Below the pieces are notes generated by a model. The model ran no database searches. It was given only the letters and a program-made list of their open reading frames with translations, and was not told the DNA's origin. A stretch of 64,000 nt of DNA from Riemerella anatipestifer (GTDB lineage: Bacteria; Bacteroidota; Bacteroidia; Flavobacteriales; Weeksellaceae), in contig NZ_CP142016.1 of NCBI RefSeq assembly GCF_035666175.1, positions 1,364,001 through 1,428,000 of the forward strand. Direction: 5' to 3'. Positions 1-64,000 of this stretch are shown in pieces (positions within the stretch are counted from its first letter, which is position 1; each line of letters begins with the position of its first letter). Position numbers and translations under genes: made by a program.

Positions 1-1750
1 CAAACCCGTAGAAATTACCCCATCTATTATCTGGGTGAAACCTAGAAGAACCATCTCTCCTTGCATTTGCATTAAGAAAGTACTTGCCTGCATAATTTAA
101 GTTTAACCTAGCTAAATACCCTTCTAAAGCATAAGGTCTACCATATCCACTTGCATCAGCAATTACAGAAAAATGGTTTGCATAAGGGCTATCCAGTAAC
201 CCTCCGTTCTTCATATAATTTGACATTGTATCAAACTGTCTCTTCAATGTTTCATGCCCCAACATTGCCTCAACTCCTAAGTTTCCAAATTTCTTATTAT
301 AGGTCAACATTTGCTGTTGAGTTAAAGCAACAGTAATATTGTTCCAGTTATAAACTCTACCATTATCATCTACCGCATCTCCATACAGTGGAGTATCAAA
401 GGAATAGCCTCTCAAGTTATTATACTCTCCTGTTACAGTATATGTAAAATCTAAACCATCAAGAATAGAGTAAGTACCGTAACCACTTGCAAAAATTTGG
501 TTAGTTTTTCTTGTCTTTATGTCATATAAAGCAGTTGCATAAGGGTTCTGTAACTGAGCATAAGGCCTAACAAAAGGAGCTATCCTCCCAGTTCCATCAT
601 CAAAAGCTCTAATTCCCGACGTAGTATATATTGGTGTCCCATCTGCTGCATAAGCGTAAACTGGATAAATAGGAGCAATATACCTAGAAAACCGAAACGG
701 ATTAGAGTAACTTGTTGTCCCATTAAATCCATCAGGAACATTTTGTACCATATTAGAATAAGACAAATTACCTCCAAACTTAAGTTTTTCTCCTAACTTA
801 GAATCTGCCTTAACACGAGCTGTTACCTTATCAAACTTAGCATTAGTCATATAAGTCTCGTTGGATTCATATCCTAAAGAGTAGTAGAAAGAAGTTGCAT
901 TAGTAGCACCAGATGCACTAAAGAATGTATTAGTATAAAACCCTTTTTGGAATAAAGTCTTAGCCCAATCTTCTTGGTATAAAACAGAAGCATTAGGGTT
1001 AAACTTACCATCAGCTGTGATTATTTGGTCATTAGCTACATTTGTAATATTATATCCTAAACCATTAGCACCACCAATTAAGCCTGCAACAGCAGAATTA
1101 TGAGCATCAGCTAGTGTAGCTCCTCCGTGAATCTCTTGATTTCTCAAAACATTGTAATAGTACTCATAGTACTGACTTGGGCTTCTAGAAATATTATACT
1201 CAGGAACTCCTCTATCTGAAACCCCAGATTTCATATCAAATGAATATCTTGTTTTACCCTGTTTTCCTTTTTTTGTTGTAATGATAACTACCCCATTAGC
1301 ACCTCTACTTCCGTAAAGTGCTGCTGCAGAAGCATCCTTTAGGAAAGACATTGACTCTATATCCGCATTATTAATAGCTGCTATATTCCCATTAAAAGGA
1401 ACCCCATCCACCACATACAAGGGTGTTGCAGAACCATTGATAGAACCAACCCCCCTAAATCTAACTGTAGGCTCTTCTCCTGGCAAACCATTGGTTGTAG
1501 CAATTTGCACCCCAGCTACTTTACCAGTCATACCTTGAACAACATTAGCAGTTGTGATATCCTTAATATCCTTGGCCTTAACTTCCGACACTGACCCCGT
1601 TAAGGATTCTTTAGTCTGCTTACCATAAGCCACCATAACCACCTCTTCAATCTCTTTTACCGTGTCTTTTTTTGCTTTTTGTGCTACTACACTTTGAGCT
1701 CCTATAAAGAAAACAGCTCCAGCAGTAAGCACCCTTAATTTCACATTCAT
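1..1750 (-). CDS. SusC/RagA family TonB-linked outer membrane protein (3' end outside window)
   Basis: An open frame runs without a stop from the ATG at 1750 to the left edge (583 codons), so the C-terminal barrel strands are missing from view. The product starts with a signal peptide ending in VVAQ, then the plug domain with the typical SusC signatures VVDGVPFNG and ASAAALYGSRGANGVVIITTKKG, followed by aromatic-rich barrel strands. The family forms the outer-membrane channel of SusC/SusD nutrient importers, energised by TonB. There is no N-terminal carboxypeptidase-like domain: the TonB-box region (EEVVMVAYG) follows the signal peptide directly. Any SusD partner would lie beyond position 1. 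The substrate cannot be read from the sequence. Confidence 0.93.
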   Translation of the reverse strand, partial: MNVKLRVLTAGAVFFIGAQSVVAQKAKKDTVKEIEEVVMVAYGKQTKESLTGSVSEVKAKDIKDITTANVVQGMTGKVAGVQIATTNGLPGEEPTVRFRGVGSINGSATPLYVVDGVPFNGNIAAINNADIESMSFLKDASAAALYGSRGANGVVIITTKKGKQGKTRYSFDMKSGVSDRGVPEYNISRSPSQYYEYYYNVLRNQEIHGGATLADAHNSAVAGLIGGANGLGYNITNVANDQIITADGKFNPNASVLYQEDWAKTLFQKGFYTNTFFSASGATNATSFYYSLGYESNETYMTNAKFDKVTARVKADSKLGEKLKFGGNLSYSNMVQNVPDGFNGTTSYSNPFRFSRYIAPIYPVYAYAADGTPIYTTSGIRAFDDGTGRIAPFVRPYAQLQNPYATALYDIKTRKTNQIFASGYGTYSILDGLDFTYTVTGEYNNLRGYSFDTPLYGDAVDDNGRVYNWNNITVALTQQQMLTYNKKFGNLGVEAMLGHETLKRQFDTMSNYMKNGGLLDSPYANHFSVIADASGYGRPYALEGYLARLNLNYAGKYFLNANARRDGSSRFHPDNRWGNFYGF

Positions 1751-2059
1751 ATTAACAAAATTTAATATTATACCTGGCAAATATGTTAATAATTCTTAAT
1801 ATTTACAAATAAATCAGCTTTTTTTATTACTTATCACCTAAAAACACTATACATTTTCATCAAAAAACAAGTCTATTTTTAAGGATTATATCACAAACAA
1901 TTTAATAAAACCTAATAATCAACAATTTAAAATTAAATTATCATTATTATCATAATATTAAAATAATCACAATTTAGATTCATTATAAATTAATAAAAAA
2001 GAGGCCCAGTAAATTCAACTGAGCCCCTTTATATTAAATCGTGAAAATAAAAACTTATA
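1751..2059. other. AT-rich intergenic region between susC-like gene and infB
   Basis: Very AT-rich spacer between two minus-strand genes. The only structure I can support is the infB terminator at 1995-2030. No exact TAnnTTTG box was found for the susC-like gene; a one-mismatch version lies about 25 bases upstream of its ATG on the minus strand. No open frame of note. Confidence 0.6.
1995..2030 (-). terminator. Rho-independent terminator of rimP-nusA-infB
   Basis: On the minus strand GGGGCTCAGT pairs with ACTGGGCCTC (10 bp, two G-U pairs, 7-nt loop) and is followed by six T. It lies about 30 bases after the infB stop codon. Confidence 0.85.
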
Positions 2060-4864
2060 TTACTTCAATTTTTTCTTAACACTTACTTGTTCATAAACTT
2101 CTAAGATATCTCCAACCTCTATATCATTATAGCCTTTAAGGTTAAGCCCACATTCGTAGCCCTTGGCAACCTCTTTAACATCATCTTTAAAGCGTTTTAA
2201 ACTCTCAAGTTCGCCATCAAACTTCACAATACCATCCCTTAGAAGTCTTATCTTAGAGTTTCTAGTAACTTTACCTGTAAGTACCATACACCCTGCAATA
2301 GAGCCTACTTTAGAAATCTTAAACACTTCTCTAATTTCAACATTACCCACCACTTGCTCTTTAATTTCAGGAGAAAGCATTCCTTCCATAGCTTCCTTAA
2401 CATCGTCTATGGCGTCGTAGATGACAGAGTAAGTTCTTATTTCTATCTCTTCTTTGTCCGCTAAATCTTTTGCGTTTGCTCCCGCTCTTACATTAAAGCC
2501 AATAACTACAGCGTCTGAAGCAGTTGCCAATAAGATGTCGCTCTCTGTAATTTGACCAACGCCTTTGTGTAATATATTGATTTGAATTTCCTCAGTAGAT
2601 AGTTTTTGTAACATATCAGATAGTGCTTCCACAGAACCATCCACATCACCTTTAAGGATAATATTAAGCTCTTTGAAGTCGCCCAAAGCGATACGTCTTC
2701 CTATTTCGTCTAATGTTAAATGTTTCTTAGTTCTTATAGACTGCTCTCTATGAAGCTGTTCTCTCTTATTCGCTAAGTTTTTAGCTTCTCTTTCATCTTC
2801 ATAAACTTTAAACTTATCTCCCGCAGTAGGTGCTCCGTCTAAACCTAAGATAGTTACAGGGATAGAAGGTCCTGCCTCCTCCATATTATTACCTCTTTCA
2901 TCTAGCATTGCCTTCACCTTACCGTGGTTTTTACCAGCTAAGACATAGTCTCCCACTTTAAGTGTACCTGCCTGAACAAGCATTGTAGCTACATAACCTC
3001 TACCTTTATCCAAGGCAGCCTCTATAATAACTCCGTTAGAACGCTTATTAGGATTAGCTTTAAGCTCTAAAAGTTCCGCCTGTATCAATACTTTTTCTAA
3101 AAGTAAATCCACATTATTACCAAACTTAGCAGATATTTCTTGAGATTGTACATTACCACCCCATTCTTCTACCAATATATTTAATTGAGATAACTGCTCT
3201 CTAATTTTATCTGGATTAGCATTTGGTTTATCCACCTTGTTAATTGCAATAATCATAGGAACTCCCGCTGCCTGAGCGTGAGAGATAGCCTCTTTTGTTT
3301 GTGGCATTACATCGTCGTCCGCTGCAATTACAATGATAGCAATATCGGTAACTTGAGCACCTCTCGCTCTCATCGCAGTAAAGGCTTCGTGTCCTGGTGT
3401 ATCTAAGAATGTAATGCGTTCCCCATTTTCTAACTTAACATTGTAAGCTCCGATGTGCTGAGTGATACCACCAGATTCTCCAGCGATAACATTGGTTTTT
3501 CTTATATAGTCAAGTAACGAAGTCTTACCGTGATCCACATGCCCCATTACCGTTACGATAGGCGCTCTGTGAACTAAATCTTCTTCTGTATCTTCTTCCT
3601 CTTCCGCATTATCATCTGTAAGTTCCGCATCGGCAAAAACAATATCAAAACCAAACTCTTCCGCCACTAATGTTAGTGTATCTGCCTCTAATCTTTGGTT
3701 CATTGTTACCATTACTCCTAAGGCAAAGCAAGCTGATATTACTTCCATTGGCGATACATCCATAAGACTAGCCAGTTCACTCACCGTAATAAACTCAGTT
3801 ACTTTAAGTGTTCTATCCTTAGCCTCTAACTCTTGTTGTTCTGCATCTTGCTCTCTACGCTGAGTTCTCTTCTCCTTTCTATATTTAGCAGACTTAGATT
3901 TACCACCTTTGTTGGTTAGTTTCTCTAAAGTCTCCTTAATTTGATTTTTTACTTGTTCTTCTGTAAGCTCTACAGGCATTGTCTTCTCTCCTCTCTTCTT
4001 CTTTCCTCCACGGCTTCCTTTATTGTCAGGGCGAGCTCCTCCAGAATTATTACCTTTAGTCTTATTATCTTGCTCTTTATTTTGTCCTTGAACAGGTTTA
4101 GCGTCCGTAGCCTTAGTAATTCTTTTTCTCTTCTTTTTCTTAGGACGAGTTTCAAACTGAGATAAGTCCACAGTTTGTTTTAAAATTTTAGGACCCTCCA
4201 GTTTTTGATAGTTGGTTTCAATTTTTTGAGGCTCTTCCGCAACAACTGCCTCTTTAACCTCTGCCTCTTTTTTAGGTTGAACCACTTCTTCCACTTTAAC
4301 AGCTGACTTCTCCTCTTTCTTAACCTCAGGTTTTTCTTCTTTTTTAGCTACTGTTTTTTCTTTCTTAGCTTCTAATTTTTTGGAAGGCTTCGGTCTAGAA
4401 GATTCTATCTGACTCAAGTCTATCTTATCTAAAACTTTCAGTTCAGTCTTTTGAGAATCTGCCTCCAATTTTACAGGCTCTTCTTTCTCTTCTGTCTCTA
4501 CTATAGGTTCTTCTTTAACCTCAGTCTTTTTTTCTTCTGTCTTATTTTGACCTAAATCTATTTTACCTAAAACTTTAGGTTCAAGTTTTTCAGAAGACTT
4601 GGCTCTTATAACCTCAGGGGCTTTTTCCTCTTTTAGTTCAATCTTTTCCTCTGGAACTTTAGAAATTACCACCTCATTAGAAGCCTTTTTTTGCTCTCCA
4701 TCTTTTTTGAACTCAGCTTCCAATGCAGAATATGCCTCTGGTGCCAATAGAGCATTTGGATTACTATCTATCTCTATATTTTTGGTTCTTAGAAATTCTA
4801 CCGCTCTAGATACCGAGATATTAAGTTCCTTAATTGCTTTATTTAATCTAATATTTTTTGGCAT
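2060..4864 (-). CDS. infB: Translation initiation factor IF-2
   Basis: 934 aa GTPase that delivers initiator tRNA to the 30S subunit and promotes subunit joining. The G domain is clear: GHVDHGKT near residue 440, DTPGHE, then NKVD. It is followed by the IF-2 beta-barrel domains and the C-terminal fMet-tRNA binding region. The first ~380 residues contain the small N-terminal IF2N fold (residues 1-60), then a long low-complexity Lys/Glu-rich linker, usual for Bacteroidota IF-2. It is the last gene of the minus-strand rimP-nusA-infB operon, 115 bases after nusA, and is followed by a strong terminator. Confidence 0.98.
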
Positions 4865-4979
4865 AATGTATTTGATATTTGCTAATAACCACTGGTGTTA
4901 TTTCGCTTTTTATTTTATAAATTATTTATTGTTTAAACGAAGCTTAACTTCATTTTAGTTTTCCGTTTCACAAGAGTTA

Positions 4980-6215
4980 CTAATCGTTAAACTCTTCTGC
5001 TAAAATTCTTTTAACTTCTTCTATTGTTTCTTCTTCCAAGTCAGTCAAACGAACTAGAGCCTCCGTATCCTTATCTATGATACTCTTAGCTGTATCTAAA
5101 CCAACTTTTTTGAAAGTCTCTATCACCCAATCCTCAATTTCATCACTAAATTCGTCTAACTCTACATCATCATCTTCATGAGCTTCCCTGTAAACATCTA
5201 TTTCATAATCAGATAGCCAAGAAGCTAATTTGATATTTTGACCTTGCTTACCTATGATTTTAGCAATCTCCTCCGAAGGCGTGTATACCAATGCTTTTGA
5301 CTCCTCTGCATTGATGTCTATTTTATTTATAGTAACATTACCCAAAGCTCTCTTAACCAATATTTCTGGATTTTTAGACCATTGGATAACATCTATATTT
5401 TCATTTCTAAGTTCTCTTACCACACCGTGTATTCTAGAACCTTTAACCCCCACACACGCTCCCACAGGGTCTATTCTATCATCGTAAGCATCTACAGCAA
5501 TTTTAGCTTTTTCACCTGGTATTCTCACTACTTTTTTAAGAATAATGGTTCCATCTTGAATTTCTGGAATTTCTAATTCTAATAGTCTCTCTAAGAACTT
5601 AGGCGATATTCTAGAAATCGTGATTTGAGGCTTACTTCCTTTAAAATCAACACTTTCTATCACAGCTCTCACATTATCTCCTTTTCTAAAGAAATCTGAA
5701 GGTATCTGCTTATCTTTTGGCAAAATATATTCGTTGCCCTCATCATCTAATAATATCACATGCTTGAAACGGATATGATGAACTTCTCCCACCATAATTT
5801 CCCCAATTCTATCCTTGAATTGTTCATATAAGTAAGCATTGTGATGCTCCTGTATTTTAGTTGCTAAAATTTGCTTAAGCGTTAAGATATTTCTTCTCCC
5901 CAGTTGAGATACTTTAATTTCTTGAGTAAACTCTTCCCCCACTTCAAAAGTAGGATCTGTTTTTCTAGCTTCCGAAATTTCTATTTCCAAATCGTCATCT
6001 TCAGACATCTGGTCTTCTACAATAGTCTTGTTAAGAAAAATTTGAAAATCTCCCTTATCTGGATTTACAATCACATCAAAATGATCATCAGAATCATATC
6101 TTTTCCTTAGAAGGGTTTTAAGAGAATCTTCTATGATTGCCATCAAATCAATCTTACTGATATTCTTCTCTTCTTTAAAATCCCCAAACGCTTCTATCAA
6201 AGCTAAATTATCCAT
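4980..6215 (-). CDS. nusA: Transcription termination/antitermination protein NusA
   Basis: 411 aa RNA polymerase elongation factor. Domain order: N-terminal polymerase-binding domain (1-125), S1 domain (about 135-200), then two KH domains (about 230-345, with VGVKGSRIHGVVREL and IIGKQGQNIKLAS). The acidic C-terminal tail (VELDEFSDEIEDW) is short and lacks the paired AR repeats of E. coli NusA, as is common outside Proteobacteria. It sits between rimP and infB, a gene order conserved across bacteria, and shares their promoter. Confidence 0.97.
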   Translation of the reverse strand: MDNLALIEAFGDFKEEKNISKIDLMAIIEDSLKTLLRKRYDSDDHFDVIVNPDKGDFQIFLNKTIVEDQMSEDDDLEIEISEARKTDPTFEVGEEFTQEIKVSQLGRRNILTLKQILATKIQEHHNAYLYEQFKDRIGEIMVGEVHHIRFKHVILLDDEGNEYILPKDKQIPSDFFRKGDNVRAVIESVDFKGSKPQITISRISPKFLERLLELEIPEIQDGTIILKKVVRIPGEKAKIAVDAYDDRIDPVGACVGVKGSRIHGVVRELRNENIDVIQWSKNPEILVKRALGNVTINKIDINAEESKALVYTPSEEIAKIIGKQGQNIKLASWLSDYEIDVYREAHEDDDVELDEFSDEIEDWVIETFKKVGLDTAKSIIDKDTEALVRLTDLEEETIEEVKRILAEEFND

Positions 6216-6256
6216 CTATATACTTCTTTATTATTACAATTAAACTGATTACTACA

Positions 6257-6724
6257 CTAAAACTTAATCGCTACTAAAGCCTTTTTTATATCCGAAAGTA
6301 AAATTTCTTTCTCCTCCTCTACATCTACCTTACCTTTACCTATTTCCTTAGGTTTACGGTAGCGTAAGATTAAAACTACTTTATCCTCTTCAACCCTAGC
6401 CAATTCTCCTTCTATTTTAGAGGAGTCATTCAGCAGAATATCCAAATCTCTACCTATGTTTTTTCTAAACTGTCTTATTTGAGTCAATGGCTCACTTAGT
6501 CCTGCTGACATCACCTGAAGGCTAAAGTCATGCTCTTCTCTATCCATATTAAACTCTATAGCTCTACTTGCATCTAGACAATCTTGCAAGGTAACTCCAT
6601 TATCTCCATCTAAAATAACTACCACATCATCTCCTGCCGACACTTTAAGATCTATTAAAAATAAATCTTCTCTCTCCGAAAGGAAATCGTTAAGTAGCGT
6701 TTCTACCTGTGCTTTTATACTCAT
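6257..6724 (-). CDS. rimP: Ribosome maturation factor RimP
   Basis: About 155 aa protein needed for 30S subunit assembly. It has the two RimP parts: an N-terminal alpha/beta domain with LDCLDASRAIE-type helix and LSEPL motif, and a C-terminal SH3-like barrel. I place the start at 6724 (MSIKAQVETLL). An in-frame ATG at 6802 would add 26 residues, but it coincides with the predicted transcription start and its codons run through a terminator-like hairpin, so it is unlikely. First gene of the rimP-nusA-infB operon. Confidence 0.93.
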   Translation of the reverse strand: MSIKAQVETLLNDFLSEREDLFLIDLKVSAGDDVVVILDGDNGVTLQDCLDASRAIEFNMDREEHDFSLQVMSAGLSEPLTQIRQFRKNIGRDLDILLNDSSKIEGELARVEEDKVVLILRYRKPKEIGKGKVDVEEEKEILLSDIKKALVAIKF

Positions 6725-6760
6725 ACTCTTGTTTGTTAAACCTTGAATAGTAGGACTACG

Positions 6761-6785
6761 AAAAAAGGCTTTCTTTCGAAGCCTT
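6761..6785 (-). promoter_or_regulatory. Terminator-like hairpin in the rimP-nusA-infB leader
   Basis: On the minus strand AAGGCTT and AAGCCTT form a perfect 7-bp stem with a 7-nt loop, followed by a T run. It lies between the promoter (6811-6842) and the rimP start (6724), so all transcripts of the operon pass through it. It could be an attenuator; whether it terminates is inference. Confidence 0.6.
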
Positions 6786-6810
6786 TCCATTATTTCCCGC
6801 AAATCCTCTG

Positions 6811-6842
6811 CAAAGGTACAGTTTTTTTATCACACCACAAAA
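6811..6842 (-). promoter_or_regulatory. Promoter of rimP-nusA-infB
   Basis: Minus strand: TTTTG at 6842-6838, a 19-bp spacer, then TACCTTTG at 6818-6811, an exact match to the Bacteroidota consensus (-33 TTTG, -7 TAnnTTTG). Predicted transcription start is near 6804, about 80 nt ahead of rimP. Confidence 0.8.
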
Positions 6843-7206
6843 CATAATACACTCAACTTGCTGAAATAAAAGCTCAAATACTTTATTTCAAAATATTTTC
6901 AACTGAGTTTTATCTATCCGTTCTATAAATTTTGTTTACCTATTTGCTAAAAATGAGCTTCAATAGGAAAATCTAACTTTCTTGCAATTTCCAAAATCCT
7001 CTCTTTTTCTGACTTTTCGCAAATAAAAAGCGAATAACTATCCATCTGTGTATCAATATTTAGCATTGTAAAGTCAGATTCTTTTTCTATTTTCTCTGCA
7101 ATCTGCCACATTTCTTTATCTTTAATAGTAAATTCTTGCTGTATTTCTTCGGAAATAAACTGACTTAAATCATCATAATCCACTTTCCAATCGGAATTGA
7201 AAGTCA

Positions 7207-8187
7207 ACCCGTTGTGCATTATGAAATGAAAAAAACAAGAGTTGTTTATTAGACTGAAAATCAGTATATTGTTTTTGCTATAAAACGATATAAATGAACA
7301 ACTTAGAGCAAATATATGAAAGAATTTTGGAAGTTTTAGGACTTTTTTCAGAAAATCAACTGATTAGTTATCAGAGAAGAACACCTAAAATGAGCGATTT
7401 AGAAGTCATAAGTCTTAATATTACTGCTGAATACTTGAGTATTGATAGCGAATTACAGTTATTTAGAAAATTGCCAAACTCTCTGATAAACAAAATTGAA
7501 AGAAGTGTTTACAATAAGCGAAAACGAAGACTATCCCTACAAACAGAGCAAATTAGACAGCGTATTTCGATGGAGTTCAATGAGTTTGAAGATATTTTTA
7601 TCGTTGATAGCATGCCAATGAAAGTTTGTGAAAACGCTCGTTCTACTCGTTCAAAAATTTGTAAAGAGCAATCCTATTCTTCACCAACATATGGTTATTG
7701 TGCTTCACAGAAATTATATTTCTATGGCTATAAACTACACGCAGTATGTTCTTTAAATGGTGTTGATTAAGAATTTTGATATAAGCCCTGCATCCGTTCA
7801 CGACATCCACTATTTAAAAGATATTGGTGAGCAAATGCGAAACTGTACTTTAATTGGAGATAGAGGCTATTTATCAGCAAAAGTTCAAATAGATTTATTT
7901 AACTATGCTAATATTAAATTAGATACACCAATGAGAAGTAATCAGAAAGATTATATTCCTCAATTTTCATTGTACAAGAAAAAGCGAAAACGAATTGAGA
8001 CATTTTTCTCTCAACTTTGCGACCAATTTATGATTAAAAGAAACTATGCTAAAACTTTTGAAGGCTTTAAAACAAGGATAATCAGTAAAATAACCGCCGC
8101 AACGGTTATTCAATATATCAATAAATTTATCTTCCAAAGAAAATTAAATCATCTAAAAATCAGTATTATTTAAAATGCACAACGAGT
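7207..8187 (+). mobile_element. IS982-family insertion sequence, copy 1 (ISRa1-like, 981 bp)
   Basis: Ends are ACCCGTTGTGCATT at 7207 and the inverted ACTCGTTGTGCATT at 8187. It is flanked by a perfect 9-bp target duplication TGAAAGTCA (7198-7206 and 8188-8196). One base longer than copies 2 and 3 because of an inserted T inside the transposase gene. The name ISRa1 is from memory of R. anatipestifer elements and was not checked. Confidence 0.93.
7294..8173 (+). pseudogene. IS982-family transposase, frameshifted
   Basis: Copy 1 of the transposase that is intact (292 aa) at 36317-37195 and 47301-48179. Comparison shows one extra T near 7763 (GGTGTTGATTAA here, GGTGTGATTAA in the others), which ends translation at 7770 after 158 residues. 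The downstream part (7757-8173) keeps the rest of the DDE-type catalytic domain in another frame. This copy should depend on transposase from other copies to move. Confidence 0.93.
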
Positions 8188-9131
8188 TGAAAGTCAATAA
8201 TAACTCGGACAGCAAATGTTGAGTAAAATAAGGTATATCCACCTCAGAATCCTCATCAAAATAACCTTCATCCACAAGTATCTCTTTATATTTCTCAGGG
8301 TTTTCTTGAATTAAATGCCAGTTTTGTTTAAACACCTGAATTTCCTCTTCACTCCGAAAGCCCTTCACACCAACAATTTCTATAAATTCTTCCAGCAGTT
8401 TTTCTGGAGCTTCTTCTACTGATTTTACAAATTTCCCTTGGTTTTTCTCTGTAACAATCTCAAACTCATTACAAACAATTTCTACAGCTTCAGTAAAAGC
8501 TTTTAAATAGTACTTTTCGTACTCATTTTGTGTATTCACATCAAGAACTTTAGCCTCAACAACTGTCTCAAACGGAGGAAGACACGGATTTAAATTATAA
8601 AAAACAGCCACATTCATTGTCCCGTCTTCATAATACGACGGAATCAGATAAAACATCAGCCCCAATGTCTTAAAATATTTTTTAAATTCTCCAAATGATG
8701 GAACTCCAAAATACATTAAAATCAAGTTATATTCGCCATCATTCTTTTTATCTTCATCTGATAAAAAACCAATATTAAAAGGCTCTAAAAATGTTTTTTC
8801 ATACGGTTCAAATATATTTTTTGCCTTTATCTTTTTTAGACTAGCTTTATCTTCCTCTGGATTATCACTTTCAAAAGACGAAGGATAATAGGTATATTCT
8901 AAAACTATATCAGATTTGAACTGGGGCGTATTAGGCTTTATACTTTGTTGCCAATGACAGTCAGGCTCCTCCATAAATCGCACAATATCAGGAAGAGCTT
9001 TAAAACTTTCTAAAGTCATATTATTACTTTTAGGGTTAATCCTAGATTTTTTAAATATTTTAAATAGATTTTTCAAATTTTCTAAAATCATCTTTTACCT
9101 TCAGGTCAGTCACAAAAATATAAAATTTATC

Positions 9132-9139
9132 TATCTTTG
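9132..9139 (+). promoter_or_regulatory. -7 box of folC
   Basis: TATCTTTG, an exact TAnnTTTG match, 14 bases ahead of the folC ATG. No clear -33 TTG. Confidence 0.6.
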
Positions 9140-9153
9140 AATAAAAATAAATC

Positions 9154-10401
9154 ATGTTCACTACAGAAGAATATCAAAGTGCTTTGGAATGGCTGTTCAC
9201 ACAAATGCCCAACTACCAAATAGATGGACAAAAAGCTTACAAACCAGGACTAGATAACATAAAAAAACTTTGCGATTTTTTCGGAAACCCTCAAAACAAA
9301 TTAAAAACAATACACATAGGCGGAACTAATGGTAAAGGCTCTACAAGCAATATGTTAGCATCCGTACTTCAAGAACAGGGTTACAAAGTGGGGCTTTACA
9401 ACTCCCCACACCTCGTAGAGTTTACAGAAAGAATAAAAGTAAACGGCACCAACGCAAACAAAAGCTTTGTTTTTGATTTTATCAATAAACTCAAAAACCT
9501 CCCTAAGGATATTAAACCTTCCTTTTTTGAGTTTACCACTATAATGGCATTTCAATATTTTTATGAACAAAAGGTAGATTTTGCCATTATAGAAGTCGGT
9601 CTCGGTGGACGATTAGACGCTACTAACATTATCTCTCCTTTAGTGTCCGCCATTACCAATATTGCGCTAGATCACCAAAACCTTTTAGGAGAGACATTGG
9701 AAGAAATAGCTACAGAAAAAGCTGGAATAATTAAACCCAAAACCACCATCATCTGCGGCGAAGAACAGCCAGAAATAAAAAAAGTAATACAAGAAAATGC
9801 CCAATCCAAGGAAGCTAATTTCATAGACGCCACTTCCATAGCAACCCCATACAAAACTGATTTAAAGGGCGATTGTCAAAAGAAAAACATTCGTGTTGTG
9901 ATAGAAATTATACAAGAATTAAAAAAATTAGGCTTCCAAATTTCTGAACAATCTATTGAGAATGGACTGCTTAATGTTCATAATAATACCAAATTTATGG
10001 GACGCTGGTTTGAGGTTTCTAAAAACCCTCTCGTCGTCTGCGATACAGGACACAACCACGCTGGTTTAACCGAAGTTTTTAAACAACTGAATGCCATACC
10101 AAAGAAAAAACATATTGTGATAGGCTTCGTAAATGATAAAAAAATAGAACCTGTATTCGATCTAACCTCACCAAAAGACTGTTATTACTTTGTAAAACCT
10201 CAAATAAACAGAGGACTTCCCCCAAAAAACTACGAGAATTTAATCCAAAATAAGGGTTTAAACTACCAAATTTTTGACGATGTAAATGAAGGCTACAATG
10301 CTGCGAAACGCTTATGCAAAGCAGATGAGATGATTTTTATTGGTGGAAGTAATTTTGTTGTAGGAGATTTTTTAGAAAAAAATTTGCCAGTTAATAAATA
10401 A
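9154..10401 (+). CDS. folC: Bifunctional folylpolyglutamate synthase/dihydrofolate synthase
   Basis: 415 aa Mur-ligase-like enzyme that adds glutamate to dihydropteroate or to folates with ATP in the cytosol. The P-loop GGTNGKGST is at residues 56-64, followed by the omega-loop region SPHLVEFTERIKVNG and the metal-binding IALDH segment near 170. The C-terminal domain contains the DTGHNHAG motif. Length is normal for the family. The gene stands alone and its last codons overlap the promoter of the two tRNA-Val genes. Confidence 0.96.
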   Translation: MFTTEEYQSALEWLFTQMPNYQIDGQKAYKPGLDNIKKLCDFFGNPQNKLKTIHIGGTNGKGSTSNMLASVLQEQGYKVGLYNSPHLVEFTERIKVNGTNANKSFVFDFINKLKNLPKDIKPSFFEFTTIMAFQYFYEQKVDFAIIEVGLGGRLDATNIISPLVSAITNIALDHQNLLGETLEEIATEKAGIIKPKTTIICGEEQPEIKKVIQENAQSKEANFIDATSIATPYKTDLKGDCQKKNIRVVIEIIQELKKLGFQISEQSIENGLLNVHNNTKFMGRWFEVSKNPLVVCDTGHNHAGLTEVFKQLNAIPKKKHIVIGFVNDKKIEPVFDLTSPKDCYYFVKPQINRGLPPKNYENLIQNKGLNYQIFDDVNEGYNAAKRLCKADEMIFIGGSNFVVGDFLEKNLPVNK

Positions 10402-10413
10402 CTCGTATATTTG
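10383..10413 (+). promoter_or_regulatory. Promoter of the tRNA-Val pair
   Basis: TTTG at 10383-10386, a 19-bp spacer, then TATATTTG at 10406-10413: a full consensus match. It lies within and just after the 3' end of folC, 22 bases ahead of the first tRNA. Confidence 0.85.
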
Positions 10414-10435
10414 CACCACTCAAATGAGAAATTTA

Positions 10436-10510
10436 GGGCGGTTAGCTCAGTTGGTTCAGAGCATCTGGTTTACACCCAGAGGGTCGGGGGTTCGAATCCC
10501 TCATCGCCCA
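10436..10510 (+). tRNA. tRNA-Val (anticodon UAC)
   Basis: Cloverleaf with acceptor GGGCGGT/ATCGCCC (one G-U pair), discriminator A and an encoded CCA at 10511-10513. Anticodon stem TCTGG/CCAGA with loop TTTACAC gives anticodon TAC. T-loop GTTCGAATC is present. Confidence 0.95.
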
Positions 10511-10516
10511 CCAAAA

Positions 10517-10591
10517 GGGTTCTTAGCTCAGTTGGTTCAGAGCATCTGGTTTACACCCAGAGGGTCGGGGGTTCGAATCCCTCAGAACCCA
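10517..10591 (+). tRNA. tRNA-Val (anticodon UAC), second copy
   Basis: Identical to the first tRNA-Val from the D-arm through the T-arm, but with a different, fully paired acceptor stem GGGTTCT/AGAACCC. No CCA is encoded after discriminator A. Six bases follow the CCA of the first gene, so both are probably one transcript. Confidence 0.95.
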
Positions 10592-10600
10592 CTTTAAAAT

Positions 10601-10632
10601 AAAAATCTTACAACAATGTGAGATTTTTATTT
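10601..10632 (+). terminator. Terminator after the tRNA-Val pair (probably bidirectional)
   Basis: AAAAATCTTAC pairs with GTGAGATTTTT around a 6-nt loop and is followed by a T-rich tail. It also serves the convergent truncated integrase at 10646. Confidence 0.8.
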
Positions 10633-10645
10633 ATTCATTCCTCTA

Positions 10646-11308
10646 TCAATAATACTTTACTGGATTATGTTCTTCAAAAGGATTAGATTCTAAATATTTC
10701 TGAATAACAGCCTGTTTAACTACTTTTTTAAATCTCTGTAAAGACTTATTAATAGTAACCTGCTGATGCTTTAATTCAGTCTTAGAGTAATATTCAAACT
10801 CTGTAATAAAGTTAAAATCTAAATCTTTTAGCTTAATATCAGATTTTTTGTAATAAAATTTTATGAACTCTTTTACATCATCTCTGATATAGCTGAATTT
10901 ATCCCAAGTCTGCTTTTTAATCTCTACATCTATAAGTTTTTTCAGTTTCTCAAGATATATTTCATAATATTCTAACACACCATATTCTCTAGCTAAAGTT
11001 TCTCCTTTATATTGTGTATAGATGTCATTTACATCAAATTTTTCTTCCTTAACTTGAAGGAATAAAAAAGCCTGATTAATGTTATTCTTAATCAGGCTTA
11101 ATTGTGTATTGATAAAGTTGTTTTCTTCATTGGGTGGTTTTGCAAGCTGTTTCTTACTATCCCAATTATTAGGATTGATGAATAATCCTATAGAGAATAC
11201 TTTTCTCTCTTGTAGATATGTCACCCTGCACCTTAAAGGTGCTATGCCTTTTGAATTTGTATTAACTTTATCCAATACAAATAGTATGTTCAATTTATTA
11301 TTATTCAT
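10646..11308 (-). pseudogene. Truncated tyrosine recombinase (N-terminal half only)
   Basis: 220 aa. Residues 1-100 look like the arm-type DNA-binding domain of Bacteroidota integrases (ILFVLDKVN, APLRCRVTY, FINPNNWD), and 105-215 like the SAM-like core-binding domain. The frame stops (NPVKYY) before any catalytic residue: there is no R...HxxR...Y domain. Family members are about 400 aa. It lies between tRNA-Val and tRNA-Asn genes, typical targets of such integrases, so it is probably the remnant of an integrated element. A role as a DNA-binding protein cannot be excluded. Confidence 0.8.
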
Positions 11309-11465
11309 GTTGTTATAAGATTTTAGAGGGTATGACTTTTAGAAAATTAGGGTATGCCTTTTTTTGTGCCTTTTTATCTAAAAAAACTAGGATGAAATAA
11401 TGACTTAAAGACTATGAGAAAGACATTAAGTTATGAGATAACTTGCAGATATAGAGCTACAAAAC

Positions 11466-11498
11466 AAAAAAAAGACCTACATTTCTGTAAGTCTTTTT
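11466..11498 (-). terminator. Terminator after tRNA-Asn (bidirectional)
   Basis: A 12-bp stem (AAAAAGACCTAC with GTAAGTCTTTTT, one G-U) with a 6-nt loop and T/A tails on both sides, directly after the tRNA-Asn 3' end. Confidence 0.8.
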
Positions 11499-11499
11499 G

Positions 11500-11573
11500 C
11501 TCCTCCTGCTGGGCTCGAACCAGCGACCCTCTGATTAACAGTCAGATGCTCTAACCAACTGAGCTAAGGAGGA
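11500..11573 (-). tRNA. tRNA-Asn (anticodon GUU)
   Basis: Minus strand: acceptor TCCTCCT/AGGAGGA, discriminator G, D-arm AGCTCAGTTGGTTAGAGC, anticodon loop TGTTAAT (GTT), T-arm with GGTTCGAGC. CCA is not encoded. Confidence 0.95.
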
Positions 11574-11597
11574 ATGGTTTGTTGTTTTTTCGTGGTG

Positions 11598-11605
11598 CAA
11601 ATATA
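11598..11605 (-). promoter_or_regulatory. -7 box of tRNA-Asn
   Basis: Minus strand TATATTTG, exact TAnnTTTG, 24 bases ahead of the tRNA. A TTTG lies 21 bp further upstream. Confidence 0.7.
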
Positions 11606-11644
11606 GAAACTTTTTCTAATATCTTCCAAATTTATTTTTAAAAT

Positions 11645-12976
11645 TTATTTAAAAATTTTAAAAATGTCGCTTCCAATAATGAGTAGCATCAATCCCATAA
11701 GAAAAATTACTCCTATGGTTTGAGCATTTTCAAGCACTTTTTGAGGTACAGGTTTTCCTGTGATAACTTCCCATAGAGTAAACATAACATGCCCACCATC
11801 TAAACCTGGTATAGGCAGTAAATTAAGAAATGCCAACCATACCGAAAACATAGCAGTAAACGCCCAAAATGCTTCCCAATTGATAGAGGTTGGCATCATT
11901 TTAACGATACCTATTGGTCCAGACACTTTTTTATAACCTTGTGTCTTTTGGTTGAAAATAATTTTGAACTGTTTTACTTGCATTACTAGAGCGTCTATTG
12001 TTCTTTCTTGCCCTCTAGGTATAGCTTGTAGTAAACTGTACTCCTTGTTTACTAATGTACTATTAAGTGATTTTAGTCTCTCTTCTTCGTTGGGAGTAAA
12101 GCCAATTTTTCCGTCCTTATTTACCGTAATAGTTTGCTTCAATAGATTTCCATTTCTCAGAACTTCAATTTCTGTCGTTTGATTTTTAAGGTTTTTAAGT
12201 ATAGAGGCAAGATTGTCAAAATACTTTATAGGAGTATTGTTTATACCAACTATTTTGTCTCCTTTTTTAAGTTGAGCCTTTTGTGCAGGACTATTGGGTG
12301 AAATACTATCTATAACCACAGGGAATCTAGCAGAGTAGATTGCTCTAACTTCATTAGCTTTCATAACTTCTGCTACACCATCTTCATTAGTAGGAAAAGT
12401 AACCTCTTTGCCTTCTCTAAGTACGGTAATTTCATTTGATAATAGTAAGTTTATCATAGAATTTTCCATTCTTTCGGCAGGTTTTCCATCTATGGCAACT
12501 ATTTTGTCTCCATTTTGCAATCCCATCTTTTGGGCAGCCTCACTTACGGCTATTCCGTCCTCAAACTTGCTATTATCGTGGTAAGTTTCTCCATTAAAAA
12601 AGCTAAGACAAGAATAAATAAACCAAGCTAAAAAGAAATTCACAGTAACACCACCTAGCATAATGATAAGCCTTTGCCAAGCAGGTTTAGAACGAAACTC
12701 CCAAGGTTGTGCTGATTTTTTAAGTTGTTCGGTATCCATACTTTCGTCTACCATACCTGCTATTTTTACATAGCCTCCGAACGGAAGCCAACCTATACCA
12801 TATTCTGTTTCTCCAATTTTCTTTTTAACAACAGAAAACCAAGGGTCAAAGAAAAGATAAAACTTCTCGACTTTGGTCTTAAAATATTTAGCTGGAATAA
12901 AATGTCCTAACTCATGCAAGGTAACTAAAATTGAAATACTAAGAACAAATTGAAATATTTGGGTTAACAAATCCAT
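11645..12976 (-). CDS. rseP: RIP metalloprotease RseP (site-2 protease)
   Basis: 443 aa zinc membrane protease of the S2P family that cleaves transmembrane segments such as anti-sigma factors. HELGH at residues 21-25 gives the zinc ligands, and LNLLPIPGLDGGH in the C-terminal membrane part supplies the LDG motif. Two PDZ-like domains lie between them (around KMGLQNGDKIVAIDG and QLKKGDKIVGIN). Hydrophobic segments occur at the N-terminus, around residue 105 and at the C-terminus. Single gene with its own -7 box. Confidence 0.96.
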   Translation of the reverse strand: MDLLTQIFQFVLSISILVTLHELGHFIPAKYFKTKVEKFYLFFDPWFSVVKKKIGETEYGIGWLPFGGYVKIAGMVDESMDTEQLKKSAQPWEFRSKPAWQRLIIMLGGVTVNFFLAWFIYSCLSFFNGETYHDNSKFEDGIAVSEAAQKMGLQNGDKIVAIDGKPAERMENSMINLLLSNEITVLREGKEVTFPTNEDGVAEVMKANEVRAIYSARFPVVIDSISPNSPAQKAQLKKGDKIVGINNTPIKYFDNLASILKNLKNQTTEIEVLRNGNLLKQTITVNKDGKIGFTPNEEERLKSLNSTLVNKEYSLLQAIPRGQERTIDALVMQVKQFKIIFNQKTQGYKKVSGPIGIVKMMPTSINWEAFWAFTAMFSVWLAFLNLLPIPGLDGGHVMFTLWEVITGKPVPQKVLENAQTIGVIFLMGLMLLIIGSDIFKIFK

Positions 12977-13002
12977 GCTGTATTTTTTGTTTTAAATTCG
13001 TG

Positions 13003-13010
13003 CAAAGGTA
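13003..13010 (-). promoter_or_regulatory. -7 box of rseP
   Basis: Minus strand TACCTTTG (exact consensus), 26 bases ahead of the rseP ATG. Confidence 0.65.
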
Positions 13011-13032
13011 ATAAACTAAAATGATTTAGAAT

Positions 13033-13062
13033 AAAAAAGAGACTACCAAAGGTAATCTCTTT
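13033..13062 (-). terminator. Terminator of the 13085 gene
   Basis: Minus strand AGAGATTACC/GGTAGTCTCT hairpin (one G-U pair) followed by TTTTTT, 20 bases after the stop of the small outer-membrane protein gene and just ahead of the rseP promoter. Confidence 0.8.
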
Positions 13063-13084
13063 CTAATGATGTTGATGGACTTAC

Positions 13085-13513
13085 TTATAAGTTGATAGAA
13101 ACTCCTAGTCCTCCGTTATTACCAATTTCGGCAAAAACTCCTAAATTTTTATTGAAGAAATATCTTGCATCAATGTGTGCTCCTAGCCCAAAACCATGTC
13201 CTAATACGCCTATATCTAAGCCAGGGTAAATATCTAATTGGTCTGGAAGATTAAGGGCGTCTTGCAAATGATAATTTGCTCTACCGAATAAGAAAAAACC
13301 ATTGTCTTTTTTGTTGTTGAAATAGAAATGAGCACCAGCTCCTAAAGAGATAGCATTTGTAACTCCGTAGTCATAAGTACCAGATAGCCCTGAGCCATAG
13401 CCCCAAGCGGAAAGTCCTATTTGAAGTTTTTGGTCTCCTTTTCCATTCCAAGCCTGTGCAAACGAAAACTGAGCTAGCACAACTGTCATTAAAATTAAAA
13501 TTGTTTTTTTCAT
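13085..13513 (-). CDS. Small outer-membrane beta-barrel protein
   Basis: 142 aa with a clear signal peptide (cleavage after FSFAQ). The mature part alternates hydrophobic and polar residues in short Gly-rich strands (LQIGLSAWGYGSG, AISLGAGAHFYF, GLGAHIDARYFF), as in small beta-barrels, and ends with the hydrophobic strand GLGVSINL. I take it for a DUF6646-type protein of Flavobacteriia; function unknown. Monocistronic: -7 box at 13543-13550 and terminator at 13033-13062. Confidence 0.75.
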   Translation of the reverse strand: MKKTILILMTVVLAQFSFAQAWNGKGDQKLQIGLSAWGYGSGLSGTYDYGVTNAISLGAGAHFYFNNKKDNGFFLFGRANYHLQDALNLPDQLDIYPGLDIGVLGHGFGLGAHIDARYFFNKNLGVFAEIGNNGGLGVSINL

Positions 13514-13542
13514 AGGAATCTATTTTTAGTTTAAATTAGCCT

Positions 13543-13550
13543 CAAAAATA
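13543..13550 (-). promoter_or_regulatory. -7 box of the 13085 gene
   Basis: Minus strand TATTTTTG, an exact TAnnTTTG, about 30 bases ahead of the ATG. Confidence 0.5.
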
Positions 13551-13593
13551 AAGATATATTTCTTTACAGTAACGCCATTTTTTCAATTTAATT

Positions 13594-14355
13594 ATGAATG
13601 ATTTTAAAATTACAGCTTTAAACTTTGATATTCAGTGGAAATCACCATTAGACAATTTCAGCAAAATAGAAGATAGTCTTAAGGGTGCAAATGCCAACTT
13701 ATTTCTCCTTCCAGAAATGTTTTCTACAGGATTTTATATGAAACCAGAAGAAATTGCAGATGAGCAAGAAAAAACACTACAGTGGATGAAAGTTTTAGCT
13801 AAAAATAAGAATGCTGCCATTGGAGGTAGCATTTCCGTGAAAGAAGGCAATAATTACTATAATAGATTTTATTTTGTGAAACCTTGTGGAGATTATCATT
13901 TTTATGATAAAAGGCATCTTTTCTCATACTCTGGGGAGGATAAGGTTTACTCTAAAGGTAATGATAGAGTGATTGTGGAATATGAGGGAATAAAATTTCT
14001 ACTGCAAATCTGTTACGATTTACGCTTTCCTGTATTTAGTAGGAATAAAGGAGATTACGATGTGGCTTTATATGTGGCTAATTGGCCTATCCAAAGAATA
14101 GATGCGTGGAATACTTTGTTAAAAGCTAGGGCAATTGAAAATCAAGCTTATGTATTTGGTGTTAATAGGATAGGTATAGATGGCAATGGCTTAGAATACC
14201 CTGAAAGTACCCATTGCTTTTTTCCTGATGGAAGTGAAGTCTCCTGTAAAAAAGGAGATTTAGTAGAAGTTGTTTTAAATATGGAACGTCTGAAGAACTT
14301 TAGAAAGAAATTTCCTTTTTTAGGAGATACTGATAACTTTGAAGTCAATCTCTAA
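13594..14355 (+). CDS. Nitrilase-family carbon-nitrogen hydrolase (omega-amidase-like)
   Basis: 253 aa cytosolic hydrolase with the nitrilase Glu-Lys-Cys triad visible: E41 in LLPEMFSTGF, K106 in YDKRHLF and C140 in QICYDLRFP. The pattern YDKRHLFSYSGE and the WPIQRIDAWNTLLKARAIENQ segment are those of the YafV/Nit2 group, which hydrolyses alpha-ketoglutaramate or similar omega-amides in metabolite repair. Substrate is inferred from subfamily only. Convergent with the next gene through a shared terminator. Confidence 0.88.
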   Translation: MNDFKITALNFDIQWKSPLDNFSKIEDSLKGANANLFLLPEMFSTGFYMKPEEIADEQEKTLQWMKVLAKNKNAAIGGSISVKEGNNYYNRFYFVKPCGDYHFYDKRHLFSYSGEDKVYSKGNDRVIVEYEGIKFLLQICYDLRFPVFSRNKGDYDVALYVANWPIQRIDAWNTLLKARAIENQAYVFGVNRIGIDGNGLEYPESTHCFFPDGSEVSCKKGDLVEVVLNMERLKNFRKKFPFLGDTDNFEVNL

Positions 14356-14361
14356 AAGGAA

Positions 14362-14397
14362 AAATCTCTTAAACTATAAAACTAGTTTAAGAGATTT
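14362..14397. terminator. Bidirectional terminator between convergent genes
   Basis: A perfect 14-bp inverted repeat (AAATCTCTTAAACT and its complement) with an 8-nt loop, lying between the 14355 and 14418 stop codons, with A/T runs on both sides. Confidence 0.85.
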
Positions 14398-14417
14398 AAA
14401 AAAGTTAAAAAATGATA

Positions 14418-15470
14418 TTATCTGCCTTCTGCCAGTCGTATCGCTTCTTTAGCAACTTTCTCTTGTATGCCCATATCTAGGTGGCTTGTAAAGCCTACAC
14501 ACGAACAATTAATTTCACCTAAAACATACTTATCGCTACCGTCTGGATGATAGTCTAGCATAAAATCTGCCGTCCAAATGAGAGGTGTGTTTTTCTCTTC
14601 TAATATCTCTTTTACTTTTGGAAGTTGAGAAAGGAAAATATCCATCAGTGGCTTCCAATCTTCGGGGCTATCGTAGCGATATTGTGCCCCAGAAAACAAA
14701 GTCGCGGAGAAAGCATCTTCTGTATTGGCTGGTTTTTTGTGTACCACAAAAACAGGTTCTTCGCCTACCATTAGAATCCTAATTTCGCCTTCTTTAATCC
14801 TAGGCATAAATCTCATATCTACTAGCATACCGTTTTCCCCAGTAATATACCTCTCACAAAAATCCATAAACTCTTCTAGCGTTTTGTATTCCACGTGATT
14901 GTCCACAGCTTCAGTTAATTTGAGTGGCGTATCTAGAGGGAGTTCATCTCCTGCTTGGTAAGAAATATTGCCGTCCACCTGCACTCTCCAAATACCTTCC
15001 CCAGTGCTTCCTCGGTTTTGTTTTAGAACTCTTTCACCATGCGAGATACTTCTTGGGAAATGCTTTCTAAATTCTTCTATGGTATAGTAAGCGAAAGTAT
15101 CTGTAGGTACAAGGCTAGTATTTGCTAATTTTACAAGAGCATCTTTTGCCCCGAATTTTATCATAGATTTAGGCTCGCTCATTCCTACAAGACCATACTC
15201 TGAAAGTTTTGATAGAATAGAAAAATATATCTTTTCATTGTCAGGCAACGAGCCTGGATTTACTCTACTAATATAAGCGTCGAAGTTGTCTTTTACATAA
15301 TTAAAGATTTCTTCAGCTTTATCATTTTCAAACTTTACTACTTCAGCATTCCAGCCTAAATCTTTAATGGAATTTAAGATAGGTAGAGTGTCCTTTCTGT
15401 GTCCGTCTGCACCTTTGTCACTACCTCCAACAGATTCAAAAATTACAATTTTCTTATGTTTCATAATCAA
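14418..15470 (-). CDS. Cj0069 family protein (ATP-grasp-like)
   Basis: 350 aa (or 348 from the second ATG, MKHKK). The N-terminal ESVGGSDKGADGHRKDT motif is the signature of the Cj0069 family. The middle holds ATP-grasp-like elements (VLKQNRGSTGEGIWRV, MRFMPRIKEGEIRILMVG) and the C-terminal GEINCSCVGFTSH corresponds to the metal/substrate loop. ATP-grasp enzymes join a carboxylate to an amine or thiol; the substrate of this family is not known to me. Single gene with its own promoter box. Confidence 0.85.
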   Translation of the reverse strand: MIMKHKKIVIFESVGGSDKGADGHRKDTLPILNSIKDLGWNAEVVKFENDKAEEIFNYVKDNFDAYISRVNPGSLPDNEKIYFSILSKLSEYGLVGMSEPKSMIKFGAKDALVKLANTSLVPTDTFAYYTIEEFRKHFPRSISHGERVLKQNRGSTGEGIWRVQVDGNISYQAGDELPLDTPLKLTEAVDNHVEYKTLEEFMDFCERYITGENGMLVDMRFMPRIKEGEIRILMVGEEPVFVVHKKPANTEDAFSATLFSGAQYRYDSPEDWKPLMDIFLSQLPKVKEILEEKNTPLIWTADFMLDYHPDGSDKYVLGEINCSCVGFTSHLDMGIQEKVAKEAIRLAEGR

Positions 15471-15485
15471 ATAAAATTAACCTAT

Positions 15486-15493
15486 CAAAGGTA
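15486..15493 (-). promoter_or_regulatory. -7 box of the Cj0069-family gene
   Basis: Minus strand TACCTTTG (exact consensus), 15 bases ahead of the first ATG. Confidence 0.6.
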
Positions 15494-15609
15494 AGGATAA
15501 ACTACTTTAAAAACTATGATGTTTGTCAATATTTACATTTTTGTAATATGATATTAAATAAGTGTTTTTAGTTATGAATTCATGGTGATATCAGTTCTTA
15601 ATTATTAGT

Positions 15610-15617
15610 TATATTTG
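15610..15617 (+). promoter_or_regulatory. -7 box of uvrB
   Basis: TATATTTG (exact consensus) ends only four bases before the uvrB ATG, so the transcript probably starts at or next to the start codon. Confidence 0.6.
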
Positions 15618-15621
15618 TGAA

Positions 15622-17622
15622 ATGAAATTTAAACTCCATTCTGAATTTAAACCTACTGGAGACCAGCCACAAGCGATTGATAAGTTGATTTCAGGGATAG
15701 AACAAGGTCAACCCTACCAAACTCTACTAGGAGTTACAGGCTCTGGTAAAACTTTTACTATTGCTAATGTGGTAAACCGTATTCAAAGACCTACTATTGT
15801 TCTCGCTCATAACAAAACTTTGGCGGCGCAGTTATTTATGGAGTTTAAGGAATTTTTTCCTGAAAATGCGGTAGAGTATTTCGTATCTTATTACGATTAT
15901 TACCAACCCGAAGCATACATTGCTAGTACAGGAACTTACATAGAAAAAGACCTTAGTATAAATGAAGAGGTAGAGAAATTAAGGCTTTCTGCTACGACAA
16001 GCCTTCTTTCAGGGAGGCGAGATGTGCTTATAGTAGCTTCGGTGTCATGCATTTATGGTATTGGTAACCCAACGGAGTTTAATAAATCTCTTATAGAATT
16101 GGAGCTTCAATCTAAAATTTCTAGAACAGATTTGCTCCACAAGCTAGTTAGTGCACTTTACTCTAGGGCGGTTAATGAATTTGTGAGAGGGAGTTTTAGG
16201 GTTAAAGGAGATGTGGTAGATGTTTTTCCCGCTTATGCTGATAATGCGATTAGGATAAGGTTTTTTGGTAACGAAATTGATAAAATCCAAAGCTTTGACC
16301 CTATTTCAGGAAATATAATGGGTGATTTTGATAAAATTAATATTTACCCTGCTAATCTATTCGTTACCTCAAAAGAAACTATGAATAGTGCTATTAGAGA
16401 AATCCAAGATGACCTTGTAAAGCAAGTGGATTTTTTTAATGAAATAGGAAAAAACCTAGAAGCTAAGCGTTTGAAAGAGCGAACGGAATTGGATTTGGAA
16501 ATGATAAAAGAGCTGGGTTATTGTTCTGGTATAGAGAATTATTCTAGGTATATGGATGGTAGAAAACCTGGTTCTCGTCCGTTTTGTTTATTAGACTATT
16601 TTCCTAAAGATTACCTAATGGTGATAGACGAGAGCCATGTAACCATACCTCAAGTACACGCAATGTACGGAGGCGACCGTAGCAGAAAAGAGAGCTTGGT
16701 AGAATATGGGTTTAGATTGCCCGCTGCAATGGATAACAGACCCTTAAAGTTTGAGGAGTTTGAAAAAATGCAAAACCAAGTTATCTATGTGTCTGCCACT
16801 CCAGCGGATTATGAATTGGAAAAGACTCAAGGCGAATATGTGGAGCAGATTATCCGCCCGACAGGTTTACTAGACCCAATTATAGAGGTAAGACCTACGC
16901 TTAATCAGATAGATGATTTGATGGAGGAAATCCAAAAAAGAGCGGAGGAAGACGAGAGAGTCTTGGTAACCACCCTCACAAAAAAAATGGCAGAAGAACT
17001 CACTAAATATTTCACCAAATTTGGCATACGAACTAGATATATTCATTCTGATGTGGATACGCTAGAACGTATACAGATAATGCAAGATTTGCGTACAGGG
17101 CTTTTTGATGTGCTTGTGGGAGTTAATCTACTTAGAGAAGGTTTAGATTTACCAGAGGTATCTTTGGTGGCTATCTTAGATGCAGATAAAGAGGGTATGC
17201 TTCGTTCTCGCCGTTCAATGATACAGACGGTAGGACGAGCGGCTAGAAACATCAATGGCAAAGCCATTATGTATGCAGATAAGATGACTAAATCTATGCA
17301 AGCCACCATTGATGAAACCAACTATCGTAGAGAAAAACAAATGAGCTACAACGAGGCTAACGGTCTTGTACCGCAGCCTTTAAATAAGAAAATATCCGAT
17401 GTTTTGGTAGGGCATACACCTGATTTCCCGAAACAAGAATATATCCAAAAAGAAATTGTGAAGCAGGTAGCTGAAACAAAGGTTAGCTATGGTAATGCAG
17501 AGGATTTGGAGAAAATAATAGCAGAGAAACAAAAACAAATGGAGGTTGCCGCAAAACAATTAGACTTTATCTTAGCCGCAAAACTAAGAGATGAAATAAA
17601 GGCTCTAAAAGGAACACCGTAA
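15622..17622 (+). CDS. uvrB: Excinuclease ABC subunit B
   Basis: 666 aa DNA-repair helicase-like protein that verifies damage handed over by UvrA and loads UvrC. Walker A GVTGSGKT is at residues 37-44, the beta-hairpin region [13 protein letters not shown] follows, then DESHV (Walker B) and the SF2 motifs [13 protein letters not shown] and QTVGRAARN. The C-terminal UVR domain that binds UvrC ends the protein ([21 protein letters not shown]). Full length for the family. Confidence 0.98.
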
Positions 17623-17647
17623 ATACTCTCAATTAAAACCATAATTG

Positions 17648-18172
17648 ATGCTAACGCCCCAAGACCTCAATAATATCATTAAATTATCGGAGAAAACCAT
17701 TCGCTTAAAAAGGAATGACTTACTTAAAGCGTCTGCTTCGGTAGATACCAACCTCTATTACATCACTAAAGGAAGCTTTAGAATATATCTGCTGAATGAA
17801 AATGGAGAACAAACAATAAGATTAGGTTACACAGGAAATTTTATTGTCGCTCTTGATTCTTTTTTGTCTCAAAAACCATCGGAATTTTTAATTCAAGCGA
17901 TAAAAACTTCGGAGGTAAAGGTTATTCCTAAATCTAAAATACAAGAGTTTCTACATAAAGAAGAAAACAAAAAATTATGGATAGCCTTGCTTGAAAACCT
18001 ACTTCTCCAACAGATGGAACGAGAGAAAGATATTTTAACATCATCTCCAAAAGAAAGATATTTGCGTGTTTTAAGACGAAGCTCAAGGCTTTTCCAAGAA
18101 ATTCCTAACAAATATATAGCGGATTACTTAGGTATAAGTGCCGAAACTTTATCAAGGCTAAAAAAATCTTGA
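17648..18172 (+). CDS. Crp/Fnr family transcriptional regulator
   Basis: 174 aa. An N-terminal cyclic-nucleotide-binding-like beta-roll (about 15-105, with LYYITKGSFRIYLLNENGEQTIRLGYTG) and a C-terminal HTH (IADYLGISAETLSRLKKS) that ends right after the recognition helix, shorter than classical Crp but normal in Bacteroidota. The Arg and Ser that bind cAMP are not evident, so the ligand is unknown. The ATG at 17648 is preferred over the TTG one codon earlier. It starts 25 bases after uvrB and precedes a DinB-family gene by about 50, so the three may share a transcript. Confidence 0.88.
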   Translation: MLTPQDLNNIIKLSEKTIRLKRNDLLKASASVDTNLYYITKGSFRIYLLNENGEQTIRLGYTGNFIVALDSFLSQKPSEFLIQAIKTSEVKVIPKSKIQEFLHKEENKKLWIALLENLLLQQMEREKDILTSSPKERYLRVLRRSSRLFQEIPNKYIADYLGISAETLSRLKKS

Positions 18173-18222
18173 CTTCCATCAATTTTTATTAAAGCTACGC
18201 TACAGAACTTTGCAGAAAAAAA

Positions 18223-18771
18223 ATGCGTACAGAAGTTTTATTACAGACCTTAGAGTTGCAAATTAAAGAAGCTATAATAACAGCTGAAATTCTTAAAACT
18301 AAAGACCCAGATTACCTTACTTGGAAACCACAGGAACACTCGTGGAATATATTAGAATGTGTAGAACACCTTAACCTATATGGCGATTTTTACCTCCCCG
18401 AATTTGAATTAAAAATAAAATCCTCTCATACCATACCAGAGGCAGATTTCAAAAGTGGTTGGTTGGGAGGCTATTTTGCAAAAAGGATATTGCCAAACCC
18501 CAAAAGCAAAATGAGAACTGCAAAGAGTAAAAACCCAATCAACAAAAACCTAGATAAATCGGTTTTAGAACGATTTATTTATCAGCAAGAGCGGTTTTTA
18601 GAGTTGCTAAATTTATCTAAAAGCATCAGCTTAAGCAGAACGAAAATAAATATTTCCATTTCTAAATGGATAAAATTACGACTAGGAGATGGTTTTATGT
18701 TCTATGTCAATCATATTTTAAGACATTTATATCAGATAGAAAATATACAATCGGCTTATAATGAAAATTAA
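18223..18771 (+). CDS. DinB family protein
   Basis: 182 aa. Four-helix-bundle DinB/YfiT-type protein: the N-terminal helix, then WKPQEHSWNILECVEHLNLYGDFYLPEF with the first metal-binding His (ECVEHL), and a C-terminal HILRHLYQIENIQ helix with the other histidines. Members bind a divalent metal and some are thiol transferases; the substrate here is unknown. Directly downstream of the Crp-like gene, which may control it. Confidence 0.82.
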   Translation: MRTEVLLQTLELQIKEAIITAEILKTKDPDYLTWKPQEHSWNILECVEHLNLYGDFYLPEFELKIKSSHTIPEADFKSGWLGGYFAKRILPNPKSKMRTAKSKNPINKNLDKSVLERFIYQQERFLELLNLSKSISLSRTKINISISKWIKLRLGDGFMFYVNHILRHLYQIENIQSAYNEN

Positions 18772-18804
18772 ACAGTGTTTAATGTTAAACACTGTTTAAT
18801 TTTT
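18767..18804 (+). terminator. Terminator of the uvrB-crp-dinB stretch
   Basis: A perfect 16-bp inverted repeat (ATTAAACAGTGTTTAA) with a 2-nt centre and a TTTTT tail. Its left arm includes the dinB stop codon. Confidence 0.88.
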
Positions 18805-18808
18805 GACT

Positions 18809-18835
18809 GTATTTTAAGTTTAAAATACTGTTTTT
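18809..18835 (+). terminator. Second hairpin after dinB
   Basis: GTATTTTAA/TTAAAATAC perfect 9-bp repeat followed by TGTTTTT, immediately after the first terminator; a tandem terminator is likely. A further AT palindrome follows at about 18838-18852. Confidence 0.55.
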
Positions 18836-18892
18836 AAGTATATATATACTATATGGAATTATTTTAATTTTTAAACAAATTTTATTTTATAG

Positions 18893-18921
18893 TTGTTGTT
18901 TAAAAAAAAGTTCTATATTTG
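18893..18921 (+). promoter_or_regulatory. Promoter of the FadL-like/SGNH gene pair
   Basis: TTG at 18893-18895, 18-bp spacer, TATATTTG at 18914-18921 (exact -7 box), 23 bases ahead of the ATG. Confidence 0.75.
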
Positions 18922-18944
18922 AAAACTTTAATTAACATAATTTT

Positions 18945-20180
18945 ATGAAAAAAATAATATTAACAACGGCAGTATTGTGCGGTATGTTAGCTCAAGCAGG
19001 AGGTTTTAGAGTTTCTTTGCAAGGGGTAAAACAGTTGGCTATGGCGCATACAAGTGCTCACGCAGAAGATGCGAGTGTGGCTTTCTTTAATCCCGCAGGT
19101 ATATCCTTCATTCCGTCCAAACTAAGTGTTGTAGCAGGAGGCTTTGGTGCATTATCTAGCGTAACTTATCAGAATTTAAACACTTTAAACTCTTACACTA
19201 CCGATAACCCTTTAGGAACGCCTTTCTATGCGGCGGCAGCTTATAAGGTAACAGATGATGTTTCGTTAGGGCTTAGCGTTACCACACCTTTTGGAAGCAC
19301 CGTACAGTGGGGCGAAGATTGGGCAGGGAAGGAAATAGTGCAAAAAATGCAACTGAAAAGTATTTTCTTTCAGCCAATGGTTTCTGTAAAGTTAGCCAAT
19401 TGGGTATCTCTAGGGGCAAGTTATATCTATGCTAAAGGTTCCGTAAACTGGGACAAAGCGGTAACTAGCGTTAATGGAACTATGAACATTAAAGATGAAA
19501 AAGCGTCAGGGCAAGGTTTCTCGTTTGGTTTTTACTTTAAACCTGATGAAAAGTGGGACGTTAGTGTAGCTTACCGTTCGCCAGTGGATATGAAAGCTAA
19601 TAGCGGGAAAGTTTCGTTTAATATGCCGAAAAGTTTATATACTCTAAAGGAACTTGATGCTAATGGACAAGACAATTTTAAAGCAACATTACCTCTAGTA
19701 GATGAGTACACCATAGGAGCAACCTATAAGATTACACCTAAATGGTTAGTTTCTGCGGATTTTAATTATACAGGCTGGTCAGAGTACAGCCACCTAGCGT
19801 TAGATTTTGAAAACGCTAAACTTGGCAACCAGCCTAATGATGCCACCCTACTTGTTACACCTAAGAATTTCAAAAACACTCAAACTTGGCGTTTCGGAAC
19901 CCAATATATGGTAACGGATAAAATAGCAGCCAGACTAGGTTATTACTATGATGAATCTCCCTATACAGACAAAGATTTTATCCCAGAAACCCCATCGTTT
20001 AACTCTAGTGTTGTTACAGCAGGTTTAGGATTTAAACTAAACAAAGTAGGGATAGATTTAGCAGGTGCAATGGCTTTTCCACAAGCGAGAACAGTAGCTA
20101 ATGATTATTATAGTTTTTATGGACAGGCTAAGGCTAAAGCAGTATATTTTGGTTTAGGTCTATCTTACAACCCTTTTTAA
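18945..20180 (+). CDS. OmpP1/FadL/TodX family outer membrane transport protein
   Basis: 411 aa with a signal peptide and the FadL-type N-terminus: after cleavage near AQAGG come FRVSLQGVKQLAMAHTSAHAEDASVAFFNPAG, which forms the plug motif (split here: NPAG is the family signature). Beta-strands fill the rest and the protein ends in the aromatic strand VYFGLGLSYNPF. The family lets hydrophobic compounds such as fatty acids cross the outer membrane. It starts 12 bases ahead of an SGNH lipoprotein gene and is likely cotranscribed with it. Confidence 0.88.
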   Translation: MKKIILTTAVLCGMLAQAGGFRVSLQGVKQLAMAHTSAHAEDASVAFFNPAGISFIPSKLSVVAGGFGALSSVTYQNLNTLNSYTTDNPLGTPFYAAAAYKVTDDVSLGLSVTTPFGSTVQWGEDWAGKEIVQKMQLKSIFFQPMVSVKLANWVSLGASYIYAKGSVNWDKAVTSVNGTMNIKDEKASGQGFSFGFYFKPDEKWDVSVAYRSPVDMKANSGKVSFNMPKSLYTLKELDANGQDNFKATLPLVDEYTIGATYKITPKWLVSADFNYTGWSEYSHLALDFENAKLGNQPNDATLLVTPKNFKNTQTWRFGTQYMVTDKIAARLGYYYDESPYTDKDFIPETPSFNSSVVTAGLGFKLNKVGIDLAGAMAFPQARTVANDYYSFYGQAKAKAVYFGLGLSYNPF

Positions 20181-20192
20181 TTTAACAGATTT

Positions 20193-21704
20193 ATGAAAAA
20201 AATAATGATATCCTCATTAGCGGTAGTGTCTATGTTATCCGTTATGAGTTGTAAAACAGATTTTGATACAGATGTAGCAGATATTGCTATCACAAAAGGA
20301 GAAGCCGACTTCTCAAATTATGTAGCACTAGGAAACTCTCTTACTTCTGGTTATAGAGATAGGGCATTGTATTCTAGTGGGCAATTAGAATCGTATCCAG
20401 CAATGATAGCGGCTCAAATGCAAAAAGCAGGCGGTGGAGCGTTTACTCAACCAATGATGCCTAATGATGTAGGTGGGTTTAGTAATTTACCAGATTTCCC
20501 AGGTAAATTGGTATTAAGCTTAGAGGAAGGAGCTCTAGCTCCTAAACCTTCAACTCCTACTGAGGCTTTAGATAAACTGACTGGAGCTTTTAACAATATG
20601 GGAGTTCCTGGAGCTAAGTCATTTCATTTAGTGGCAGATGGCTATGGTAGCAAGACGGCTCTAGCATTGGGAAAGGCTAACCCTTACTTTGTTAGATTTG
20701 CATCAAGTGATAATACGAGTGTACTTAAAGATGCTATGGCTCAAAAACCAACGTTCTTCTCTCTATGGATAGGAAATAACGATGCTCTTTACTATGCTGT
20801 TTCTGGTGGGGTTGGTAAAGACCAGACAGGAAACCTCAATCCTGCAACTTATGGAGCTAATGATATTACAGACCCTGATGTATTAGCTGGTTCTATCAAA
20901 GCTGTTTTAGATGGAATGAAAGCTGTAGGTGCTACTAAAGGTGTTATAGCAAACATTCCAAACGTAACTTCTATACCGTTCTTTACAACAATACCTTACA
21001 ATCCTGTTCCATTAACAGCAGCTCAAGCTAGTGAGCTTAACCAAAATTTAGCAGGAGTTAATCAAGTTCTAGATGCTTATAAGCAAGGAAGAAGGTTTGT
21101 AACTCTAAAAGAGGGAGCTAATCCGCTACTAATCAAAGATGAGACTCTTAAAGATATGTCTGCTGAAATTACAGCAGCCCTGTCTAAGGCAGGGATACCT
21201 GTAGGACAAGCGACAGTAATAGGTAAAGTTTTAGGACAAGCGAGACATACAACAGCAGAAGATTTAATTCCTTTGAGTACAAGACAGGTGATAAATACTA
21301 AACCTAGTAACCCATACGCGCTAGCTCCGTTTGACAAATATGGAGTTACCTTTCCGTTGGAAGACCAACATATCTTAATTCCAAGCGAAAAACAGGCGGT
21401 TTTAACAGCTACAGCTAAGTATAATGCAAGTATAAAAGCTTTAGCGGATACTTATGGGTTAGCCTTTGTAGATGCTAATGCTAAAATGGTAGATTTAAAT
21501 GGCACTTCTGGAATTCAGTTTGATGGAGTTAAATATACTACCTCTTTTCTAACAGGTGGAGCATTTTCATTAGACGGGGTACACCTTACGGGTAGAGGCT
21601 ATGCGGTTATTGCTAACGAATTTATAAAAGCAATTAACGCTAAGTATAAATCCACACTTCCACAAGTGAATCCGAACAGTTATTCAGGAATTAAATTCCC
21701 ATAA
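20193..21704 (+). CDS. SGNH/GDSL hydrolase family lipoprotein
   Basis: 503 aa. Signal peptide with lipobox ending at C20 (LSVMSC). The GDSL-type block is VALGNSLTSGY with the probable nucleophile S49; GNND (SLWIGNNDAL) supplies the glycine/asparagine oxyanion residues and DGVHLTGRGYAVIA near the C-terminus gives the catalytic Asp-His. The family hydrolyses esters or lipids. Placed 12 bases after the FadL-like porin, which suggests surface hydrolysis of a lipid whose products enter through the porin (inference). Confidence 0.87.
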   Translation: MKKIMISSLAVVSMLSVMSCKTDFDTDVADIAITKGEADFSNYVALGNSLTSGYRDRALYSSGQLESYPAMIAAQMQKAGGGAFTQPMMPNDVGGFSNLPDFPGKLVLSLEEGALAPKPSTPTEALDKLTGAFNNMGVPGAKSFHLVADGYGSKTALALGKANPYFVRFASSDNTSVLKDAMAQKPTFFSLWIGNNDALYYAVSGGVGKDQTGNLNPATYGANDITDPDVLAGSIKAVLDGMKAVGATKGVIANIPNVTSIPFFTTIPYNPVPLTAAQASELNQNLAGVNQVLDAYKQGRRFVTLKEGANPLLIKDETLKDMSAEITAALSKAGIPVGQATVIGKVLGQARHTTAEDLIPLSTRQVINTKPSNPYALAPFDKYGVTFPLEDQHILIPSEKQAVLTATAKYNASIKALADTYGLAFVDANAKMVDLNGTSGIQFDGVKYTTSFLTGGAFSLDGVHLTGRGYAVIANEFIKAINAKYKSTLPQVNPNSYSGIKFP

Positions 21705-21724
21705 AATTTAAATAATTGAAAGAG

Positions 21725-21767
21725 TAAAAGCAGTTTAAAAATTTTAAACTGCTTTTATTTTATTTTT
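21725..21767 (+). terminator. Terminator of the FadL-like/SGNH operon
   Basis: TAAAAGCAGTTTAAAA and its complement form a 16-bp stem, followed by a long T-rich tail. Confidence 0.88.
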
Positions 21768-21768
21768 T

Positions 21769-21776
21769 TAAATTTG
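21769..21776 (+). promoter_or_regulatory. -7 box of prs-rplY
   Basis: TAAATTTG (exact consensus) 22 bases ahead of the prs ATG, immediately after the preceding terminator. Confidence 0.6.
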
Positions 21777-21798
21777 CAACCTCAATAAAAAAGTAAAA

Positions 21799-22737
21799 AT
21801 GGCAAATCAGGCAAGTTATCTATTCAGTACAAGAACCAGTAAAGACTTAGCAGAGAAAATCGCAAAACATTACGGTCAAGAATTAGGGAAAATTAACTTC
21901 CAATCCTTTAGTGATGGCGAGTTCGAACCTGTTTTAGACCAATCTGTAAGAGGTGGGAGAGTGTTTTTGATAGGCTCTACTTTTCCTCCAGCAGACAATC
22001 TTTTAGAAATGCTTTTAATGATAGATGCGGCTAAAAGAGCATCAGCTAAGAGCATCACTGTGGTTATACCTTACTATGGTCTTGCGAGACAAGACAGAAA
22101 GGACAAACCAAGAGCTCCAATAGGAGCAAAGCTGGTAGCCAATTTATTAACTGCAGCGGGAGCAACAAGAATTATGACGATGGATCTTCACGCAGACCAA
22201 ATACAAGGGTTCTTTGAAATTCCAGTAGATCACCTTTATGCTTCTACTATTTTTGTGGATTATATCAAATCTTTAAATTTAGATAACTTAACCATTGCTT
22301 CACCAGATATGGGAGGAGCAAAAAGAGCTAAAAACTATGCAGGGCATTTAGGTGCTGAAGTTGTGATAGCCTATAAGGAAAGAAAAAAAGCCAATGTGGT
22401 GGAGGAAATGTTCCTAATCGGTGATGTAACAGATAAGAATGTTATCTTGATAGATGATATGATAGACACAGCTGGGACGCTTTGCAAGGCTGCGGATATC
22501 CTTATAGAAAAAGGAGCGAAAAGCGTAAGAGCTATGGCTACTCATGCAGTATTTTCTGGAAAGGCTTATGAGAATATAGAAAACTCTAAAATAACAGAAG
22601 TTATTGTAACTGATACAATTCCTATCAAAAATAATTTGTCATCTAAAATAAAAGTGCTATCTTGCGCCCCATTATTTGCCGAAGTAATGCAGATGGTACA
22701 CGAACATAAATCTATTAGTGATAAATTTGTCATCTAA
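21799..22737 (+). CDS. prs: Ribose-phosphate pyrophosphokinase
   Basis: 312 aa enzyme making PRPP from ribose 5-phosphate and ATP for nucleotide, His and Trp synthesis. The family motifs are present in order: SFSDGEFEPV, the catalytic flexible-loop region YGLARQDRK, TMDLHADQIQGFF, and the PRPP-binding loop VILIDDMIDTAGT. Full length. Followed by rplY after 56 bases, a pairing widespread in bacteria. Confidence 0.97.
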   Translation: MANQASYLFSTRTSKDLAEKIAKHYGQELGKINFQSFSDGEFEPVLDQSVRGGRVFLIGSTFPPADNLLEMLLMIDAAKRASAKSITVVIPYYGLARQDRKDKPRAPIGAKLVANLLTAAGATRIMTMDLHADQIQGFFEIPVDHLYASTIFVDYIKSLNLDNLTIASPDMGGAKRAKNYAGHLGAEVVIAYKERKKANVVEEMFLIGDVTDKNVILIDDMIDTAGTLCKAADILIEKGAKSVRAMATHAVFSGKAYENIENSKITEVIVTDTIPIKNNLSSKIKVLSCAPLFAEVMQMVHEHKSISDKFVI

Positions 22738-22793
22738 TTGATAATCAGCAAATAAAAACAATTGGAAATAAAACAATCTTAAATTTTTTATAA

Positions 22794-23402
22794 ATGAAAT
22801 CTATTACAATTCAAGGACAGAAAAGAGAAAGCGTAGGCAAAAAATCTACGAAAGCGTTACGCGATGCTGAATTAGTTCCTTGTGTTGTTTATGGAGGTAA
22901 AGAACCTTTACATTTTTCTACTGAAGAAAAATCGTTCAAAAACTTGGTTTACACTCCTGAGGCACACACGGTATCTATTGAAGTAAACGGAGAAACTATT
23001 CCAGCAGTATTGCAGGATATTCAGTTTCACCCTATTACAGACAGAATCCTTCATGTGGACTTCTATCAGTTAAGCGATGACAAACCAGTGGTTATGGAGG
23101 TGCCAGTAAGAATTACAGGTAGATCTAGAGGGGTTGTTGCAGGTGGTGTACTTAGACAATCTTTCAGAAAGCTTAAAGTAAAAGCTCTTCCTGCTAACTT
23201 ACCAGACGAAATCGTTATAGATGTAACGAAACTAAGAATTGGTAACAAAACTTATGTAGGTGATATCAAATCTCCAGATTACACATTTATGCACCCAGAC
23301 AATGCTGTGGTAGTAGCAGTTAAGATGTCTAGAACTGCAATGAAAGGTGGAGCTATTGCTGATGATGACGATGAAGAGGAGGAAGAAGCTGCAGCTGAAT
23401 AA
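22794..23402 (+). CDS. rplY: 50S ribosomal protein L25/general stress protein Ctc
   Basis: 202 aa, the long (CTC-type) form of L25 which binds 5S rRNA. The N-terminal L25 domain ([19 protein letters not shown]-like start, [15 protein letters not shown]) is followed by the TL5 C-terminal beta domain ([17 protein letters not shown]) and an acidic tail rich in D/E typical of this family. Operon with prs; terminator at 23427. Confidence 0.95.
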
Positions 23403-23426
23403 GATTTAACAAGAATTTATAATCAT

Positions 23427-23460
23427 AAATCCCACTTTTAACAGGTGGGATTTTTATTTT
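23427..23460 (+). terminator. Terminator of prs-rplY
   Basis: AAATCCCAC/GTGGGATTT 9-bp stem, 9-nt loop, then TTATTTTTG. Confidence 0.88.
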
Positions 23461-23482
23461 TGTATATAGGAAAGATTATAGA

Positions 23483-24064
23483 ATGTCAAAAGAGAGACTG
23501 ATAGATTTTCTTCCATTGGGAGCTTTTAGTTATGTGGAAAAATGGTGTAATGGTTATTCTGTATTTATTAAAATAACTAAAGATAGAGTGTCTAAGTTGG
23601 GGGATTATAAAAAATTAAAAAATAAAGGTCATCAGATTACAATTAATGGAGGACTTGAGAAACCATTGTTCTTTTTTGTATTAACTCACGAAATAGCGCA
23701 TCTTGTAGCATTTGAAAAATATAAAAATATAGCTCCTCACGGCAAAGAATGGAAGCAAACTTTTAGGGAACTAATATTAGAAAGCTTGGAAATTTATGAT
23801 GTTGATTTTCAAAAAATATTATTAAAATTCTCTAAAAACCCTAAGGCAAGTTTTAATGCGAGTCGGGATTTAGAAATGTATTTTAAAAAGGAAAACAGAG
23901 ACGGAGTTATACTTGTGGAAGATTTGGTTGGAGGACAGGTTTTTATTTTCAGAAACACTAAATTTAGAATGATTGAAAAAAAGAAAAAACGCTATCTTTG
24001 TACTCATCTGGATACAGGGAAACAGTATTTGTTCAGTCCTTTCGCAGAGATTTTAATTGATTAA
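23483..24064 (+). CDS. SprT-like zinc metalloprotease domain protein
   Basis: 193 aa. The HEIAH motif (H69-E70, H73) plus a further His in APHGKEWK gives the SprT/SPRTN-type zinc site. The C-terminal part (GQVFIFRNTKFRMIEKKKKRYLCTHL) replaces the usual SprT zinc ribbon with a short basic beta segment. Homologous domains in eukaryotes repair DNA-protein crosslinks; the bacterial role is not settled. It is 9 bases ahead of the mannose-1-phosphate guanylyltransferase gene and probably cotranscribed with it. Confidence 0.85.
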   Translation: MSKERLIDFLPLGAFSYVEKWCNGYSVFIKITKDRVSKLGDYKKLKNKGHQITINGGLEKPLFFFVLTHEIAHLVAFEKYKNIAPHGKEWKQTFRELILESLEIYDVDFQKILLKFSKNPKASFNASRDLEMYFKKENRDGVILVEDLVGGQVFIFRNTKFRMIEKKKKRYLCTHLDTGKQYLFSPFAEILID

Positions 24065-24073
24065 ATAAGAGAA

Positions 24074-25162
24074 ATGGAATATAATAAAAATCACTATTGT
24101 GTCATTATGGCAGGGGGGATTGGGAGTCGTTTTTGGCCTCTAAGTACCCAAAGCTATCCTAAGCAATTTCAAGATATACTAGGTGTGGGTAGAACTATGA
24201 TACAACAAACTTATGACCGAGTATCTAAGTTGATTTCTGCCGAAAATATTTTTGTTATTACTAATAAGGAATATGTTAGCCTAACATCGGAACAGTTACC
24301 AAATCTACCCCCGCAAAATATTATAGGAGAGCCTATGATGAAAAACACTGCTGCTTGTAATATCTATATGGCTAATATTATTGCAGAGCAAAATCCAGAT
24401 GCTCAAATAATAGTTACACCTGCAGATCATCTTATTTTAAAAGAAGATAGGTTTTTAGACAAAGCTTTATTGGGGTTAAATGTTGCGGCAGAAAACGACT
24501 ATCTCATCACATTAGGGATTACACCTACCCGTCCAGATACGGGATATGGCTATATTCAGTTTGTAGAAGGGAAAGGTATACCACTACTAAAAGTAAAAAC
24601 CTTTACCGAAAAACCTAACCTAGAGATTGCTAAAACATTCTTGGAGGCGGGAGATTTCCTTTGGAATGCAGGGATATTTATTTGGTCTGCTAAAAGTATT
24701 ATAAAAGCATTTTCTAAGCATTTGCCTGAGATGAAGCATCTTTTTGATGAATGTGATTATGATGCTAATGAAACTGAGCCTAATTGTATAGAAAAAATAT
24801 ATCCAAAGGCAGAGAAAATATCTATTGATAATGGGATTATGGAGAAGGCAGATAATGTCTATGTGATTCCTGCTGACCTTGGTTGGAGCGATTTAGGAAC
24901 TTGGAACTCTGTCTACGACAATGCAGAAAAAAATGACGAACAAAATTCTACCAATTCCAAATATATTTTAACCTACAACTCTAAAGGCAATGTGATAAGG
25001 TTAAAAGAAAGTAATAAATTAGCAATTATAGACGGATTGCAGGATTATATAGTGGTAGATACAGAAAAAGTACTCCTTATTTGTCCTAGAGAAAATGACC
25101 AAAAAATAAAAGATTTTGTTTTAGATTTAAAAAACATCAAAAACGGAGAAGATTTTATGTAA
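24074..25162 (+). CDS. manC: Mannose-1-phosphate guanylyltransferase
   Basis: 362 aa enzyme that makes GDP-mannose from mannose 1-phosphate and GTP for surface polysaccharide and glycan synthesis. The nucleotidyltransferase signature MAGGIGSRFWPLS lies near residues 12-24, PADH (VTPADHLI) follows, then FTEKP and WNAGIF, and a C-terminal left-handed helix region. It lacks the phosphomannose isomerase domain of bifunctional ManC/AlgA, so it is the short monofunctional form. The symbol follows function, not a checked ortholog. Confidence 0.93.
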   Translation: MEYNKNHYCVIMAGGIGSRFWPLSTQSYPKQFQDILGVGRTMIQQTYDRVSKLISAENIFVITNKEYVSLTSEQLPNLPPQNIIGEPMMKNTAACNIYMANIIAEQNPDAQIIVTPADHLILKEDRFLDKALLGLNVAAENDYLITLGITPTRPDTGYGYIQFVEGKGIPLLKVKTFTEKPNLEIAKTFLEAGDFLWNAGIFIWSAKSIIKAFSKHLPEMKHLFDECDYDANETEPNCIEKIYPKAEKISIDNGIMEKADNVYVIPADLGWSDLGTWNSVYDNAEKNDEQNSTNSKYILTYNSKGNVIRLKESNKLAIIDGLQDYIVVDTEKVLLICPRENDQKIKDFVLDLKNIKNGEDFM

Positions 25163-25205
25163 TCTTTAAAGAAAAACACTTAAATTTAGTCCAAAATCTG
25201 TATAG

Positions 25206-26738
25206 ATGTTGGTAAAAGTTTATGGTAGTGCAATACATGGTGTTTCAGCACAAACTATCACAATAGAAGTTAATGTAGATCAAGGAGTCGGTTACAATTT
25301 GGTAGGGTTGCCAGACAATGCTATTAAAGAAAGTAGTCATAGAATTTCCGCTGCACTTAAAAATGTAGGCTATAAATTGCCCGGAAAAAAAATCACCATA
25401 AATATGGCTCCTGCTGACCTTAGAAAAGAAGGTTCCGCTTACGATTTGAGTATTGCGTTAGGGATTTTAGTTGCATCTGGTCAGATTATAGCTCCAGAGA
25501 TAGAACGGTATCTTATCATGGGAGAACTCTCATTAGATGGAGGTTTACAACCGATTAAAGGCGTATTACCCATTGCAATAAAAGCAAGAGAAGAAGGTTT
25601 TAAAGGAATTATTTTACCGAAACAAAACACAAGAGAGGCTGCTATTGTAAACGATTTGGAAGTTTATGGTGTAGAAAACATCAAAGAAGTAATAGATTTT
25701 TTTAATGAGAACTATCCTTTAGAACCAACTAAAATCAATACACGAGAGGAGTTTCATAAAAAAGTAAATCTTTTTCCGTTTGACTTTTCGGAAGTTAAAG
25801 GTCAAGAGACCGCTAAAAGAGCAATGGAAGTTGCGGCGGCAGGAGGACATAATATTATTCTCATTGGTCCACCAGGAAGTGGTAAAACAATGCTAGCAAA
25901 ACGAATTCCAAGTATTCTTCCTCCTTTAACATTGAAAGAAGCGTTGGAAACCACTAAAATACATTCCGTAGCAGGAAAGATGGGAGCTGAAACTTCCCTT
26001 ATGACTATCAGGCCTTTTAGATCGCCACATCACACTATTTCCGATGTAGCATTAGTAGGTGGTGGCAGTTATCCTCAACCTGGGGAAATTTCTTTGGCTC
26101 ACAATGGGGTGTTATTTTTAGATGAGATGCCAGAGTTTAAAAGAACCGTTCTAGAAGTTATGAGACAGCCTTTGGAGGATAGAGAAGTTACTATTTCTAG
26201 AGCTAAATTTACAGTAAACTATCCTGCTAGTTTTATGCTCGTGGCATCTATGAATCCTAGTCCTAGCGGATTTTTTCCTGATGACCCTAATAATACCTCT
26301 TCTTCTTTTGAGATGCAACGCTATCTTAATAAACTTTCAGGACCTCTCTTGGATAGAATAGACATTCATATAGAAGTTCAAAAAGTAGAATTTGACCAAC
26401 TATCCGACAAAAGAAAAGGAGAATCTAGTGAGATTATTAGAAAAAGAGTTCTAAAGGCAAGAGAAATACAGCAAGAACGCTATCAAGATTTATCTATTAG
26501 CTACAATGCACAGATGGGACCTAAAGAAATAGAGCATTTTTGCGAATTAGATGAGGTATCGCTACTTTTAATCAAAAATGCTATGGAAAAACTAAATCTT
26601 TCTGCAAGGGCTTATGACCGTATTTTGAAAGTATCTAGAACTATAGCAGATTTGGAAGGAGAAGCCAATATACAAAGCCATCACATTGCGGAAGCTATAC
26701 AATATAGAAGTTTAGATAGAGATTTTTGGAAAGTTTAA
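25206..26738 (+). CDS. yifB: YifB family Mg chelatase-like AAA ATPase (ComM-like)
   Basis: 510 aa. N-terminal Lon-protease-like ChlI domain (1-170), AAA+ core with Walker A GPPGSGKT (221-228) and Walker B VLFLDEMPEF, sensor MNPSPSG, and a C-terminal Mg-chelatase domain (ARAYDRILKVSRTIADLEG). ComM in gamma-proteobacteria is a branch-migration helicase in natural transformation. That role is plausible here, as related flavobacteria are competent, but it is not shown by the sequence. Confidence 0.95.
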   Translation: MLVKVYGSAIHGVSAQTITIEVNVDQGVGYNLVGLPDNAIKESSHRISAALKNVGYKLPGKKITINMAPADLRKEGSAYDLSIALGILVASGQIIAPEIERYLIMGELSLDGGLQPIKGVLPIAIKAREEGFKGIILPKQNTREAAIVNDLEVYGVENIKEVIDFFNENYPLEPTKINTREEFHKKVNLFPFDFSEVKGQETAKRAMEVAAAGGHNIILIGPPGSGKTMLAKRIPSILPPLTLKEALETTKIHSVAGKMGAETSLMTIRPFRSPHHTISDVALVGGGSYPQPGEISLAHNGVLFLDEMPEFKRTVLEVMRQPLEDREVTISRAKFTVNYPASFMLVASMNPSPSGFFPDDPNNTSSSFEMQRYLNKLSGPLLDRIDIHIEVQKVEFDQLSDKRKGESSEIIRKRVLKAREIQQERYQDLSISYNAQMGPKEIEHFCELDEVSLLLIKNAMEKLNLSARAYDRILKVSRTIADLEGEANIQSHHIAEAIQYRSLDRDFWKV

Positions 26739-26783
26739 AATAGCTTTCTTTGTTAAAAAATCTTAAATATCATATTTTTTATA

Positions 26784-26791
26784 TACATTTG
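26784..26791 (+). promoter_or_regulatory. -7 box of the sigma factor gene
   Basis: TACATTTG (exact consensus). It gives an unusually long leader of about 115 nt before the ATG at 26915; the leader contains a weak inverted repeat just ahead of the start. Confidence 0.5.
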
Positions 26792-26914
26792 TCCTCTCAA
26801 AATAGACATTTATAGGGATAACTTTACATTTTTTAATCGTTTAACAATTAGTAATAATCAACGGTCTTCCAAGTAAGGAATGGTTTTACTTTGGTTTAAA
26901 TTAAAGGTAAAGTT

Positions 26915-27505
26915 ATGGAAATAATTACGGATAGTCTGCTCATACAAGAGTATCAAAATGGCAATGAACTAGCCCTGGAAAGGCTTATAGAAAGAAATCA
27001 ATCTGACCTTTTTAACTTTATTTTTTACAAGGTGCTAGATGAAAATTTAGCAAATGATATTTTCCAAGATACCTTTATGAAAATTATCATCAAGTTGAAA
27101 AAAGGAGAGTATAAAGATGAGGGCAAATTTGTACTTTGGGCAAAGCGTATTGCTCACAATCTAATTATAGACCATTACCGATTGTTATCTAAGCACAAAA
27201 AAGTTTCAGAAACCTCATATTCAGATGAGGAATTTTCTATTTTTGACCATATTAGCGAACCTACGGAAAATATAGAGGATTATTTAATTTCTCTTCAGAT
27301 AAATGAAGACCTTATGAAAATGATACAACTCTTACCAGATAACCAAAAGGAAGTGGTAAAACTCCGTTTTTTTGATGGACTTAGTTTTAAGGAAATTGCA
27401 GAGCATACGGATTGTAGCATCAATACCACTTTAGGCAGAGTAAGGTACGCTGTGATGAACCTTAGAAAAATAATGGAAGAAAATCAAATAATTTTAACAA
27501 GATAA
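26915..27505 (+). CDS. ECF-type RNA polymerase sigma factor
   Basis: 196 aa. Region sigma-2 (about 20-90) contains DIFQDTFMKIIIKLKKGEY and the -10-binding segment FVLWAKRIAHNLIIDHYR; sigma-4 (about 130-185) has LLPDNQKEVVKLRFFDGLSFKEIAEHTDCSINTTLGRV, a normal HTH. No anti-sigma gene is next to it. A 44-aa open frame follows 47 bases later. Confidence 0.93.
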   Translation: MEIITDSLLIQEYQNGNELALERLIERNQSDLFNFIFYKVLDENLANDIFQDTFMKIIIKLKKGEYKDEGKFVLWAKRIAHNLIIDHYRLLSKHKKVSETSYSDEEFSIFDHISEPTENIEDYLISLQINEDLMKMIQLLPDNQKEVVKLRFFDGLSFKEIAEHTDCSINTTLGRVRYAVMNLRKIMEENQIILTR

Positions 27506-27552
27506 ATACTAAAGGTTTGAGCTTTTCGTTCTATGGTAAAATATATGTGCCT

Positions 27553-27687
27553 ATGAAAAAAGTTTATCCTAGTGTAGTAAAGGTAAAATTGCCAAAATCT
27601 TCTACGATAAAATTTTTATTAGATTTTTCCAAATCCTTATCGGTGCTTTCTTCCAAGAAAAGAGTTTATGTACTTCCGAAAAATTAA
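27553..27687 (+). CDS. Small basic hypothetical protein (44 aa)
   Basis: ATG at 27553 to TAA at 27687. The product is Lys/Ser/Val-rich (starts MKKVYPSVVKVKLPKSS, ends RVYVLPKN) with no signal peptide. It lies directly after the sigma factor gene in the same direction. Codon use looks like that of its neighbours and there is little other space for it, so it may be a real small gene. I do not recognise it. Confidence 0.45.
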   Translation: MKKVYPSVVKVKLPKSSTIKFLLDFSKSLSVLSSKKRVYVLPKN

Positions 27688-27688
27688 C

Positions 27689-27696
27689 TAATTTTG
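27689..27696 (+). promoter_or_regulatory. -7 box of yjjG
   Basis: TAATTTTG (exact consensus) ends six bases before the yjjG ATG, again suggesting a leaderless or near-leaderless transcript. Confidence 0.5.
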
Positions 27697-27702
27697 TGCC
27701 TT

Positions 27703-28398
27703 ATGAAAATAAGGCACATTTTTTTTGATTTAGACAACACACTTTGGGATCATCGTAAAAATGCGAGACTCACGCTCCAAAAACTTTTTAATAAATATTT
27801 GATTGAGGATAAAATCGGAGTAGATTTTGAAACCTTTCACGAGGTGTATCATACCATTAACGAAGAGCTTTGGGCTAAAATTAGAGACGGAATTATAGAT
27901 AAAGAAACTTTAAGAAAACATCGTTTTTATGATGTGTTTCTTCATTTTGGATTAGATGATTTTGAACTATCTCAAACCTTTGAAAATCTTTTTCTAGATG
28001 AGATTATAGAATACAACGAGCTGGTGGAGGATAGCATTTTTATTTTAGATTATTTAAAAAACAAAGGCTATACTCTTCATATTTTGTCTAATGGTTTTCA
28101 AGAGGTTACTCATAGAAAGTTAGATGGAAGTGGCATTGCTCATTACTTTGATACGGTAACAAGCGCAGACGAAATAGGACTAAGAAAACCTCATCCTGAG
28201 ATTTTTCAACTCGCTTTAGATAAAGCGAAAGCAACGGTGGAGGAGTCTTATTTTATAGGAGATGATTGGATTGCAGACGCTTTGGGTGCTAGAGATTTTG
28301 GTTTGAAAGTTTTATTTTTTGATGTCTTCAACGAAGGTTTTGAGGAGCAAGGCGTTATCAATATTAAATCTTTAGTGGAGGTAGAGCGTTATCTTTAG
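27703..28398 (+). CDS. yjjG: YjjG family noncanonical pyrimidine nucleotidase (HAD)
   Basis: 231 aa HAD phosphatase that removes phosphate from (unusual) pyrimidine nucleoside monophosphates. HAD motif I is FFDLDNTLWD (nucleophile D9, acid D11), motif II LSNG, motif III around LRKPHPEIF and motif IV FIGDDWIAD. A helical cap lies between motifs I and II. I use the ATG at 27703; a TTG nine bases upstream is inside the promoter box. Confidence 0.88.
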   Translation: MKIRHIFFDLDNTLWDHRKNARLTLQKLFNKYLIEDKIGVDFETFHEVYHTINEELWAKIRDGIIDKETLRKHRFYDVFLHFGLDDFELSQTFENLFLDEIIEYNELVEDSIFILDYLKNKGYTLHILSNGFQEVTHRKLDGSGIAHYFDTVTSADEIGLRKPHPEIFQLALDKAKATVEESYFIGDDWIADALGARDFGLKVLFFDVFNEGFEEQGVINIKSLVEVERYL

Positions 28399-28433
28399 AG
28401 AATGCAGAGCCATAAGGAGTGGTAAAAAATCCT

Positions 28434-28441
28434 TACTTTTG
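28434..28441 (+). promoter_or_regulatory. -7 box of trpS
   Basis: TACTTTTG, exact consensus, 54 bases before the ATG. Confidence 0.55.
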
Positions 28442-28444
28442 TAA

Positions 28445-28469
28445 ATCCTTTCCTGATAAAGGAAGGGAT
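28445..28469 (+). promoter_or_regulatory. Hairpin at the start of the trpS leader
   Basis: ATCCTTTCCT pairs with AGGAAGGGAT (10 bp, one G-U pair, 5-nt loop). It begins within four bases of the -7 box, so it would be near the 5' end of the transcript. No T run follows, and no T-box sequence is visible. Confidence 0.45.
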
Positions 28470-28495
28470 ATTTAATTTAAAAAATTAGAAATACT

Positions 28496-29464
28496 ATGTC
28501 AAGAATACTTACGGGAATTCAAGCTACGGGAACGCCTCATTTAGGAAATTTGTTAGGAGCGATAATCCCAGCAATAGAGTTATCTAAAAATCCTGAAAAC
28601 GAATCGTTTTTATTTATTGCCAATATGCATTCTTTAACCCAAATAAAAGATGCAGAAGTACTAAAACAAAATACTTACGAAATAGCGGCTGCGTGGTTGG
28701 CTTTCGGTCTTGACACGGAAAAAACTTATTTCTATAGACAAAGTGATATACCCGAAGTATGTGAATTGTCGTGGTATTTGTCTTGCTTTTTCCCTTATCA
28801 AAGGCTTACTTTAGCTCATTCGTTTAAAGATAAAGCAGACCGTTTGGCAGATGTAAACGCTGGACTTTTTACTTATCCCGTTCTTATGGCAGCGGATATA
28901 CTTCTGTACGATGCAGAGATAGTTCCTGTAGGAAAAGACCAATTACAGCACTTAGAAATGGCAAGAGATATGGGAGCGAGGTTTAACAATCAAATGGGAG
29001 AAACTTTTGTATTACCACAAGAAGAACTGCAAGAAAATACCAAGTATGTGCCTGGTACTGATGGTAACAAAATGTCTAAATCTAGAGGAAACATCATCAA
29101 TATATTTTTACCAGAGAAACAGCTTAAAAAACAGGTGATGTCTATAGAAACGGATTCTAAAACTTTAGAAGAGCCTAAAGACCCTGAAACAGATAAAGTA
29201 TTCGCTTTATACGAACTAATAGCTACACCAGAACAAACAGAACAGTTAAGACAGAAATATTTAGCAGGAAATTTTGGCTACGGGCACGCTAAAACAGAGC
29301 TTCTTAATTTAATTTTAGAAACTTACTCAAAGGAGAGAGAGTTATTTAATTACTATATGACTCACCTTGATGAGCTAGAAGCTAAACTAAAAGAAGGAGC
29401 AGAAAAAACTAGAAAAGTAGCAGCAGAAACTTTAGCTAGGGTGAGAAAAAACCTAGGAATGTAG
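28496..29464 (+). CDS. trpS: Tryptophan--tRNA ligase
   Basis: 322 aa class I aminoacyl-tRNA synthetase. HIGH-type motif TPHLGNLLGA at about residues 13-22 and KMSKS (GNKMSKSRGN) near 195, with the Trp-pocket segment ADILLYDAEIVPVGKDQLQHLE in between (VPVGKDQ is the family signature). Full length. Single gene; LysE-type gene follows after 46 bases. Confidence 0.97.
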   Translation: MSRILTGIQATGTPHLGNLLGAIIPAIELSKNPENESFLFIANMHSLTQIKDAEVLKQNTYEIAAAWLAFGLDTEKTYFYRQSDIPEVCELSWYLSCFFPYQRLTLAHSFKDKADRLADVNAGLFTYPVLMAADILLYDAEIVPVGKDQLQHLEMARDMGARFNNQMGETFVLPQEELQENTKYVPGTDGNKMSKSRGNIINIFLPEKQLKKQVMSIETDSKTLEEPKDPETDKVFALYELIATPEQTEQLRQKYLAGNFGYGHAKTELLNLILETYSKERELFNYYMTHLDELEAKLKEGAEKTRKVAAETLARVRKNLGM

Positions 29465-29510
29465 TTGTTAGGTCATTTGCTAGAGATTTTGTAATATTGA
29501 AAAAAACTAA

Positions 29511-30197
29511 ATGCTAGAACTTATATTTTCTGCTATCGGCTTAGGGCTAATGTTAAGCTTGGTTTTTATAGGACCTATTTTTTTCCTGCTTATAGAAACT
29601 AGCTTTTCGCGTGGAGCAAGGCATGCATTAACCTTAGATATAGGAGTTATAACTGCAGATTTGGTTTGTATTTTGGTGGCCTACTTTGCGAGTGATGATT
29701 TAGTAGAAATTATAGACGAATATCCTAGTTTTTATAGAATAACGGCTTTTATTATCTTTATTTATGGGATTTTTATGATAGTCTCCAAAACTAAAATGAG
29801 GATAGAAGGCGAAAAAAAAATCATCAGTCAGAACTATTTTAAAACTTTTTTAAATGGCTTTTTACTGAATATTCTTAATATAGGTGTAGTTTTATTTTGG
29901 TTGGTTACTGTAATATCGGTGCGAAACCAATATCCTAATCCGTATAAATTTATTTTATACATTGGGATTATGATAGCCACCTACATTGGGATAGATTTAA
30001 TTAAAATCCTTTTAGCAAAACAATTTCATCATAAATTGACTCAAAATCTTGCTAATAAAATACGAAGTGCTGTTGGAGTGATATTAGTTATCATTAGTGT
30101 ATTTATATTTATGCAGAGCTTCAAAAAATTTAATAAGCTGGACCAAGAGTTAGAAAGAAGCGGTTATGTGAGGGATTCTCTAAAAATCAGAAAATAA
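29511..30197 (+). CDS. LysE family exporter
   Basis: 228 aa inner-membrane protein with about six hydrophobic segments (residues 5-30, 42-65, 75-92, 110-135, 145-165, 185-205). The N-terminal GPIFFLLIETSFSRGARHAL matches the LysE/RhtB pattern (GPxxxxxxxxxxxxGxRxG). Exporters of this family release amino acids or related compounds; the substrate is unknown. It directly abuts the LD-carboxypeptidase gene. Confidence 0.85.
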   Translation: MLELIFSAIGLGLMLSLVFIGPIFFLLIETSFSRGARHALTLDIGVITADLVCILVAYFASDDLVEIIDEYPSFYRITAFIIFIYGIFMIVSKTKMRIEGEKKIISQNYFKTFLNGFLLNILNIGVVLFWLVTVISVRNQYPNPYKFILYIGIMIATYIGIDLIKILLAKQFHHKLTQNLANKIRSAVGVILVIISVFIFMQSFKKFNKLDQELERSGYVRDSLKIRK

Positions 30198-30203
30198 TTG
30201 TGT

Positions 30204-31133
30204 ATGATAACATTTCCCAAAAAACTAAAAAAAGGAGCTAAAATAGGCATTGTTTCTCCTGCTGGAGCCGTAGAAGCCTCACAGATACAAGCAGGTATAG
30301 AACGAATACAGTCTAAAGGATATGAGCCTATTTTAAGTCCGTATTGCTTGGGGATTTTTAAGAATGGATACAATTATTCTGGGACAGAAAAAGAACGCTT
30401 ATCAGACATCAATTGGGCATTTTCTAACTCGGGGCTTTCTGCAATATGGGCAACTAGAGGAGGCTATGGCTGTCAGCATCTCATTAAAAATATTAAGTTA
30501 TCTGCTTTCAGAGAGAATCCTAAATGGTATATAGGTTATTCGGACAATACTGTAATCCAAAGCTATCTTCTAAAAAACGGATTTGCTAGCATACACGGGC
30601 AAACACTTAAAACCGCTTCGTTTGGGGTCTCGGAGGAAAGTTATGAGTTTATTTTTGATATTCTTGAGGGAGCACTTCCTAAATATGAAATTATACCACA
30701 CGCATTTAATAAAGAAGGTGTGGCGGAAGGTATTTTAATAGGCGGAAATTTAGCCTTGGTTTATGCCTTGTTGGGAAGTCCATATTCCTTTAATTTTAAA
30801 GATAAAGTCCTTTTTATAGAAGATATAGGCGAAAACTTTTACGCTCTTGATAGAATGCTGATGGGGCTAGAACTTGCAGGGGTATTTAGAAAAATAAAAG
30901 GGCTTGTCATAGGTGGTATGACGAATATGGGCTCCGAAACCGATAATCCAAACTATGAAGACAGTTTTGATAGCTTTGCTTATGAAATTGTAAAACAAAG
31001 ATTGGAGAAATATAAAATCCCTGTGATGTATCAGTTTCCTAATGGGCATATCTATCATAATTTGCCGCTTATTTTGGGGGCTTCGGTTCGCCTTGAAATT
31101 ACCTCTGAAAAAGCAGAACTTTTTTATCTATAA
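30204..31133 (+). CDS. LD-carboxypeptidase (peptidase S66)
   Basis: 309 aa cytosolic serine peptidase that removes the terminal D-alanine from murein tetrapeptides during cell-wall recycling. The nucleophile Ser is in IGYSDNT, the Glu in FIEDIGE and the His in PNGHIYHNLPLILG, the Ser-Glu-His triad of LdcA. RGGYG (ATRGGYGCQ) is also present. The ATG at 30204, six bases after the lysE-type stop, is preferred over the upstream TTG. Confidence 0.92.
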   Translation: MITFPKKLKKGAKIGIVSPAGAVEASQIQAGIERIQSKGYEPILSPYCLGIFKNGYNYSGTEKERLSDINWAFSNSGLSAIWATRGGYGCQHLIKNIKLSAFRENPKWYIGYSDNTVIQSYLLKNGFASIHGQTLKTASFGVSEESYEFIFDILEGALPKYEIIPHAFNKEGVAEGILIGGNLALVYALLGSPYSFNFKDKVLFIEDIGENFYALDRMLMGLELAGVFRKIKGLVIGGMTNMGSETDNPNYEDSFDSFAYEIVKQRLEKYKIPVMYQFPNGHIYHNLPLILGASVRLEITSEKAELFYL

Positions 31134-31136
31134 AAA

Positions 31137-31505
31137 ATGGCAGAGCATAATGATTTTGGAAAAGAAGCCGAAAATCAAGCCGTATTTTTCTTGGAGCAAA
31201 AGGGCTATAATATCATAGCCAGGAACTTTAGATACCTTAAAGCAGAGCTAGATATTATTGCCGAAAAAGATAATACTCTAGTGGTGCTAGAAGTTAAAGC
31301 AAGGCAGCACAATGCTTTAGTAGAGCCTCACGAAGCAGTAAACAAACGGAAAATAAAACTCATTATCTCTGCCACCAACGAATTTCTACAAAGCTATCCG
31401 AAAAATGTAGAAGTAAGATTCGATATTATTTCTATTATAAAGACACCTCAAGACGCATTTGAAATTACTCATATAGAAAATGCCTTTGAGAGTATAGATG
31501 GTTAG
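31137..31505 (+). CDS. yraN: YraN family protein (UPF0102)
   Basis: 122 aa predicted nuclease-fold protein of the restriction-endonuclease-like group. GKEAENQAVFFLEQKGYNIIARNFR is the family N-terminus and the catalytic-like residues E-D-EVKAR appear in LDIIAEKDNTLVVLEVKAR. Biochemical role unknown. It begins three bases after the LD-carboxypeptidase stop, so trpS-distal genes 29511-31505 form one operon. Confidence 0.93.
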   Translation: MAEHNDFGKEAENQAVFFLEQKGYNIIARNFRYLKAELDIIAEKDNTLVVLEVKARQHNALVEPHEAVNKRKIKLIISATNEFLQSYPKNVEVRFDIISIIKTPQDAFEITHIENAFESIDG

Positions 31506-31567
31506 GTTACGAAGGCTATTTTTACCCAAAAAAAATAATTACATCTTCAATCCACCCCAAAAAACAT

Positions 31568-31755
31568 TGGGGCAAAACAAAAATCAACTGGGGGAAACAA
31601 AAAATATCTGGGGCGATAGACCAACAAGGTAGGGCGACTTAATAATGACGCGGGGCGATACAAAAATGAGGTAGGGCGAAAGAATAATGATAATGGGCAA
31701 CAAAAATTGTTGATAAAAAACAGGAAAACAACTTGGGGCGATAGAAGAATAAATG
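31568..31755. repeat. Tandem array of degenerate 21-bp repeats
   Basis: Units start at about 31568, 31589, 31609, 31630, 31651, 31672, 31693 and 31734, with one decayed slot near 31714, i.e. a period of 21 (once 20). Consensus roughly TGGGGCGATAnAAnAATGA. Every unit starts with three to five G in an otherwise A-rich strand. The region 31506-31967 has no other gene. Confidence 0.8.
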
Positions 31756-31864
31756 GTTTTTATCCATAAAATTGAATATAATTTAAAAAACAGAACACAC
31801 ATCGTTAAAATTCCTTAAAATGGTTTTGAAATCCCTCACATAGAGCTTAAATAGGTAAGGTTTT

Positions 31865-31894
31865 ACCATTCACTCATTTAAAACTACCGTTCAG
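31865..31894 (+). promoter_or_regulatory. Probable LytTR-regulator operator
   Basis: Two 9-bp direct repeats, ACCATTCAC (31865-31873) and ACCGTTCAG (31886-31894), are 21 bp apart start to start. The second fits the LytTR-binding pattern [TA][AC][CA]GTTN[AG][TG] as I remember it; the first deviates at two positions. They lie 34-63 bp upstream of the -7 box of the operon that encodes a LytTR regulator. Confidence 0.6.
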
Positions 31895-31927
31895 TAAGAT
31901 ATTTTTCTTTAGGGCAAAGGTCCGTTT

Positions 31928-31935
31928 TACATTTG
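31928..31935 (+). promoter_or_regulatory. -7 box of the TPR/kinase/regulator operon
   Basis: TACATTTG, exact consensus, 32 bases before the ATG at 31968. No good -33 TTG, fitting a promoter that needs an activator. Confidence 0.6.
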
Positions 31936-31967
31936 CATCAGAAAGTTTAACAAAAAAATATCTTATT

Positions 31968-32627
31968 ATGAAAAACAAAGTTCTAAACACAAAGAAATGG
32001 GTCGCTGTTTTAGCCGTAGTAGTTAGCACAGGTTTTGCACACGCACAAACCGATTATCAATCTCAACTACAAAAGAGCATTGTTCAGATGGAACAATCCA
32101 AAAATGCCCAAGAGTTGGCTCCCGTAACTAAAGCGTTTGCGAAAATAGCCGAAGAAAATCCTAACCAGTGGCTGCCTTACTATTATGCGAGTTACAATAG
32201 TGTAATGGAAGGGTTCAGAGGTAATTACACCGATAAAACCAAGTTAGAAACCTTAGCCAATCAAGCTGAAGAATGGATGAAAAAGGCAGAAGCCCTTTCA
32301 CCTGAAAATGCAGAAATTTATATTCTTAAAGCTCGCATCAATGGATTGAGAATGATGATAAATCCACAGAAATATTATGCGACTGATGGCAAATCTTATG
32401 GCGAAAATTTAGCGAAGGCTAAAAAACTTAGCCCTGATAATCCGAGAATTACTTTGCTGAAAGCTGAAACGGTGTACTATACGCCAAAAGAACACGGTGG
32501 AAGTAAGGAACTTGGTTTAAAACTATTTGAAAAAGCCTTAAAACAGTTTGAAACTCAAGAAGCCGAGCAAAAACTATTGCCTCATTGGGGCAAGAAAGAG
32601 GCTCAGTATTTCTTATCTTTGAAATAA
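31968..32627 (+). CDS. Secreted TPR-like protein
   Basis: 219 aa with a signal peptide (cleavage after GFAHAQ). The mature protein is helical; residues 45-110 and 130-205 look like degenerate TPR pairs (LPYYYASYNSVMEG, AEEWMKKAEALSPENAEIYILKARI, AKAKKLSPDNPRITLLKAETVYY). Periplasmic location expected. It is the first gene of an operon with a LytS-type kinase and LytTR regulator, so it may help sense a signal or be a main target of the pair. Function unknown. Confidence 0.8.
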   Translation: MKNKVLNTKKWVAVLAVVVSTGFAHAQTDYQSQLQKSIVQMEQSKNAQELAPVTKAFAKIAEENPNQWLPYYYASYNSVMEGFRGNYTDKTKLETLANQAEEWMKKAEALSPENAEIYILKARINGLRMMINPQKYYATDGKSYGENLAKAKKLSPDNPRITLLKAETVYYTPKEHGGSKELGLKLFEKALKQFETQEAEQKLLPHWGKKEAQYFLSLK

Positions 32628-32684
32628 ATATAAATATTTTGGTGAGGAAGAACTTTCCTCACCATCTTTTTCAAAATTTAGCTT

Positions 32685-33710
32685 ATGAAAACTTTTTCCT
32701 TTAAAAATATACGCACTTTGTTTATTGTAAGCGTACTTTCTGCTCTTTTCTTCTTTCTCATTACCTCGTCTGAAAAAACAATTCGTAACTTTTTTATTAG
32801 CTGGGCAATATCGCTTGTCTATACTTTTGGCTATGGGTTATGTAATGGATTGATGAATGAACAACTTAATGAAAAGTATAATTGGAATACTCATACTAAA
32901 CCTCGTCTGATAATTGGACTTATAGCAACAGTTATTCTTAATACTCTAATAACTTATTTGCTAAATTATATTTCTTTTGTTCAGTTAAGAGGAGTTCCTA
33001 CAGAAGATTTTTTTAGTAAAAAATACGGTTTTATCAATTGGTTTTGGATAAATTTCGCATTGCTAATATCATCATTATATCATGTTTACTATTTTATGAA
33101 AGCCTTGCAGCAAAGCACTCAAGAGAAAATAGAAGTGCAGGAGCAATTAGCCAAAGCCTCAGAGGCACAGTTTCAAAGTTTAAAGACTCAGTTAGACCCG
33201 CATTTTCTGTTTAATTCTTTAAATGTCTTAACAGCGTTGATTGAGGAAAACCCACCGAAAGCTCAAAAATTTACGGAAGATATGTCTAAAATATACCGTT
33301 ATGTTTTGGAACAAAGAGACAAAAAAACGGTGAGTGTTGCCGAAGAAATCAGCTTTGCAAAAACCTATGCCGAACTTCTTAAAACCCGTTTTGAAGACAG
33401 TGTTAATTTTAGTTTTGATATAAATCCCAACTTTGAAAATCATTTGGTAGTGCCATTATCTTTACAATTACTGCTAGAGAATGTGATTAAACATAACTTT
33501 GCTACCATTCAAAAACCGTTGAATATTAAGGTTTATACCACCTCGTATTATTTGATGGTAGAAAATAATTTACAAGCAAGAGAGATGCCTGCAGGTAGTA
33601 CAGGAGTTGGATTAAAGAACATTCAGCAACGCTACGCCTTACTCACTCATAAGGAAGTGAATATTATTAAAAATGAAAATATTTTTCGTGTAGAAATCCC
33701 TTTGATATAA
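32685..33710 (+). CDS. LytS-type sensor histidine kinase
   Basis: 341 aa. Four hydrophobic segments in the first 140 residues (about 11-27, 36-52, 74-98, 120-138) and no large extracytoplasmic domain. The HisKA-like block of the His_kinase family gives QLDPHFLFNSLN with phospho-acceptor H173, followed by an ATPase domain with N-box LLLENVIKHNF and GVGLKNIQQRY. Forms a two-component system with the regulator 8 bases downstream. Confidence 0.92.
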   Translation: MKTFSFKNIRTLFIVSVLSALFFFLITSSEKTIRNFFISWAISLVYTFGYGLCNGLMNEQLNEKYNWNTHTKPRLIIGLIATVILNTLITYLLNYISFVQLRGVPTEDFFSKKYGFINWFWINFALLISSLYHVYYFMKALQQSTQEKIEVQEQLAKASEAQFQSLKTQLDPHFLFNSLNVLTALIEENPPKAQKFTEDMSKIYRYVLEQRDKKTVSVAEEISFAKTYAELLKTRFEDSVNFSFDINPNFENHLVVPLSLQLLLENVIKHNFATIQKPLNIKVYTTSYYLMVENNLQAREMPAGSTGVGLKNIQQRYALLTHKEVNIIKNENIFRVEIPLI

Positions 33711-33718
33711 TATAAAAA

Positions 33719-34465
33719 ATGAAAGCAATTATTATAGAAGACGAACAACTTGCTGCAAGAAAGCTAAAACGAATGTTAGAGAAGTTTCCAGAGATAGAAG
33801 TGGTAGCAACTTTATCTTCGGTAGAGGAAGGCGTTGATTATTTTAAAACACAACCACACCCCGACCTTATTTTTTCGGATATTATGTTAGGTGATGGGCT
33901 GTCTTTTGATATTTTTGAACAAGTGCCTACCAAAAGTTTCATTATTTATACTACGGCGTTTGACCAATATACTTTAAAGGCGTTTAAACTTAACTCTATT
34001 GATTATTTACTAAAGCCTTTTTCACAAGAGGATTTAGAACAGGCGATAGAGAAGTTTCATTCTTTTCTTCCAAAAGAACAAGGCTACGAACAGCTAAATT
34101 TTAAAGAACTTATCCAAAAGGAAACACCTAAACTCACAAGAGTTGTAGCTAAAGTAGGATATAATTTAAAGGTATTGAGTATAGAAAATATTAGTTGTTT
34201 TTACAGCGAAAACAAAATCGTTTATGCTCAAACCGAGAACAGAGCTTATCCTACGGAATTTACTTTAGATGAGTTAGAAAAACTGTTAGATTTAAAGAAA
34301 TTTTTCAGGGTTAGTAGACAATTTATTATCAATTTAGAGCATATTAAAAATATTCACACTTCCCCATATTACAAAGTGGAACTCAATCACCCGTTCGAGC
34401 AAGAAATTACAATAAGCAGAGAGCGAGTAAAACACTTTAAATCTTGGCTGGAAGGAGGATTTTAA
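33719..34465 (+). CDS. LytTR family DNA-binding response regulator
   Basis: 248 aa. Receiver domain (1-120) with acidic pocket E7/D8, phospho-acceptor D54 (IFSDIMLGDG) and conserved Lys in DYLLKPF. The C-terminal LytTR domain (about 145-248) has the typical FFRVSRQFIINLEHI and VELNHPFEQEITISRERVKHFKSWL regions. It follows its kinase with 8 bases between. A LytTR-type direct repeat upstream of the operon promoter suggests autoregulation. Confidence 0.94.
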   Translation: MKAIIIEDEQLAARKLKRMLEKFPEIEVVATLSSVEEGVDYFKTQPHPDLIFSDIMLGDGLSFDIFEQVPTKSFIIYTTAFDQYTLKAFKLNSIDYLLKPFSQEDLEQAIEKFHSFLPKEQGYEQLNFKELIQKETPKLTRVVAKVGYNLKVLSIENISCFYSENKIVYAQTENRAYPTEFTLDELEKLLDLKKFFRVSRQFIINLEHIKNIHTSPYYKVELNHPFEQEITISRERVKHFKSWLEGGF

Positions 34466-34507
34466 TCGTTTAGTAAAGTTATAATAGATGACTATAAAAA
34501 ATCCTAT

Positions 34508-36130
34508 TTACTGAATAGAAAATTGAGGAATTAAATCATAAAGCACAAAGTTTAACATTCTATCATCTTCTTCGATAATATTTGCCGCTTTTTCTTTAAA
34601 CTCAATATTAGGCATTACTCCCCTTCCCTCTTTATCCACTTTATAAGTAGGCTCTATACTAAGCAGCCCAAACCTTATATTTAGTTTTGAATATGGTAAT
34701 TCAAATCTAGGCATCATACCTGCTACTGTACCATTATGTGCACCACTAGTCTCCTCTCCGATTAAAGTTACATTTGGCAAAGATTTTAGATACGCACTAA
34801 TGATACTAGAGGCAGAAAAACTTTTACCATTGATTAATACATAAACTTTATTAGTATAATTAAGTGCTTTAGGCTGTGTTTTTCGAGATTGTTGAATCGG
34901 AGTACGCCAATACCCATAGGAATCTTTATAAGTAGAAATTGTTTTTCTAAGAAAAAGAGGAACAGTAACTGGAGAAAGCAATATTTTACTCACAATACTT
35001 CCACCTCTGAAGTAATTAAGATACACCATTTTATTTACAACCACAGGGTCATCAATCATACGAAACTCCTTTTGAGACAAATACTTTGATAAGTGATGTA
35101 TTTGAGAAATACTACCTCCCAAATTATTCCTAAGATCTAGTACCAAATGTTTTACTTCTCGCTCTTTTAACATCTTGAAAATTTCATCATAAGCCTTCTT
35201 ACGACCTGAAGAAAAACTTCTAATTTTAAGAACCGCTATACTAGAATCACCTTTTACAGGAAAAGATAAGTCGTTTATATAAACTTTATCATCAGCATCA
35301 TAACCGTAAATTCTCTTTTTCTTATTGACCTTCCTTTGTTCTAATCTTTTGGTTATTTTTTCTTCTTTCGTTAAATGTTCAATCTCATTTTTAACTTTAG
35401 AAAGAGAGTCTTTAATCTGCCCTTTAGGTTCTAACTTTCTGTGAACAGTCTTCTTAAATTCTCTTTTAGCATTAAAAATCACTAGACTATCTGCACATTT
35501 TGCTTTTATCTCTAGACTATCTACAAATCCTAGTTCATTTAGATAAAAACGATTAACCATACTCGCAAAATAGTAAGGAATAAAGGTTTGATTATAACCA
35601 TCTGAGGTAAGCCCCGCTCTATATTTTCCATATAATTCTTGAGGAGTTATACCATTAACCGAAACGATTTCCATGCCTCTAAGAAGAACATCAGCCTCTT
35701 TTTTTGTATTTTTCTTTATAAATAGTCGCCCATTTTCGTAATAATAGCTTAACCCGCTCAAAGGATTTTTGGATTCCTTGTATTTACTTCTTTCTGAACT
35801 TGAATAAGTTTTAAGGAGAGGCTTCATCGTGATATGACCTTGTTTTATCTTGGCCACCACAGGTGTTATTTTTAAATAAAATTCCTTTGGAGTTAATGGT
35901 TTGTCTATTGTTTTCCTCAAAGAATCAAAAGAATAATGCAATGCTTTTTGCTCTATATACCAATCTATTTTAGGATGATTTTTAAACAAAACCCTTTCCA
36001 TATAATTAATATCCTTTATCAATTTCTCTTTGGGAATAGGCGTTTCTATATGTCGATTATATCTATCTAGTGAATTACAACTCACTAACACAATCACCAG
36101 CAATACAATATAACTTACCTTTGAATGCAT
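34508..36130 (-). CDS. S41 family peptidase, lipoprotein
   Basis: 540 aa. Signal peptide with lipobox to C18 (VLVSC). Residues 40-250 form an N-terminal helical and PDZ-like part (GMEIVSVNG), and the C-terminal crotonase-like protease core contains VLDLRNNLGGS, the nucleophile Ser in NGKSFSASSI (GxSFSAS pattern) and the later Lys/Gln region around IGEETSGAHNG. A charged insert rich in Lys/Glu (about 215-275) interrupts the core. Substrate unknown; members process exported or outer-membrane proteins. Confidence 0.88.
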   Translation of the reverse strand: MHSKVSYIVLLVIVLVSCNSLDRYNRHIETPIPKEKLIKDINYMERVLFKNHPKIDWYIEQKALHYSFDSLRKTIDKPLTPKEFYLKITPVVAKIKQGHITMKPLLKTYSSSERSKYKESKNPLSGLSYYYENGRLFIKKNTKKEADVLLRGMEIVSVNGITPQELYGKYRAGLTSDGYNQTFIPYYFASMVNRFYLNELGFVDSLEIKAKCADSLVIFNAKREFKKTVHRKLEPKGQIKDSLSKVKNEIEHLTKEEKITKRLEQRKVNKKKRIYGYDADDKVYINDLSFPVKGDSSIAVLKIRSFSSGRKKAYDEIFKMLKEREVKHLVLDLRNNLGGSISQIHHLSKYLSQKEFRMIDDPVVVNKMVYLNYFRGGSIVSKILLSPVTVPLFLRKTISTYKDSYGYWRTPIQQSRKTQPKALNYTNKVYVLINGKSFSASSIISAYLKSLPNVTLIGEETSGAHNGTVAGMMPRFELPYSKLNIRFGLLSIEPTYKVDKEGRGVMPNIEFKEKAANIIEEDDRMLNFVLYDLIPQFSIQ

Positions 36131-36215
36131 ACATTTATTTTCTTAAAAAACAAAAGTAAACTTTTTTCATAATGAGAAGTCACAAAACAGAAATATAGTT
36201 AGAAAATAAATTCAT

Positions 36216-36262
36216 ATAAAACAAAAAACCGTTGAAAATCACAAAGATTAACAACGGTTTAG
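36216..36262 (-). terminator. Terminator downstream of the tRNA remnant
   Basis: On the minus strand AAACCGTTG and CAACGGTTT form a perfect 9-bp stem around a 17-nt loop, followed by a T run. It begins right after the putative tRNA 3' end, as a tRNA terminator would. Confidence 0.6.
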
Positions 36263-36280
36263 TACCCCAGGCGGGACTAC
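36261..36280 (-). pseudogene. Probable 3' end of a broken tRNA gene (att-like)
   Basis: Minus-strand AGTCCCGC plus CTGGGGT and A match the 3' half of a tRNA T-arm, the 3' acceptor strand and the discriminator; a matching 5' acceptor would be GCCCCAG or ACCCCAG. No other part of the tRNA is present: the sequence breaks off upstream, 22 bases before IS982 copy 2. Read as an integration remnant; tRNA identity cannot be told. Confidence 0.45.
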
Positions 36281-36302
36281 TATTAAATTTTTTCTGTTTT
36301 TA

Positions 36303-37282
36303 ACTCGTTGTGCATTTTAAATAATACTGATTTTTAGATGATTTAATTTTCTTTGGAAGATAAATTTATTGATATATTGAATAACCGTTGCGGCGGTTAT
36401 TTTACTGATTATCCTTGTTTTAAAGCCTTCAAAAGTTTTAGCATAGTTTCTTTTAATCATAAATTGGTCGCAAAGTTGAGAGAAAAATGTCTCAATTCGT
36501 TTTCGCTTTTTCTTGTACAATGAAAATTGAGGAATATAATCTTTCTGATTACTTCTCATTGGTGTATCTAATTTAATATTAGCATAGTTAAATAAATCTA
36601 TTTGAACTTTTGCTGATAAATAGCCTCTATCTCCAATTAAAGTACAGTTTCGCATTTGCTCACCAATATCTTTTAAATAGTGGATGTCGTGAACGGATGC
36701 AGGGCTTATATCAAAATTCTTAATCACACCATTTAAAGAACATACTGCGTGTAGTTTATAGCCATAGAAATATAATTTCTGTGAAGCACAATAACCATAT
36801 GTTGGTGAAGAATAGGATTGCTCTTTACAAATTTTTGAACGAGTAGAACGAGCGTTTTCACAAACTTTCATTGGCATGCTATCAACGATAAAAATATCTT
36901 CAAACTCATTGAACTCCATCGAAATACGCTGTCTAATTTGCTCTGTTTGTAGGGATAGTCTTCGTTTTCGCTTATTGTAAACACTTCTTTCAATTTTGTT
37001 TATCAGAGAGTTTGGCAATTTTCTAAATAACTGTAATTCGCTATCAATACTCAAGTATTCAGCAGTAATATTAAGACTTATGACTTCTAAATCGCTCATT
37101 TTAGGTGTTCTTCTCTGATAACTAATCAGTTGATTTTCTGAAAAAAGTCCTAAAACTTCCAAAATTCTTTCATATATTTGCTCTATGTTGTTCATTTATA
37201 TCGTTTTATAGCAAAAACAATATACTTATTTTCAGTCTAATAAACAACTCTTGTTTTTTTCATTTCATAATGCACAACGGGT
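36303..37282 (-). mobile_element. IS982-family insertion sequence, copy 2 (980 bp)
   Basis: Ends ACTCGTTGTGCATT (36303) and ACCCGTTGTGCATT (complement, ending 37282). Flanked by an 8-bp direct repeat TGTTTTTA (36295-36302 and 37283-37290). Transposase intact. Confidence 0.93.
36317..37195 (-). CDS. IS982-family transposase
   Basis: 292 aa, full length. Carries the DDE-type transposase core: the first Asp in FIVDSMPMKVC, the second in LIGDRGYLSAKVQ, and the Glu in KKRKRIETFFSQLCDQF. The N-terminal part (LSENQLISYQRRTPKMSDLEVISL) is typical of IS982 members. This copy lacks the frameshift of copy 1 and can be the source of active transposase. Confidence 0.96.
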   Translation of the reverse strand: MNNIEQIYERILEVLGLFSENQLISYQRRTPKMSDLEVISLNITAEYLSIDSELQLFRKLPNSLINKIERSVYNKRKRRLSLQTEQIRQRISMEFNEFEDIFIVDSMPMKVCENARSTRSKICKEQSYSSPTYGYCASQKLYFYGYKLHAVCSLNGVIKNFDISPASVHDIHYLKDIGEQMRNCTLIGDRGYLSAKVQIDLFNYANIKLDTPMRSNQKDYIPQFSLYKKKRKRIETFFSQLCDQFMIKRNYAKTFEGFKTRIISKITAATVIQYINKFIFQRKLNHLKISII

Positions 37283-37355
37283 TGTTTTTAATTGTTTTTA
37301 ATTCTTTTGTATACTGTATATTTGGGCTATATAAGGTTTTTGAATTTAATTTTTT

Positions 37356-38084
37356 GGTATTGTTAAATTATTATATTCAATTCATTATTTAGTTTCAAGA
37401 ACAAAAGTTTTAAAGAATTTTCCAACATTGTTTTTGACTTAGAGTAACACTTTGTTTTTCTTTTAAATCTCGCCAAATAATGCCTTATTCTACTGTTATA
37501 TCCCTCCACTGTAAAGGTTTCTGCTTTGGAGGTTACGTGTCTTTCACTGGGTATCAGCTCTGAATAACTTTTCCAATAATCACTACAAAAAACATTTATA
37601 TTTCTGTTTTTCAATTGCTCCCAAAGTTTTAAGAAGGTTTTTGCGTCCCGTTTGTCACAAATAAAACTGATGAACCTTTTTCTAAGTCTATTAACAGCAA
37701 TCCAGCTCCAACAGTAGTTTTTTTATGCTGTACATAGCTGTGAATCTCATCTAATTCCACTATTTCAATAGGAACTTCATTTTTTGGAAGCTCTACAGAT
37801 TCTCCCCATTTCTTAACCCATTGATAAACTGTTCCATAGCTAATATTTAATAGCCTCCCAATGGCTCGAAAGCCTAACCCTTCTAGATACATTTCTAAAG
37901 CAAGACGCTTTTGTTCTAGTGTTTTTACATCTGATTTTTTCTCAACACTGAAAAAATAGCCACAATCTTTACATTTATATCGCTGTCGCTCTCTGGCAAA
38001 GCCTGCTTTAATCTTATTGGATGATTGACATTTGGTACATTTCATTAGGCTAAATTATAAAAAATATATCAGATTAACAATGCC
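37356..38084 (-). mobile_element. IS1-family insertion sequence (729 bp)
   Basis: Inverted ends GGTATTGTTAA (37356) and GGCATTGTTAA (complement, ending 38084), and an 8-bp target repeat AATTTTTT at 37348-37355 and 38085-38092. It contains an IS1-type transposase in two overlapping frames on the minus strand. Confidence 0.82.
37363..38045 (-). CDS. IS1-family transposase (InsA/InsB by -1 frameshift)
   Basis: The first frame (38045 to 37629) encodes the zinc-ribbon and HTH part (MKCTKCQSSNKIKAGFARE, CKDCGYFFS, ISYGTVYQWVKKWG). It contains a run of seven A after the codon for His in YVQHKK. Slipping one base back there gives a continuous frame through KKNYCWSWIAVNRLRKR and FICDKRDAKTFLKLWEQ into the InsB-type catalytic end (NVFCSDYWKSY, 37614 to 37363). 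Without slippage the first frame ends 34 residues past this site in unrelated sequence. IS1 uses the same A-run device, so this is likely a functional programmed frameshift rather than a mutation. Confidence 0.85.
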
Positions 38085-38161
38085 AATTTTTTTTAAATTT
38101 TAATGACTTTAAATTCAATTTTAGCCACCCTTTTCTTATTTTAACTAAACTTAATTTTAAA

Positions 38162-39382
38162 ATGAAGATAGCCTTTGAGTTAAGAAAAGAAAAAATGAAT
38201 CAAAATGGTTTAATACCTATACAGATTAGCGTTAGACATAATGGTAAAAGAATTCGAAAAAACACTGGACACTCGGTACTTGAGCACCATTGGAACGGAT
38301 ATAGAGTTAAGCCTAATCTAAAGAAGGAAAAGGATAATAATTACCAACTTATCAATCAAGATTTACAAGAAATAGAAGAAAAGATAAGCAGGTTATTTCT
38401 TTTTCTTAAAGCTAATGATATTCAATTTTCCACTGAAAGATTCAATGAATTTGAAACTAAAAATGAATTATCAGAAAACTCTATCGATTTTTTTTAATGT
38501 TTTGATGATTATATCGAAAAAGGGAAGCTTACAAAAACTCCTAATACGATAAAGGGACAAACGACAGTGAAAAATTTTTTAGGATATTTCTGCAAAGAAG
38601 AACATATTTCACTTTCCTTTGATAAAGTTAATAATGAATTTTTTGAATCGTTGAGAAATTATTCTTTTGAAGTAAAGAAAATGAAACAAAACTATTTTGC
38701 TAAAGTGATAAAAGTTTTAAAATCATTTTTAAATTGGGCTACTGAAAAAGGCTATAATACCAATCGAGATTTTGAAAAATTTAGAGCAGTCGAACATGAT
38801 ATAGATATTGTTTATCTGACCTTTGATGAATTGATGAAATTATATGAAAAAGAATTTGAATCGGATAAACTTTCTCAAGTAAGAGATTTCTATTGTATGG
38901 GATGTTTTACAGGATTAAGGTTCTCCGATTTATCGAAACTGCATTTAGCCAATATTTCTGAAGACCACATTATCCTTTCAATACAAAAGACTAAAACCCA
39001 GAATCACGCAATTAAACTTAACAAATACGCAAAGACTATATTGGAAAAATATAAAGGGACAATTCATGAACCTTTGCCTGTTATTTCTTCTCAAAAGTTT
39101 AATCAGTATATCAAAGATTGTTGTGAGGAAGCAGAAATTACACAACCATTTACTATTCATTGGTTTGTAGGAAATCAGAAAAAAACACTTACTCAGCCAA
39201 AATGTAAATTCATTACAAGTCATACAGCACGAAAAACCTTTATTACTAATTCTCTTCTGTTGGGAATGGAACCGAAAGCCATTAAAAAGATTGCCAATAT
39301 TAAAAAAGATGCAGTATTGGATAAATATATGAAAGTAACGGAAGTATTTACCGACGAACAAATGGACAAAGCTTGGGGATAA
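38162..39382 (+). pseudogene. Tyrosine recombinase/integrase with nonsense mutation
   Basis: The reading frame is open from ATG 38162 to TAA 39382 (406 codons) except for one TAA at 38495-38497; frame is kept on both sides, so GAA to TAA is the simplest cause. Arm-binding domain (1-100), SAM-like core-binding domain (about 125-215), then the catalytic domain with Arg in FTGLRFSDL, HTAR (SHTARKTF) and Tyr in LDKYMKVTE. All catalytic residues survive downstream, and a restart at 38567 would yield 271 aa without the arm-binding domain. Confidence 0.9.
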
Positions 39383-39388
39383 ATTATC

Positions 39389-39458
39389 GCATATCGCAAT
39401 ATGAGATATTTTGAATGTGTAGTTCGTATTTTTTTACTAATATTGCATATCGCAATAT
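39389..39458 (+). promoter_or_regulatory. Two operator copies ahead of the HTH/nucleotidyltransferase cassette
   Basis: GCATATCGCAATAT occurs at 39389-39402 and again at 39445-39458. The second is part of a perfect 7-bp inverted repeat ATATTGC-atatc-GCAATAT (39440-39458) that ends seven bases before the cassette's first ATG. Likely autoregulatory sites for the HTH protein. Confidence 0.65.
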
Positions 39459-39465
39459 ACAATAT

Positions 39466-39987
39466 ATGAAAAATTCAAAACAAAATATGAAACCGCAAGA
39501 CATTGTTTTGTTGCTGAAAATTGTAAGTTTGAAAAGTGATACGTGGAATCAATCAGAGATTGCCGTGGAATTGGGAATCAGTCAATCAGAAATCAGTGAG
39601 TCTGTAGCAAGGTCAAAAAATTCTGGATTATTAGATTCAAAAGGAAAAAAAGTGATGAGATATGCTCTCGCAGAATTTCTTCAATATGGAATAAGATATG
39701 TTTTCCCTCAAAAGCCTGGTGCAATTGTCAGAGGAGTTCCAACCGCTCATAGTGCATCACCACTTAATAAAGAAATTCAAAGCAGTGAAATGTATGTTTG
39801 GGCGTATGCGAAAGGCACAGCGAGAGGACAAAGCATAGAGCCTTTATATTCCTCTGTTCCTGAAGCATCGCTAAAAGATGAAAAATTATATGAATTACTT
39901 GCCATCACAGATGCTATCCGTGTTGGTAGAACAAGAGAAAAAGAAATAGCAGTAGAATACCTTAAAAAATATTTAGAAATTGCATAA
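39466..39987 (+). CDS. HTH transcription regulator, putative antitoxin-like
   Basis: 173 aa from the ATG at 39466. An earlier in-frame ATG (39415) would translate through the operator palindrome and is rejected. N-terminal winged-HTH (about 8-60: QDIVLLLKIVSLKSDTWNQSE, then ELGISQSEISESVARSKNSGLL), then a less conserved C-terminal half. Its last eight bases overlap the start of the nucleotidyltransferase gene, implying translational coupling. Regulator/antitoxin role is inferred from arrangement and from the operator repeats. Confidence 0.75.
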   Translation: MKNSKQNMKPQDIVLLLKIVSLKSDTWNQSEIAVELGISQSEISESVARSKNSGLLDSKGKKVMRYALAEFLQYGIRYVFPQKPGAIVRGVPTAHSASPLNKEIQSSEMYVWAYAKGTARGQSIEPLYSSVPEASLKDEKLYELLAITDAIRVGRTREKEIAVEYLKKYLEIA

Positions 39988-40666
39988 CAAAACCATCAAT
40001 GTAGGAGTTGTAGCTGAAGTAGCAGAAGGCTTACAACATTATAGGGAACAAGTAGTATTTGTTGGAGGAGCGGTTATTAGTCTTTACACAGATGACCCCG
40101 CAGCTGACGAAATACGCCCAACGAAAGATATAGATTTTACTGTAAATATTGTTGATATTGGAGAATTTCATAAGACAATAGAAGAATTAGGAAAATTAGG
40201 TTTTCACCCGGATCCTTTTGGAACATCAATTTGCAGTTATACTTTCAAAAAATATCCTGTTGATATTATTCCTGCTGAAGATAGTGCTTTTGGTTCTACC
40301 AACCGTTGGTATAAAATAGGTTTTGAAGATTTATGGAAAGTGAATGTGAAAGGACAGGAGATTTTCATTTTATCAGCACCTTGTTTTCTTGCAACAAAAT
40401 TTGAAGCTTTCAATAATCGAGGGAAAGATTATAGGACAAGCCACGACATTGAAGATATTATTTACATTATTGATAACAGAACTACAATTGTAGAAGAAAT
40501 TTCTAAATGCGATTCGAGAATTTTAGAATTTATTAAATCTGAAATTCAAAAAATTATAGATAAAGGTCTTTTAGAGGAACTTCTGCTAACCCATATTCAT
40601 CCATTAATTATTGATGAAAGAATAGAAATTGTAAAAGAGAAAATCAACAGCATTATGAATTTATAA
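39980..40666 (+). CDS. Nucleotidyltransferase, AbiEii-like putative toxin
   Basis: 228 aa starting at TTG inside the preceding gene's end. Nucleotidyltransferase fold motifs: GG at 29-30 (FVGGAVISLY), DxD at D50/D52 (TKDIDFTV), third Asp at 95 (PVDIIP), and the AbiEii-type segment FLATKFEAFNNRGKDYRTSHDIEDI (K140, D156). This family includes toxins that transfer nucleotides to tRNA or other targets. Paired with an HTH gene as in type IV-like toxin-antitoxin or abortive-infection modules. Toxicity is not proved by sequence. Confidence 0.75.
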   Translation: MHNKTINVGVVAEVAEGLQHYREQVVFVGGAVISLYTDDPAADEIRPTKDIDFTVNIVDIGEFHKTIEELGKLGFHPDPFGTSICSYTFKKYPVDIIPAEDSAFGSTNRWYKIGFEDLWKVNVKGQEIFILSAPCFLATKFEAFNNRGKDYRTSHDIEDIIYIIDNRTTIVEEISKCDSRILEFIKSEIQKIIDKGLLEELLLTHIHPLIIDERIEIVKEKINSIMNL

Positions 40667-40675
40667 AATAAATTT

Positions 40676-41974
40676 ATGGGAGAAATTTCTGAAAATATAC
40701 GCCTGTTTTTGATTGTTGCAATTTTATGTGTTATTGGGTTTGCAATTTTTTATAAAACTTATCTCTATGTCATTGATAAATTTTTGTTTAATGAATTCAC
40801 TTGGCTTTTGCAAAAAACAATTTACAGGTCTTATCTTGTTTTTAAATCCATAATATATGCAGTATTGTTAGCTTATTTCGTTTTAGCAATTTATAGTTTT
40901 TTCACTTCCTATTGGATTTATGGATTGCTTATTTTCGGATGTTTAATTTATTTATTTGTTAAGGTTTGGAAATCAAAAAAAGAAGGAAAATTCAATCTTC
41001 GTAAAGATTTCGAGTTTCAAAAATATAATTCAAAAGTCAGTTATTATAATGACCAAACAGAAGAGTACCGAAGAAAAAGTTTTGATTCCATTATTGATAA
41101 AATTAAAAGAACGGAATTAAGTGGAATCAGTAACGAGGAATACAAAAATTTCTTGAATGAAAATTTTCTCCCCAAAATAGATAAACTATTAGCATTTGAA
41201 TATTACGATAGTAAATTATTCAATTCAATTTCCGATAATTATACCACAACTCTTTTCTATCGAAAATACATCAAAAATGTGTTGGAAACTATTAGTAGAA
41301 TAGATAAGTTAACAAAAAATCTCAGTCTTTTAAATATGGATTATCAAGTAATTATCGATATGTTGCTTGATATTAGATTGATAAAATTTGACGATAATGA
41401 AGGTTTGCATTATGATATTTCACTTATTGATATGGAAATTGATAAAATTCTGAATTCAGACAAAGAAAATTCCAATATCGAAAAAAGTTTATTGGTTATA
41501 AATCAATCCATAGACAATTTAAAATTAGCTTTTGATAAGGTTGGCTTTGAAGATAAACTTTCGGGGCAAATAAATGCTCTTGATGAACTAAAAGAAAAAA
41601 TAAATTTAATCCAACCAGAAAAAAATTATCTTATATATGTGTTATCTGGTAATTGCACAGTAAATAGTTTGACAGAGATTCTAACTAGTCAATTAGAAAG
41701 TTATGATAACATAAAAATGTCGGCTGAAAATATTTCAGATGTTCAAGAATTTGTAAAAAGAAGATTCAGAAATAAGGCTAATAAACAACCTACTAAAAAG
41801 GGTGAAAAATATAAGGATAGGAGTTTCTTTATTAAAAACAGAGAGGAATTTTATAAAGCTGCTTCCTATTCTATTTCTAAGTTTTCTTTAGAAAAAAAGA
41901 AGTTTGCAGAAATCATTTTTGAAGAGTTTTCAGACATCGGCCATTCATTAAAAACAATTGAAAATAGATTATAA
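40676..41974 (+). CDS. Membrane protein of unknown function, third gene of the cassette
   Basis: 432 aa. I do not recognise it. Residues 8-30, 55-80 and 82-97 are hydrophobic segments; the rest (100-432) is a large, charged, mainly helical cytoplasmic part with possible coiled coils (KSLLVINQSIDNLKLAFDKV, LSGQINALDELKEKINLI) and a basic stretch (KRRFRNKANKQPTKKGEKYK). It begins nine bases after the nucleotidyltransferase stop and ends with a hairpin, so it belongs to the same transcript. It could be an effector, a sensor or an unrelated cargo gene. Confidence 0.65.
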   Translation: MGEISENIRLFLIVAILCVIGFAIFYKTYLYVIDKFLFNEFTWLLQKTIYRSYLVFKSIIYAVLLAYFVLAIYSFFTSYWIYGLLIFGCLIYLFVKVWKSKKEGKFNLRKDFEFQKYNSKVSYYNDQTEEYRRKSFDSIIDKIKRTELSGISNEEYKNFLNENFLPKIDKLLAFEYYDSKLFNSISDNYTTTLFYRKYIKNVLETISRIDKLTKNLSLLNMDYQVIIDMLLDIRLIKFDDNEGLHYDISLIDMEIDKILNSDKENSNIEKSLLVINQSIDNLKLAFDKVGFEDKLSGQINALDELKEKINLIQPEKNYLIYVLSGNCTVNSLTEILTSQLESYDNIKMSAENISDVQEFVKRRFRNKANKQPTKKGEKYKDRSFFIKNREEFYKAASYSISKFSLEKKKFAEIIFEEFSDIGHSLKTIENRL

Positions 41975-41993
41975 AATAGAGATTCTATTTTAT
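41971..41993 (+). terminator. Hairpin after the three-gene cassette
   Basis: ATAAAATAGA-gat-TCTATTTTAT perfect 10-bp stem overlapping the stop codon of the 40676 gene. It is AT-rich and lacks a T run, so termination strength is doubtful. Confidence 0.45.
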
Positions 41994-42124
41994 AAAAATT
42001 AAAATTAAGACATTGATTATCAAATATATATCGATTAAATAGAGACTATAAAATAGTTAAGCGGGTAATTTCCAACCTTTGTACTGACAATAAAGTCATA
42101 ATCGTTTAACTAAAATCAATTAAA

Positions 42125-42403
42125 ATGTCAGTACAACTTTATTCACATTCCAAATCCGATTTGGAAAAGGCGGTTGAAATCATTCTGAAGAAAGCAACCG
42201 AATTCACATTACCATCTAAAAAGGTAGAAGAAAGTCCAGAAGATTTGGTATCACAAATCGAGGCTTCTAAATTTTTGCAAATTTCCGTTCCTACCATTAT
42301 AGATTGGAGGAAAAATAAAAATTTACCTCATTATAATTTTAATGGGAGGTATTATTATTCAATTAAAGAGCTTCTTGAATATGGAAAAGGCAAGAGAAAG
42401 TAA
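42125..42403 (+). CDS. Excisionase-like helix-turn-helix protein
   Basis: 92 aa. The C-terminal half is a MerR/Xis-type HTH_17 domain: VSQIEASKFLQISVPTIIDWRKNKNLPHYNFNGRYYYS (key residues I-A-F-L, S-x-x-T-I, W, and the wing Y-F-N-G-R-Y-Y-Y). Such proteins in Bacteroidota mobile elements act as excision or replication regulators. Located ahead of the primase-helicase gene. Confidence 0.82.
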   Translation: MSVQLYSHSKSDLEKAVEIILKKATEFTLPSKKVEESPEDLVSQIEASKFLQISVPTIIDWRKNKNLPHYNFNGRYYYSIKELLEYGKGKRK

Positions 42404-42449
42404 TATTTCAGATTGTCTAGCACATAATTTTTAACATTAAACTTTAAAA

Positions 42450-43676
42450 ATGAATAATAATATTCCTTACATCCGAGTTGGAACAATTTATTACAAACTG
42501 ATTGAGCGTCCACAAATTTCAGGACATTCCACGGTAACTCTTGCCAAGTGGTCAAGAGAAATCATTATCCAAGATCATGGAAAGAAATACATTTATAATA
42601 TTCCAAAATACGATGGATTTTGCTGTATTCCAAATCATTTAGGATACAAGAAAACTATTGGAAACTTCTACAATATGTACAAGGAAATACCGATACAACC
42701 AGTACTTGCAAAAGTAAGCATTGAGGAAATTCCCTACTCTATCTCTTTTTTAGAACATATTTTTGGGAAGCAGATTGACTTAGGTTTGGATTACTTGAAA
42801 ATCCTATTACAAAAACCAGTACAGGTTTTGCCAATTCTCTGCTTAGTAAGTAAAGAACGAGCAACAGGGAAATCCACTTTTCTAAAATGGCTTAAAGAAA
42901 TCTTTGGACTGAATATGACTTACATTAAAGGTGATTCATTTAATAGCCAGTTCAATTCAGACTGGGCTTCGATGTTACTCATTGCAATCGATGAAGTTTT
43001 CTTTGATAAAAAAGAAATTACCGAACGACTGAAATACCTTTCTACGACCAATAAAGATAAATTAGAGAACAAAGGCAAAGATCGGGAGGAAATAGATTTC
43101 TTCGGTAAATTCATTCTTTGTTCCAATAATGAAGACAACTTCATTCAGATTGATGAGAACGAAATCCGATTTTGGGTGCTTAAAATTAATCCTATAAAAT
43201 CTGAAAACACGGAGTTTTTAGAAAATTTGAAAAGGGAGATTCCATTATTCCTAAGATTCTTAATTGACCGACTTTTTTTCTCTCCGAGGAAAACAAGAAT
43301 GTGGTTTGAATCATCCGACATTAAGACTAAGGCATTGCAAAAGTTAGTTTTCAAAAACGGAAATAAATTGGAAAGCAAAATGGTGGAACTGTTTTATGAA
43401 TTCTTTGAATCGAATGAAGATCAAGAAATCAATGTTGTCCCACAGGACATTCTGAATATGATTAACCGAATGTTCAAGCAAACTTATTACACAAGAAATG
43501 AGGTAAGAAACATTTTGAAGAACAAATGGGAACTAGAGCCACAAAAGAATGGTTTAGCCTATATAAGATACGATATTGATTACACTGGAAACTTCTGCCA
43601 AAATAATTCTGTAGGAAGATATTTTAACATTTCCAGAAATTTCATTTTAAAAAAATATGTTGATTTGTTAAGCTAA
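42450..43676 (+). CDS. Primase-helicase family protein (SF3-like ATPase)
   Basis: 408 aa. The central ATPase has Walker A SKERATGKST (residues 134-143) and Walker B-like MLLIAIDEVFF, followed by a possible sensor segment FILCSNNEDNF. The C-terminal part resembles a winged-helix DNA-binding region (FKQTYYTRNEVRNILKNKWELEP). Proteins of this type unwind the origin of mobile elements and plasmids. It lies directly upstream of the iteron-like cluster at 43711-43864. Confidence 0.83.
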   Translation: MNNNIPYIRVGTIYYKLIERPQISGHSTVTLAKWSREIIIQDHGKKYIYNIPKYDGFCCIPNHLGYKKTIGNFYNMYKEIPIQPVLAKVSIEEIPYSISFLEHIFGKQIDLGLDYLKILLQKPVQVLPILCLVSKERATGKSTFLKWLKEIFGLNMTYIKGDSFNSQFNSDWASMLLIAIDEVFFDKKEITERLKYLSTTNKDKLENKGKDREEIDFFGKFILCSNNEDNFIQIDENEIRFWVLKINPIKSENTEFLENLKREIPLFLRFLIDRLFFSPRKTRMWFESSDIKTKALQKLVFKNGNKLESKMVELFYEFFESNEDQEINVVPQDILNMINRMFKQTYYTRNEVRNILKNKWELEPQKNGLAYIRYDIDYTGNFCQNNSVGRYFNISRNFILKKYVDLLS

Positions 43677-43710
43677 TTGCTTAATAAAAAGAAAATCAAA
43701 TAATTACTCA

Positions 43711-43864
43711 TTCAACAAAATCCTCAACAAACTTAAAATCTTACTGCTTTGTTGAGCGTTTGTTGAGCATAAAAATCCAATTTTGTTGAATTGTTGAGAC
43801 TTTGTTGAGTTGATAAATATTTATCAATCAGAATATTATTGATTTCACTCAACAATTCAACAAA
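43711..43864. repeat. Iteron-like cluster, candidate replication origin
   Basis: Nine copies of TTTGTTGAG or a one-base variant in 154 bp. Forward copies begin at 43748, 43759, 43782, 43790 and 43801; inverted copies lie at 43711-43719, 43723-43731, 43848-43856 and 43856-43864. Between the forward group and the right-hand inverted copies is an AT-rich stretch with the perfect 18-bp palindrome TTGATAAATATTTATCAA (43810-43827). The region is non-coding and sits between the helicase and primase genes. Confidence 0.7.
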
Positions 43865-43959
43865 AAAATCTAATGATAAACCTATCACAAATCTCCAATT
43901 CACATCCAACGAAAATTTAACATTTCAAAAAATCAATCAACAACTAAAAACACAGAAAA

Positions 43960-44875
43960 ATGAATTGCAAACAAGCCAATGAAAATATCAGCATTAGAGA
44001 AGTGATGGAAAGCTTTTCTCTTTCACCGAGCAAAGAACATCCGAAAACCGCTTACTATTATGCTGTCAACCGACAAGAACGCACACCAAGTCTTTTGGTT
44101 AATTATGTAAAAAATACAGCTTTTGATTTTGGTACAGGAAAACAATACGATGTCGTATCCATTGTTCAAGAACTTAAACAATGTTCGGTATCTGATGCCC
44201 TTGAATATCTCAAACGCTTTGACTTTTCTTTTCAAAAGCAAAAAGAACTTTTAATGAAGAATCGTCAAGAAAGAAAAACTTATCAAATTTTAGAAGTAAA
44301 AGAAGTTTCGCATCCTGCACTTTTGGATTATTTGAAAGACAGAAATCTTGAAACTCAAAAATCAGAACTAAAAGAAATCCATTATCAAATTGAAGACAAA
44401 ACCTACTTTGCTGTTGCCTTCAAAAATGATTCTAGAGGATATGAAATTAGGAACAAATATATGAAGATAGCCTTGGGTAAAAAAGATATTACTTCTGTTA
44501 AAAACAACTCCAATACAAAAGCTCAAACATTAAAAATATTTGAAGGCTTTAGCGATTATTTGTCCTATCTCACTCTCAAAAATGAAGACCAAAATTTCAA
44601 AGACGAGGCTTCCGATTTCGTGATTTTAAATTTCTTTTCAATGGCTTTTTAAAATTGAAAAATCATTGGAAAATTATCAAAAGATTGAATTGTATTTGGA
44701 TAATGACAGAGCTGGAGATTTACTCGCAGAAAAGTTAAACAAACTTCATTCTAATGTTATCGACCAAAGAAATCAACACAAAGATTTTAAAGATTTGAAT
44801 GAATATTTAATCTCAAAAAAATCAGAAGAGCAAATTCATATTGAAGAGAAACCAACTTACAAAATGAGACGGTAA
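43960..44875 (+). pseudogene. CHC2/Toprim-type DNA primase, frameshifted
   Basis: The first frame (43960-44652, 230 aa) has a CHC2-like N-terminal fold without cysteines (RTPSLLVNYVKNTAFDFGTG, VSIVQEL) and the first Toprim motif FEGFSDYLSYL. It stops just after SMAF. The next frame picks up at about 44640 with KIEKSLENYQKIELYLDNDRAG, the second Toprim motif (D-x-D), and ends at 44875. One extra base at about 44643-44644 explains the break (ATGG-CTTTTT where ATG-CTTTTT would stay in frame). The catalytic Toprim domain is therefore split. Confidence 0.83.
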
Positions 44876-44897
44876 ATTTTACGCTTAGTCTTAGTGC

Positions 44898-44973
44898 AAA
44901 AAGTACGCAAAGTTTACCATAAGCATACGCAAATGGGAACTTTCCACTTTTTGGTTTCTCCTGTCGTCGAAAC
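44898..44973. other. Candidate oriT region
   Basis: Three inverted repeats in 76 bp upstream of mobC: AAAAAGT/ACTTTTT (44898-44904, 44946-44952), nested AAAGTT/AACTTT (44909-44914, 44938-44943), and GTTTC/GAAAC (44954-44958, 44969-44973). oriT sites are usually next to relaxase genes and contain such repeats. No nic site can be assigned from sequence alone. Confidence 0.4.
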
Positions 44974-45067
44974 GGAATTAATGAAAAAGAGTAAAATAGA
45001 TGTAATTCAAATTTTCAATCAATGCTCAGAATTAATTACTAAAAAAAATGAAACAGACAAAATTTAA
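44933..45067 (+). CDS. Small hypothetical protein (44 aa)
   Basis: ATG 44933 to TAA 45067, start MGTFHFLVSPVVETELMKK, ending ETDKI. Overlaps the candidate oriT repeats, so it may be chance. No recognisable domain. Confidence 0.25.
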   Translation: MGTFHFLVSPVVETELMKKSKIDVIQIFNQCSELITKKNETDKI

Positions 45068-45085
45068 ACTTAAAAACAACAAAAA

Positions 45086-45535
45086 ATGAAACAAGATTTT
45101 CTAACTGAATTTATAGCCAAAGCCAAAGAAGAGCAAGAGAAGATTCTTGCTTTAGAAAAGAGAAAAAAACACTTTCAAAACATCGGAAGAAAAGGTGGAT
45201 TAGTGAAGAAGAAATCAGATGATTTTTCAAAAATTATTTCAACAAAAGTAACCGAAAAAGAATATCAGAAAATTCAAGAAAAAGCAGAAGAACTTAACCT
45301 TAAACTTTCCCAATATGCACGATTGATTTTAACCGAAAAAGAACTTAAAATCGATGAATTTAAAACCGATGAAATATTACTGCAATATGGTAATCATTTC
45401 ATCAGAATATCCAATCTGCTACGAAACCGAGAATGGAACGAATTTGAAAACAAGAAAGAAATACTGAATGAAATCCAAACCGTGACCAAATTAATCAGAG
45501 AGTATTTATATCAAAAAATCATCGAAAATGAATAA
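45086..45535 (+). CDS. mobC: Mobilization accessory protein MobC
   Basis: 149 aa basic protein. N-terminal Lys/Glu-rich helix, then the RHH-like relaxosome segment VTEKEYQKIQEKAEELNLKLSQYARLILTEK and a C-terminal helical part with NHFIRISNLLRNREWNEFENKKEIL, which fits the MobC pattern (N-x-I-R-x-x-N-L-L). It helps the relaxase bind and open oriT. Overlaps the relaxase gene by 8 bases. Confidence 0.82.
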   Translation: MKQDFLTEFIAKAKEEQEKILALEKRKKHFQNIGRKGGLVKKKSDDFSKIISTKVTEKEYQKIQEKAEELNLKLSQYARLILTEKELKIDEFKTDEILLQYGNHFIRISNLLRNREWNEFENKKEILNEIQTVTKLIREYLYQKIIENE

Positions 45536-46307
45536 TTCAGCAACGACCAGAAGAATCAGTAAGATTGCTATCGAATATAACGGAAATGATAAAGACACAG
45601 CCGAAATGGTGTATTCGAATAATCTTTTATCCGATGATGCAGAATTACAGTTTCAGGAAATGAAATCCGTTACCGAAAGAAATTCAAAAATCAAGAATTG
45701 GGCATTAACTGGATATATCTCTCCAGAGCAAACCAAAGACAATGAAATTTCCAATGAGCAACTTATTGAACTCGCCTTAAAAGCCTTGAAGAAAGTTGGA
45801 GTTACGAGTGATAATCAGATAAGATTGGATATTCATAATTCTACGAAGCATAAACACATTCATTTTGTGGTAAATCGTGTGAACACGAAAGGCATCAATA
45901 CGATTGAAGCTCACAAGATTGGCGAACGCTTCGGAAAAGCTGTGAGAGAAGTCTGCAAAGAAATGAATTTGAAAACAGATATAGAAATAGGTAAAGAGAA
46001 GAAAGAGCAAATGCTACATGATTTGCAGAAAGTTTTAAAAACTGCAAGATCTTTTGAGGAACTAAAAGAGCTAATGAATCAGAGAGATTATCGAGTAACC
46101 TTATCAGAAAATCAGAAAGTAGGTGTTTCGGGAATGCGAATTGTGAAGCACTCGGATATTAATGCCGAAACCAAGAAAGAATATCGAGCAGGATATAAAC
46201 TTTCGGAGATAACGAATAAACTCAAAATCAAGGATATTAAAGAAATGCTGTTGAGTAATCTCCAACAGAGTGAAAATCATCAAATTAACAAAAGCAGATT
46301 TAGATAA
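45528..46307 (+). CDS. Relaxase/mobilization nuclease (MOB-P type)
   Basis: 259 aa. The three-His metal site is H108-K-H110-I-H112 (TKHKHIHFVVNRV), the hallmark of relaxases. The expected catalytic Tyr near the N-terminus is probably Y17 (AIEYNGND). It is shorter than many relaxases, with only a brief C-terminal tail, consistent with a small mobilizable element. Cotranslated with mobC (8-bp overlap) and followed by a membrane protein gene. Confidence 0.85.
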   Translation: MNNSATTRRISKIAIEYNGNDKDTAEMVYSNNLLSDDAELQFQEMKSVTERNSKIKNWALTGYISPEQTKDNEISNEQLIELALKALKKVGVTSDNQIRLDIHNSTKHKHIHFVVNRVNTKGINTIEAHKIGERFGKAVREVCKEMNLKTDIEIGKEKKEQMLHDLQKVLKTARSFEELKELMNQRDYRVTLSENQKVGVSGMRIVKHSDINAETKKEYRAGYKLSEITNKLKIKDIKEMLLSNLQQSENHQINKSRFR

Positions 46308-46317
46308 TAAATTTAAA

Positions 46318-46995
46318 ATGACTATTAACATAGAAAAAATTAAAACAATGCAAGAAAATCAGAATAATCAGGAACAAAATTTTAATGAAAATCAACCAAT
46401 AGACAATGGGATGGAACTTCTAAAAAAAGTGATTCAATCCAACGAAGAGAATATTGAATTAATGGTGAATTTTAGTCATAATGTAGAAGATCTTGCCAAT
46501 ATTGTAGGGCATTTAGAATCTACTGTGAGAACCGCTAACTACAATATCAAAGTGTTAGAGAAAATGAAAGATGAGTTTCTGGAGCGATTCAAACAGCTTA
46601 TCGGAACAATTCCTAAAAGCATAAATGCTCATTTATCGGAACAGTCTATTTTAAAAATGGATGAACTTTCTGAAAAATTAGAGAAGTTTGAAAAAAAGAA
46701 GAAGTTTTATGAAAAGTTTAATCTAACGGCATTATCAATGTTTGTGCTATCTGTATTGGTTATGTTTCTATGTTTTTATTTTTCAAAACAATGGTATAAT
46801 ACCAGCATTCAAACCAAAATGGAAATCAGAGCAGAATTGCTTCAAGAAATCAAGAATGACAAAAAAGTGATTTACAACAAAAGTGAAGTCGAACAACTTC
46901 AATACAACACCGATCTCATTAATAAATGGATGAAAAAGAATCCAAAAGATGCCGAAAAATTCTTAAAGTTTAAAGATGGATATGAGGCGAGATGA
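46318..46995 (+). CDS. Mobilization-module membrane protein with coiled coil
   Basis: 225 aa from ATG 46318 (an ATG at 46270 lies inside the relaxase gene and is less likely). The first 40 residues are Asn/Gln-rich, 40-130 are predicted helical with heptad-like patterns (NVEDLANIVGHLESTVRTANYNIKVLEKM), one transmembrane segment follows at about 145-165 (ALSMFVLSVLVMFLCFYFS), and a charged C-terminal tail ends in LKFKDGYEAR. Small relaxosome-linked membrane proteins often occupy this place in Bacteroidota mobilization modules. Exact role unknown. Confidence 0.65.
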   Translation: MTINIEKIKTMQENQNNQEQNFNENQPIDNGMELLKKVIQSNEENIELMVNFSHNVEDLANIVGHLESTVRTANYNIKVLEKMKDEFLERFKQLIGTIPKSINAHLSEQSILKMDELSEKLEKFEKKKKFYEKFNLTALSMFVLSVLVMFLCFYFSKQWYNTSIQTKMEIRAELLQEIKNDKKVIYNKSEVEQLQYNTDLINKWMKKNPKDAEKFLKFKDGYEAR

Positions 46996-46998
46996 TTA

Positions 46999-47066
46999 GG
47001 GAGACTTTCGGTAGTCTCCCATAAACTGTGTAACTTAAAAAAATAACTTTTCATGTTACACAGTTT
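46999..47066 (+). terminator. Two hairpins after the mobilization genes
   Basis: GGGAGACT-ttcggt-AGTCTCCC (46999-47020, 8-bp perfect stem) followed by AAACTGTGTAAC...GTTACACAGTTT (47023-47034 and 47055-47066, 12-bp perfect). Neither has a long T run, but the first is GC-rich and close to the stop codon. The second overlaps the end of the truncated minus-strand gene. Confidence 0.55.
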
Positions 47067-47286
47067 GTAAAAGAGTATCAATTAGACTTTCTCTATTTGC
47101 AAATTCTCGTTTCTTTTCCCACTCATAGTTCTCTGTCCAAAAAAATTTTTTAGTATTACAATCAAAAGCAATTTGCTTTCCTTTTAAATCAAAATATTTC
47201 CAATAATCTACGGATTTTTGAGGTTTGTATAAACTTTCATTTAATGGGGTTTTATTTGATAATTCCTTAAAAAGTGAATAAGAATA
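47056..47286 (-). pseudogene. 3' fragment of an unknown gene cut by IS982 copy 3
   Basis: A minus-strand frame enters from the IS edge at 47286 and ends with TAA at 47056 after 76 codons (75-76 residues: starts SYSLFKELSNKTPL, contains YWKYFDLKGKQIAFDC, ends SLIDTLLQTV). There is no start codon, so the 5' part was lost. I do not recognise the protein; it is tryptophan- and lysine-rich. Confidence 0.7.
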
Positions 47287-48266
47287 ACTCGTTGTGCATT
47301 TTAAATAATACTGATTTTTAGATGATTTAATTTTCTTTGGAAGATAAATTTATTGATATATTGAATAACCGTTGCGGCGGTTATTTTACTGATTATCCTT
47401 GTTTTAAAGCCTTCAAAAGTTTTAGCATTGTTTCTTTTAATCATAAATTGGTCGCAAAGTTGAGAGAAAAATGTCTCAATTCGTTTTCGCTTTTTCTTGT
47501 ACAATGAAAATTGAGGAATATAATCTTTCTGATTACTTCTCATTGGTGTATCTAATTTAATATTAGCATAGTTAAATAAATCTATTTGAACTTTTGCTGA
47601 TAAATAGCCTCTATCTCCAATTAAAGTACAGTTTCGCATTTGCTCACCAATATCTTTTAAATAGTGGATGTCGTGAACGGATGCAGGGCTTATATCAAAA
47701 TTCTTAATCACACCATTTAAAGAACATACTGCGTGTAGTTTATAGCCATAGAAATATAATTTCTGTGAAGCACAATAACCATATGTTGGTGAAGAATAGG
47801 ATTGCTCTTTACAAATTTTTGAACGAGTAGAACGAGCGTTTTCACAAACTTTCATTGGCATGCTATCAACGATAAAAATATCTTCAAACTCATTGAACTC
47901 CATCGAAATACGCTGTCTAATTTGCTCTGTTTGTAGGGATAGTCTTCGTTTTCGCTTATTGTAAACACTTCTTTCAATTTTGTTTATCAGAGAGTTTGGC
48001 AATTTTCTAAATAACTGTAATTCGCTATCAATACTCAAGTATTCAGCAGTAATATTAAGACTTATGACTTCTAAATCGCTCATTTTAGGTGTTCTTCTCT
48101 GATAACTAATCAGTTGATTTTCTGAAAAAAGTCCTAAAACTTCCAAAATTCTTTCATATATTTGCTCTATGTTGTTCATTTATACCGTTTTATAGCAAAA
48201 ACAATATACTGATTTTCAGTCTAATAAACAACTCTTGTTTTTTTCATTTCATAATGCACAACGGGT
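47287..48266 (-). mobile_element. IS982-family insertion sequence, copy 3 (980 bp)
   Basis: Same ends as copy 2 (ACTCG... at 47287, complement of ACCCG... ending at 48266). The flanks do not match (AGAATA on the left, AACATT on the right), so there is no target duplication: the copy results from recombination or was followed by a deletion. Confidence 0.92.
47301..48179 (-). CDS. IS982-family transposase
   Basis: 292 aa, intact, with the same DDE residues as copy 2 (FIVDSM, LIGDRGY, KRIETFF). It differs from copy 2 by one residue (Asn for Tyr in MIKRNNAKTF). Near-identity of the three copies shows recent spread. Confidence 0.96.
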   Translation of the reverse strand: MNNIEQIYERILEVLGLFSENQLISYQRRTPKMSDLEVISLNITAEYLSIDSELQLFRKLPNSLINKIERSVYNKRKRRLSLQTEQIRQRISMEFNEFEDIFIVDSMPMKVCENARSTRSKICKEQSYSSPTYGYCASQKLYFYGYKLHAVCSLNGVIKNFDISPASVHDIHYLKDIGEQMRNCTLIGDRGYLSAKVQIDLFNYANIKLDTPMRSNQKDYIPQFSLYKKKRKRIETFFSQLCDQFMIKRNNAKTFEGFKTRIISKITAATVIQYINKFIFQRKLNHLKISII

Positions 48267-48286
48267 AACATTAAAATTTTACACTT

Positions 48287-49006
48287 ATGAATACCTTAAA
48301 AGCATGGTTGCGTCCCAACCTACTCACGAAAGATGACCCTAACGATTTTGTAGCCGTACCACTTCTAGGTGGTAGCCTCGGCATTACAGAAATCATAGAA
48401 GCCCTCAAAAAAGAGGGTATGGAGATACAGACCGAAACGGCGGTAGATATTATCACTCGTTTTAACCGCAAAGCCTCGGAGTTGGTACTCAACGGGTATA
48501 GTGTAAATACAGGATTAGTATATATGCGTCCTGCCATTAAGGGCGTATTTTACGATAAGACTTGGGACAAAGAGAAGCACTCCGTTTATGTAAATGTGAA
48601 CCAAGGCACCGACCTAAGAAAAGCCGCCAACGATACCAAAGTAGAAATCCTCGGCGAGCAGTCTAGCCCAATGAGTGTATTCGGTATTACCGACAAAGCT
48701 ACAGGCAAAGCAGACGGCAACCTTACCAAAGGCAAAAACGCCGAAATCAAAGGTACTTATATTAAAATAGACGGCAACAACCCTAAAAATGGTATCGTCT
48801 TTAAAAATCTAGACAACCAAAATGAGGTAAAACTCTCAGCAGAGCATATTGTACTTAATGAGCCGTCAAGGTTACTCATTCTCGTTCCTACGGATTTAGA
48901 AGCAGGTAATTATGAGCTAAGCATCACCACGCAGTATAGCAATAGTAAAACGCTATTAAAAGAACCTAGAACAGAAATGCTAAGTACACCTATCGTGATA
49001 GTTTAA
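48287..49006 (+). CDS. HU-like DNA-binding protein with DUF4469 domain
   Basis: 239 aa. The N-terminal half (1-125: GITEIIEALKKEGMEIQTETAVDIITRFNRKASELVLNGYSVNTGLVY) is the HU-like fold found in Bacteroidota; the C-terminal half (about 130-239) is an Ig-like DUF4469 domain. Nucleoid-associated or DNA-binding role is inferred from the fold. The IS ends 20 bases upstream and no TAnnTTTG box lies between, so its native promoter was probably lost. Strong terminator at 49023. Confidence 0.85.
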   Translation: MNTLKAWLRPNLLTKDDPNDFVAVPLLGGSLGITEIIEALKKEGMEIQTETAVDIITRFNRKASELVLNGYSVNTGLVYMRPAIKGVFYDKTWDKEKHSVYVNVNQGTDLRKAANDTKVEILGEQSSPMSVFGITDKATGKADGNLTKGKNAEIKGTYIKIDGNNPKNGIVFKNLDNQNEVKLSAEHIVLNEPSRLLILVPTDLEAGNYELSITTQYSNSKTLLKEPRTEMLSTPIVIV

Positions 49007-49022
49007 ACTATACTATATTTTC

Positions 49023-49055
49023 AAAAACCGAACTCAAATTTGAGTTCGGTTTTTT
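49023..49055 (+). terminator. Terminator of the DUF4469 gene
   Basis: AAAAACCGAACTCAAA directly followed by its exact complement and TTTTTT; strong in both directions. Confidence 0.9.
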
Positions 49056-49109
49056 AGCTTGCCAAAACATTTTATACCTAAAGACTTCGCAAGTAAAATA
49101 TTGGGAAAT

Positions 49110-49138
49110 AAAAAAGAGAACTTTAGAAAGTTCCCTTT
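49110..49138 (-). terminator. Terminator of tmRNA
   Basis: Minus strand GGGAACTTtctAAAGTTCTC stem (one G-U pair) followed by TTTTTTATT, 12 bases after the tmRNA 3' end. Confidence 0.8.
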
Positions 49139-49149
49139 AGTTTAATCAG

Positions 49150-49546
49150 TGGAGCTGGAGGGATTCGAACCCTCGTCCAAACAAGCAATACGCAAGCTTT
49201 CTACATGCTTAGTCTGTTTTTAGTTTTCGTCATAAAGCAGACAACAGACCGCCAACTTTATGCTTATCTTTTAAGATTTTCGTCCTTTAGCCAAAGCTTC
49301 TAAAGGCTTATTTCCGCATTTCCTATGCCTCATACTCGGACGCCGCAGAACAGAGCTTCCGTGAGACATCTTGTTTCCTTACTATACTTCGGGAAAAGGC
49401 TTATCCTACTAATGCTTCGGATTAAGCAGCAAGAGCAAACTCTTCGTTGCCAGTTAAACTTTGTAGCAAGGGATTAAAGAGATCGCGCTACGGTTCTCTG
49501 CATGCTTACTTACCTACTGACCTTGCTGTCGAAACCAGTCAGCCCC
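49150..49546 (-). ncRNA. ssrA: Transfer-messenger RNA
   Basis: Minus strand. The 5' end GGGGCTGACTGGTTTCGACAG and the 3' end with T-arm GGTTCGAATCC and CAGCTCC-A pair as the tRNA-like domain (one G-U). CCA is not encoded. The tag frame is read at 49451-49422: Gly-Asn-Glu-Glu-Phe-Ala-Leu-Ala-Ala then TAA, so the added tag is (Ala)GNEEFALAA. tmRNA frees stalled ribosomes and marks their products for proteolysis with SmpB (not in the window). Confidence 0.96.
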
Positions 49547-49562
49547 CGTAAACTTTAGTCCG

Positions 49563-49570
49563 CAAAGATA
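49563..49570 (-). promoter_or_regulatory. -7 box of tmRNA
   Basis: Minus strand TATCTTTG, exact consensus, 16 bases before the tmRNA 5' end. Confidence 0.65.
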
Positions 49571-49626
49571 GTAATTTTTCTGTTTAGGGAATAAATCTTT
49601 AACCCAAGTTTAAATGATAAGCGTTA

Positions 49627-49645
49627 AATAGTCTTAAAGACTATT
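49627..49645. promoter_or_regulatory. 19-bp palindrome between tmRNA and the 49723 gene
   Basis: AATAGTCTT-a-AAGACTATT, perfect, about 40 bp upstream of the -7 box of the next plus-strand gene. It could be an operator; no regulator is identified. Confidence 0.45.
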
Positions 49646-49686
49646 AACCTACTGTTAAACCAATAACTCTATATTACTTTTTGGAT

Positions 49687-49694
49687 TACATTTG
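49687..49694 (+). promoter_or_regulatory. -7 box of the 49723 gene
   Basis: TACATTTG, exact consensus, 28 bases ahead of the ATG. Confidence 0.6.
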
Positions 49695-49722
49695 AAACCT
49701 GCATAACCTTACCTTAAAAACT

Positions 49723-50466
49723 ATGATGAAAGCTCTATATATTATTATCCTTCCTTTATTACTAAATCAATCTTTGTTTTCTCAAAAAATAATCACAGGG
49801 AAAGTCGTTAGTGAAAATCATATCCCTTTAGGTAATACCCTTGTTATCAATATAACCACCAATCAACAAACCACCACGGATAACAATGGTGCCTTTAATA
49901 TAACTGCTTCCGAAAACGAAGAACTAAGATTTGTAAAATACGGCTATGAAAGAGTGGCTTACAAAGTATCTTCCAAAAGTTTCAGCAATGAATTAAACAT
50001 AATGCTACTCCCCTCTTACAAAGAAATCGAAGAGGTACAATTAAATGTAAAAACAACAGGTAATATCAAGGAAGACCTAAAACAATTTAAACCCAATAAA
50101 AATTTGGAGCAACTAAAATTGGATTTATTTATTGACTATAAGAAAACACCTTACAGCTATTACCGAAAATCAAAACTAGAAAATCCTATGCTTTTTACCC
50201 AACCCAAAGGAGAAGGGTTCTCTTTAGGAGAAGTAAATAATAAATGGACGCTGCTAGATTTACTCCAAATTTTAGATAAAGAATTAGGAGAAGACTATTT
50301 CAAGGAACTCAATATAAATTATGACGAAAAAGATGCCTTCATTTATTTTGTACTTAAAGATTTCGACACGAAAGATATTTTAAAATACGGAAGATTAACA
50401 CCTAACCATCTTGTTCAGTTTATGATTTTAGCAGAACAAAAACGACCTCTTTTTCAAAAAAAATAA
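49723..50466 (+). CDS. Exported CarboxypepD-regulatory-like domain protein
   Basis: 247 aa. Signal peptide (cleavage after LFSQK region). Residues 22-95 form the Ig-like carboxypeptidase-regulatory-like domain common at the N-terminus of TonB receptors (ITGKVVSENHIPLGNTLVINITTN, NNGAFNITASENEELRFVKYGYE). The rest (100-247) is charged and contains PYSYYRKSKLENPMLF, with no barrel. Probably a periplasmic or surface protein of unknown function. Confidence 0.75.
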   Translation: MMKALYIIILPLLLNQSLFSQKIITGKVVSENHIPLGNTLVINITTNQQTTTDNNGAFNITASENEELRFVKYGYERVAYKVSSKSFSNELNIMLLPSYKEIEEVQLNVKTTGNIKEDLKQFKPNKNLEQLKLDLFIDYKKTPYSYYRKSKLENPMLFTQPKGEGFSLGEVNNKWTLLDLLQILDKELGEDYFKELNINYDEKDAFIYFVLKDFDTKDILKYGRLTPNHLVQFMILAEQKRPLFQKK

Positions 50467-50617
50467 GTATTTCTTAGGCAACCTTTTATAATTTCTTGCG
50501 TCTTACTCTATAGAAAGCCTAAATAGATTTAATTTTTTAACACAGATAATCAATTAGTTAAAACAATTTACACAAAATATTTACTACTTTGTATTACATA
50601 ATAGTAATTTATTTATA

Positions 50618-50625
50618 TATCTTTG
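50618..50625 (+). promoter_or_regulatory. -7 box of the TonB receptor gene
   Basis: TATCTTTG (exact consensus), giving a leader of about 85 nt before the ATG at 50717. Confidence 0.55.
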
Positions 50626-50654
50626 TATCAGAAAATAAAACTAATAATCTTAAC

Positions 50655-50709
50655 AAAAGAGTCGGGTTTCACATTCATTTAAACTAATAACCACCGCTCG
50701 GCTCTTTTT
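50655..50709 (+). promoter_or_regulatory. Terminator-like hairpin in the TonB receptor leader
   Basis: AAAAGAGTCG pairs with CGGCTCTTTT (10 bp, one G-U) around a 34-nt loop, and a T run closes it eight bases before the ATG. Lying between the promoter box and the start codon, it may act as an attenuator. It could instead be a terminator for the 49723 gene. Confidence 0.5.
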
Positions 50710-50716
50710 AAAAAAA

Positions 50717-52945
50717 ATGAAAGCTATGAGAAAGACTTATTTTTTACTCGGAATTTTGGTTTCTACAACCGCATTTTCACAAACCAATTCTAAAACCGAT
50801 TCTACTAAAACTAAAAAGTTAGAAGAAGTTACAATCACCAAGAAATTCATTCAGCAAAAATCTGATAGAATGGTGTATAATGTAGCAGCATCTCCCGCAG
50901 CCAAAGGGAATACTGTTTTAGAACTTCTGCAAAAAACACCAACCGTTACTACTACAGATGGGAAAGAGTTTAAAATTTTAGGAAAGTCTAGCACCACCAT
51001 CTTCATCAACGGAAGAAAAGCGAATATGAATGCTGATGCTTTGTTAGCTCTACTAAAAAGCACGCCTTCTGAAAACATTTCTAAGATAGAAGTTATTAGC
51101 GTTCCTGGTAGCGAGTACAATGTAGAAGGCGACACAGGCATCATTAACATCGTTATGAAAAAGAAAAATACCGATGGTTTTAATGGGGTTCTAAGAATGG
51201 AAAACGAACAAGCATTTTATAATAATACTTCATCTAACCTCAGCTTAAACTATAGAAAAAATAAACTCGGCATAAGCACAAGTCTAGGATATAGCGAAGA
51301 CAACTATAAACAAAAGTTTACGATAGAGAACGGAACCTCTACAACCAAAACTCTTAGCCTTGTGGATATTGATATGCCTTCTCAAAGGACTAATTTCAAT
51401 ATTACCGCTGATTATGAACTCACTGAAAAGAGTAACTTAAACTTTAGTTTTAATTCTGGGCTTTCTTTTCAGAAAGAAGGCAAAACCACTTCTAACAACC
51501 AAGACTTCATCAATGGAAACTTATTCCAAATACGCCCATCGGAAGGGCTAGAGAAAGAAAACACTCAAAATTTCTCTACCGCTCTTAACTATGATTTAAA
51601 AACAGATAAAAATGGGAGCATACTAAAAATCAACCTATCTCACCTCAAATTTAACCGACAAAACAACAGCAATTTACTATTTTATTCTGGCGTAGGCAAT
51701 AATGCCGCTTCTCTTAATTCGGCTATGAATCAAGAGGCGCCTCAAAACATCAATAATACCTCTGGATTTTTAGATTACATTTGGAAACTCAAAGATAATT
51801 CTACTCTATCCGTAGGCGGAAACTTTGGCACTACCAAAACAGATGACAATACTATTTTTGATATTGCTGCTTCGGATTTGGTATTTTATAGAAGTAATGC
51901 ATTAAGCAACCACTTTATTTATCAAGAAAAGATAGGTGCTTTCTATACCAACTACGAGAGAAATTTTGGCGAAAAACTTTCTACAAAAGTAGGCTTACGA
52001 TACGAAATGACCGCTACACAAGGTGATGTAGAAGGAAAAAATGACCCTTATTATCATTTCAAAAATAATTACAGTAATTTGCTTCCATTCCTTAATTTGG
52101 CTTATCAGGCTAATGATAATCATTCTATCAGCTACTCTTTTTCTAGCCGAGTACGAAGACCTTCGTTTTGGGAACTCAATCCTGTAAGAATGTACACCAC
52201 AGAAACGAACTTTGGGCAAAACAACCCTTTTATGAAAGCCTCTACCAGCTACAACCAACAGCTAATGTATATGTTTAAAAGTACTTATTTCCTAAGCCTT
52301 AGCCAAAACTATACTAAAGATGCAGCCACTCAAATACCTTTACAAAAAACCACTGGCAACATTACGGAGCTGAGATATATAAGAACTAACTATGGTAACA
52401 AAAACCAACTATCTGCAAGTATAGGTATGCAAAAAGCCTTCTTTAATGGTAGATGGATGGGAAGTTTTAACGCTACTGGAGTTTATACCCGTTTTAGTGG
52501 TAGTGTAAGCAAAGACCCTCTAAATCAAGAAGTTTTCCCTACTTATGTTGTGGATAGAACTACCGAATATATAGTATTAAGTTCTAACAACCAAATTGCT
52601 CTTAACAAAGCTAAAAATCTTTGGTTAGATGTAGATTACTTTTGGATTTCTAAACAAAAAATGGAAATAGGAACTATCGGTGCTCTACAAAAGCTAGACC
52701 TCTCCATAAAAAAGAATTGGGAAAACTAGACTTTTCGTTTTACAGCGAGTGATGTATTTAATACAATGGGATACATTCGTGTAAAAAACCAACAAGAGAA
52801 TGGATACATTAGTGATGTTACCCAAAGACAATATAACCAAACTTATGCTCTTTCAGTTACTTACAATTTCGGAAACCAAAAGGTTAAAAAAGTAAAGAAA
52901 AACGAAAACTCTAATAACGATATCCAAAATAGAACTGGGAAATAA
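50717..52945 (+). pseudogene. TonB-dependent outer-membrane receptor with premature amber stop
   Basis: Signal peptide (TTAFSQ), TonB-box/plug domain (KLEEVTITKKF, PTVTTTDGKEFKILGKSSTTIFINGRKAN, VISVPGSEYNVEGDTGIINIVMKKK) and a long beta-barrel. The frame is interrupted by TAG at 52727-52729 (after KKNWEN) but continues in frame for 71 more codons (TFRFTASDVFNTMGYIRVKN ... TGK) to TAA at 52945; a CAG to TAG change would restore 742 aa. The missing part holds the last barrel strands including YALSVTYNF, which outer-membrane insertion needs. Family: OMP_b-brl_3-type receptors of Bacteroidota. Confidence 0.85.
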
Positions 52946-52985
52946 CGGTCAGTTCTACTTTAAAACATATACAAAATCTACAAAG

Positions 52986-53015
52986 CCTAAGTGTAACGCT
53001 TGGGTTTTTCTTTTT
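52986..53015 (+). terminator. Terminator of the TonB receptor gene
   Basis: CCTAAG-tgtaacg-CTTGGG stem (one G-U) followed by TTTTT-C-TTTTTT, located after the natural TAA at 52945 and not after the amber stop. Confidence 0.7.
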
Positions 53016-53072
53016 TAACAAAACTTAACCTTATGTTAAAACTCTCTTAATATCTTTTAACAGCATAGTTTA

Positions 53073-53080
53073 TAGTTTTG
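53073..53080 (+). promoter_or_regulatory. -7 box of the SusC-SusD-PhoD-like operon
   Basis: TAGTTTTG, exact consensus, 22 bases ahead of the SusC-like ATG. Confidence 0.55.
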
Positions 53081-53102
53081 GCCCAAAATCAAGCAGGTAT
53101 TT

Positions 53103-55982
53103 ATGAAAAAAAATCGTTTATGTATTATTGGGCTCATTTGTATGATAATGGGAAAAATAGATGCCCAACAAAATGAAAAAGAGCATCAAATCAATGAAGT
53201 AGTAATTTCTTCTCTAGGAATTAAAAAGGAAAAGAAAAAAACAGCAAACGCTATACAAGCTCTATCTGGTTCGGAACTTACCGAGGTTAAAACGGTAAAT
53301 CCTTTAGACAATCTTTCTGGAAAAGTATCTGGTGTCCAAATCACCGCAGGAACTTCTGGCGTTGCTAGTTCATCAAGAATTGTCATAAGAGGTGATAACT
53401 CTCTTAACATCAACAATAATTCGCCAATGTTTATTATTGATGGAATACCTATCTCTAACCGTATTTTTGGAGTTGGAGGCTCACCAACCAATCAAGGAGA
53501 CCTTCCATCTGACTATGGAAGTGGCATTATGGACATCAATCCTGAAGATATTGAAAATATGTCCGTATTAAAAGGTGGTGCCGCCGCACTATATGGCTCC
53601 AGAGCAGCAAATGGAGTTATTATGATTACCACCAAAAAAGGACAAAAGGGACGCAAATTTGCAGTGAACTACAATTCTTCTTTTATGTTCCAAAATCCTA
53701 TTCTTCCCGAGTTTCAATCGGTATATGGACAAGGAGGCACCAATAGTGCAGGAGAAAGATTCCAACTATTAAATGGTTTAGGAGAAAATTATGGACCAAA
53801 GTTTGACCCTAATTTATACCTTCTTCAAAACGGCTCTCCAGAATATGCCGATGGTGTGAAAATACCTTTTGTTAGAAGATATGATTTAAGAGATATTTTC
53901 AAAACAGGGACTCAAATCGTAAACAACATAAGCGTACAAGGAACTACCGACGATATTTCTTATCGTATATCTTATACTAATAATCAAAACGAAGGTTATA
54001 TCCCAAACACTAATTTACATAAAAATACATTCTCAACCCACAGTACCTTTAAACTAACACCTAAGTTTGACTTATCCACTAGCCTAAATTTTGTGAATAC
54101 TAAAAGTGATAATGTCCCCGTAACAGGATATGGTTCTCAAGGACTTATGTATGTACTGTATTGGAATCATCTAAATAACGATTTAAAATGGGCAAAAAAC
54201 TATTGGCTAGAACCTGGAGTAAAACAAAACTACTCTCTAGGGTGGGCAGATAACCCTTATTTAATCGCCAATGAGAACATCAATGCCTTTAATAGAGACC
54301 GATTTTTTGGTAGCATTCAGCTAGACTATAAGATTAATCAAAACTTCTCTGCCCTCATAAGAACTGGACTAGATTATCAAAATGAAGATAGAACTTCTAG
54401 AAGACCTATGGCATCTCATAGGTATAGAAAGGGAATGCTAAGGCTACAGGACCTCAACTTTAATGAAGTAAATGTGGATATGCTCTTAAAATATCAAAAT
54501 AAATTTGGTGATTTTGAGCTAGATGTACTAGGCGGCTTGAGTAGAATGGATAGAAAACTTGGTGAAAAGTTTCTGCAATCCAACGCTTTAATGACCCACG
54601 GCATCTACTCTCTAAACAATACACAGAATTTTGTATCTAGATACAGCGAATTTACCCAAGAAAGAATTAATTCTGTTTTAGGAAGCATCAATTTGGGATA
54701 TAAAGATTATGCATTTTTAGAAGTAACCGCCCGTAACGATTGGTTCTCTACTCTACCCACAAACAAAAACACTTATCTCTATCCATCAGCCTCTTTCAGT
54801 TGGCTACTCAATAAATCTTTAAATATGGGTAGAGCCATCAATCTGCTCAAAATAAGAACCAACTGGGCGATTATTGCCAATGGAACCTCTCCCGAATTTT
54901 TACAAAAAAAATATCTTTCTGGAGGTTTACTAGGTACTGTTACCAATCCTACAGTAGCTCCAAATACAGACATAAAGCCTGAAACTACCACCACAAAAGA
55001 AGTCGGACTAGAGTTTATTGGATTTAAAAACAGACTGGAGTTTAATGCTTCTTTCTACCAAAATGCAACCAAAAACCAGATTATCCCTGTAAGAATATCC
55101 GACGCCACAGGATATAATGCCAACCTAGTAAACGCTGGTTTGGTGGAAAACCAAGGTATAGAAGCCTTCCTAAGATGGACAGCCGTAAAATCTAAAAACT
55201 TTATGTGGAATATGAGTTTCAACTTTACTAGAAACAGAGGCTGGGTTAGAGAACTTTACAAAGATTTGCAATCTTATATTATCGCTGAAGGTCCTGCAGA
55301 TGTAACCATAGAAGCTAGACCTGGTGGAAGAATGGGCGATATATATGGTTATGTATTTAAAAGAACTAATGACGGTCAAATTATCTTTAATGAAGGACTC
55401 CCTGTACTATCAGACACCAAAGAACGCATAGGAAACTACAATCCTGATTTTATGCTAGGCTTTAGAAATCAATTCAATTATAAAAACTTCTCACTCGGAG
55501 TGCTATTTGATATTAGAAAAGGAGGCGTTATCTATTCTTATACCAATGCCATAGGCGGAGAGTCTGGGGTACTACCATATACACTAGAAGGGAGAGAAAC
55601 AGGTATCATAGGAAAAGGAGTTAAACTAGAAAATGGCACATATGTGCCTAACGATGTCAGAGTATATCCAGAAAAATATTATCATTTTGGAGGCTATTAC
55701 ACTAGAAACAACGCCGAGTCTAACTCGTTTGATGCTTCGTTCATTAAATTAAGAGAAGTTAGCCTTGGATACTCATTGCCAAAAGAGTGGATAAAATCTG
55801 CTGGAATGGAAGAGTTACATATCTCTTTAGTTGGTAGAAATCTCCTAAGATGGACTAAAACACCTCAACATATAGACCCAGAATCTATGGCTATGTCTGG
55901 TGGTACTCTGCTACCAGGTATGGAGGTAATGCAATATCCTGTAGCTATAGGGTACGGCGTAAACTTTAATATTAAATTCTAA
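53103..55982 (+). CDS. SusC/RagA family TonB-linked outer membrane protein
   Basis: 959 aa. Signal peptide (to KIDAQQ), TonB-box-like INEVVISSLGI, plug domain (ALSGSELTEVKTVNPLDNLSGKVSGVQI, FIIDGIPISN, KGGAAALYGSRAANGVIMITTKKG) and a full barrel ending in the aromatic-terminated strand AIGYGVNFNIKF. Outer-membrane import channel of a SusCD pair. It lacks the N-terminal carboxypeptidase-like domain. Next gene is its SusD lipoprotein partner 12 bases downstream. No signs of damage. Confidence 0.95.
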   Translation: MKKNRLCIIGLICMIMGKIDAQQNEKEHQINEVVISSLGIKKEKKKTANAIQALSGSELTEVKTVNPLDNLSGKVSGVQITAGTSGVASSSRIVIRGDNSLNINNNSPMFIIDGIPISNRIFGVGGSPTNQGDLPSDYGSGIMDINPEDIENMSVLKGGAAALYGSRAANGVIMITTKKGQKGRKFAVNYNSSFMFQNPILPEFQSVYGQGGTNSAGERFQLLNGLGENYGPKFDPNLYLLQNGSPEYADGVKIPFVRRYDLRDIFKTGTQIVNNISVQGTTDDISYRISYTNNQNEGYIPNTNLHKNTFSTHSTFKLTPKFDLSTSLNFVNTKSDNVPVTGYGSQGLMYVLYWNHLNNDLKWAKNYWLEPGVKQNYSLGWADNPYLIANENINAFNRDRFFGSIQLDYKINQNFSALIRTGLDYQNEDRTSRRPMASHRYRKGMLRLQDLNFNEVNVDMLLKYQNKFGDFELDVLGGLSRMDRKLGEKFLQSNALMTHGIYSLNNTQNFVSRYSEFTQERINSVLGSINLGYKDYAFLEVTARNDWFSTLPTNKNTYLYPSASFSWLLNKSLNMGRAINLLKIRTNWAIIANGTSPEFLQKKYLSGGLLGTVTNPTVAPNTDIKPETTTTKEVGLEFIGFKNRLEFNASFYQNATKNQIIPVRISDATGYNANLVNAGLVENQGIEAFLRWTAVKSKNFMWNMSFNFTRNRGWVRELYKDLQSYIIAEGPADVTIEARPGGRMGDIYGYVFKRTNDGQIIFNEGLPVLSDTKERIGNYNPDFMLGFRNQFNYKNFSLGVLFDIRKGGVIYSYTNAIGGESGVLPYTLEGRETGIIGKGVKLENGTYVPNDVRVYPEKYYHFGGYYTRNNAESNSFDASFIKLREVSLGYSLPKEWIKSAGMEELHISLVGRNLLRWTKTPQHIDPESMAMSGGTLLPGMEVMQYPVAIGYGVNFNIKF

Positions 55983-55994
55983 ATCAAGGAAAAA

Positions 55995-57401
55995 ATGAAA
56001 AAAATATTTTTAATCTTAACCAGTACTTTTGTCTTCAATTCCTGCACTAGAGGTTTTGAGGAAATGAACAAAGATAAAGATAATTTTACCGAAGAAACGG
56101 TAAGTGTAAATCTATTATTACCCAATATTCTTTATCGCATAGCGGATACCAATGTAGACAATAATTTTAGTCTAGGCAATAAAGTATCACAAATGATTAG
56201 CTACATACAATATAACCAAATAGATACTTATACATGGACTGCCAATGATAGTTATTGGAAACTTTATGGACAAATAGAAAACCTCAACGATATAGAAAAC
56301 ATAGGCAAAAAATCTCATAAAGAAGAATACATAGGTGTGGCCAAGGTGTTAAAAGCTTTTATTTTTACTCAAATGTCCGATGCCTATGGTCCTATCCCTA
56401 TGTCCGAAGCAGGACAGTACAAACAAGGAATACTTACTCCAAAGTATGACTCTCAAGAAGAAGTTTACAAAGGTGCAAACCAAATGCTCAAAGAAGCCAA
56501 CCAAATACTAAAAAAAGGAGCAACAATAGAGGGTGACAAACTCTACGGAGGCGATATAAGTAAATGGCGAATTTTCGCCAATTCTTTACGTCTAAGGGTT
56601 CTAATAAAAATCATGAACAAACAAGATGTAAGTTCAGAAATTAGAGAAATCCTCTCCAATCCTAACGAATATCCAATATTCAAAACCAACCAAGATGCTG
56701 CAATCTATTATTATTCAGGCGTTGGAAATGATGTTTCTCCTTACTCCGCTGGTAGAGGCAGAGTTTATGAAATTGAGCAACTTACAGCCTTATCTACCAC
56801 AATGTTAGACTTAGCAAAAAAATACAACGACCCTAGAATTGACACTTGGTACAACAAACCTCAAAATAGTAGCCATACAGAACACAAAGCCATCAAGCCA
56901 GGTTCTTATTCCACTGACTACAGAAACCTCTCTATGCTTAACCTAAATTTCCATTACAATCCTACCCTAATTAAAGGAATTTTAATGACTTACTCCGAGC
57001 TAGAGTTCATTTTAGCAGAAATGGCAGAAAAAGGTTGGGTAAACCTTCCTGCAAAGCAACATTACGAAAACGGAGTCAAAGCTAGTTTTGAATTCTGGAA
57101 TACCGCAATGCCTCAAAACTATCTTACAGAAACTGCTGCTTATACAGGAGACAAACTTGTATTGATAGCAGAACAAAAATGGTTAGCGTTCTTTTGGAAT
57201 GGCTTTGAGGCGTGGAACGATTTTAAAAGAACAGGATTACCTCAACTGAAACCAAGTGAAGGCAATACTAACGGTAACAAAATACCATCAAGGCTAATAT
57301 ATCCTTCTATTGAACAATCTGTAAATAGAGATAATTATCAAAAAGCCTCTAATCTACTAGGTGGAGATAATATTAATTCTAAAATGTGGTGGCAAAACTA
57401 A
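55995..57401 (+). CDS. SusD/RagB family nutrient-binding outer membrane lipoprotein
   Basis: 468 aa. Signal peptide with lipobox at FNSC (Cys about residue 17). TPR-based SusD fold: KVLKAFIFTQMSDAYGPIPMSEAG is the conserved SusD segment (the D-x-YGxxP motif), and the C-terminal WLAFFWNGFEAWNDFKRTGLP is also typical (SusD-like_2). Forms the lid of the SusC channel at the cell surface and binds substrate. Confidence 0.95.
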   Translation: MKKIFLILTSTFVFNSCTRGFEEMNKDKDNFTEETVSVNLLLPNILYRIADTNVDNNFSLGNKVSQMISYIQYNQIDTYTWTANDSYWKLYGQIENLNDIENIGKKSHKEEYIGVAKVLKAFIFTQMSDAYGPIPMSEAGQYKQGILTPKYDSQEEVYKGANQMLKEANQILKKGATIEGDKLYGGDISKWRIFANSLRLRVLIKIMNKQDVSSEIREILSNPNEYPIFKTNQDAAIYYYSGVGNDVSPYSAGRGRVYEIEQLTALSTTMLDLAKKYNDPRIDTWYNKPQNSSHTEHKAIKPGSYSTDYRNLSMLNLNFHYNPTLIKGILMTYSELEFILAEMAEKGWVNLPAKQHYENGVKASFEFWNTAMPQNYLTETAAYTGDKLVLIAEQKWLAFFWNGFEAWNDFKRTGLPQLKPSEGNTNGNKIPSRLIYPSIEQSVNRDNYQKASNLLGGDNINSKMWWQN

Positions 57402-57429
57402 ACTTCTAAATTTTAAACCAAAATAAACA

Positions 57430-58449
57430 ATGACATTACTAAAAAAATTACTTTCAATATCTATATTTTCTGGACTACTCATTGCTAATGCTCAAGAGAA
57501 ATTTACCATAGGAATAGCCTCTTGTTCTAAACAAGATAAAGACTTATCACTATTAGATAAAGTGGTTGAAAAGAAACCCAACTTATTTATATGGATGGGA
57601 GATAACATCTATGGAGACACCTACGATATGAAGGTTCTAGAAGCTAAGTATCAAAAATTAACCAACAATCCTCATTTTAAAAACCTAAAGAAAAATGTTC
57701 CGATGCTATCTACTTGGGACGACCACGACTATGGCTGGAATGATGCGGGGAAAGAATACCCTCACAAAGAAGCTTCTAAAGCCTTGTTTTTAAAATATTG
57801 GGAGGTTAATAATAAATTCAGACAGACCAACCCTAACGGTATTTATGGAGTAGAATATTTCACTTTTAAAAACAAAAAAATTCAAATCATTATTTTAGAC
57901 ACTAGATTTAATCGTGATGCTCTTTGTAAATTTGAAAGTACAATGCCTTTCGGAAAGAACGACTATGTTCCGTGCCGAGATACTTCTAAAAGTTTTCTAG
58001 GAGAAGCTCAATGGAACTGGCTAGAGGAAATTCTAAAAACTCCTGCAGATTTAAGGATTTTGGTTTCTAGTATCCAGTTCTCACACGAATACAATGGTTG
58101 GGAATCTTGGACAAACCTTCCTAGCCAACAACAAAAAATGATGGATTTAATTAAAAAAACTAAAGCCGAAAATCTTTTTGTAATATCTGGAGATGTACAT
58201 TGGGGAGAGTTATCAAAGTACAGCCTACCCAACCAATATCCTATCTATGATTTAACGTCTAGTGGATTAACCGAAAAATGGCCGTCCCTAGAGCCTAATA
58301 AATTTAGAATAGGAGAAGCTGTTGTAGAACCCAACTACGGAATAATAGAGTACGATGGAGAGAACCAAATCACATTTAAACTCTATGACCACAAAGATAT
58401 TCTAAAGCTAAATTATCAACTAGATTTAGAGATTTTAAAATTTAAATAA
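57430..58449 (+). CDS. PhoD-like alkaline phosphatase/phosphodiesterase
   Basis: 339 aa exported metallophosphatase. Signal peptide ending near ANAQE. Metal-ligand motifs of the PhoD fold: FIWMGDNIYGDTYD, STWDDHDYGWNDAG, and FVISGDVHWGELSKY; the DTR motif is in ILDTRFNRD. It shares the operon with SusC/SusD (29 bases after susD), so it likely releases phosphate or an alcohol from a phosphoester or teichoic-acid-like substrate that the pair imports. Substrate unknown. Confidence 0.9.
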   Translation: MTLLKKLLSISIFSGLLIANAQEKFTIGIASCSKQDKDLSLLDKVVEKKPNLFIWMGDNIYGDTYDMKVLEAKYQKLTNNPHFKNLKKNVPMLSTWDDHDYGWNDAGKEYPHKEASKALFLKYWEVNNKFRQTNPNGIYGVEYFTFKNKKIQIIILDTRFNRDALCKFESTMPFGKNDYVPCRDTSKSFLGEAQWNWLEEILKTPADLRILVSSIQFSHEYNGWESWTNLPSQQQKMMDLIKKTKAENLFVISGDVHWGELSKYSLPNQYPIYDLTSSGLTEKWPSLEPNKFRIGEAVVEPNYGIIEYDGENQITFKLYDHKDILKLNYQLDLEILKFK

Positions 58450-58474
58450 AATACTATTTTTTTAGACTAAAAGT

Positions 58475-58504
58475 AGAGGCTCCATTTTTTGAAGCCTCTT
58501 TTTT
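58475..58504 (+). terminator. Terminator of the SusC-SusD-PhoD operon (bidirectional)
   Basis: AGAGGCT/AGCCTCT stem with an 11-nt loop and TTTTTT tail, between the convergent PhoD-like and RND genes; A-rich on the other side. Confidence 0.82.
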
Positions 58505-58510
58505 GTTATT

Positions 58511-61500
58511 CTAAAACTCTATTTCATCTTCTGGATGAAGGTGTTCATAATCCGCTTTCATTAGAGCGTCGTAATCTTTTTTGTCTTCCTTAGCCAGTTT
58601 TCTTTCCAGTTTTACTACAATTAAGTATACCACTGGAACAATTACTAATGTAAGGAATAATGATGATAATAACCCTCCGATAATTACAATAGCCAAACCG
58701 TTATTCATCTCTGCTGCTGCTCCCGAAGCCATCGCGATAGGAAGCATACCAAACACCATCGCTATCGTAGTCATCAAAATAGGACGAAGTCTAGCGTGGT
58801 TGGCTTGTATTAAAGCATCTTCTATGGTTTCACCTTGCTCTAATCTATGGTTAGCAAAATCTACCAAGAGAATGGCATTCTTCGCCACCAAACCAATCAA
58901 CATAATAATCCCTAAAATGGTAAAGATATTTAAACTCTGATTGGTAAGAGCCAATGCCCACAACGCTCCAATAAAAGAAAGAGGAATGGAAAATAGTACA
59001 ATAAATGGTTTTACAAAATCGTCATAAAGCACTACCATAATCATATATACTAATAATATTGCCGCTAGTAATGCATACCCTAGATAGCCAAAACCTTCAC
59101 TTTGGTTTTCCATATTACCACCCCATACCCATTTTACGCTGGCAGGTTTCTTTACATTTTCTAACTTGGCAAGCCATTCGTTAGCCACAGCTCCCATACT
59201 TTTACCTATGGTTTGGGCTTGTATAGTAACAGCTGGTGAACGGTCGTATCTCTCCAAAACGGCAGGACCAGAAGAGAAGTCAACCACAGCAAATTGTGAT
59301 AATTTTATCCTCTGCCCTTGAGCATTGGTAAACTCAATATTTCTCACATCATCTATACTACCTCTTTTAGATTCGTCTAAGATGATATTGATGTCGTATT
59401 CACTATTTCCTGTACGGAATTTATTATCGGTATTTCCACTAAAAGCCGTTCTCAATGTCTGCCCTACGGTTGCTACATTAAGACTTAGAGCCGTCATTTT
59501 ATCTCTGTCTACATTTACCGAAATCTCTGGGTTACCTTCTTCTACACTCAGTTTCACTTCCGTGGCACCTTCTATAGATTTCAATGCTTTTTCTGCTTCT
59601 TTAGCATAGCCTAAAGCTTCATCTAATGTAGTCCCCATTACTGTCATCTGTAATGGTGCTTGTTCTGCCCCCATAAGTCCCATAGGTACGGTAGTTACTT
59701 TTGCACCAACCAAAATAGGCTCCAGCTCTCGTTTTATTTTTGCAGCAAAAACATTACTTGGCTCACTTCTTTTAGATTTATCTATAAGTTTAACATTAAT
59801 TTCTGACTTATACGGCGTAGACTGTACTGCTCCCATACCACCACTAGACTGCCCCACTGTGGTAATCATTGTAGCTACATTAGAATTTTTAGCAAGATAG
59901 TTTTCTGCCTTTTGAGTCATAAAGTTGGTTTGCTCTATAGAAACATCTTTTGGCATTTCTATTTGAACCAAAAACTCTCCTTTATCTGTTCTAGGGAAAA
60001 AGTCTGACCCAATGTAGCCCATTACAAGCAGTGCAATAGAACTTACAAAAAGTAAGAAGGTTACAACAAAGGTTTTAATCTTATTATTAAGACACCATTT
60101 AAGTAAATCCGTTACGAAATGAGTGAACTTAGTTAAACCATCTTCAAAAGTGTAAATTACTTTACCAAAGATAGAGTCCTTGCTAATCAGCTCGAGTTTA
60201 CCAAAACGAGAGAACAACCAAGGTACTACGGTGAACGACACTAATAAAGACAACATTGTAGCTATAACTACCGTTACACAAAACTGTCTGATAATATCAG
60301 ATACCAAACCGCTACTTAAAGCTATAGGTAAAAATACCACCACAATTACCAAAGTAATAGCAGTAACGGTAAAGCCTATTTCTTTAGCTCCATCATACGC
60401 CGCACGAACTTTATTCTTACCCATCTCCATATGACGGTGGATATTCTCTATTACCACAATGGCATCGTCTACCAATATTCCTACTACCAAAGATAACGCG
60501 AGTAAACTCATCAAATTGAGCGAGAACCCAAACAACGCTATCCCTATAAATGTTGCAATAAGAGAGGTAGGAATAGCCACCATTACGATAAGAGCATTCC
60601 TAAAACTATGCAAGAAAAACAACATCACAAACGCCACCAACGCCACCGCAATAAGTAAATCCTTCAGCACCGAATCCGCCGCCGCAAGTGTGAATACCGA
60701 AGTATCATTAGCCAAATTGATTTTAAGCCCTTGGTCTTTATATTGCTCTTCTATAACTTTCATTTTCTTCTGAACCAACTCACTCATTGTAACGGCGTTG
60801 GCATCAGTTTGTTTCTGAACTTGAAGTAACAAGATGTTCTGTTGATTGATACGAGCAATTTTTTCTACCTTTTTCTGAGTATCTTGTACTTCGGCAACAT
60901 CAGAAAGTTTAATGTTAATACCATTCATAGAAGCAATGGTAAGGTTTCTAAGTTCTTCTACCGAAGCTATCTTCCCTGAAAGACGGATAAGTGTAGAGTT
61001 ATCTCTGGTCTGCAAATTTCCTGTTGGGAAATCTAGGTTAGATGCTGTAATTATCTGAACCACCTGCGGAATGCTAAGCCCATAACCTTGTAATTTACTA
61101 GGGTCTAAATTGATACGAATTTCTCGCTCTTGTCCTCCCACAATATTTACCTTAGCAACACCTGAGATTCTAGAAAATTCTGGTTGAATTTTTTGGTCTA
61201 TCAAATCATAAAGTTCATTTTCAGATAAGTTGGCGGTAACCCCCATACTTACAACAGGTAAGTCTGAAAGTGAAAATTGTGATAACGAAGGCTCTTTAAC
61301 CCCGTCAGGAAGGTTTGACCTAATGGCATTGATTTTCCTTTGAGTATCATTCATTGCGAAGTCTGTATTAACATCATTATTAAACTGAATGATAACAATG
61401 GAAAGACTTTCGTAAGATTTAGTTTGTATTTTCTTTACCCCTTCTAGTGCAGAAACGGCATCTTCTATTTTTTTGGACACTGTATTCTCTACCTCGGTAG

Positions 61501-61666
61501 GAGATGCCCCTGGATATATGGTAGCCACAGTAACTACCTTTACTTCAAACTTGGGTACTAGCTCATAATTAAGTTGTTTATAACTAAACAATCCTCCTAT
61601 GAGAAGTAGTGCCAAGATTACAATAACTAAACTGGGTCTTTTTATGGATACTTCTGCTAATTTCAT
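58511..61666 (-). CDS. RND efflux transporter permease (HAE1/AcrB-like)
   Basis: 1051 aa inner-membrane proton-driven pump. Twelve transmembrane segments in two halves with two large periplasmic loops. The N-terminal KRPSLVIVILALLLIGGLFSYKQL, the GASPTEVENTVSKKIE segment, the proton-relay Asp pair in ALSLVVGILVDDAIVVIENIHRH (about residue 400), and RLRPILMTTIAMVFGMLPIAMASG are all typical. Last gene of the TolC-adaptor-pump operon on the minus strand. Drug or metabolite substrates cannot be told from sequence. Confidence 0.95.
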   Translation of the reverse strand: MKLAEVSIKRPSLVIVILALLLIGGLFSYKQLNYELVPKFEVKVVTVATIYPGASPTEVENTVSKKIEDAVSALEGVKKIQTKSYESLSIVIIQFNNDVNTDFAMNDTQRKINAIRSNLPDGVKEPSLSQFSLSDLPVVSMGVTANLSENELYDLIDQKIQPEFSRISGVAKVNIVGGQEREIRINLDPSKLQGYGLSIPQVVQIITASNLDFPTGNLQTRDNSTLIRLSGKIASVEELRNLTIASMNGINIKLSDVAEVQDTQKKVEKIARINQQNILLLQVQKQTDANAVTMSELVQKKMKVIEEQYKDQGLKINLANDTSVFTLAAADSVLKDLLIAVALVAFVMLFFLHSFRNALIVMVAIPTSLIATFIGIALFGFSLNLMSLLALSLVVGILVDDAIVVIENIHRHMEMGKNKVRAAYDGAKEIGFTVTAITLVIVVVFLPIALSSGLVSDIIRQFCVTVVIATMLSLLVSFTVVPWLFSRFGKLELISKDSIFGKVIYTFEDGLTKFTHFVTDLLKWCLNNKIKTFVVTFLLFVSSIALLVMGYIGSDFFPRTDKGEFLVQIEMPKDVSIEQTNFMTQKAENYLAKNSNVATMITTVGQSSGGMGAVQSTPYKSEINVKLIDKSKRSEPSNVFAAKIKRELEPILVGAKVTTVPMGLMGAEQAPLQMTVMGTTLDEALGYAKEAEKALKSIEGATEVKLSVEEGNPEISVNVDRDKMTALSLNVATVGQTLRTAFSGNTDNKFRTGNSEYDINIILDESKRGSIDDVRNIEFTNAQGQRIKLSQFAVVDFSSGPAVLERYDRSPAVTIQAQTIGKSMGAVANEWLAKLENVKKPASVKWVWGGNMENQSEGFGYLGYALLAAILLVYMIMVVLYDDFVKPFIVLFSIPLSFIGALWALALTNQSLNIFTILGIIMLIGLVAKNAILLVDFANHRLEQGETIEDALIQANHARLRPILMTTIAMVFGMLPIAMASGAAAEMNNGLAIVIIGGLLSSLFLTLVIVPVVYLIVVKLERKLAKEDKKDYDALMKADYEHLHPEDEIEF

Positions 61667-61737
61667 CTTATATTTCTATATGTTAAGTCATTAAAGAATC
61701 AAAATAATGTCATCTCTGAGTCTTTAAATCCAAATGA

Positions 61738-62793
61738 TTATTTTAATACTTTAACTTTGGTTCCATCTGCTAAGTTGATTTGCCCACTGGTTACTACCAT
61801 ATCTCCTGCATTAAGCCCTCCTGTAACCTCTACTTTATCACCATAGTTAGCACCACTTTGGATTTTAGTAAGATGAGCTACACCGTTTTTCACCACAAAG
61901 ACTAAATTATCACTCACTCCTCCCACAAAAGCATTTCTAGGAATACTCAAAATTTCCTTCGCTCCGGTTCTGTCAAATGTTGCTGTTCCATACATTCCTG
62001 CTTTAAGCAGATTAGAGGCATTATTGATTGTAATCTCTACAGGGAATTTAAGAGCTCCATTAGATGCAGGTGCAATAAAAGATACTTGCCCATCTATCTC
62101 AGCATCTACCACGCTAGGCTTTACTTTTACCGTATTACCAACTGCTAATTGTGTTACTTGAGATTCATCTACCTCTACTTTTAGTTTAAGTGATGAAATA
62201 TCTACCACCTGTACAATAGGTGTACCTGCTCCCACAACACTACCTAGCTCTACCATTTTTTGATTAACGATACCACTTACTTTGGACACTACATTAGTAT
62301 CACCAGACATAAGCTGTGCCGACTGCACCTGTGCTCTAGCATTTTTCACCTGCAATCTCGCTTGGTCTAGTTGTAATGCTGTTACTCCACCTGTTTTATA
62401 AGCAGCTTCAAAACGGTTAAGTGCCGAAATAGCTTGGTCTAAATTAGCTTGAGCATTGCTTACATTTACATTAATTTTATCTCCTTTGAGCTTAGCTATT
62501 ACTTGCCCTGCTCTTACATAACTACCCTCCTTTACATAGAGAGCTACCAATTGTCCACCCATTTCTGCAGAAATATTTGCCTGTGTTTTTGGTAAAAAAG
62601 TACCATTAACACTAAAAGCACCTCCAATTTCCTCTCTTTTTACAGCTTCTGCTTTTACCGCTATTTCGTTATTTTTTTCTGCTACAATATTTACCTGCTC
62701 TTGGTTATTAGCTTTATTTTTTTGAAGAATAAAGAAAAAGCCTACAGCTACGCCTACTACCGCTATAATAGATAATAATGTTTTTTTATTCAT
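61738..62793 (-). CDS. RND efflux periplasmic adaptor subunit (membrane fusion protein)
   Basis: 351 aa. N-terminal membrane anchor (LLSIIAVVGVAVGFFFIL), lipoyl-like and alpha-hairpin domains (GQVIAKLKGDKINVNVSNAQANLDQAISALNRFE, KVSGIVNQKMVELGSVVGAGTPIVQ), beta-barrel and membrane-proximal parts (VTGGLNAGDMVVTSGQINLADGTKVK). It joins the inner-membrane pump to the TolC-like channel. Lies between the TolC-like gene (6 bases) and the pump gene (71 bases). Confidence 0.94.
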   Translation of the reverse strand: MNKKTLLSIIAVVGVAVGFFFILQKNKANNQEQVNIVAEKNNEIAVKAEAVKREEIGGAFSVNGTFLPKTQANISAEMGGQLVALYVKEGSYVRAGQVIAKLKGDKINVNVSNAQANLDQAISALNRFEAAYKTGGVTALQLDQARLQVKNARAQVQSAQLMSGDTNVVSKVSGIVNQKMVELGSVVGAGTPIVQVVDISSLKLKVEVDESQVTQLAVGNTVKVKPSVVDAEIDGQVSFIAPASNGALKFPVEITINNASNLLKAGMYGTATFDRTGAKEILSIPRNAFVGGVSDNLVFVVKNGVAHLTKIQSGANYGDKVEVTGGLNAGDMVVTSGQINLADGTKVKVLK

Positions 62794-62799
62794 GATGAT

Positions 62800-64000
62800 T
62801 TATTTTTCTGTTAAAGTTCTTAGTTTACCTTGTGATTTTAGAAGTTCTATTTCTGCCAATTTATAATCTAGTTTAGATTTTGTGAGGTTATTTTTCGCAT
62901 CAGCTAAATCTCTTTCTGCTCCCAAAATATCATTAAGCGTAGCCAAACCATACTGATAATTAGCTCTTGTATTCGCCATAACCTCTTCTGCTAGCCTTAC
63001 ATTATTCTCTTGGTTTTTAATGGTGATACTGCTATTTTCTAATTGAGTTTTTGCGTTCTTATAAGCCAAATCTAACCCTAACTGAATTTCCCTTAGGTCA
63101 GCTTGTGCCTTTTCTATATCTATTTTGTCTTTTTCTATTTTTGATTTAGTAGAAAATCCATTAAAAACAGGAATACTAATATTGAGACCTATTGAGGCTA
63201 TATCTGACCAATAGACCTTATCTTTTTCCCCATGCCACCAAGGCATTTTAGCTCCTTGACCTAGCCATCCATAGTTAGCAATTAGAGTTGCTGTTGGATA
63301 ATATTCGGATTCCGAAGCTTTTTTCTTCCAATTAAGTAGTTCTAGCTGTTTCTTCAACACTTTAAGTTCTGTTCTTTCAGAAAAATCTGAATTAGAATTT
63401 TCCGAAATAAGTACAGACGGCTCAAAGCTCTGCTCTGGAAGTTCTATCTCTTGTTCCATAGGCATTCCTACCATAAACTTGAGTGCATTTTTACTCAGCT
63501 GTACGGCATTGATAAGCTGTTGCTGATTTGCCTTTACATTATTAGACGAAACTAGAGCTCGGTCATAGTCTATTTTCTTTGCTAAACCAGCATCATATAA
63601 CCCTTTAATAATCTTAACTGTTTGCTCTACTATCTTTAGATTATCTTGCAGATTTTGTAACATTTGCTCTGTCTGATAAACTTGATAATAGGCATTAGCC
63701 ACCTTTTCTATAATCTGCTCTTCCGTAAGTTGTGCATTGATGAGATAAAACTCCTTAGTAGATTTAGCCGCTTTTAACCCCGTAAAAACCGTTTGGTTAA
63801 AAAGTACCTGCTGAAGTTGAGCCATATGAGTAGACTGCCATCTTTGCCCTAGTGTAAGTCTCATAGTTTGAGTAGGGTTTACAAAATTAGGCATAATAAC
63901 TTCCTGTAACAAAGGGTTATAGGTAGTATTATTATTGATAATTATCTTTGGAAAAGCATTGGCTTTAACCTCCGCTATTTCGGCATCACCTCTTTTTATG
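62800..64000 (-). CDS. TolC family outer membrane efflux channel (5' end outside window)
   Basis: The frame is open from the right edge to TAA at 62800 (400 codons seen), so the N-terminus with signal peptide is not in the window. Two TolC repeats are visible: helical coiled-coil segments (EEQIIEKVANAYYQVYQTEQMLQNLQDNLKIVEQTVKII, DIEKAQADLREIQLGLDLAYKNAKTQLENS) and outer-membrane strands (TATLIANYGWLGQ, ASIGLNISIPVFNGFSTKSK). First known gene of the efflux operon. Confidence 0.93.
   Translation of the reverse strand, partial: IKRGDAEIAEVKANAFPKIIINNNTTYNPLLQEVIMPNFVNPTQTMRLTLGQRWQSTHMAQLQQVLFNQTVFTGLKAAKSTKEFYLINAQLTEEQIIEKVANAYYQVYQTEQMLQNLQDNLKIVEQTVKIIKGLYDAGLAKKIDYDRALVSSNNVKANQQQLINAVQLSKNALKFMVGMPMEQEIELPEQSFEPSVLISENSNSDFSERTELKVLKKQLELLNWKKKASESEYYPTATLIANYGWLGQGAKMPWWHGEKDKVYWSDIASIGLNISIPVFNGFSTKSKIEKDKIDIEKAQADLREIQLGLDLAYKNAKTQLENSSITIKNQENNVRLAEEVMANTRANYQYGLATLNDILGAERDLADAKNNLTKSKLDYKLAEIELLKSQGKLRTLTEK

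Follow-up and report, generated by a model that had tools for sequence, protein, structure and literature searches.

Mobilizable elements of the NBU1 type, found in Bacteroides, carry an integrase, a primase and a relaxase. The element analysed here resembles them in combining these three families in a Bacteroidota host, a likeness drawn from the general description of NBU1 rather than from its sequence. The Prevotella mobilizable transposons likewise encode a relaxase, a primase family protein and an integrase; the available part of their description mentions no iteron origin (PMC4755523), whereas an iteron array is present here. In PICIs, an AT-rich region flanked by two sets of iterons forms the origin, and rep-ori clones replicate autonomously, as described in the accessible portion of PMC6092414. 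In SCCmec of staphylococci, the isolated C-terminal domain of the D5-family helicase Cch2 binds direct repeats downstream of the helicase gene, according to excerpts of PMC7581432.

The window, a 64,000-nt stretch of a Riemerella anatipestifer chromosome, contains a locus with much of this layout. As in the SaPI/PICI rep-ori of the portions available of PMC6092414 and PMC7581432, a putative initiator helicase carries a C-terminal DNA-binding domain (here a predicted one), short iterons lie directly 3′ of the helicase gene (in the window and in 80 of 80 relatives, the best 80 of 131), two sets of iterons surround an AT-rich stretch (here with a core barely AT-richer on average), and a primase is encoded nearby. 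Judged against the same excerpts, the locus differs in that it belongs to a Bacteroidota element that is integrative and mobilizable and has relaxase genes, in that its primase is DnaG-type and follows the array whereas an archaeo-eukaryotic-type primase precedes Rep in SaPI/PICI, and in that its iteron sequences are unlike theirs and a match between residue and base was found. With SCCmec Cch2 it shares a D5-family helicase followed by repeats downstream of its own gene that form a putative origin; the staphylococcal system, as far as excerpted, has iterons of 5 nt (AAGTG) in three copies, and its primase-polymerase is CCPol-MP, in contrast to five to ten copies per array in two sets among the 80 relatives, and a DnaG-type primase, here. 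Two small circular plasmids, pMP1 (NC_012758) and pIsolateG_E (CP135474), have a DUF5906 primase-helicase as their only listed replication gene and repeat families just downstream of it, which weakly supports reading our array as an origin, although the proteins are 26–28% identical over the ATPase core and the repeats are unrelated in sequence and irregularly spaced.

The island and its iteron array

Two IS982 copies that are 99.7% identical (36317-37195 and 47301-48179) bracket the island. A tyrosine integrase is encoded at 38162-39382 (+) by two ORFs with an in-frame stop between them, as seen from Pfam matches and ORF comparison; in all six relatives checked it is a single open frame of 429–445 aa. 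An HTH_17 excisionase-like protein (42125-42403, +; Pfam and phrog_66 matches) precedes the helicase, a 408-aa DUF5906 (D5/SaPI5-Rep-like) protein that we propose to be the replication initiator (42450-43676, +; Pfam DUF5906 E 2.6e-19 and a fold match). The 5′ part of a DnaG-type primase gene follows at 43960-44652 (+), with a TIGR01391 match (E 2.6e-7) far below the curated cut-off and a CHC2 zinc finger under the Pfam cut-off, and since a further piece at 44666-44875 lies in another frame, the gene looks broken. Mobilization genes at 45086-46307 (+) encode, by profile matches, an MbpA/NikA-like accessory protein and an MbpB-like relaxase; the NikA-like and Relaxase matches exceed the Pfam cut-offs, and those to MbpA and MbpB fall under the NCBIfam cut-offs. 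The integrase, primase and relaxase families are thus all present, and the island appears to be an integrative mobilizable element in partial decay. Because both the integrase and the primase ORFs are broken, this copy has probably lost its own mobilisation.

In the congener G742, the left flank and the right (tmRNA) flank of the island lie ∼0.3 Mb apart, which suggests a rearrangement, and IS982 at both ends obscures the boundaries; a search of congeners for an empty site found no place where the flanks are adjacent. Neither of the congeners G549 and G638 yielded the helicase, and the doublet CTCAWCAATTCAWCAAA was absent from all five congeners searched. A gene of 239 aa adjoins the tmRNA at 48287-49006 (+), apparently outside the island. 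It has 11 matches in its own genome (itself, nine full-length at 91–95% and one partial at 69%), and several copies of this dispersed family also occur in the congeners G741, G742 and G638.

The array lies at 43711-43864, after the helicase gene and ahead of the primase gene, as the sequence-only reading had placed it. That reading counted nine copies of TTTGTTGAR within 154 bp; nine copies are indeed present of the 8-mer TTGTTGAR, and the longer 9-mer is exact in seven of them. By 8-mer match, two inverted copies (iteron 1, TTGTTGAA, 43711-43718; iteron 2, TTGTTGAG, 43723-43730; both −) are followed by five direct copies, of which iterons 3, 4, 6 and 7 are TTGTTGAG (43749-43756, 43760-43767, 43791-43798 and 43802-43809; all +) and iteron 5 is TTGTTGAA (43783-43790, +) and forms a doublet with iteron 6. 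After a core of ∼40 bp comes the right doublet, inverted, consisting of iteron 8 (TTGTTGAG, 43848-43855, −) and iteron 9 (TTGTTGAA, 43856-43863, −), so that seven copies stand to the left of the core and two to the right, and the proposed orientation of five direct and four inverted copies was borne out. Iterons 8 and 9 form with iterons 5 and 6 an 18-nt perfect inverted repeat whose arms are 49 nt apart.

Such a cluster stands out from its surroundings. First-order Markov simulations (300 runs of 64 kb) gave a maximum of 1 TTGTTGAR copy per 154 bp in 252 runs, 2 in 46, 3 in one and 0 in one. No other 7-mer cluster in the window is as dense as the array (9 copies per 200 bp, the next unrelated cluster having 6). 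Nor is the motif equally dense elsewhere in the 2.57-Mb genome, the finding that the sequence-only reading had named as counting against it: six pairs of the 8-mer on one strand and no more than 25 bp apart lie in the array and two elsewhere, and a reversed control pattern gave two. The second-densest 7-mer cluster of the window is at 18720-18960 (TGTTTAA/TTAAACA, six copies in 200 bp).

The segment between the two iteron sets (43810-43847), a possible melting region by its A+T count, contains the palindrome TTGATAAATATTTATCAA. The AT-rich core proposed from the sequence is real in the window (32 of 40 positions are A or T), but over the 77 of 81 loci with a recognised core it is only slightly AT-richer than its surroundings, with a mean of 75% A+T vs 73% for the whole 200 bp. 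The palindrome is likewise perfect over 18 bp at 43810-43827, but its supposed part in the layout did not hold up: among the 77 loci it was seen only in the window and in L005, and we discarded it as a conserved element (2 of 77). A Rep_3/RepA-type iteron plasmid origin was also rejected, as none of 10 window proteins had a Rep_3 match in Pfam and the neighbouring gene encodes a DUF5906 ATPase.

Position and motif of the array in related elements

We examined the best 80 of 131 helicase relatives for arrays, and each of the 80 had one in the ∼250 bp that follow the helicase stop. The motif was TTGTTGA in 29 (T-type, counting the frame-broken L066), TTGATGA in 49 (A-type), and TTTGATGCA in two (TGATGCA; L081 and L082), so that 51 of the 80 relatives carry a variant motif, mostly TTTGATGAG. 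A literal search for the 9-mer in relatives, as the sequence-only reading had suggested, would therefore have wrongly spoken against an origin in these 51, in which the motif itself has switched; what it had expected of the array, co-occurrence with the helicase and, in the close relatives, conserved phase, was found, and what it had expected of the motif was found in 29 of 80. Our own count with the literal 9-mer, by which most relatives lacked an array, was overturned by a motif-free k-mer count, which recovered the switched motif with its offsets unchanged.

In the close loci, the copies occupy slots at ∼33 and 45 bp (inverted), 70, 81, 104, 112 and 123 bp (direct), and 170 and 178 bp (inverted) from the stop codon; these offsets are kept, and single slots are often absent. 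The core is 40 bp long in 53 of 77 loci, and the left part of the array is arranged differently in the distant loci L073-L078 and L083. The variable base was identical across all slots of an element in the 80 relatives, mixed arrays occurring only in L073 and L077; one deviant copy, outside the slots, was seen in each of L031, L055 and L079.

The inverted repeat formed by the two doublets, and the paired changes in its arms, which look like RNA covariation, could also be taken for an RNA hairpin (a terminator, attenuator or riboswitch-like element). We regard this as most improbable: the copies outside the stem switch too, the stem is imperfect in the A-type loci read by eye, a search of 42000-45600 against Rfam gave no match, and 43500-44100 contained no terminator-like site.

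Beyond the 80 relatives, whole genomes with more distant helicases had GATGACA-type arrays in L093, L094, L101, L118 and L120, and a AGTTACAAA-type array in L100. In L100, the distant helicase lies in a longer open frame of 769 aa, and the position behind it is taken by an iteron of unrelated type, AGTTACA/TGTAACT in ten copies.

Two or three such elements coexist in several genomes. T- and A-types are mixed within one genome in L005/L036, L010/L017/L080, L011/L018/L055, L019/L032/L046, L022/L048, L025/L034 and L035/L069, and are not mixed in L012/L024, L021/L072 and L030/L045. The contig of L027 bears the label Streptomyces sp. ISL-12; its T-type element is Chryseobacterium-like, and the contig is probably contamination. 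Viral contigs yielded one locus, L124, an A-type helicase and array on a 72-kb IMG/VR contig that may be a chromosomal island called viral. On the plasmid pBUN1 (L084), an island at 6090-13170 with an integrase, a DUF5906 helicase, a toprim gene and a MobV relaxase directly adjoins a class A beta-lactamase gene.

Co-variation of the array with the helicase C-terminal domain

To ask which protein changes with the array, we used 56 non-redundant "Weeksellaceae-type" loci with a helicase >61% identical to that of the window (L068 of these is from Dyadobacter). The family names Weeksellaceae and Bacteroidaceae were deduced from contigs that match and from resemblance to named plasmid genes. In sorting the arrays into classes, A, A(C), A(CA), A? 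and CA were pooled under A. In all, 116 helicases were gathered, 103 after removal of identical ones; L066, L088, L089, L090, L099 and L123 were omitted from their alignment, with L066 kept in the Weeksellaceae-type column comparison. Near-identical rows were removed for the trees (81 rows, 74 reduced to 56, or 108 rows, depending on the tree).

Across the 56 loci, the array was present in 56 and a primase homologue in 55, the sole miss in this search with the L004 primase being L006, whose sequence ends 581 bp past the helicase. The other neighbours of the window's array were found less regularly. HTH_17 proteins are typically excisionases or regulators, and one that bound the array might direct excision or regulation; such a protein is encoded next door to the helicase. 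A homologue, though, accompanies only 16 of the 56 arrays, all of these loci having at least 1 kb of upstream sequence, and proteins 85–88% identical to that of the window occur beside T-type (L014, L007) and A-type (L079, L036) arrays alike, so we give this reading very little credence. The mobilization genes downstream could likewise suggest that the array is an oriT recognised by mobilization proteins. With homologues of the window's own families as the target, MbpA was found in 28 and the relaxase in 27 of the 56 loci, and in 24 and 26 of the 50 loci with at least 3 kb downstream, all 50 of which had a primase; moreover, the array precedes the primase and does not adjoin the mobilization genes. 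An oriT is accordingly very unlikely.

The two halves of the helicase gave different trees. For residues 1-290 (56 rows), the 19 T-class proteins required four changes, and a single clade was rejected (p-AU 0.019). For residues 291-408, the T-class proteins formed one clade with support of 100/99. A mosaic protein, L028, joins the two histories: over residues 1-240 it is 97, 86, 98 and 92% identical per 60 residues to the A-type L031, and over residues 371-408 it is 47% identical to L031, 79% to the T-type L009 and 87% to the T-type L010. From the split trees and this mosaic, the C-terminal domain and the array appear to be inherited together while both flanks recombine. The primase, on the other side of the array, changed class 13 times in its own tree (53 rows), and one T clade was rejected (p-AU 6e-6).

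These trees also bear on whether the array is an operator through which the helicase winged helix or another regulator governs how the primase and mobilization genes are transcribed, and which plays no part as an origin. Its intergenic position upstream of the primase would suit an operator, as would seven promoter-like matches in 43500-44100 vs a mean of 2.6 (sd 1.6) in shuffled sequences. On the other hand, nine sites that span 154 bp as two opposed sets, with a core of near-constant length and a co-varying helicase, fit an origin better, and the primase varies freely with respect to the array. We therefore consider an operator unlikely, if less so than the other alternatives.

The switch tracks the helicase C-terminal domain and not the HTH_17, primase or mobilization proteins, which were dropped as readers of the array. 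Of the two binders that the sequence-only reading had offered, the helicase is thus favoured over the excisionase-like protein. Linkage alone could account for part of the co-inheritance, but by itself neither for switching of all copies nor for the residue match described below. The comparative evidence argues strongly that it is the helicase tail that recognises the array.

The predicted structure of the helicase is compatible with such a role. An AlphaFold2 model built with 52 relatives had a mean pLDDT of only 68 and was weak outside the C-terminal part, but pLDDT was 78–94 per block of ten over residues 311-400. The model, the fold matches and the clade together delimit a predicted winged-helix DNA-binding domain at residues 294-408 (43329-43673, +), which co-varies with the array; its predicted elements are helices at 331-342 and 349-359 (the recognition helix) and wing strands at 369-376 and 382-389. 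The best PDB fold match was 6k9c, the helicase region of NrS-1 (Z 8.4, rmsd 12.4, 271 aligned; Foldseek 4.6e-5), followed by the SaPI5 primase-helicase 7om0 (Z 6.6, rmsd 11.4, 272 aligned), a weak match given its Foldseek E of 1.1. Residues ∼294-408 resemble winged-helix proteins such as SarA 2frh (Z 6.2, rmsd 3.7, 83 aligned), and a Z below 8 may mean only a common arrangement. A PDB sequence search gave no match at E ≤ 0.1.

Residue 368 and a proposed replication module

Several columns of the Weeksellaceae-type C-terminus, 349, 368 and 387 among them, separate the T- and A-classes. Residue 368 (Gly in the window; codon 43551-43553, +) is the best predictor of the variable base: G or A at 368 accompanies T in the array, and S or T accompanies A. 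This rule was obeyed by 56 of 56 Weeksellaceae-type proteins, the discovery set, and by 18 of 18 near-duplicates of that set. It had been suggested by four Bacteroides/Phocaeicola plasmid loci and was fixed before 50 further loci were gathered, which together with the four make up a second family, presumably Bacteroidaceae (54 loci, 47 distinct proteins, the tie L193 dropped). The proteins of this family were mostly new, and residue 368 predicted the base in 47 of 47, the class being a majority call since 23 of the 54 arrays hold both bases (L155, for example, has four T and three A) and some have only two exact copies. The top columns in this family were 368 (MI 1.00) and 388 (MI 0.87). Residue 349, Arg in T-type proteins, was rejected as a general determinant, with Lys in both classes in most second-family proteins. 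Among more distant proteins, the rule held for 19 of 24 rows, one of which, L095, coincides with L154; the exceptions were L077, L096, L097, L098 and L122.

Class and residue also change repeatedly on the trees. Each changes seven times on the second-family tree of residues 1-290, and six times on the second-family C-terminal tree made without columns 349, 368 and 388 (32 rows); on the 108-row tree, class changes 12 times and residue 368 13 times (L100, L193 and L196 were omitted from the latter two trees). In an independent-pairs test on supported branches, 197 of 200 pairings gave four pairs with the same direction, none opposite and one without difference (p 0.125), short of significance because supported switches are few; within the second family, three of three such pairs agreed.

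As an approach that starts from the DNA, we searched 296 genomes, presumably Bacteroidaceae, for the right-hand doublet CTCAWCAATTCAWCAAA without reference to a helicase and found matches in 63. Of 30 loci examined, 26 had an array behind a DUF5906 helicase, with the doublet as the right-hand pair in 22 and as an inverted left-hand pair in four, and in four the match stood alone, the motif occurring two or three times per 500 bp. All 26 arrays obeyed the rule (15 with S and A, 11 with G and T), some of these genomes being already in earlier sets and several loci of the later searches sharing contigs with the first set of relatives. In the model, residue 368 is predicted to lie immediately before the wing strand 369-376, and residue 388 near the end of the strand 382-389.

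Taken together, these results make it quite probable, in our judgment, that the array serves an integrative mobilizable element as its origin of replication, a rep-ori like that of SaPI/PICI, and that the helicase winged helix and the array form an exchangeable specificity cassette. The sequence-only reading of an origin-like array read by an initiator agrees with an array that follows the helicase in every relative examined, keeps fixed offsets in the close ones and changes together with the C-terminal domain. Array position, switching of all copies, co-inheritance with the C-terminal domain and residue-base matching are supported by the comparison; binding, melting and replication are steps that we infer, and origin function is likewise suggested by homology of layout and parts. 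We propose that the DUF5906 helicase, as the product of the adjacent upstream gene, would bind the nine iterons via its C-terminal winged helix, assemble on the two iteron sets beside the AT-rich core, melt the core and load itself. The DnaG-type primase encoded just downstream would prime synthesis by the host polymerase, and the element could thereby copy itself after excision or during transfer. When the specificity of the domain changes, the iterons would change the same base together, with wing residue 368 (together with 388) as the main discriminator, a small G or A reading T and a hydroxylated S or T reading A.

Circular records (L085/L197, L086 and L087) were considered as excised circles and rejected. 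Only parts of them match the integrated islands of the four genomes used for comparison, and a mannose-1-phosphate guanylyltransferase gene in L087 also lies beside islands in G972 and G849; for these reasons they were not used as evidence of circles, and direct evidence of replicating circles was not found.

When 301 genomes of a single family, presumably Bacteroidaceae, were sampled, 46 had the helicase at E ≤ 1e-20. A literature search of open-access papers, most of them by listing alone, found no such origin described in Bacteroidota, and nothing on the iteron specificity of SaPI Rep or on Chryseobacterium iterons. We lean, by a small margin, towards a broader view in which mobilizable elements of Bacteroidota share a widespread SaPI-like self-replication module whose cassette is swapped as a unit and obeys a nearly one-residue code (368 G/A reads TTTGTTGA, S/T reads TTTGATGA), such that one substitution could redirect the initiator to another origin.

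If true, finding this arrangement in a different phylum, and in elements mobilized by conjugation, would imply a module common to several types of element, and replication after excision may occur in many elements of Bacteroidota. The pairing of one residue with one base opens initiator-origin recognition to tests by single substitution, and cassettes swapped in nature point to a route by which elements may change their origin specificity.
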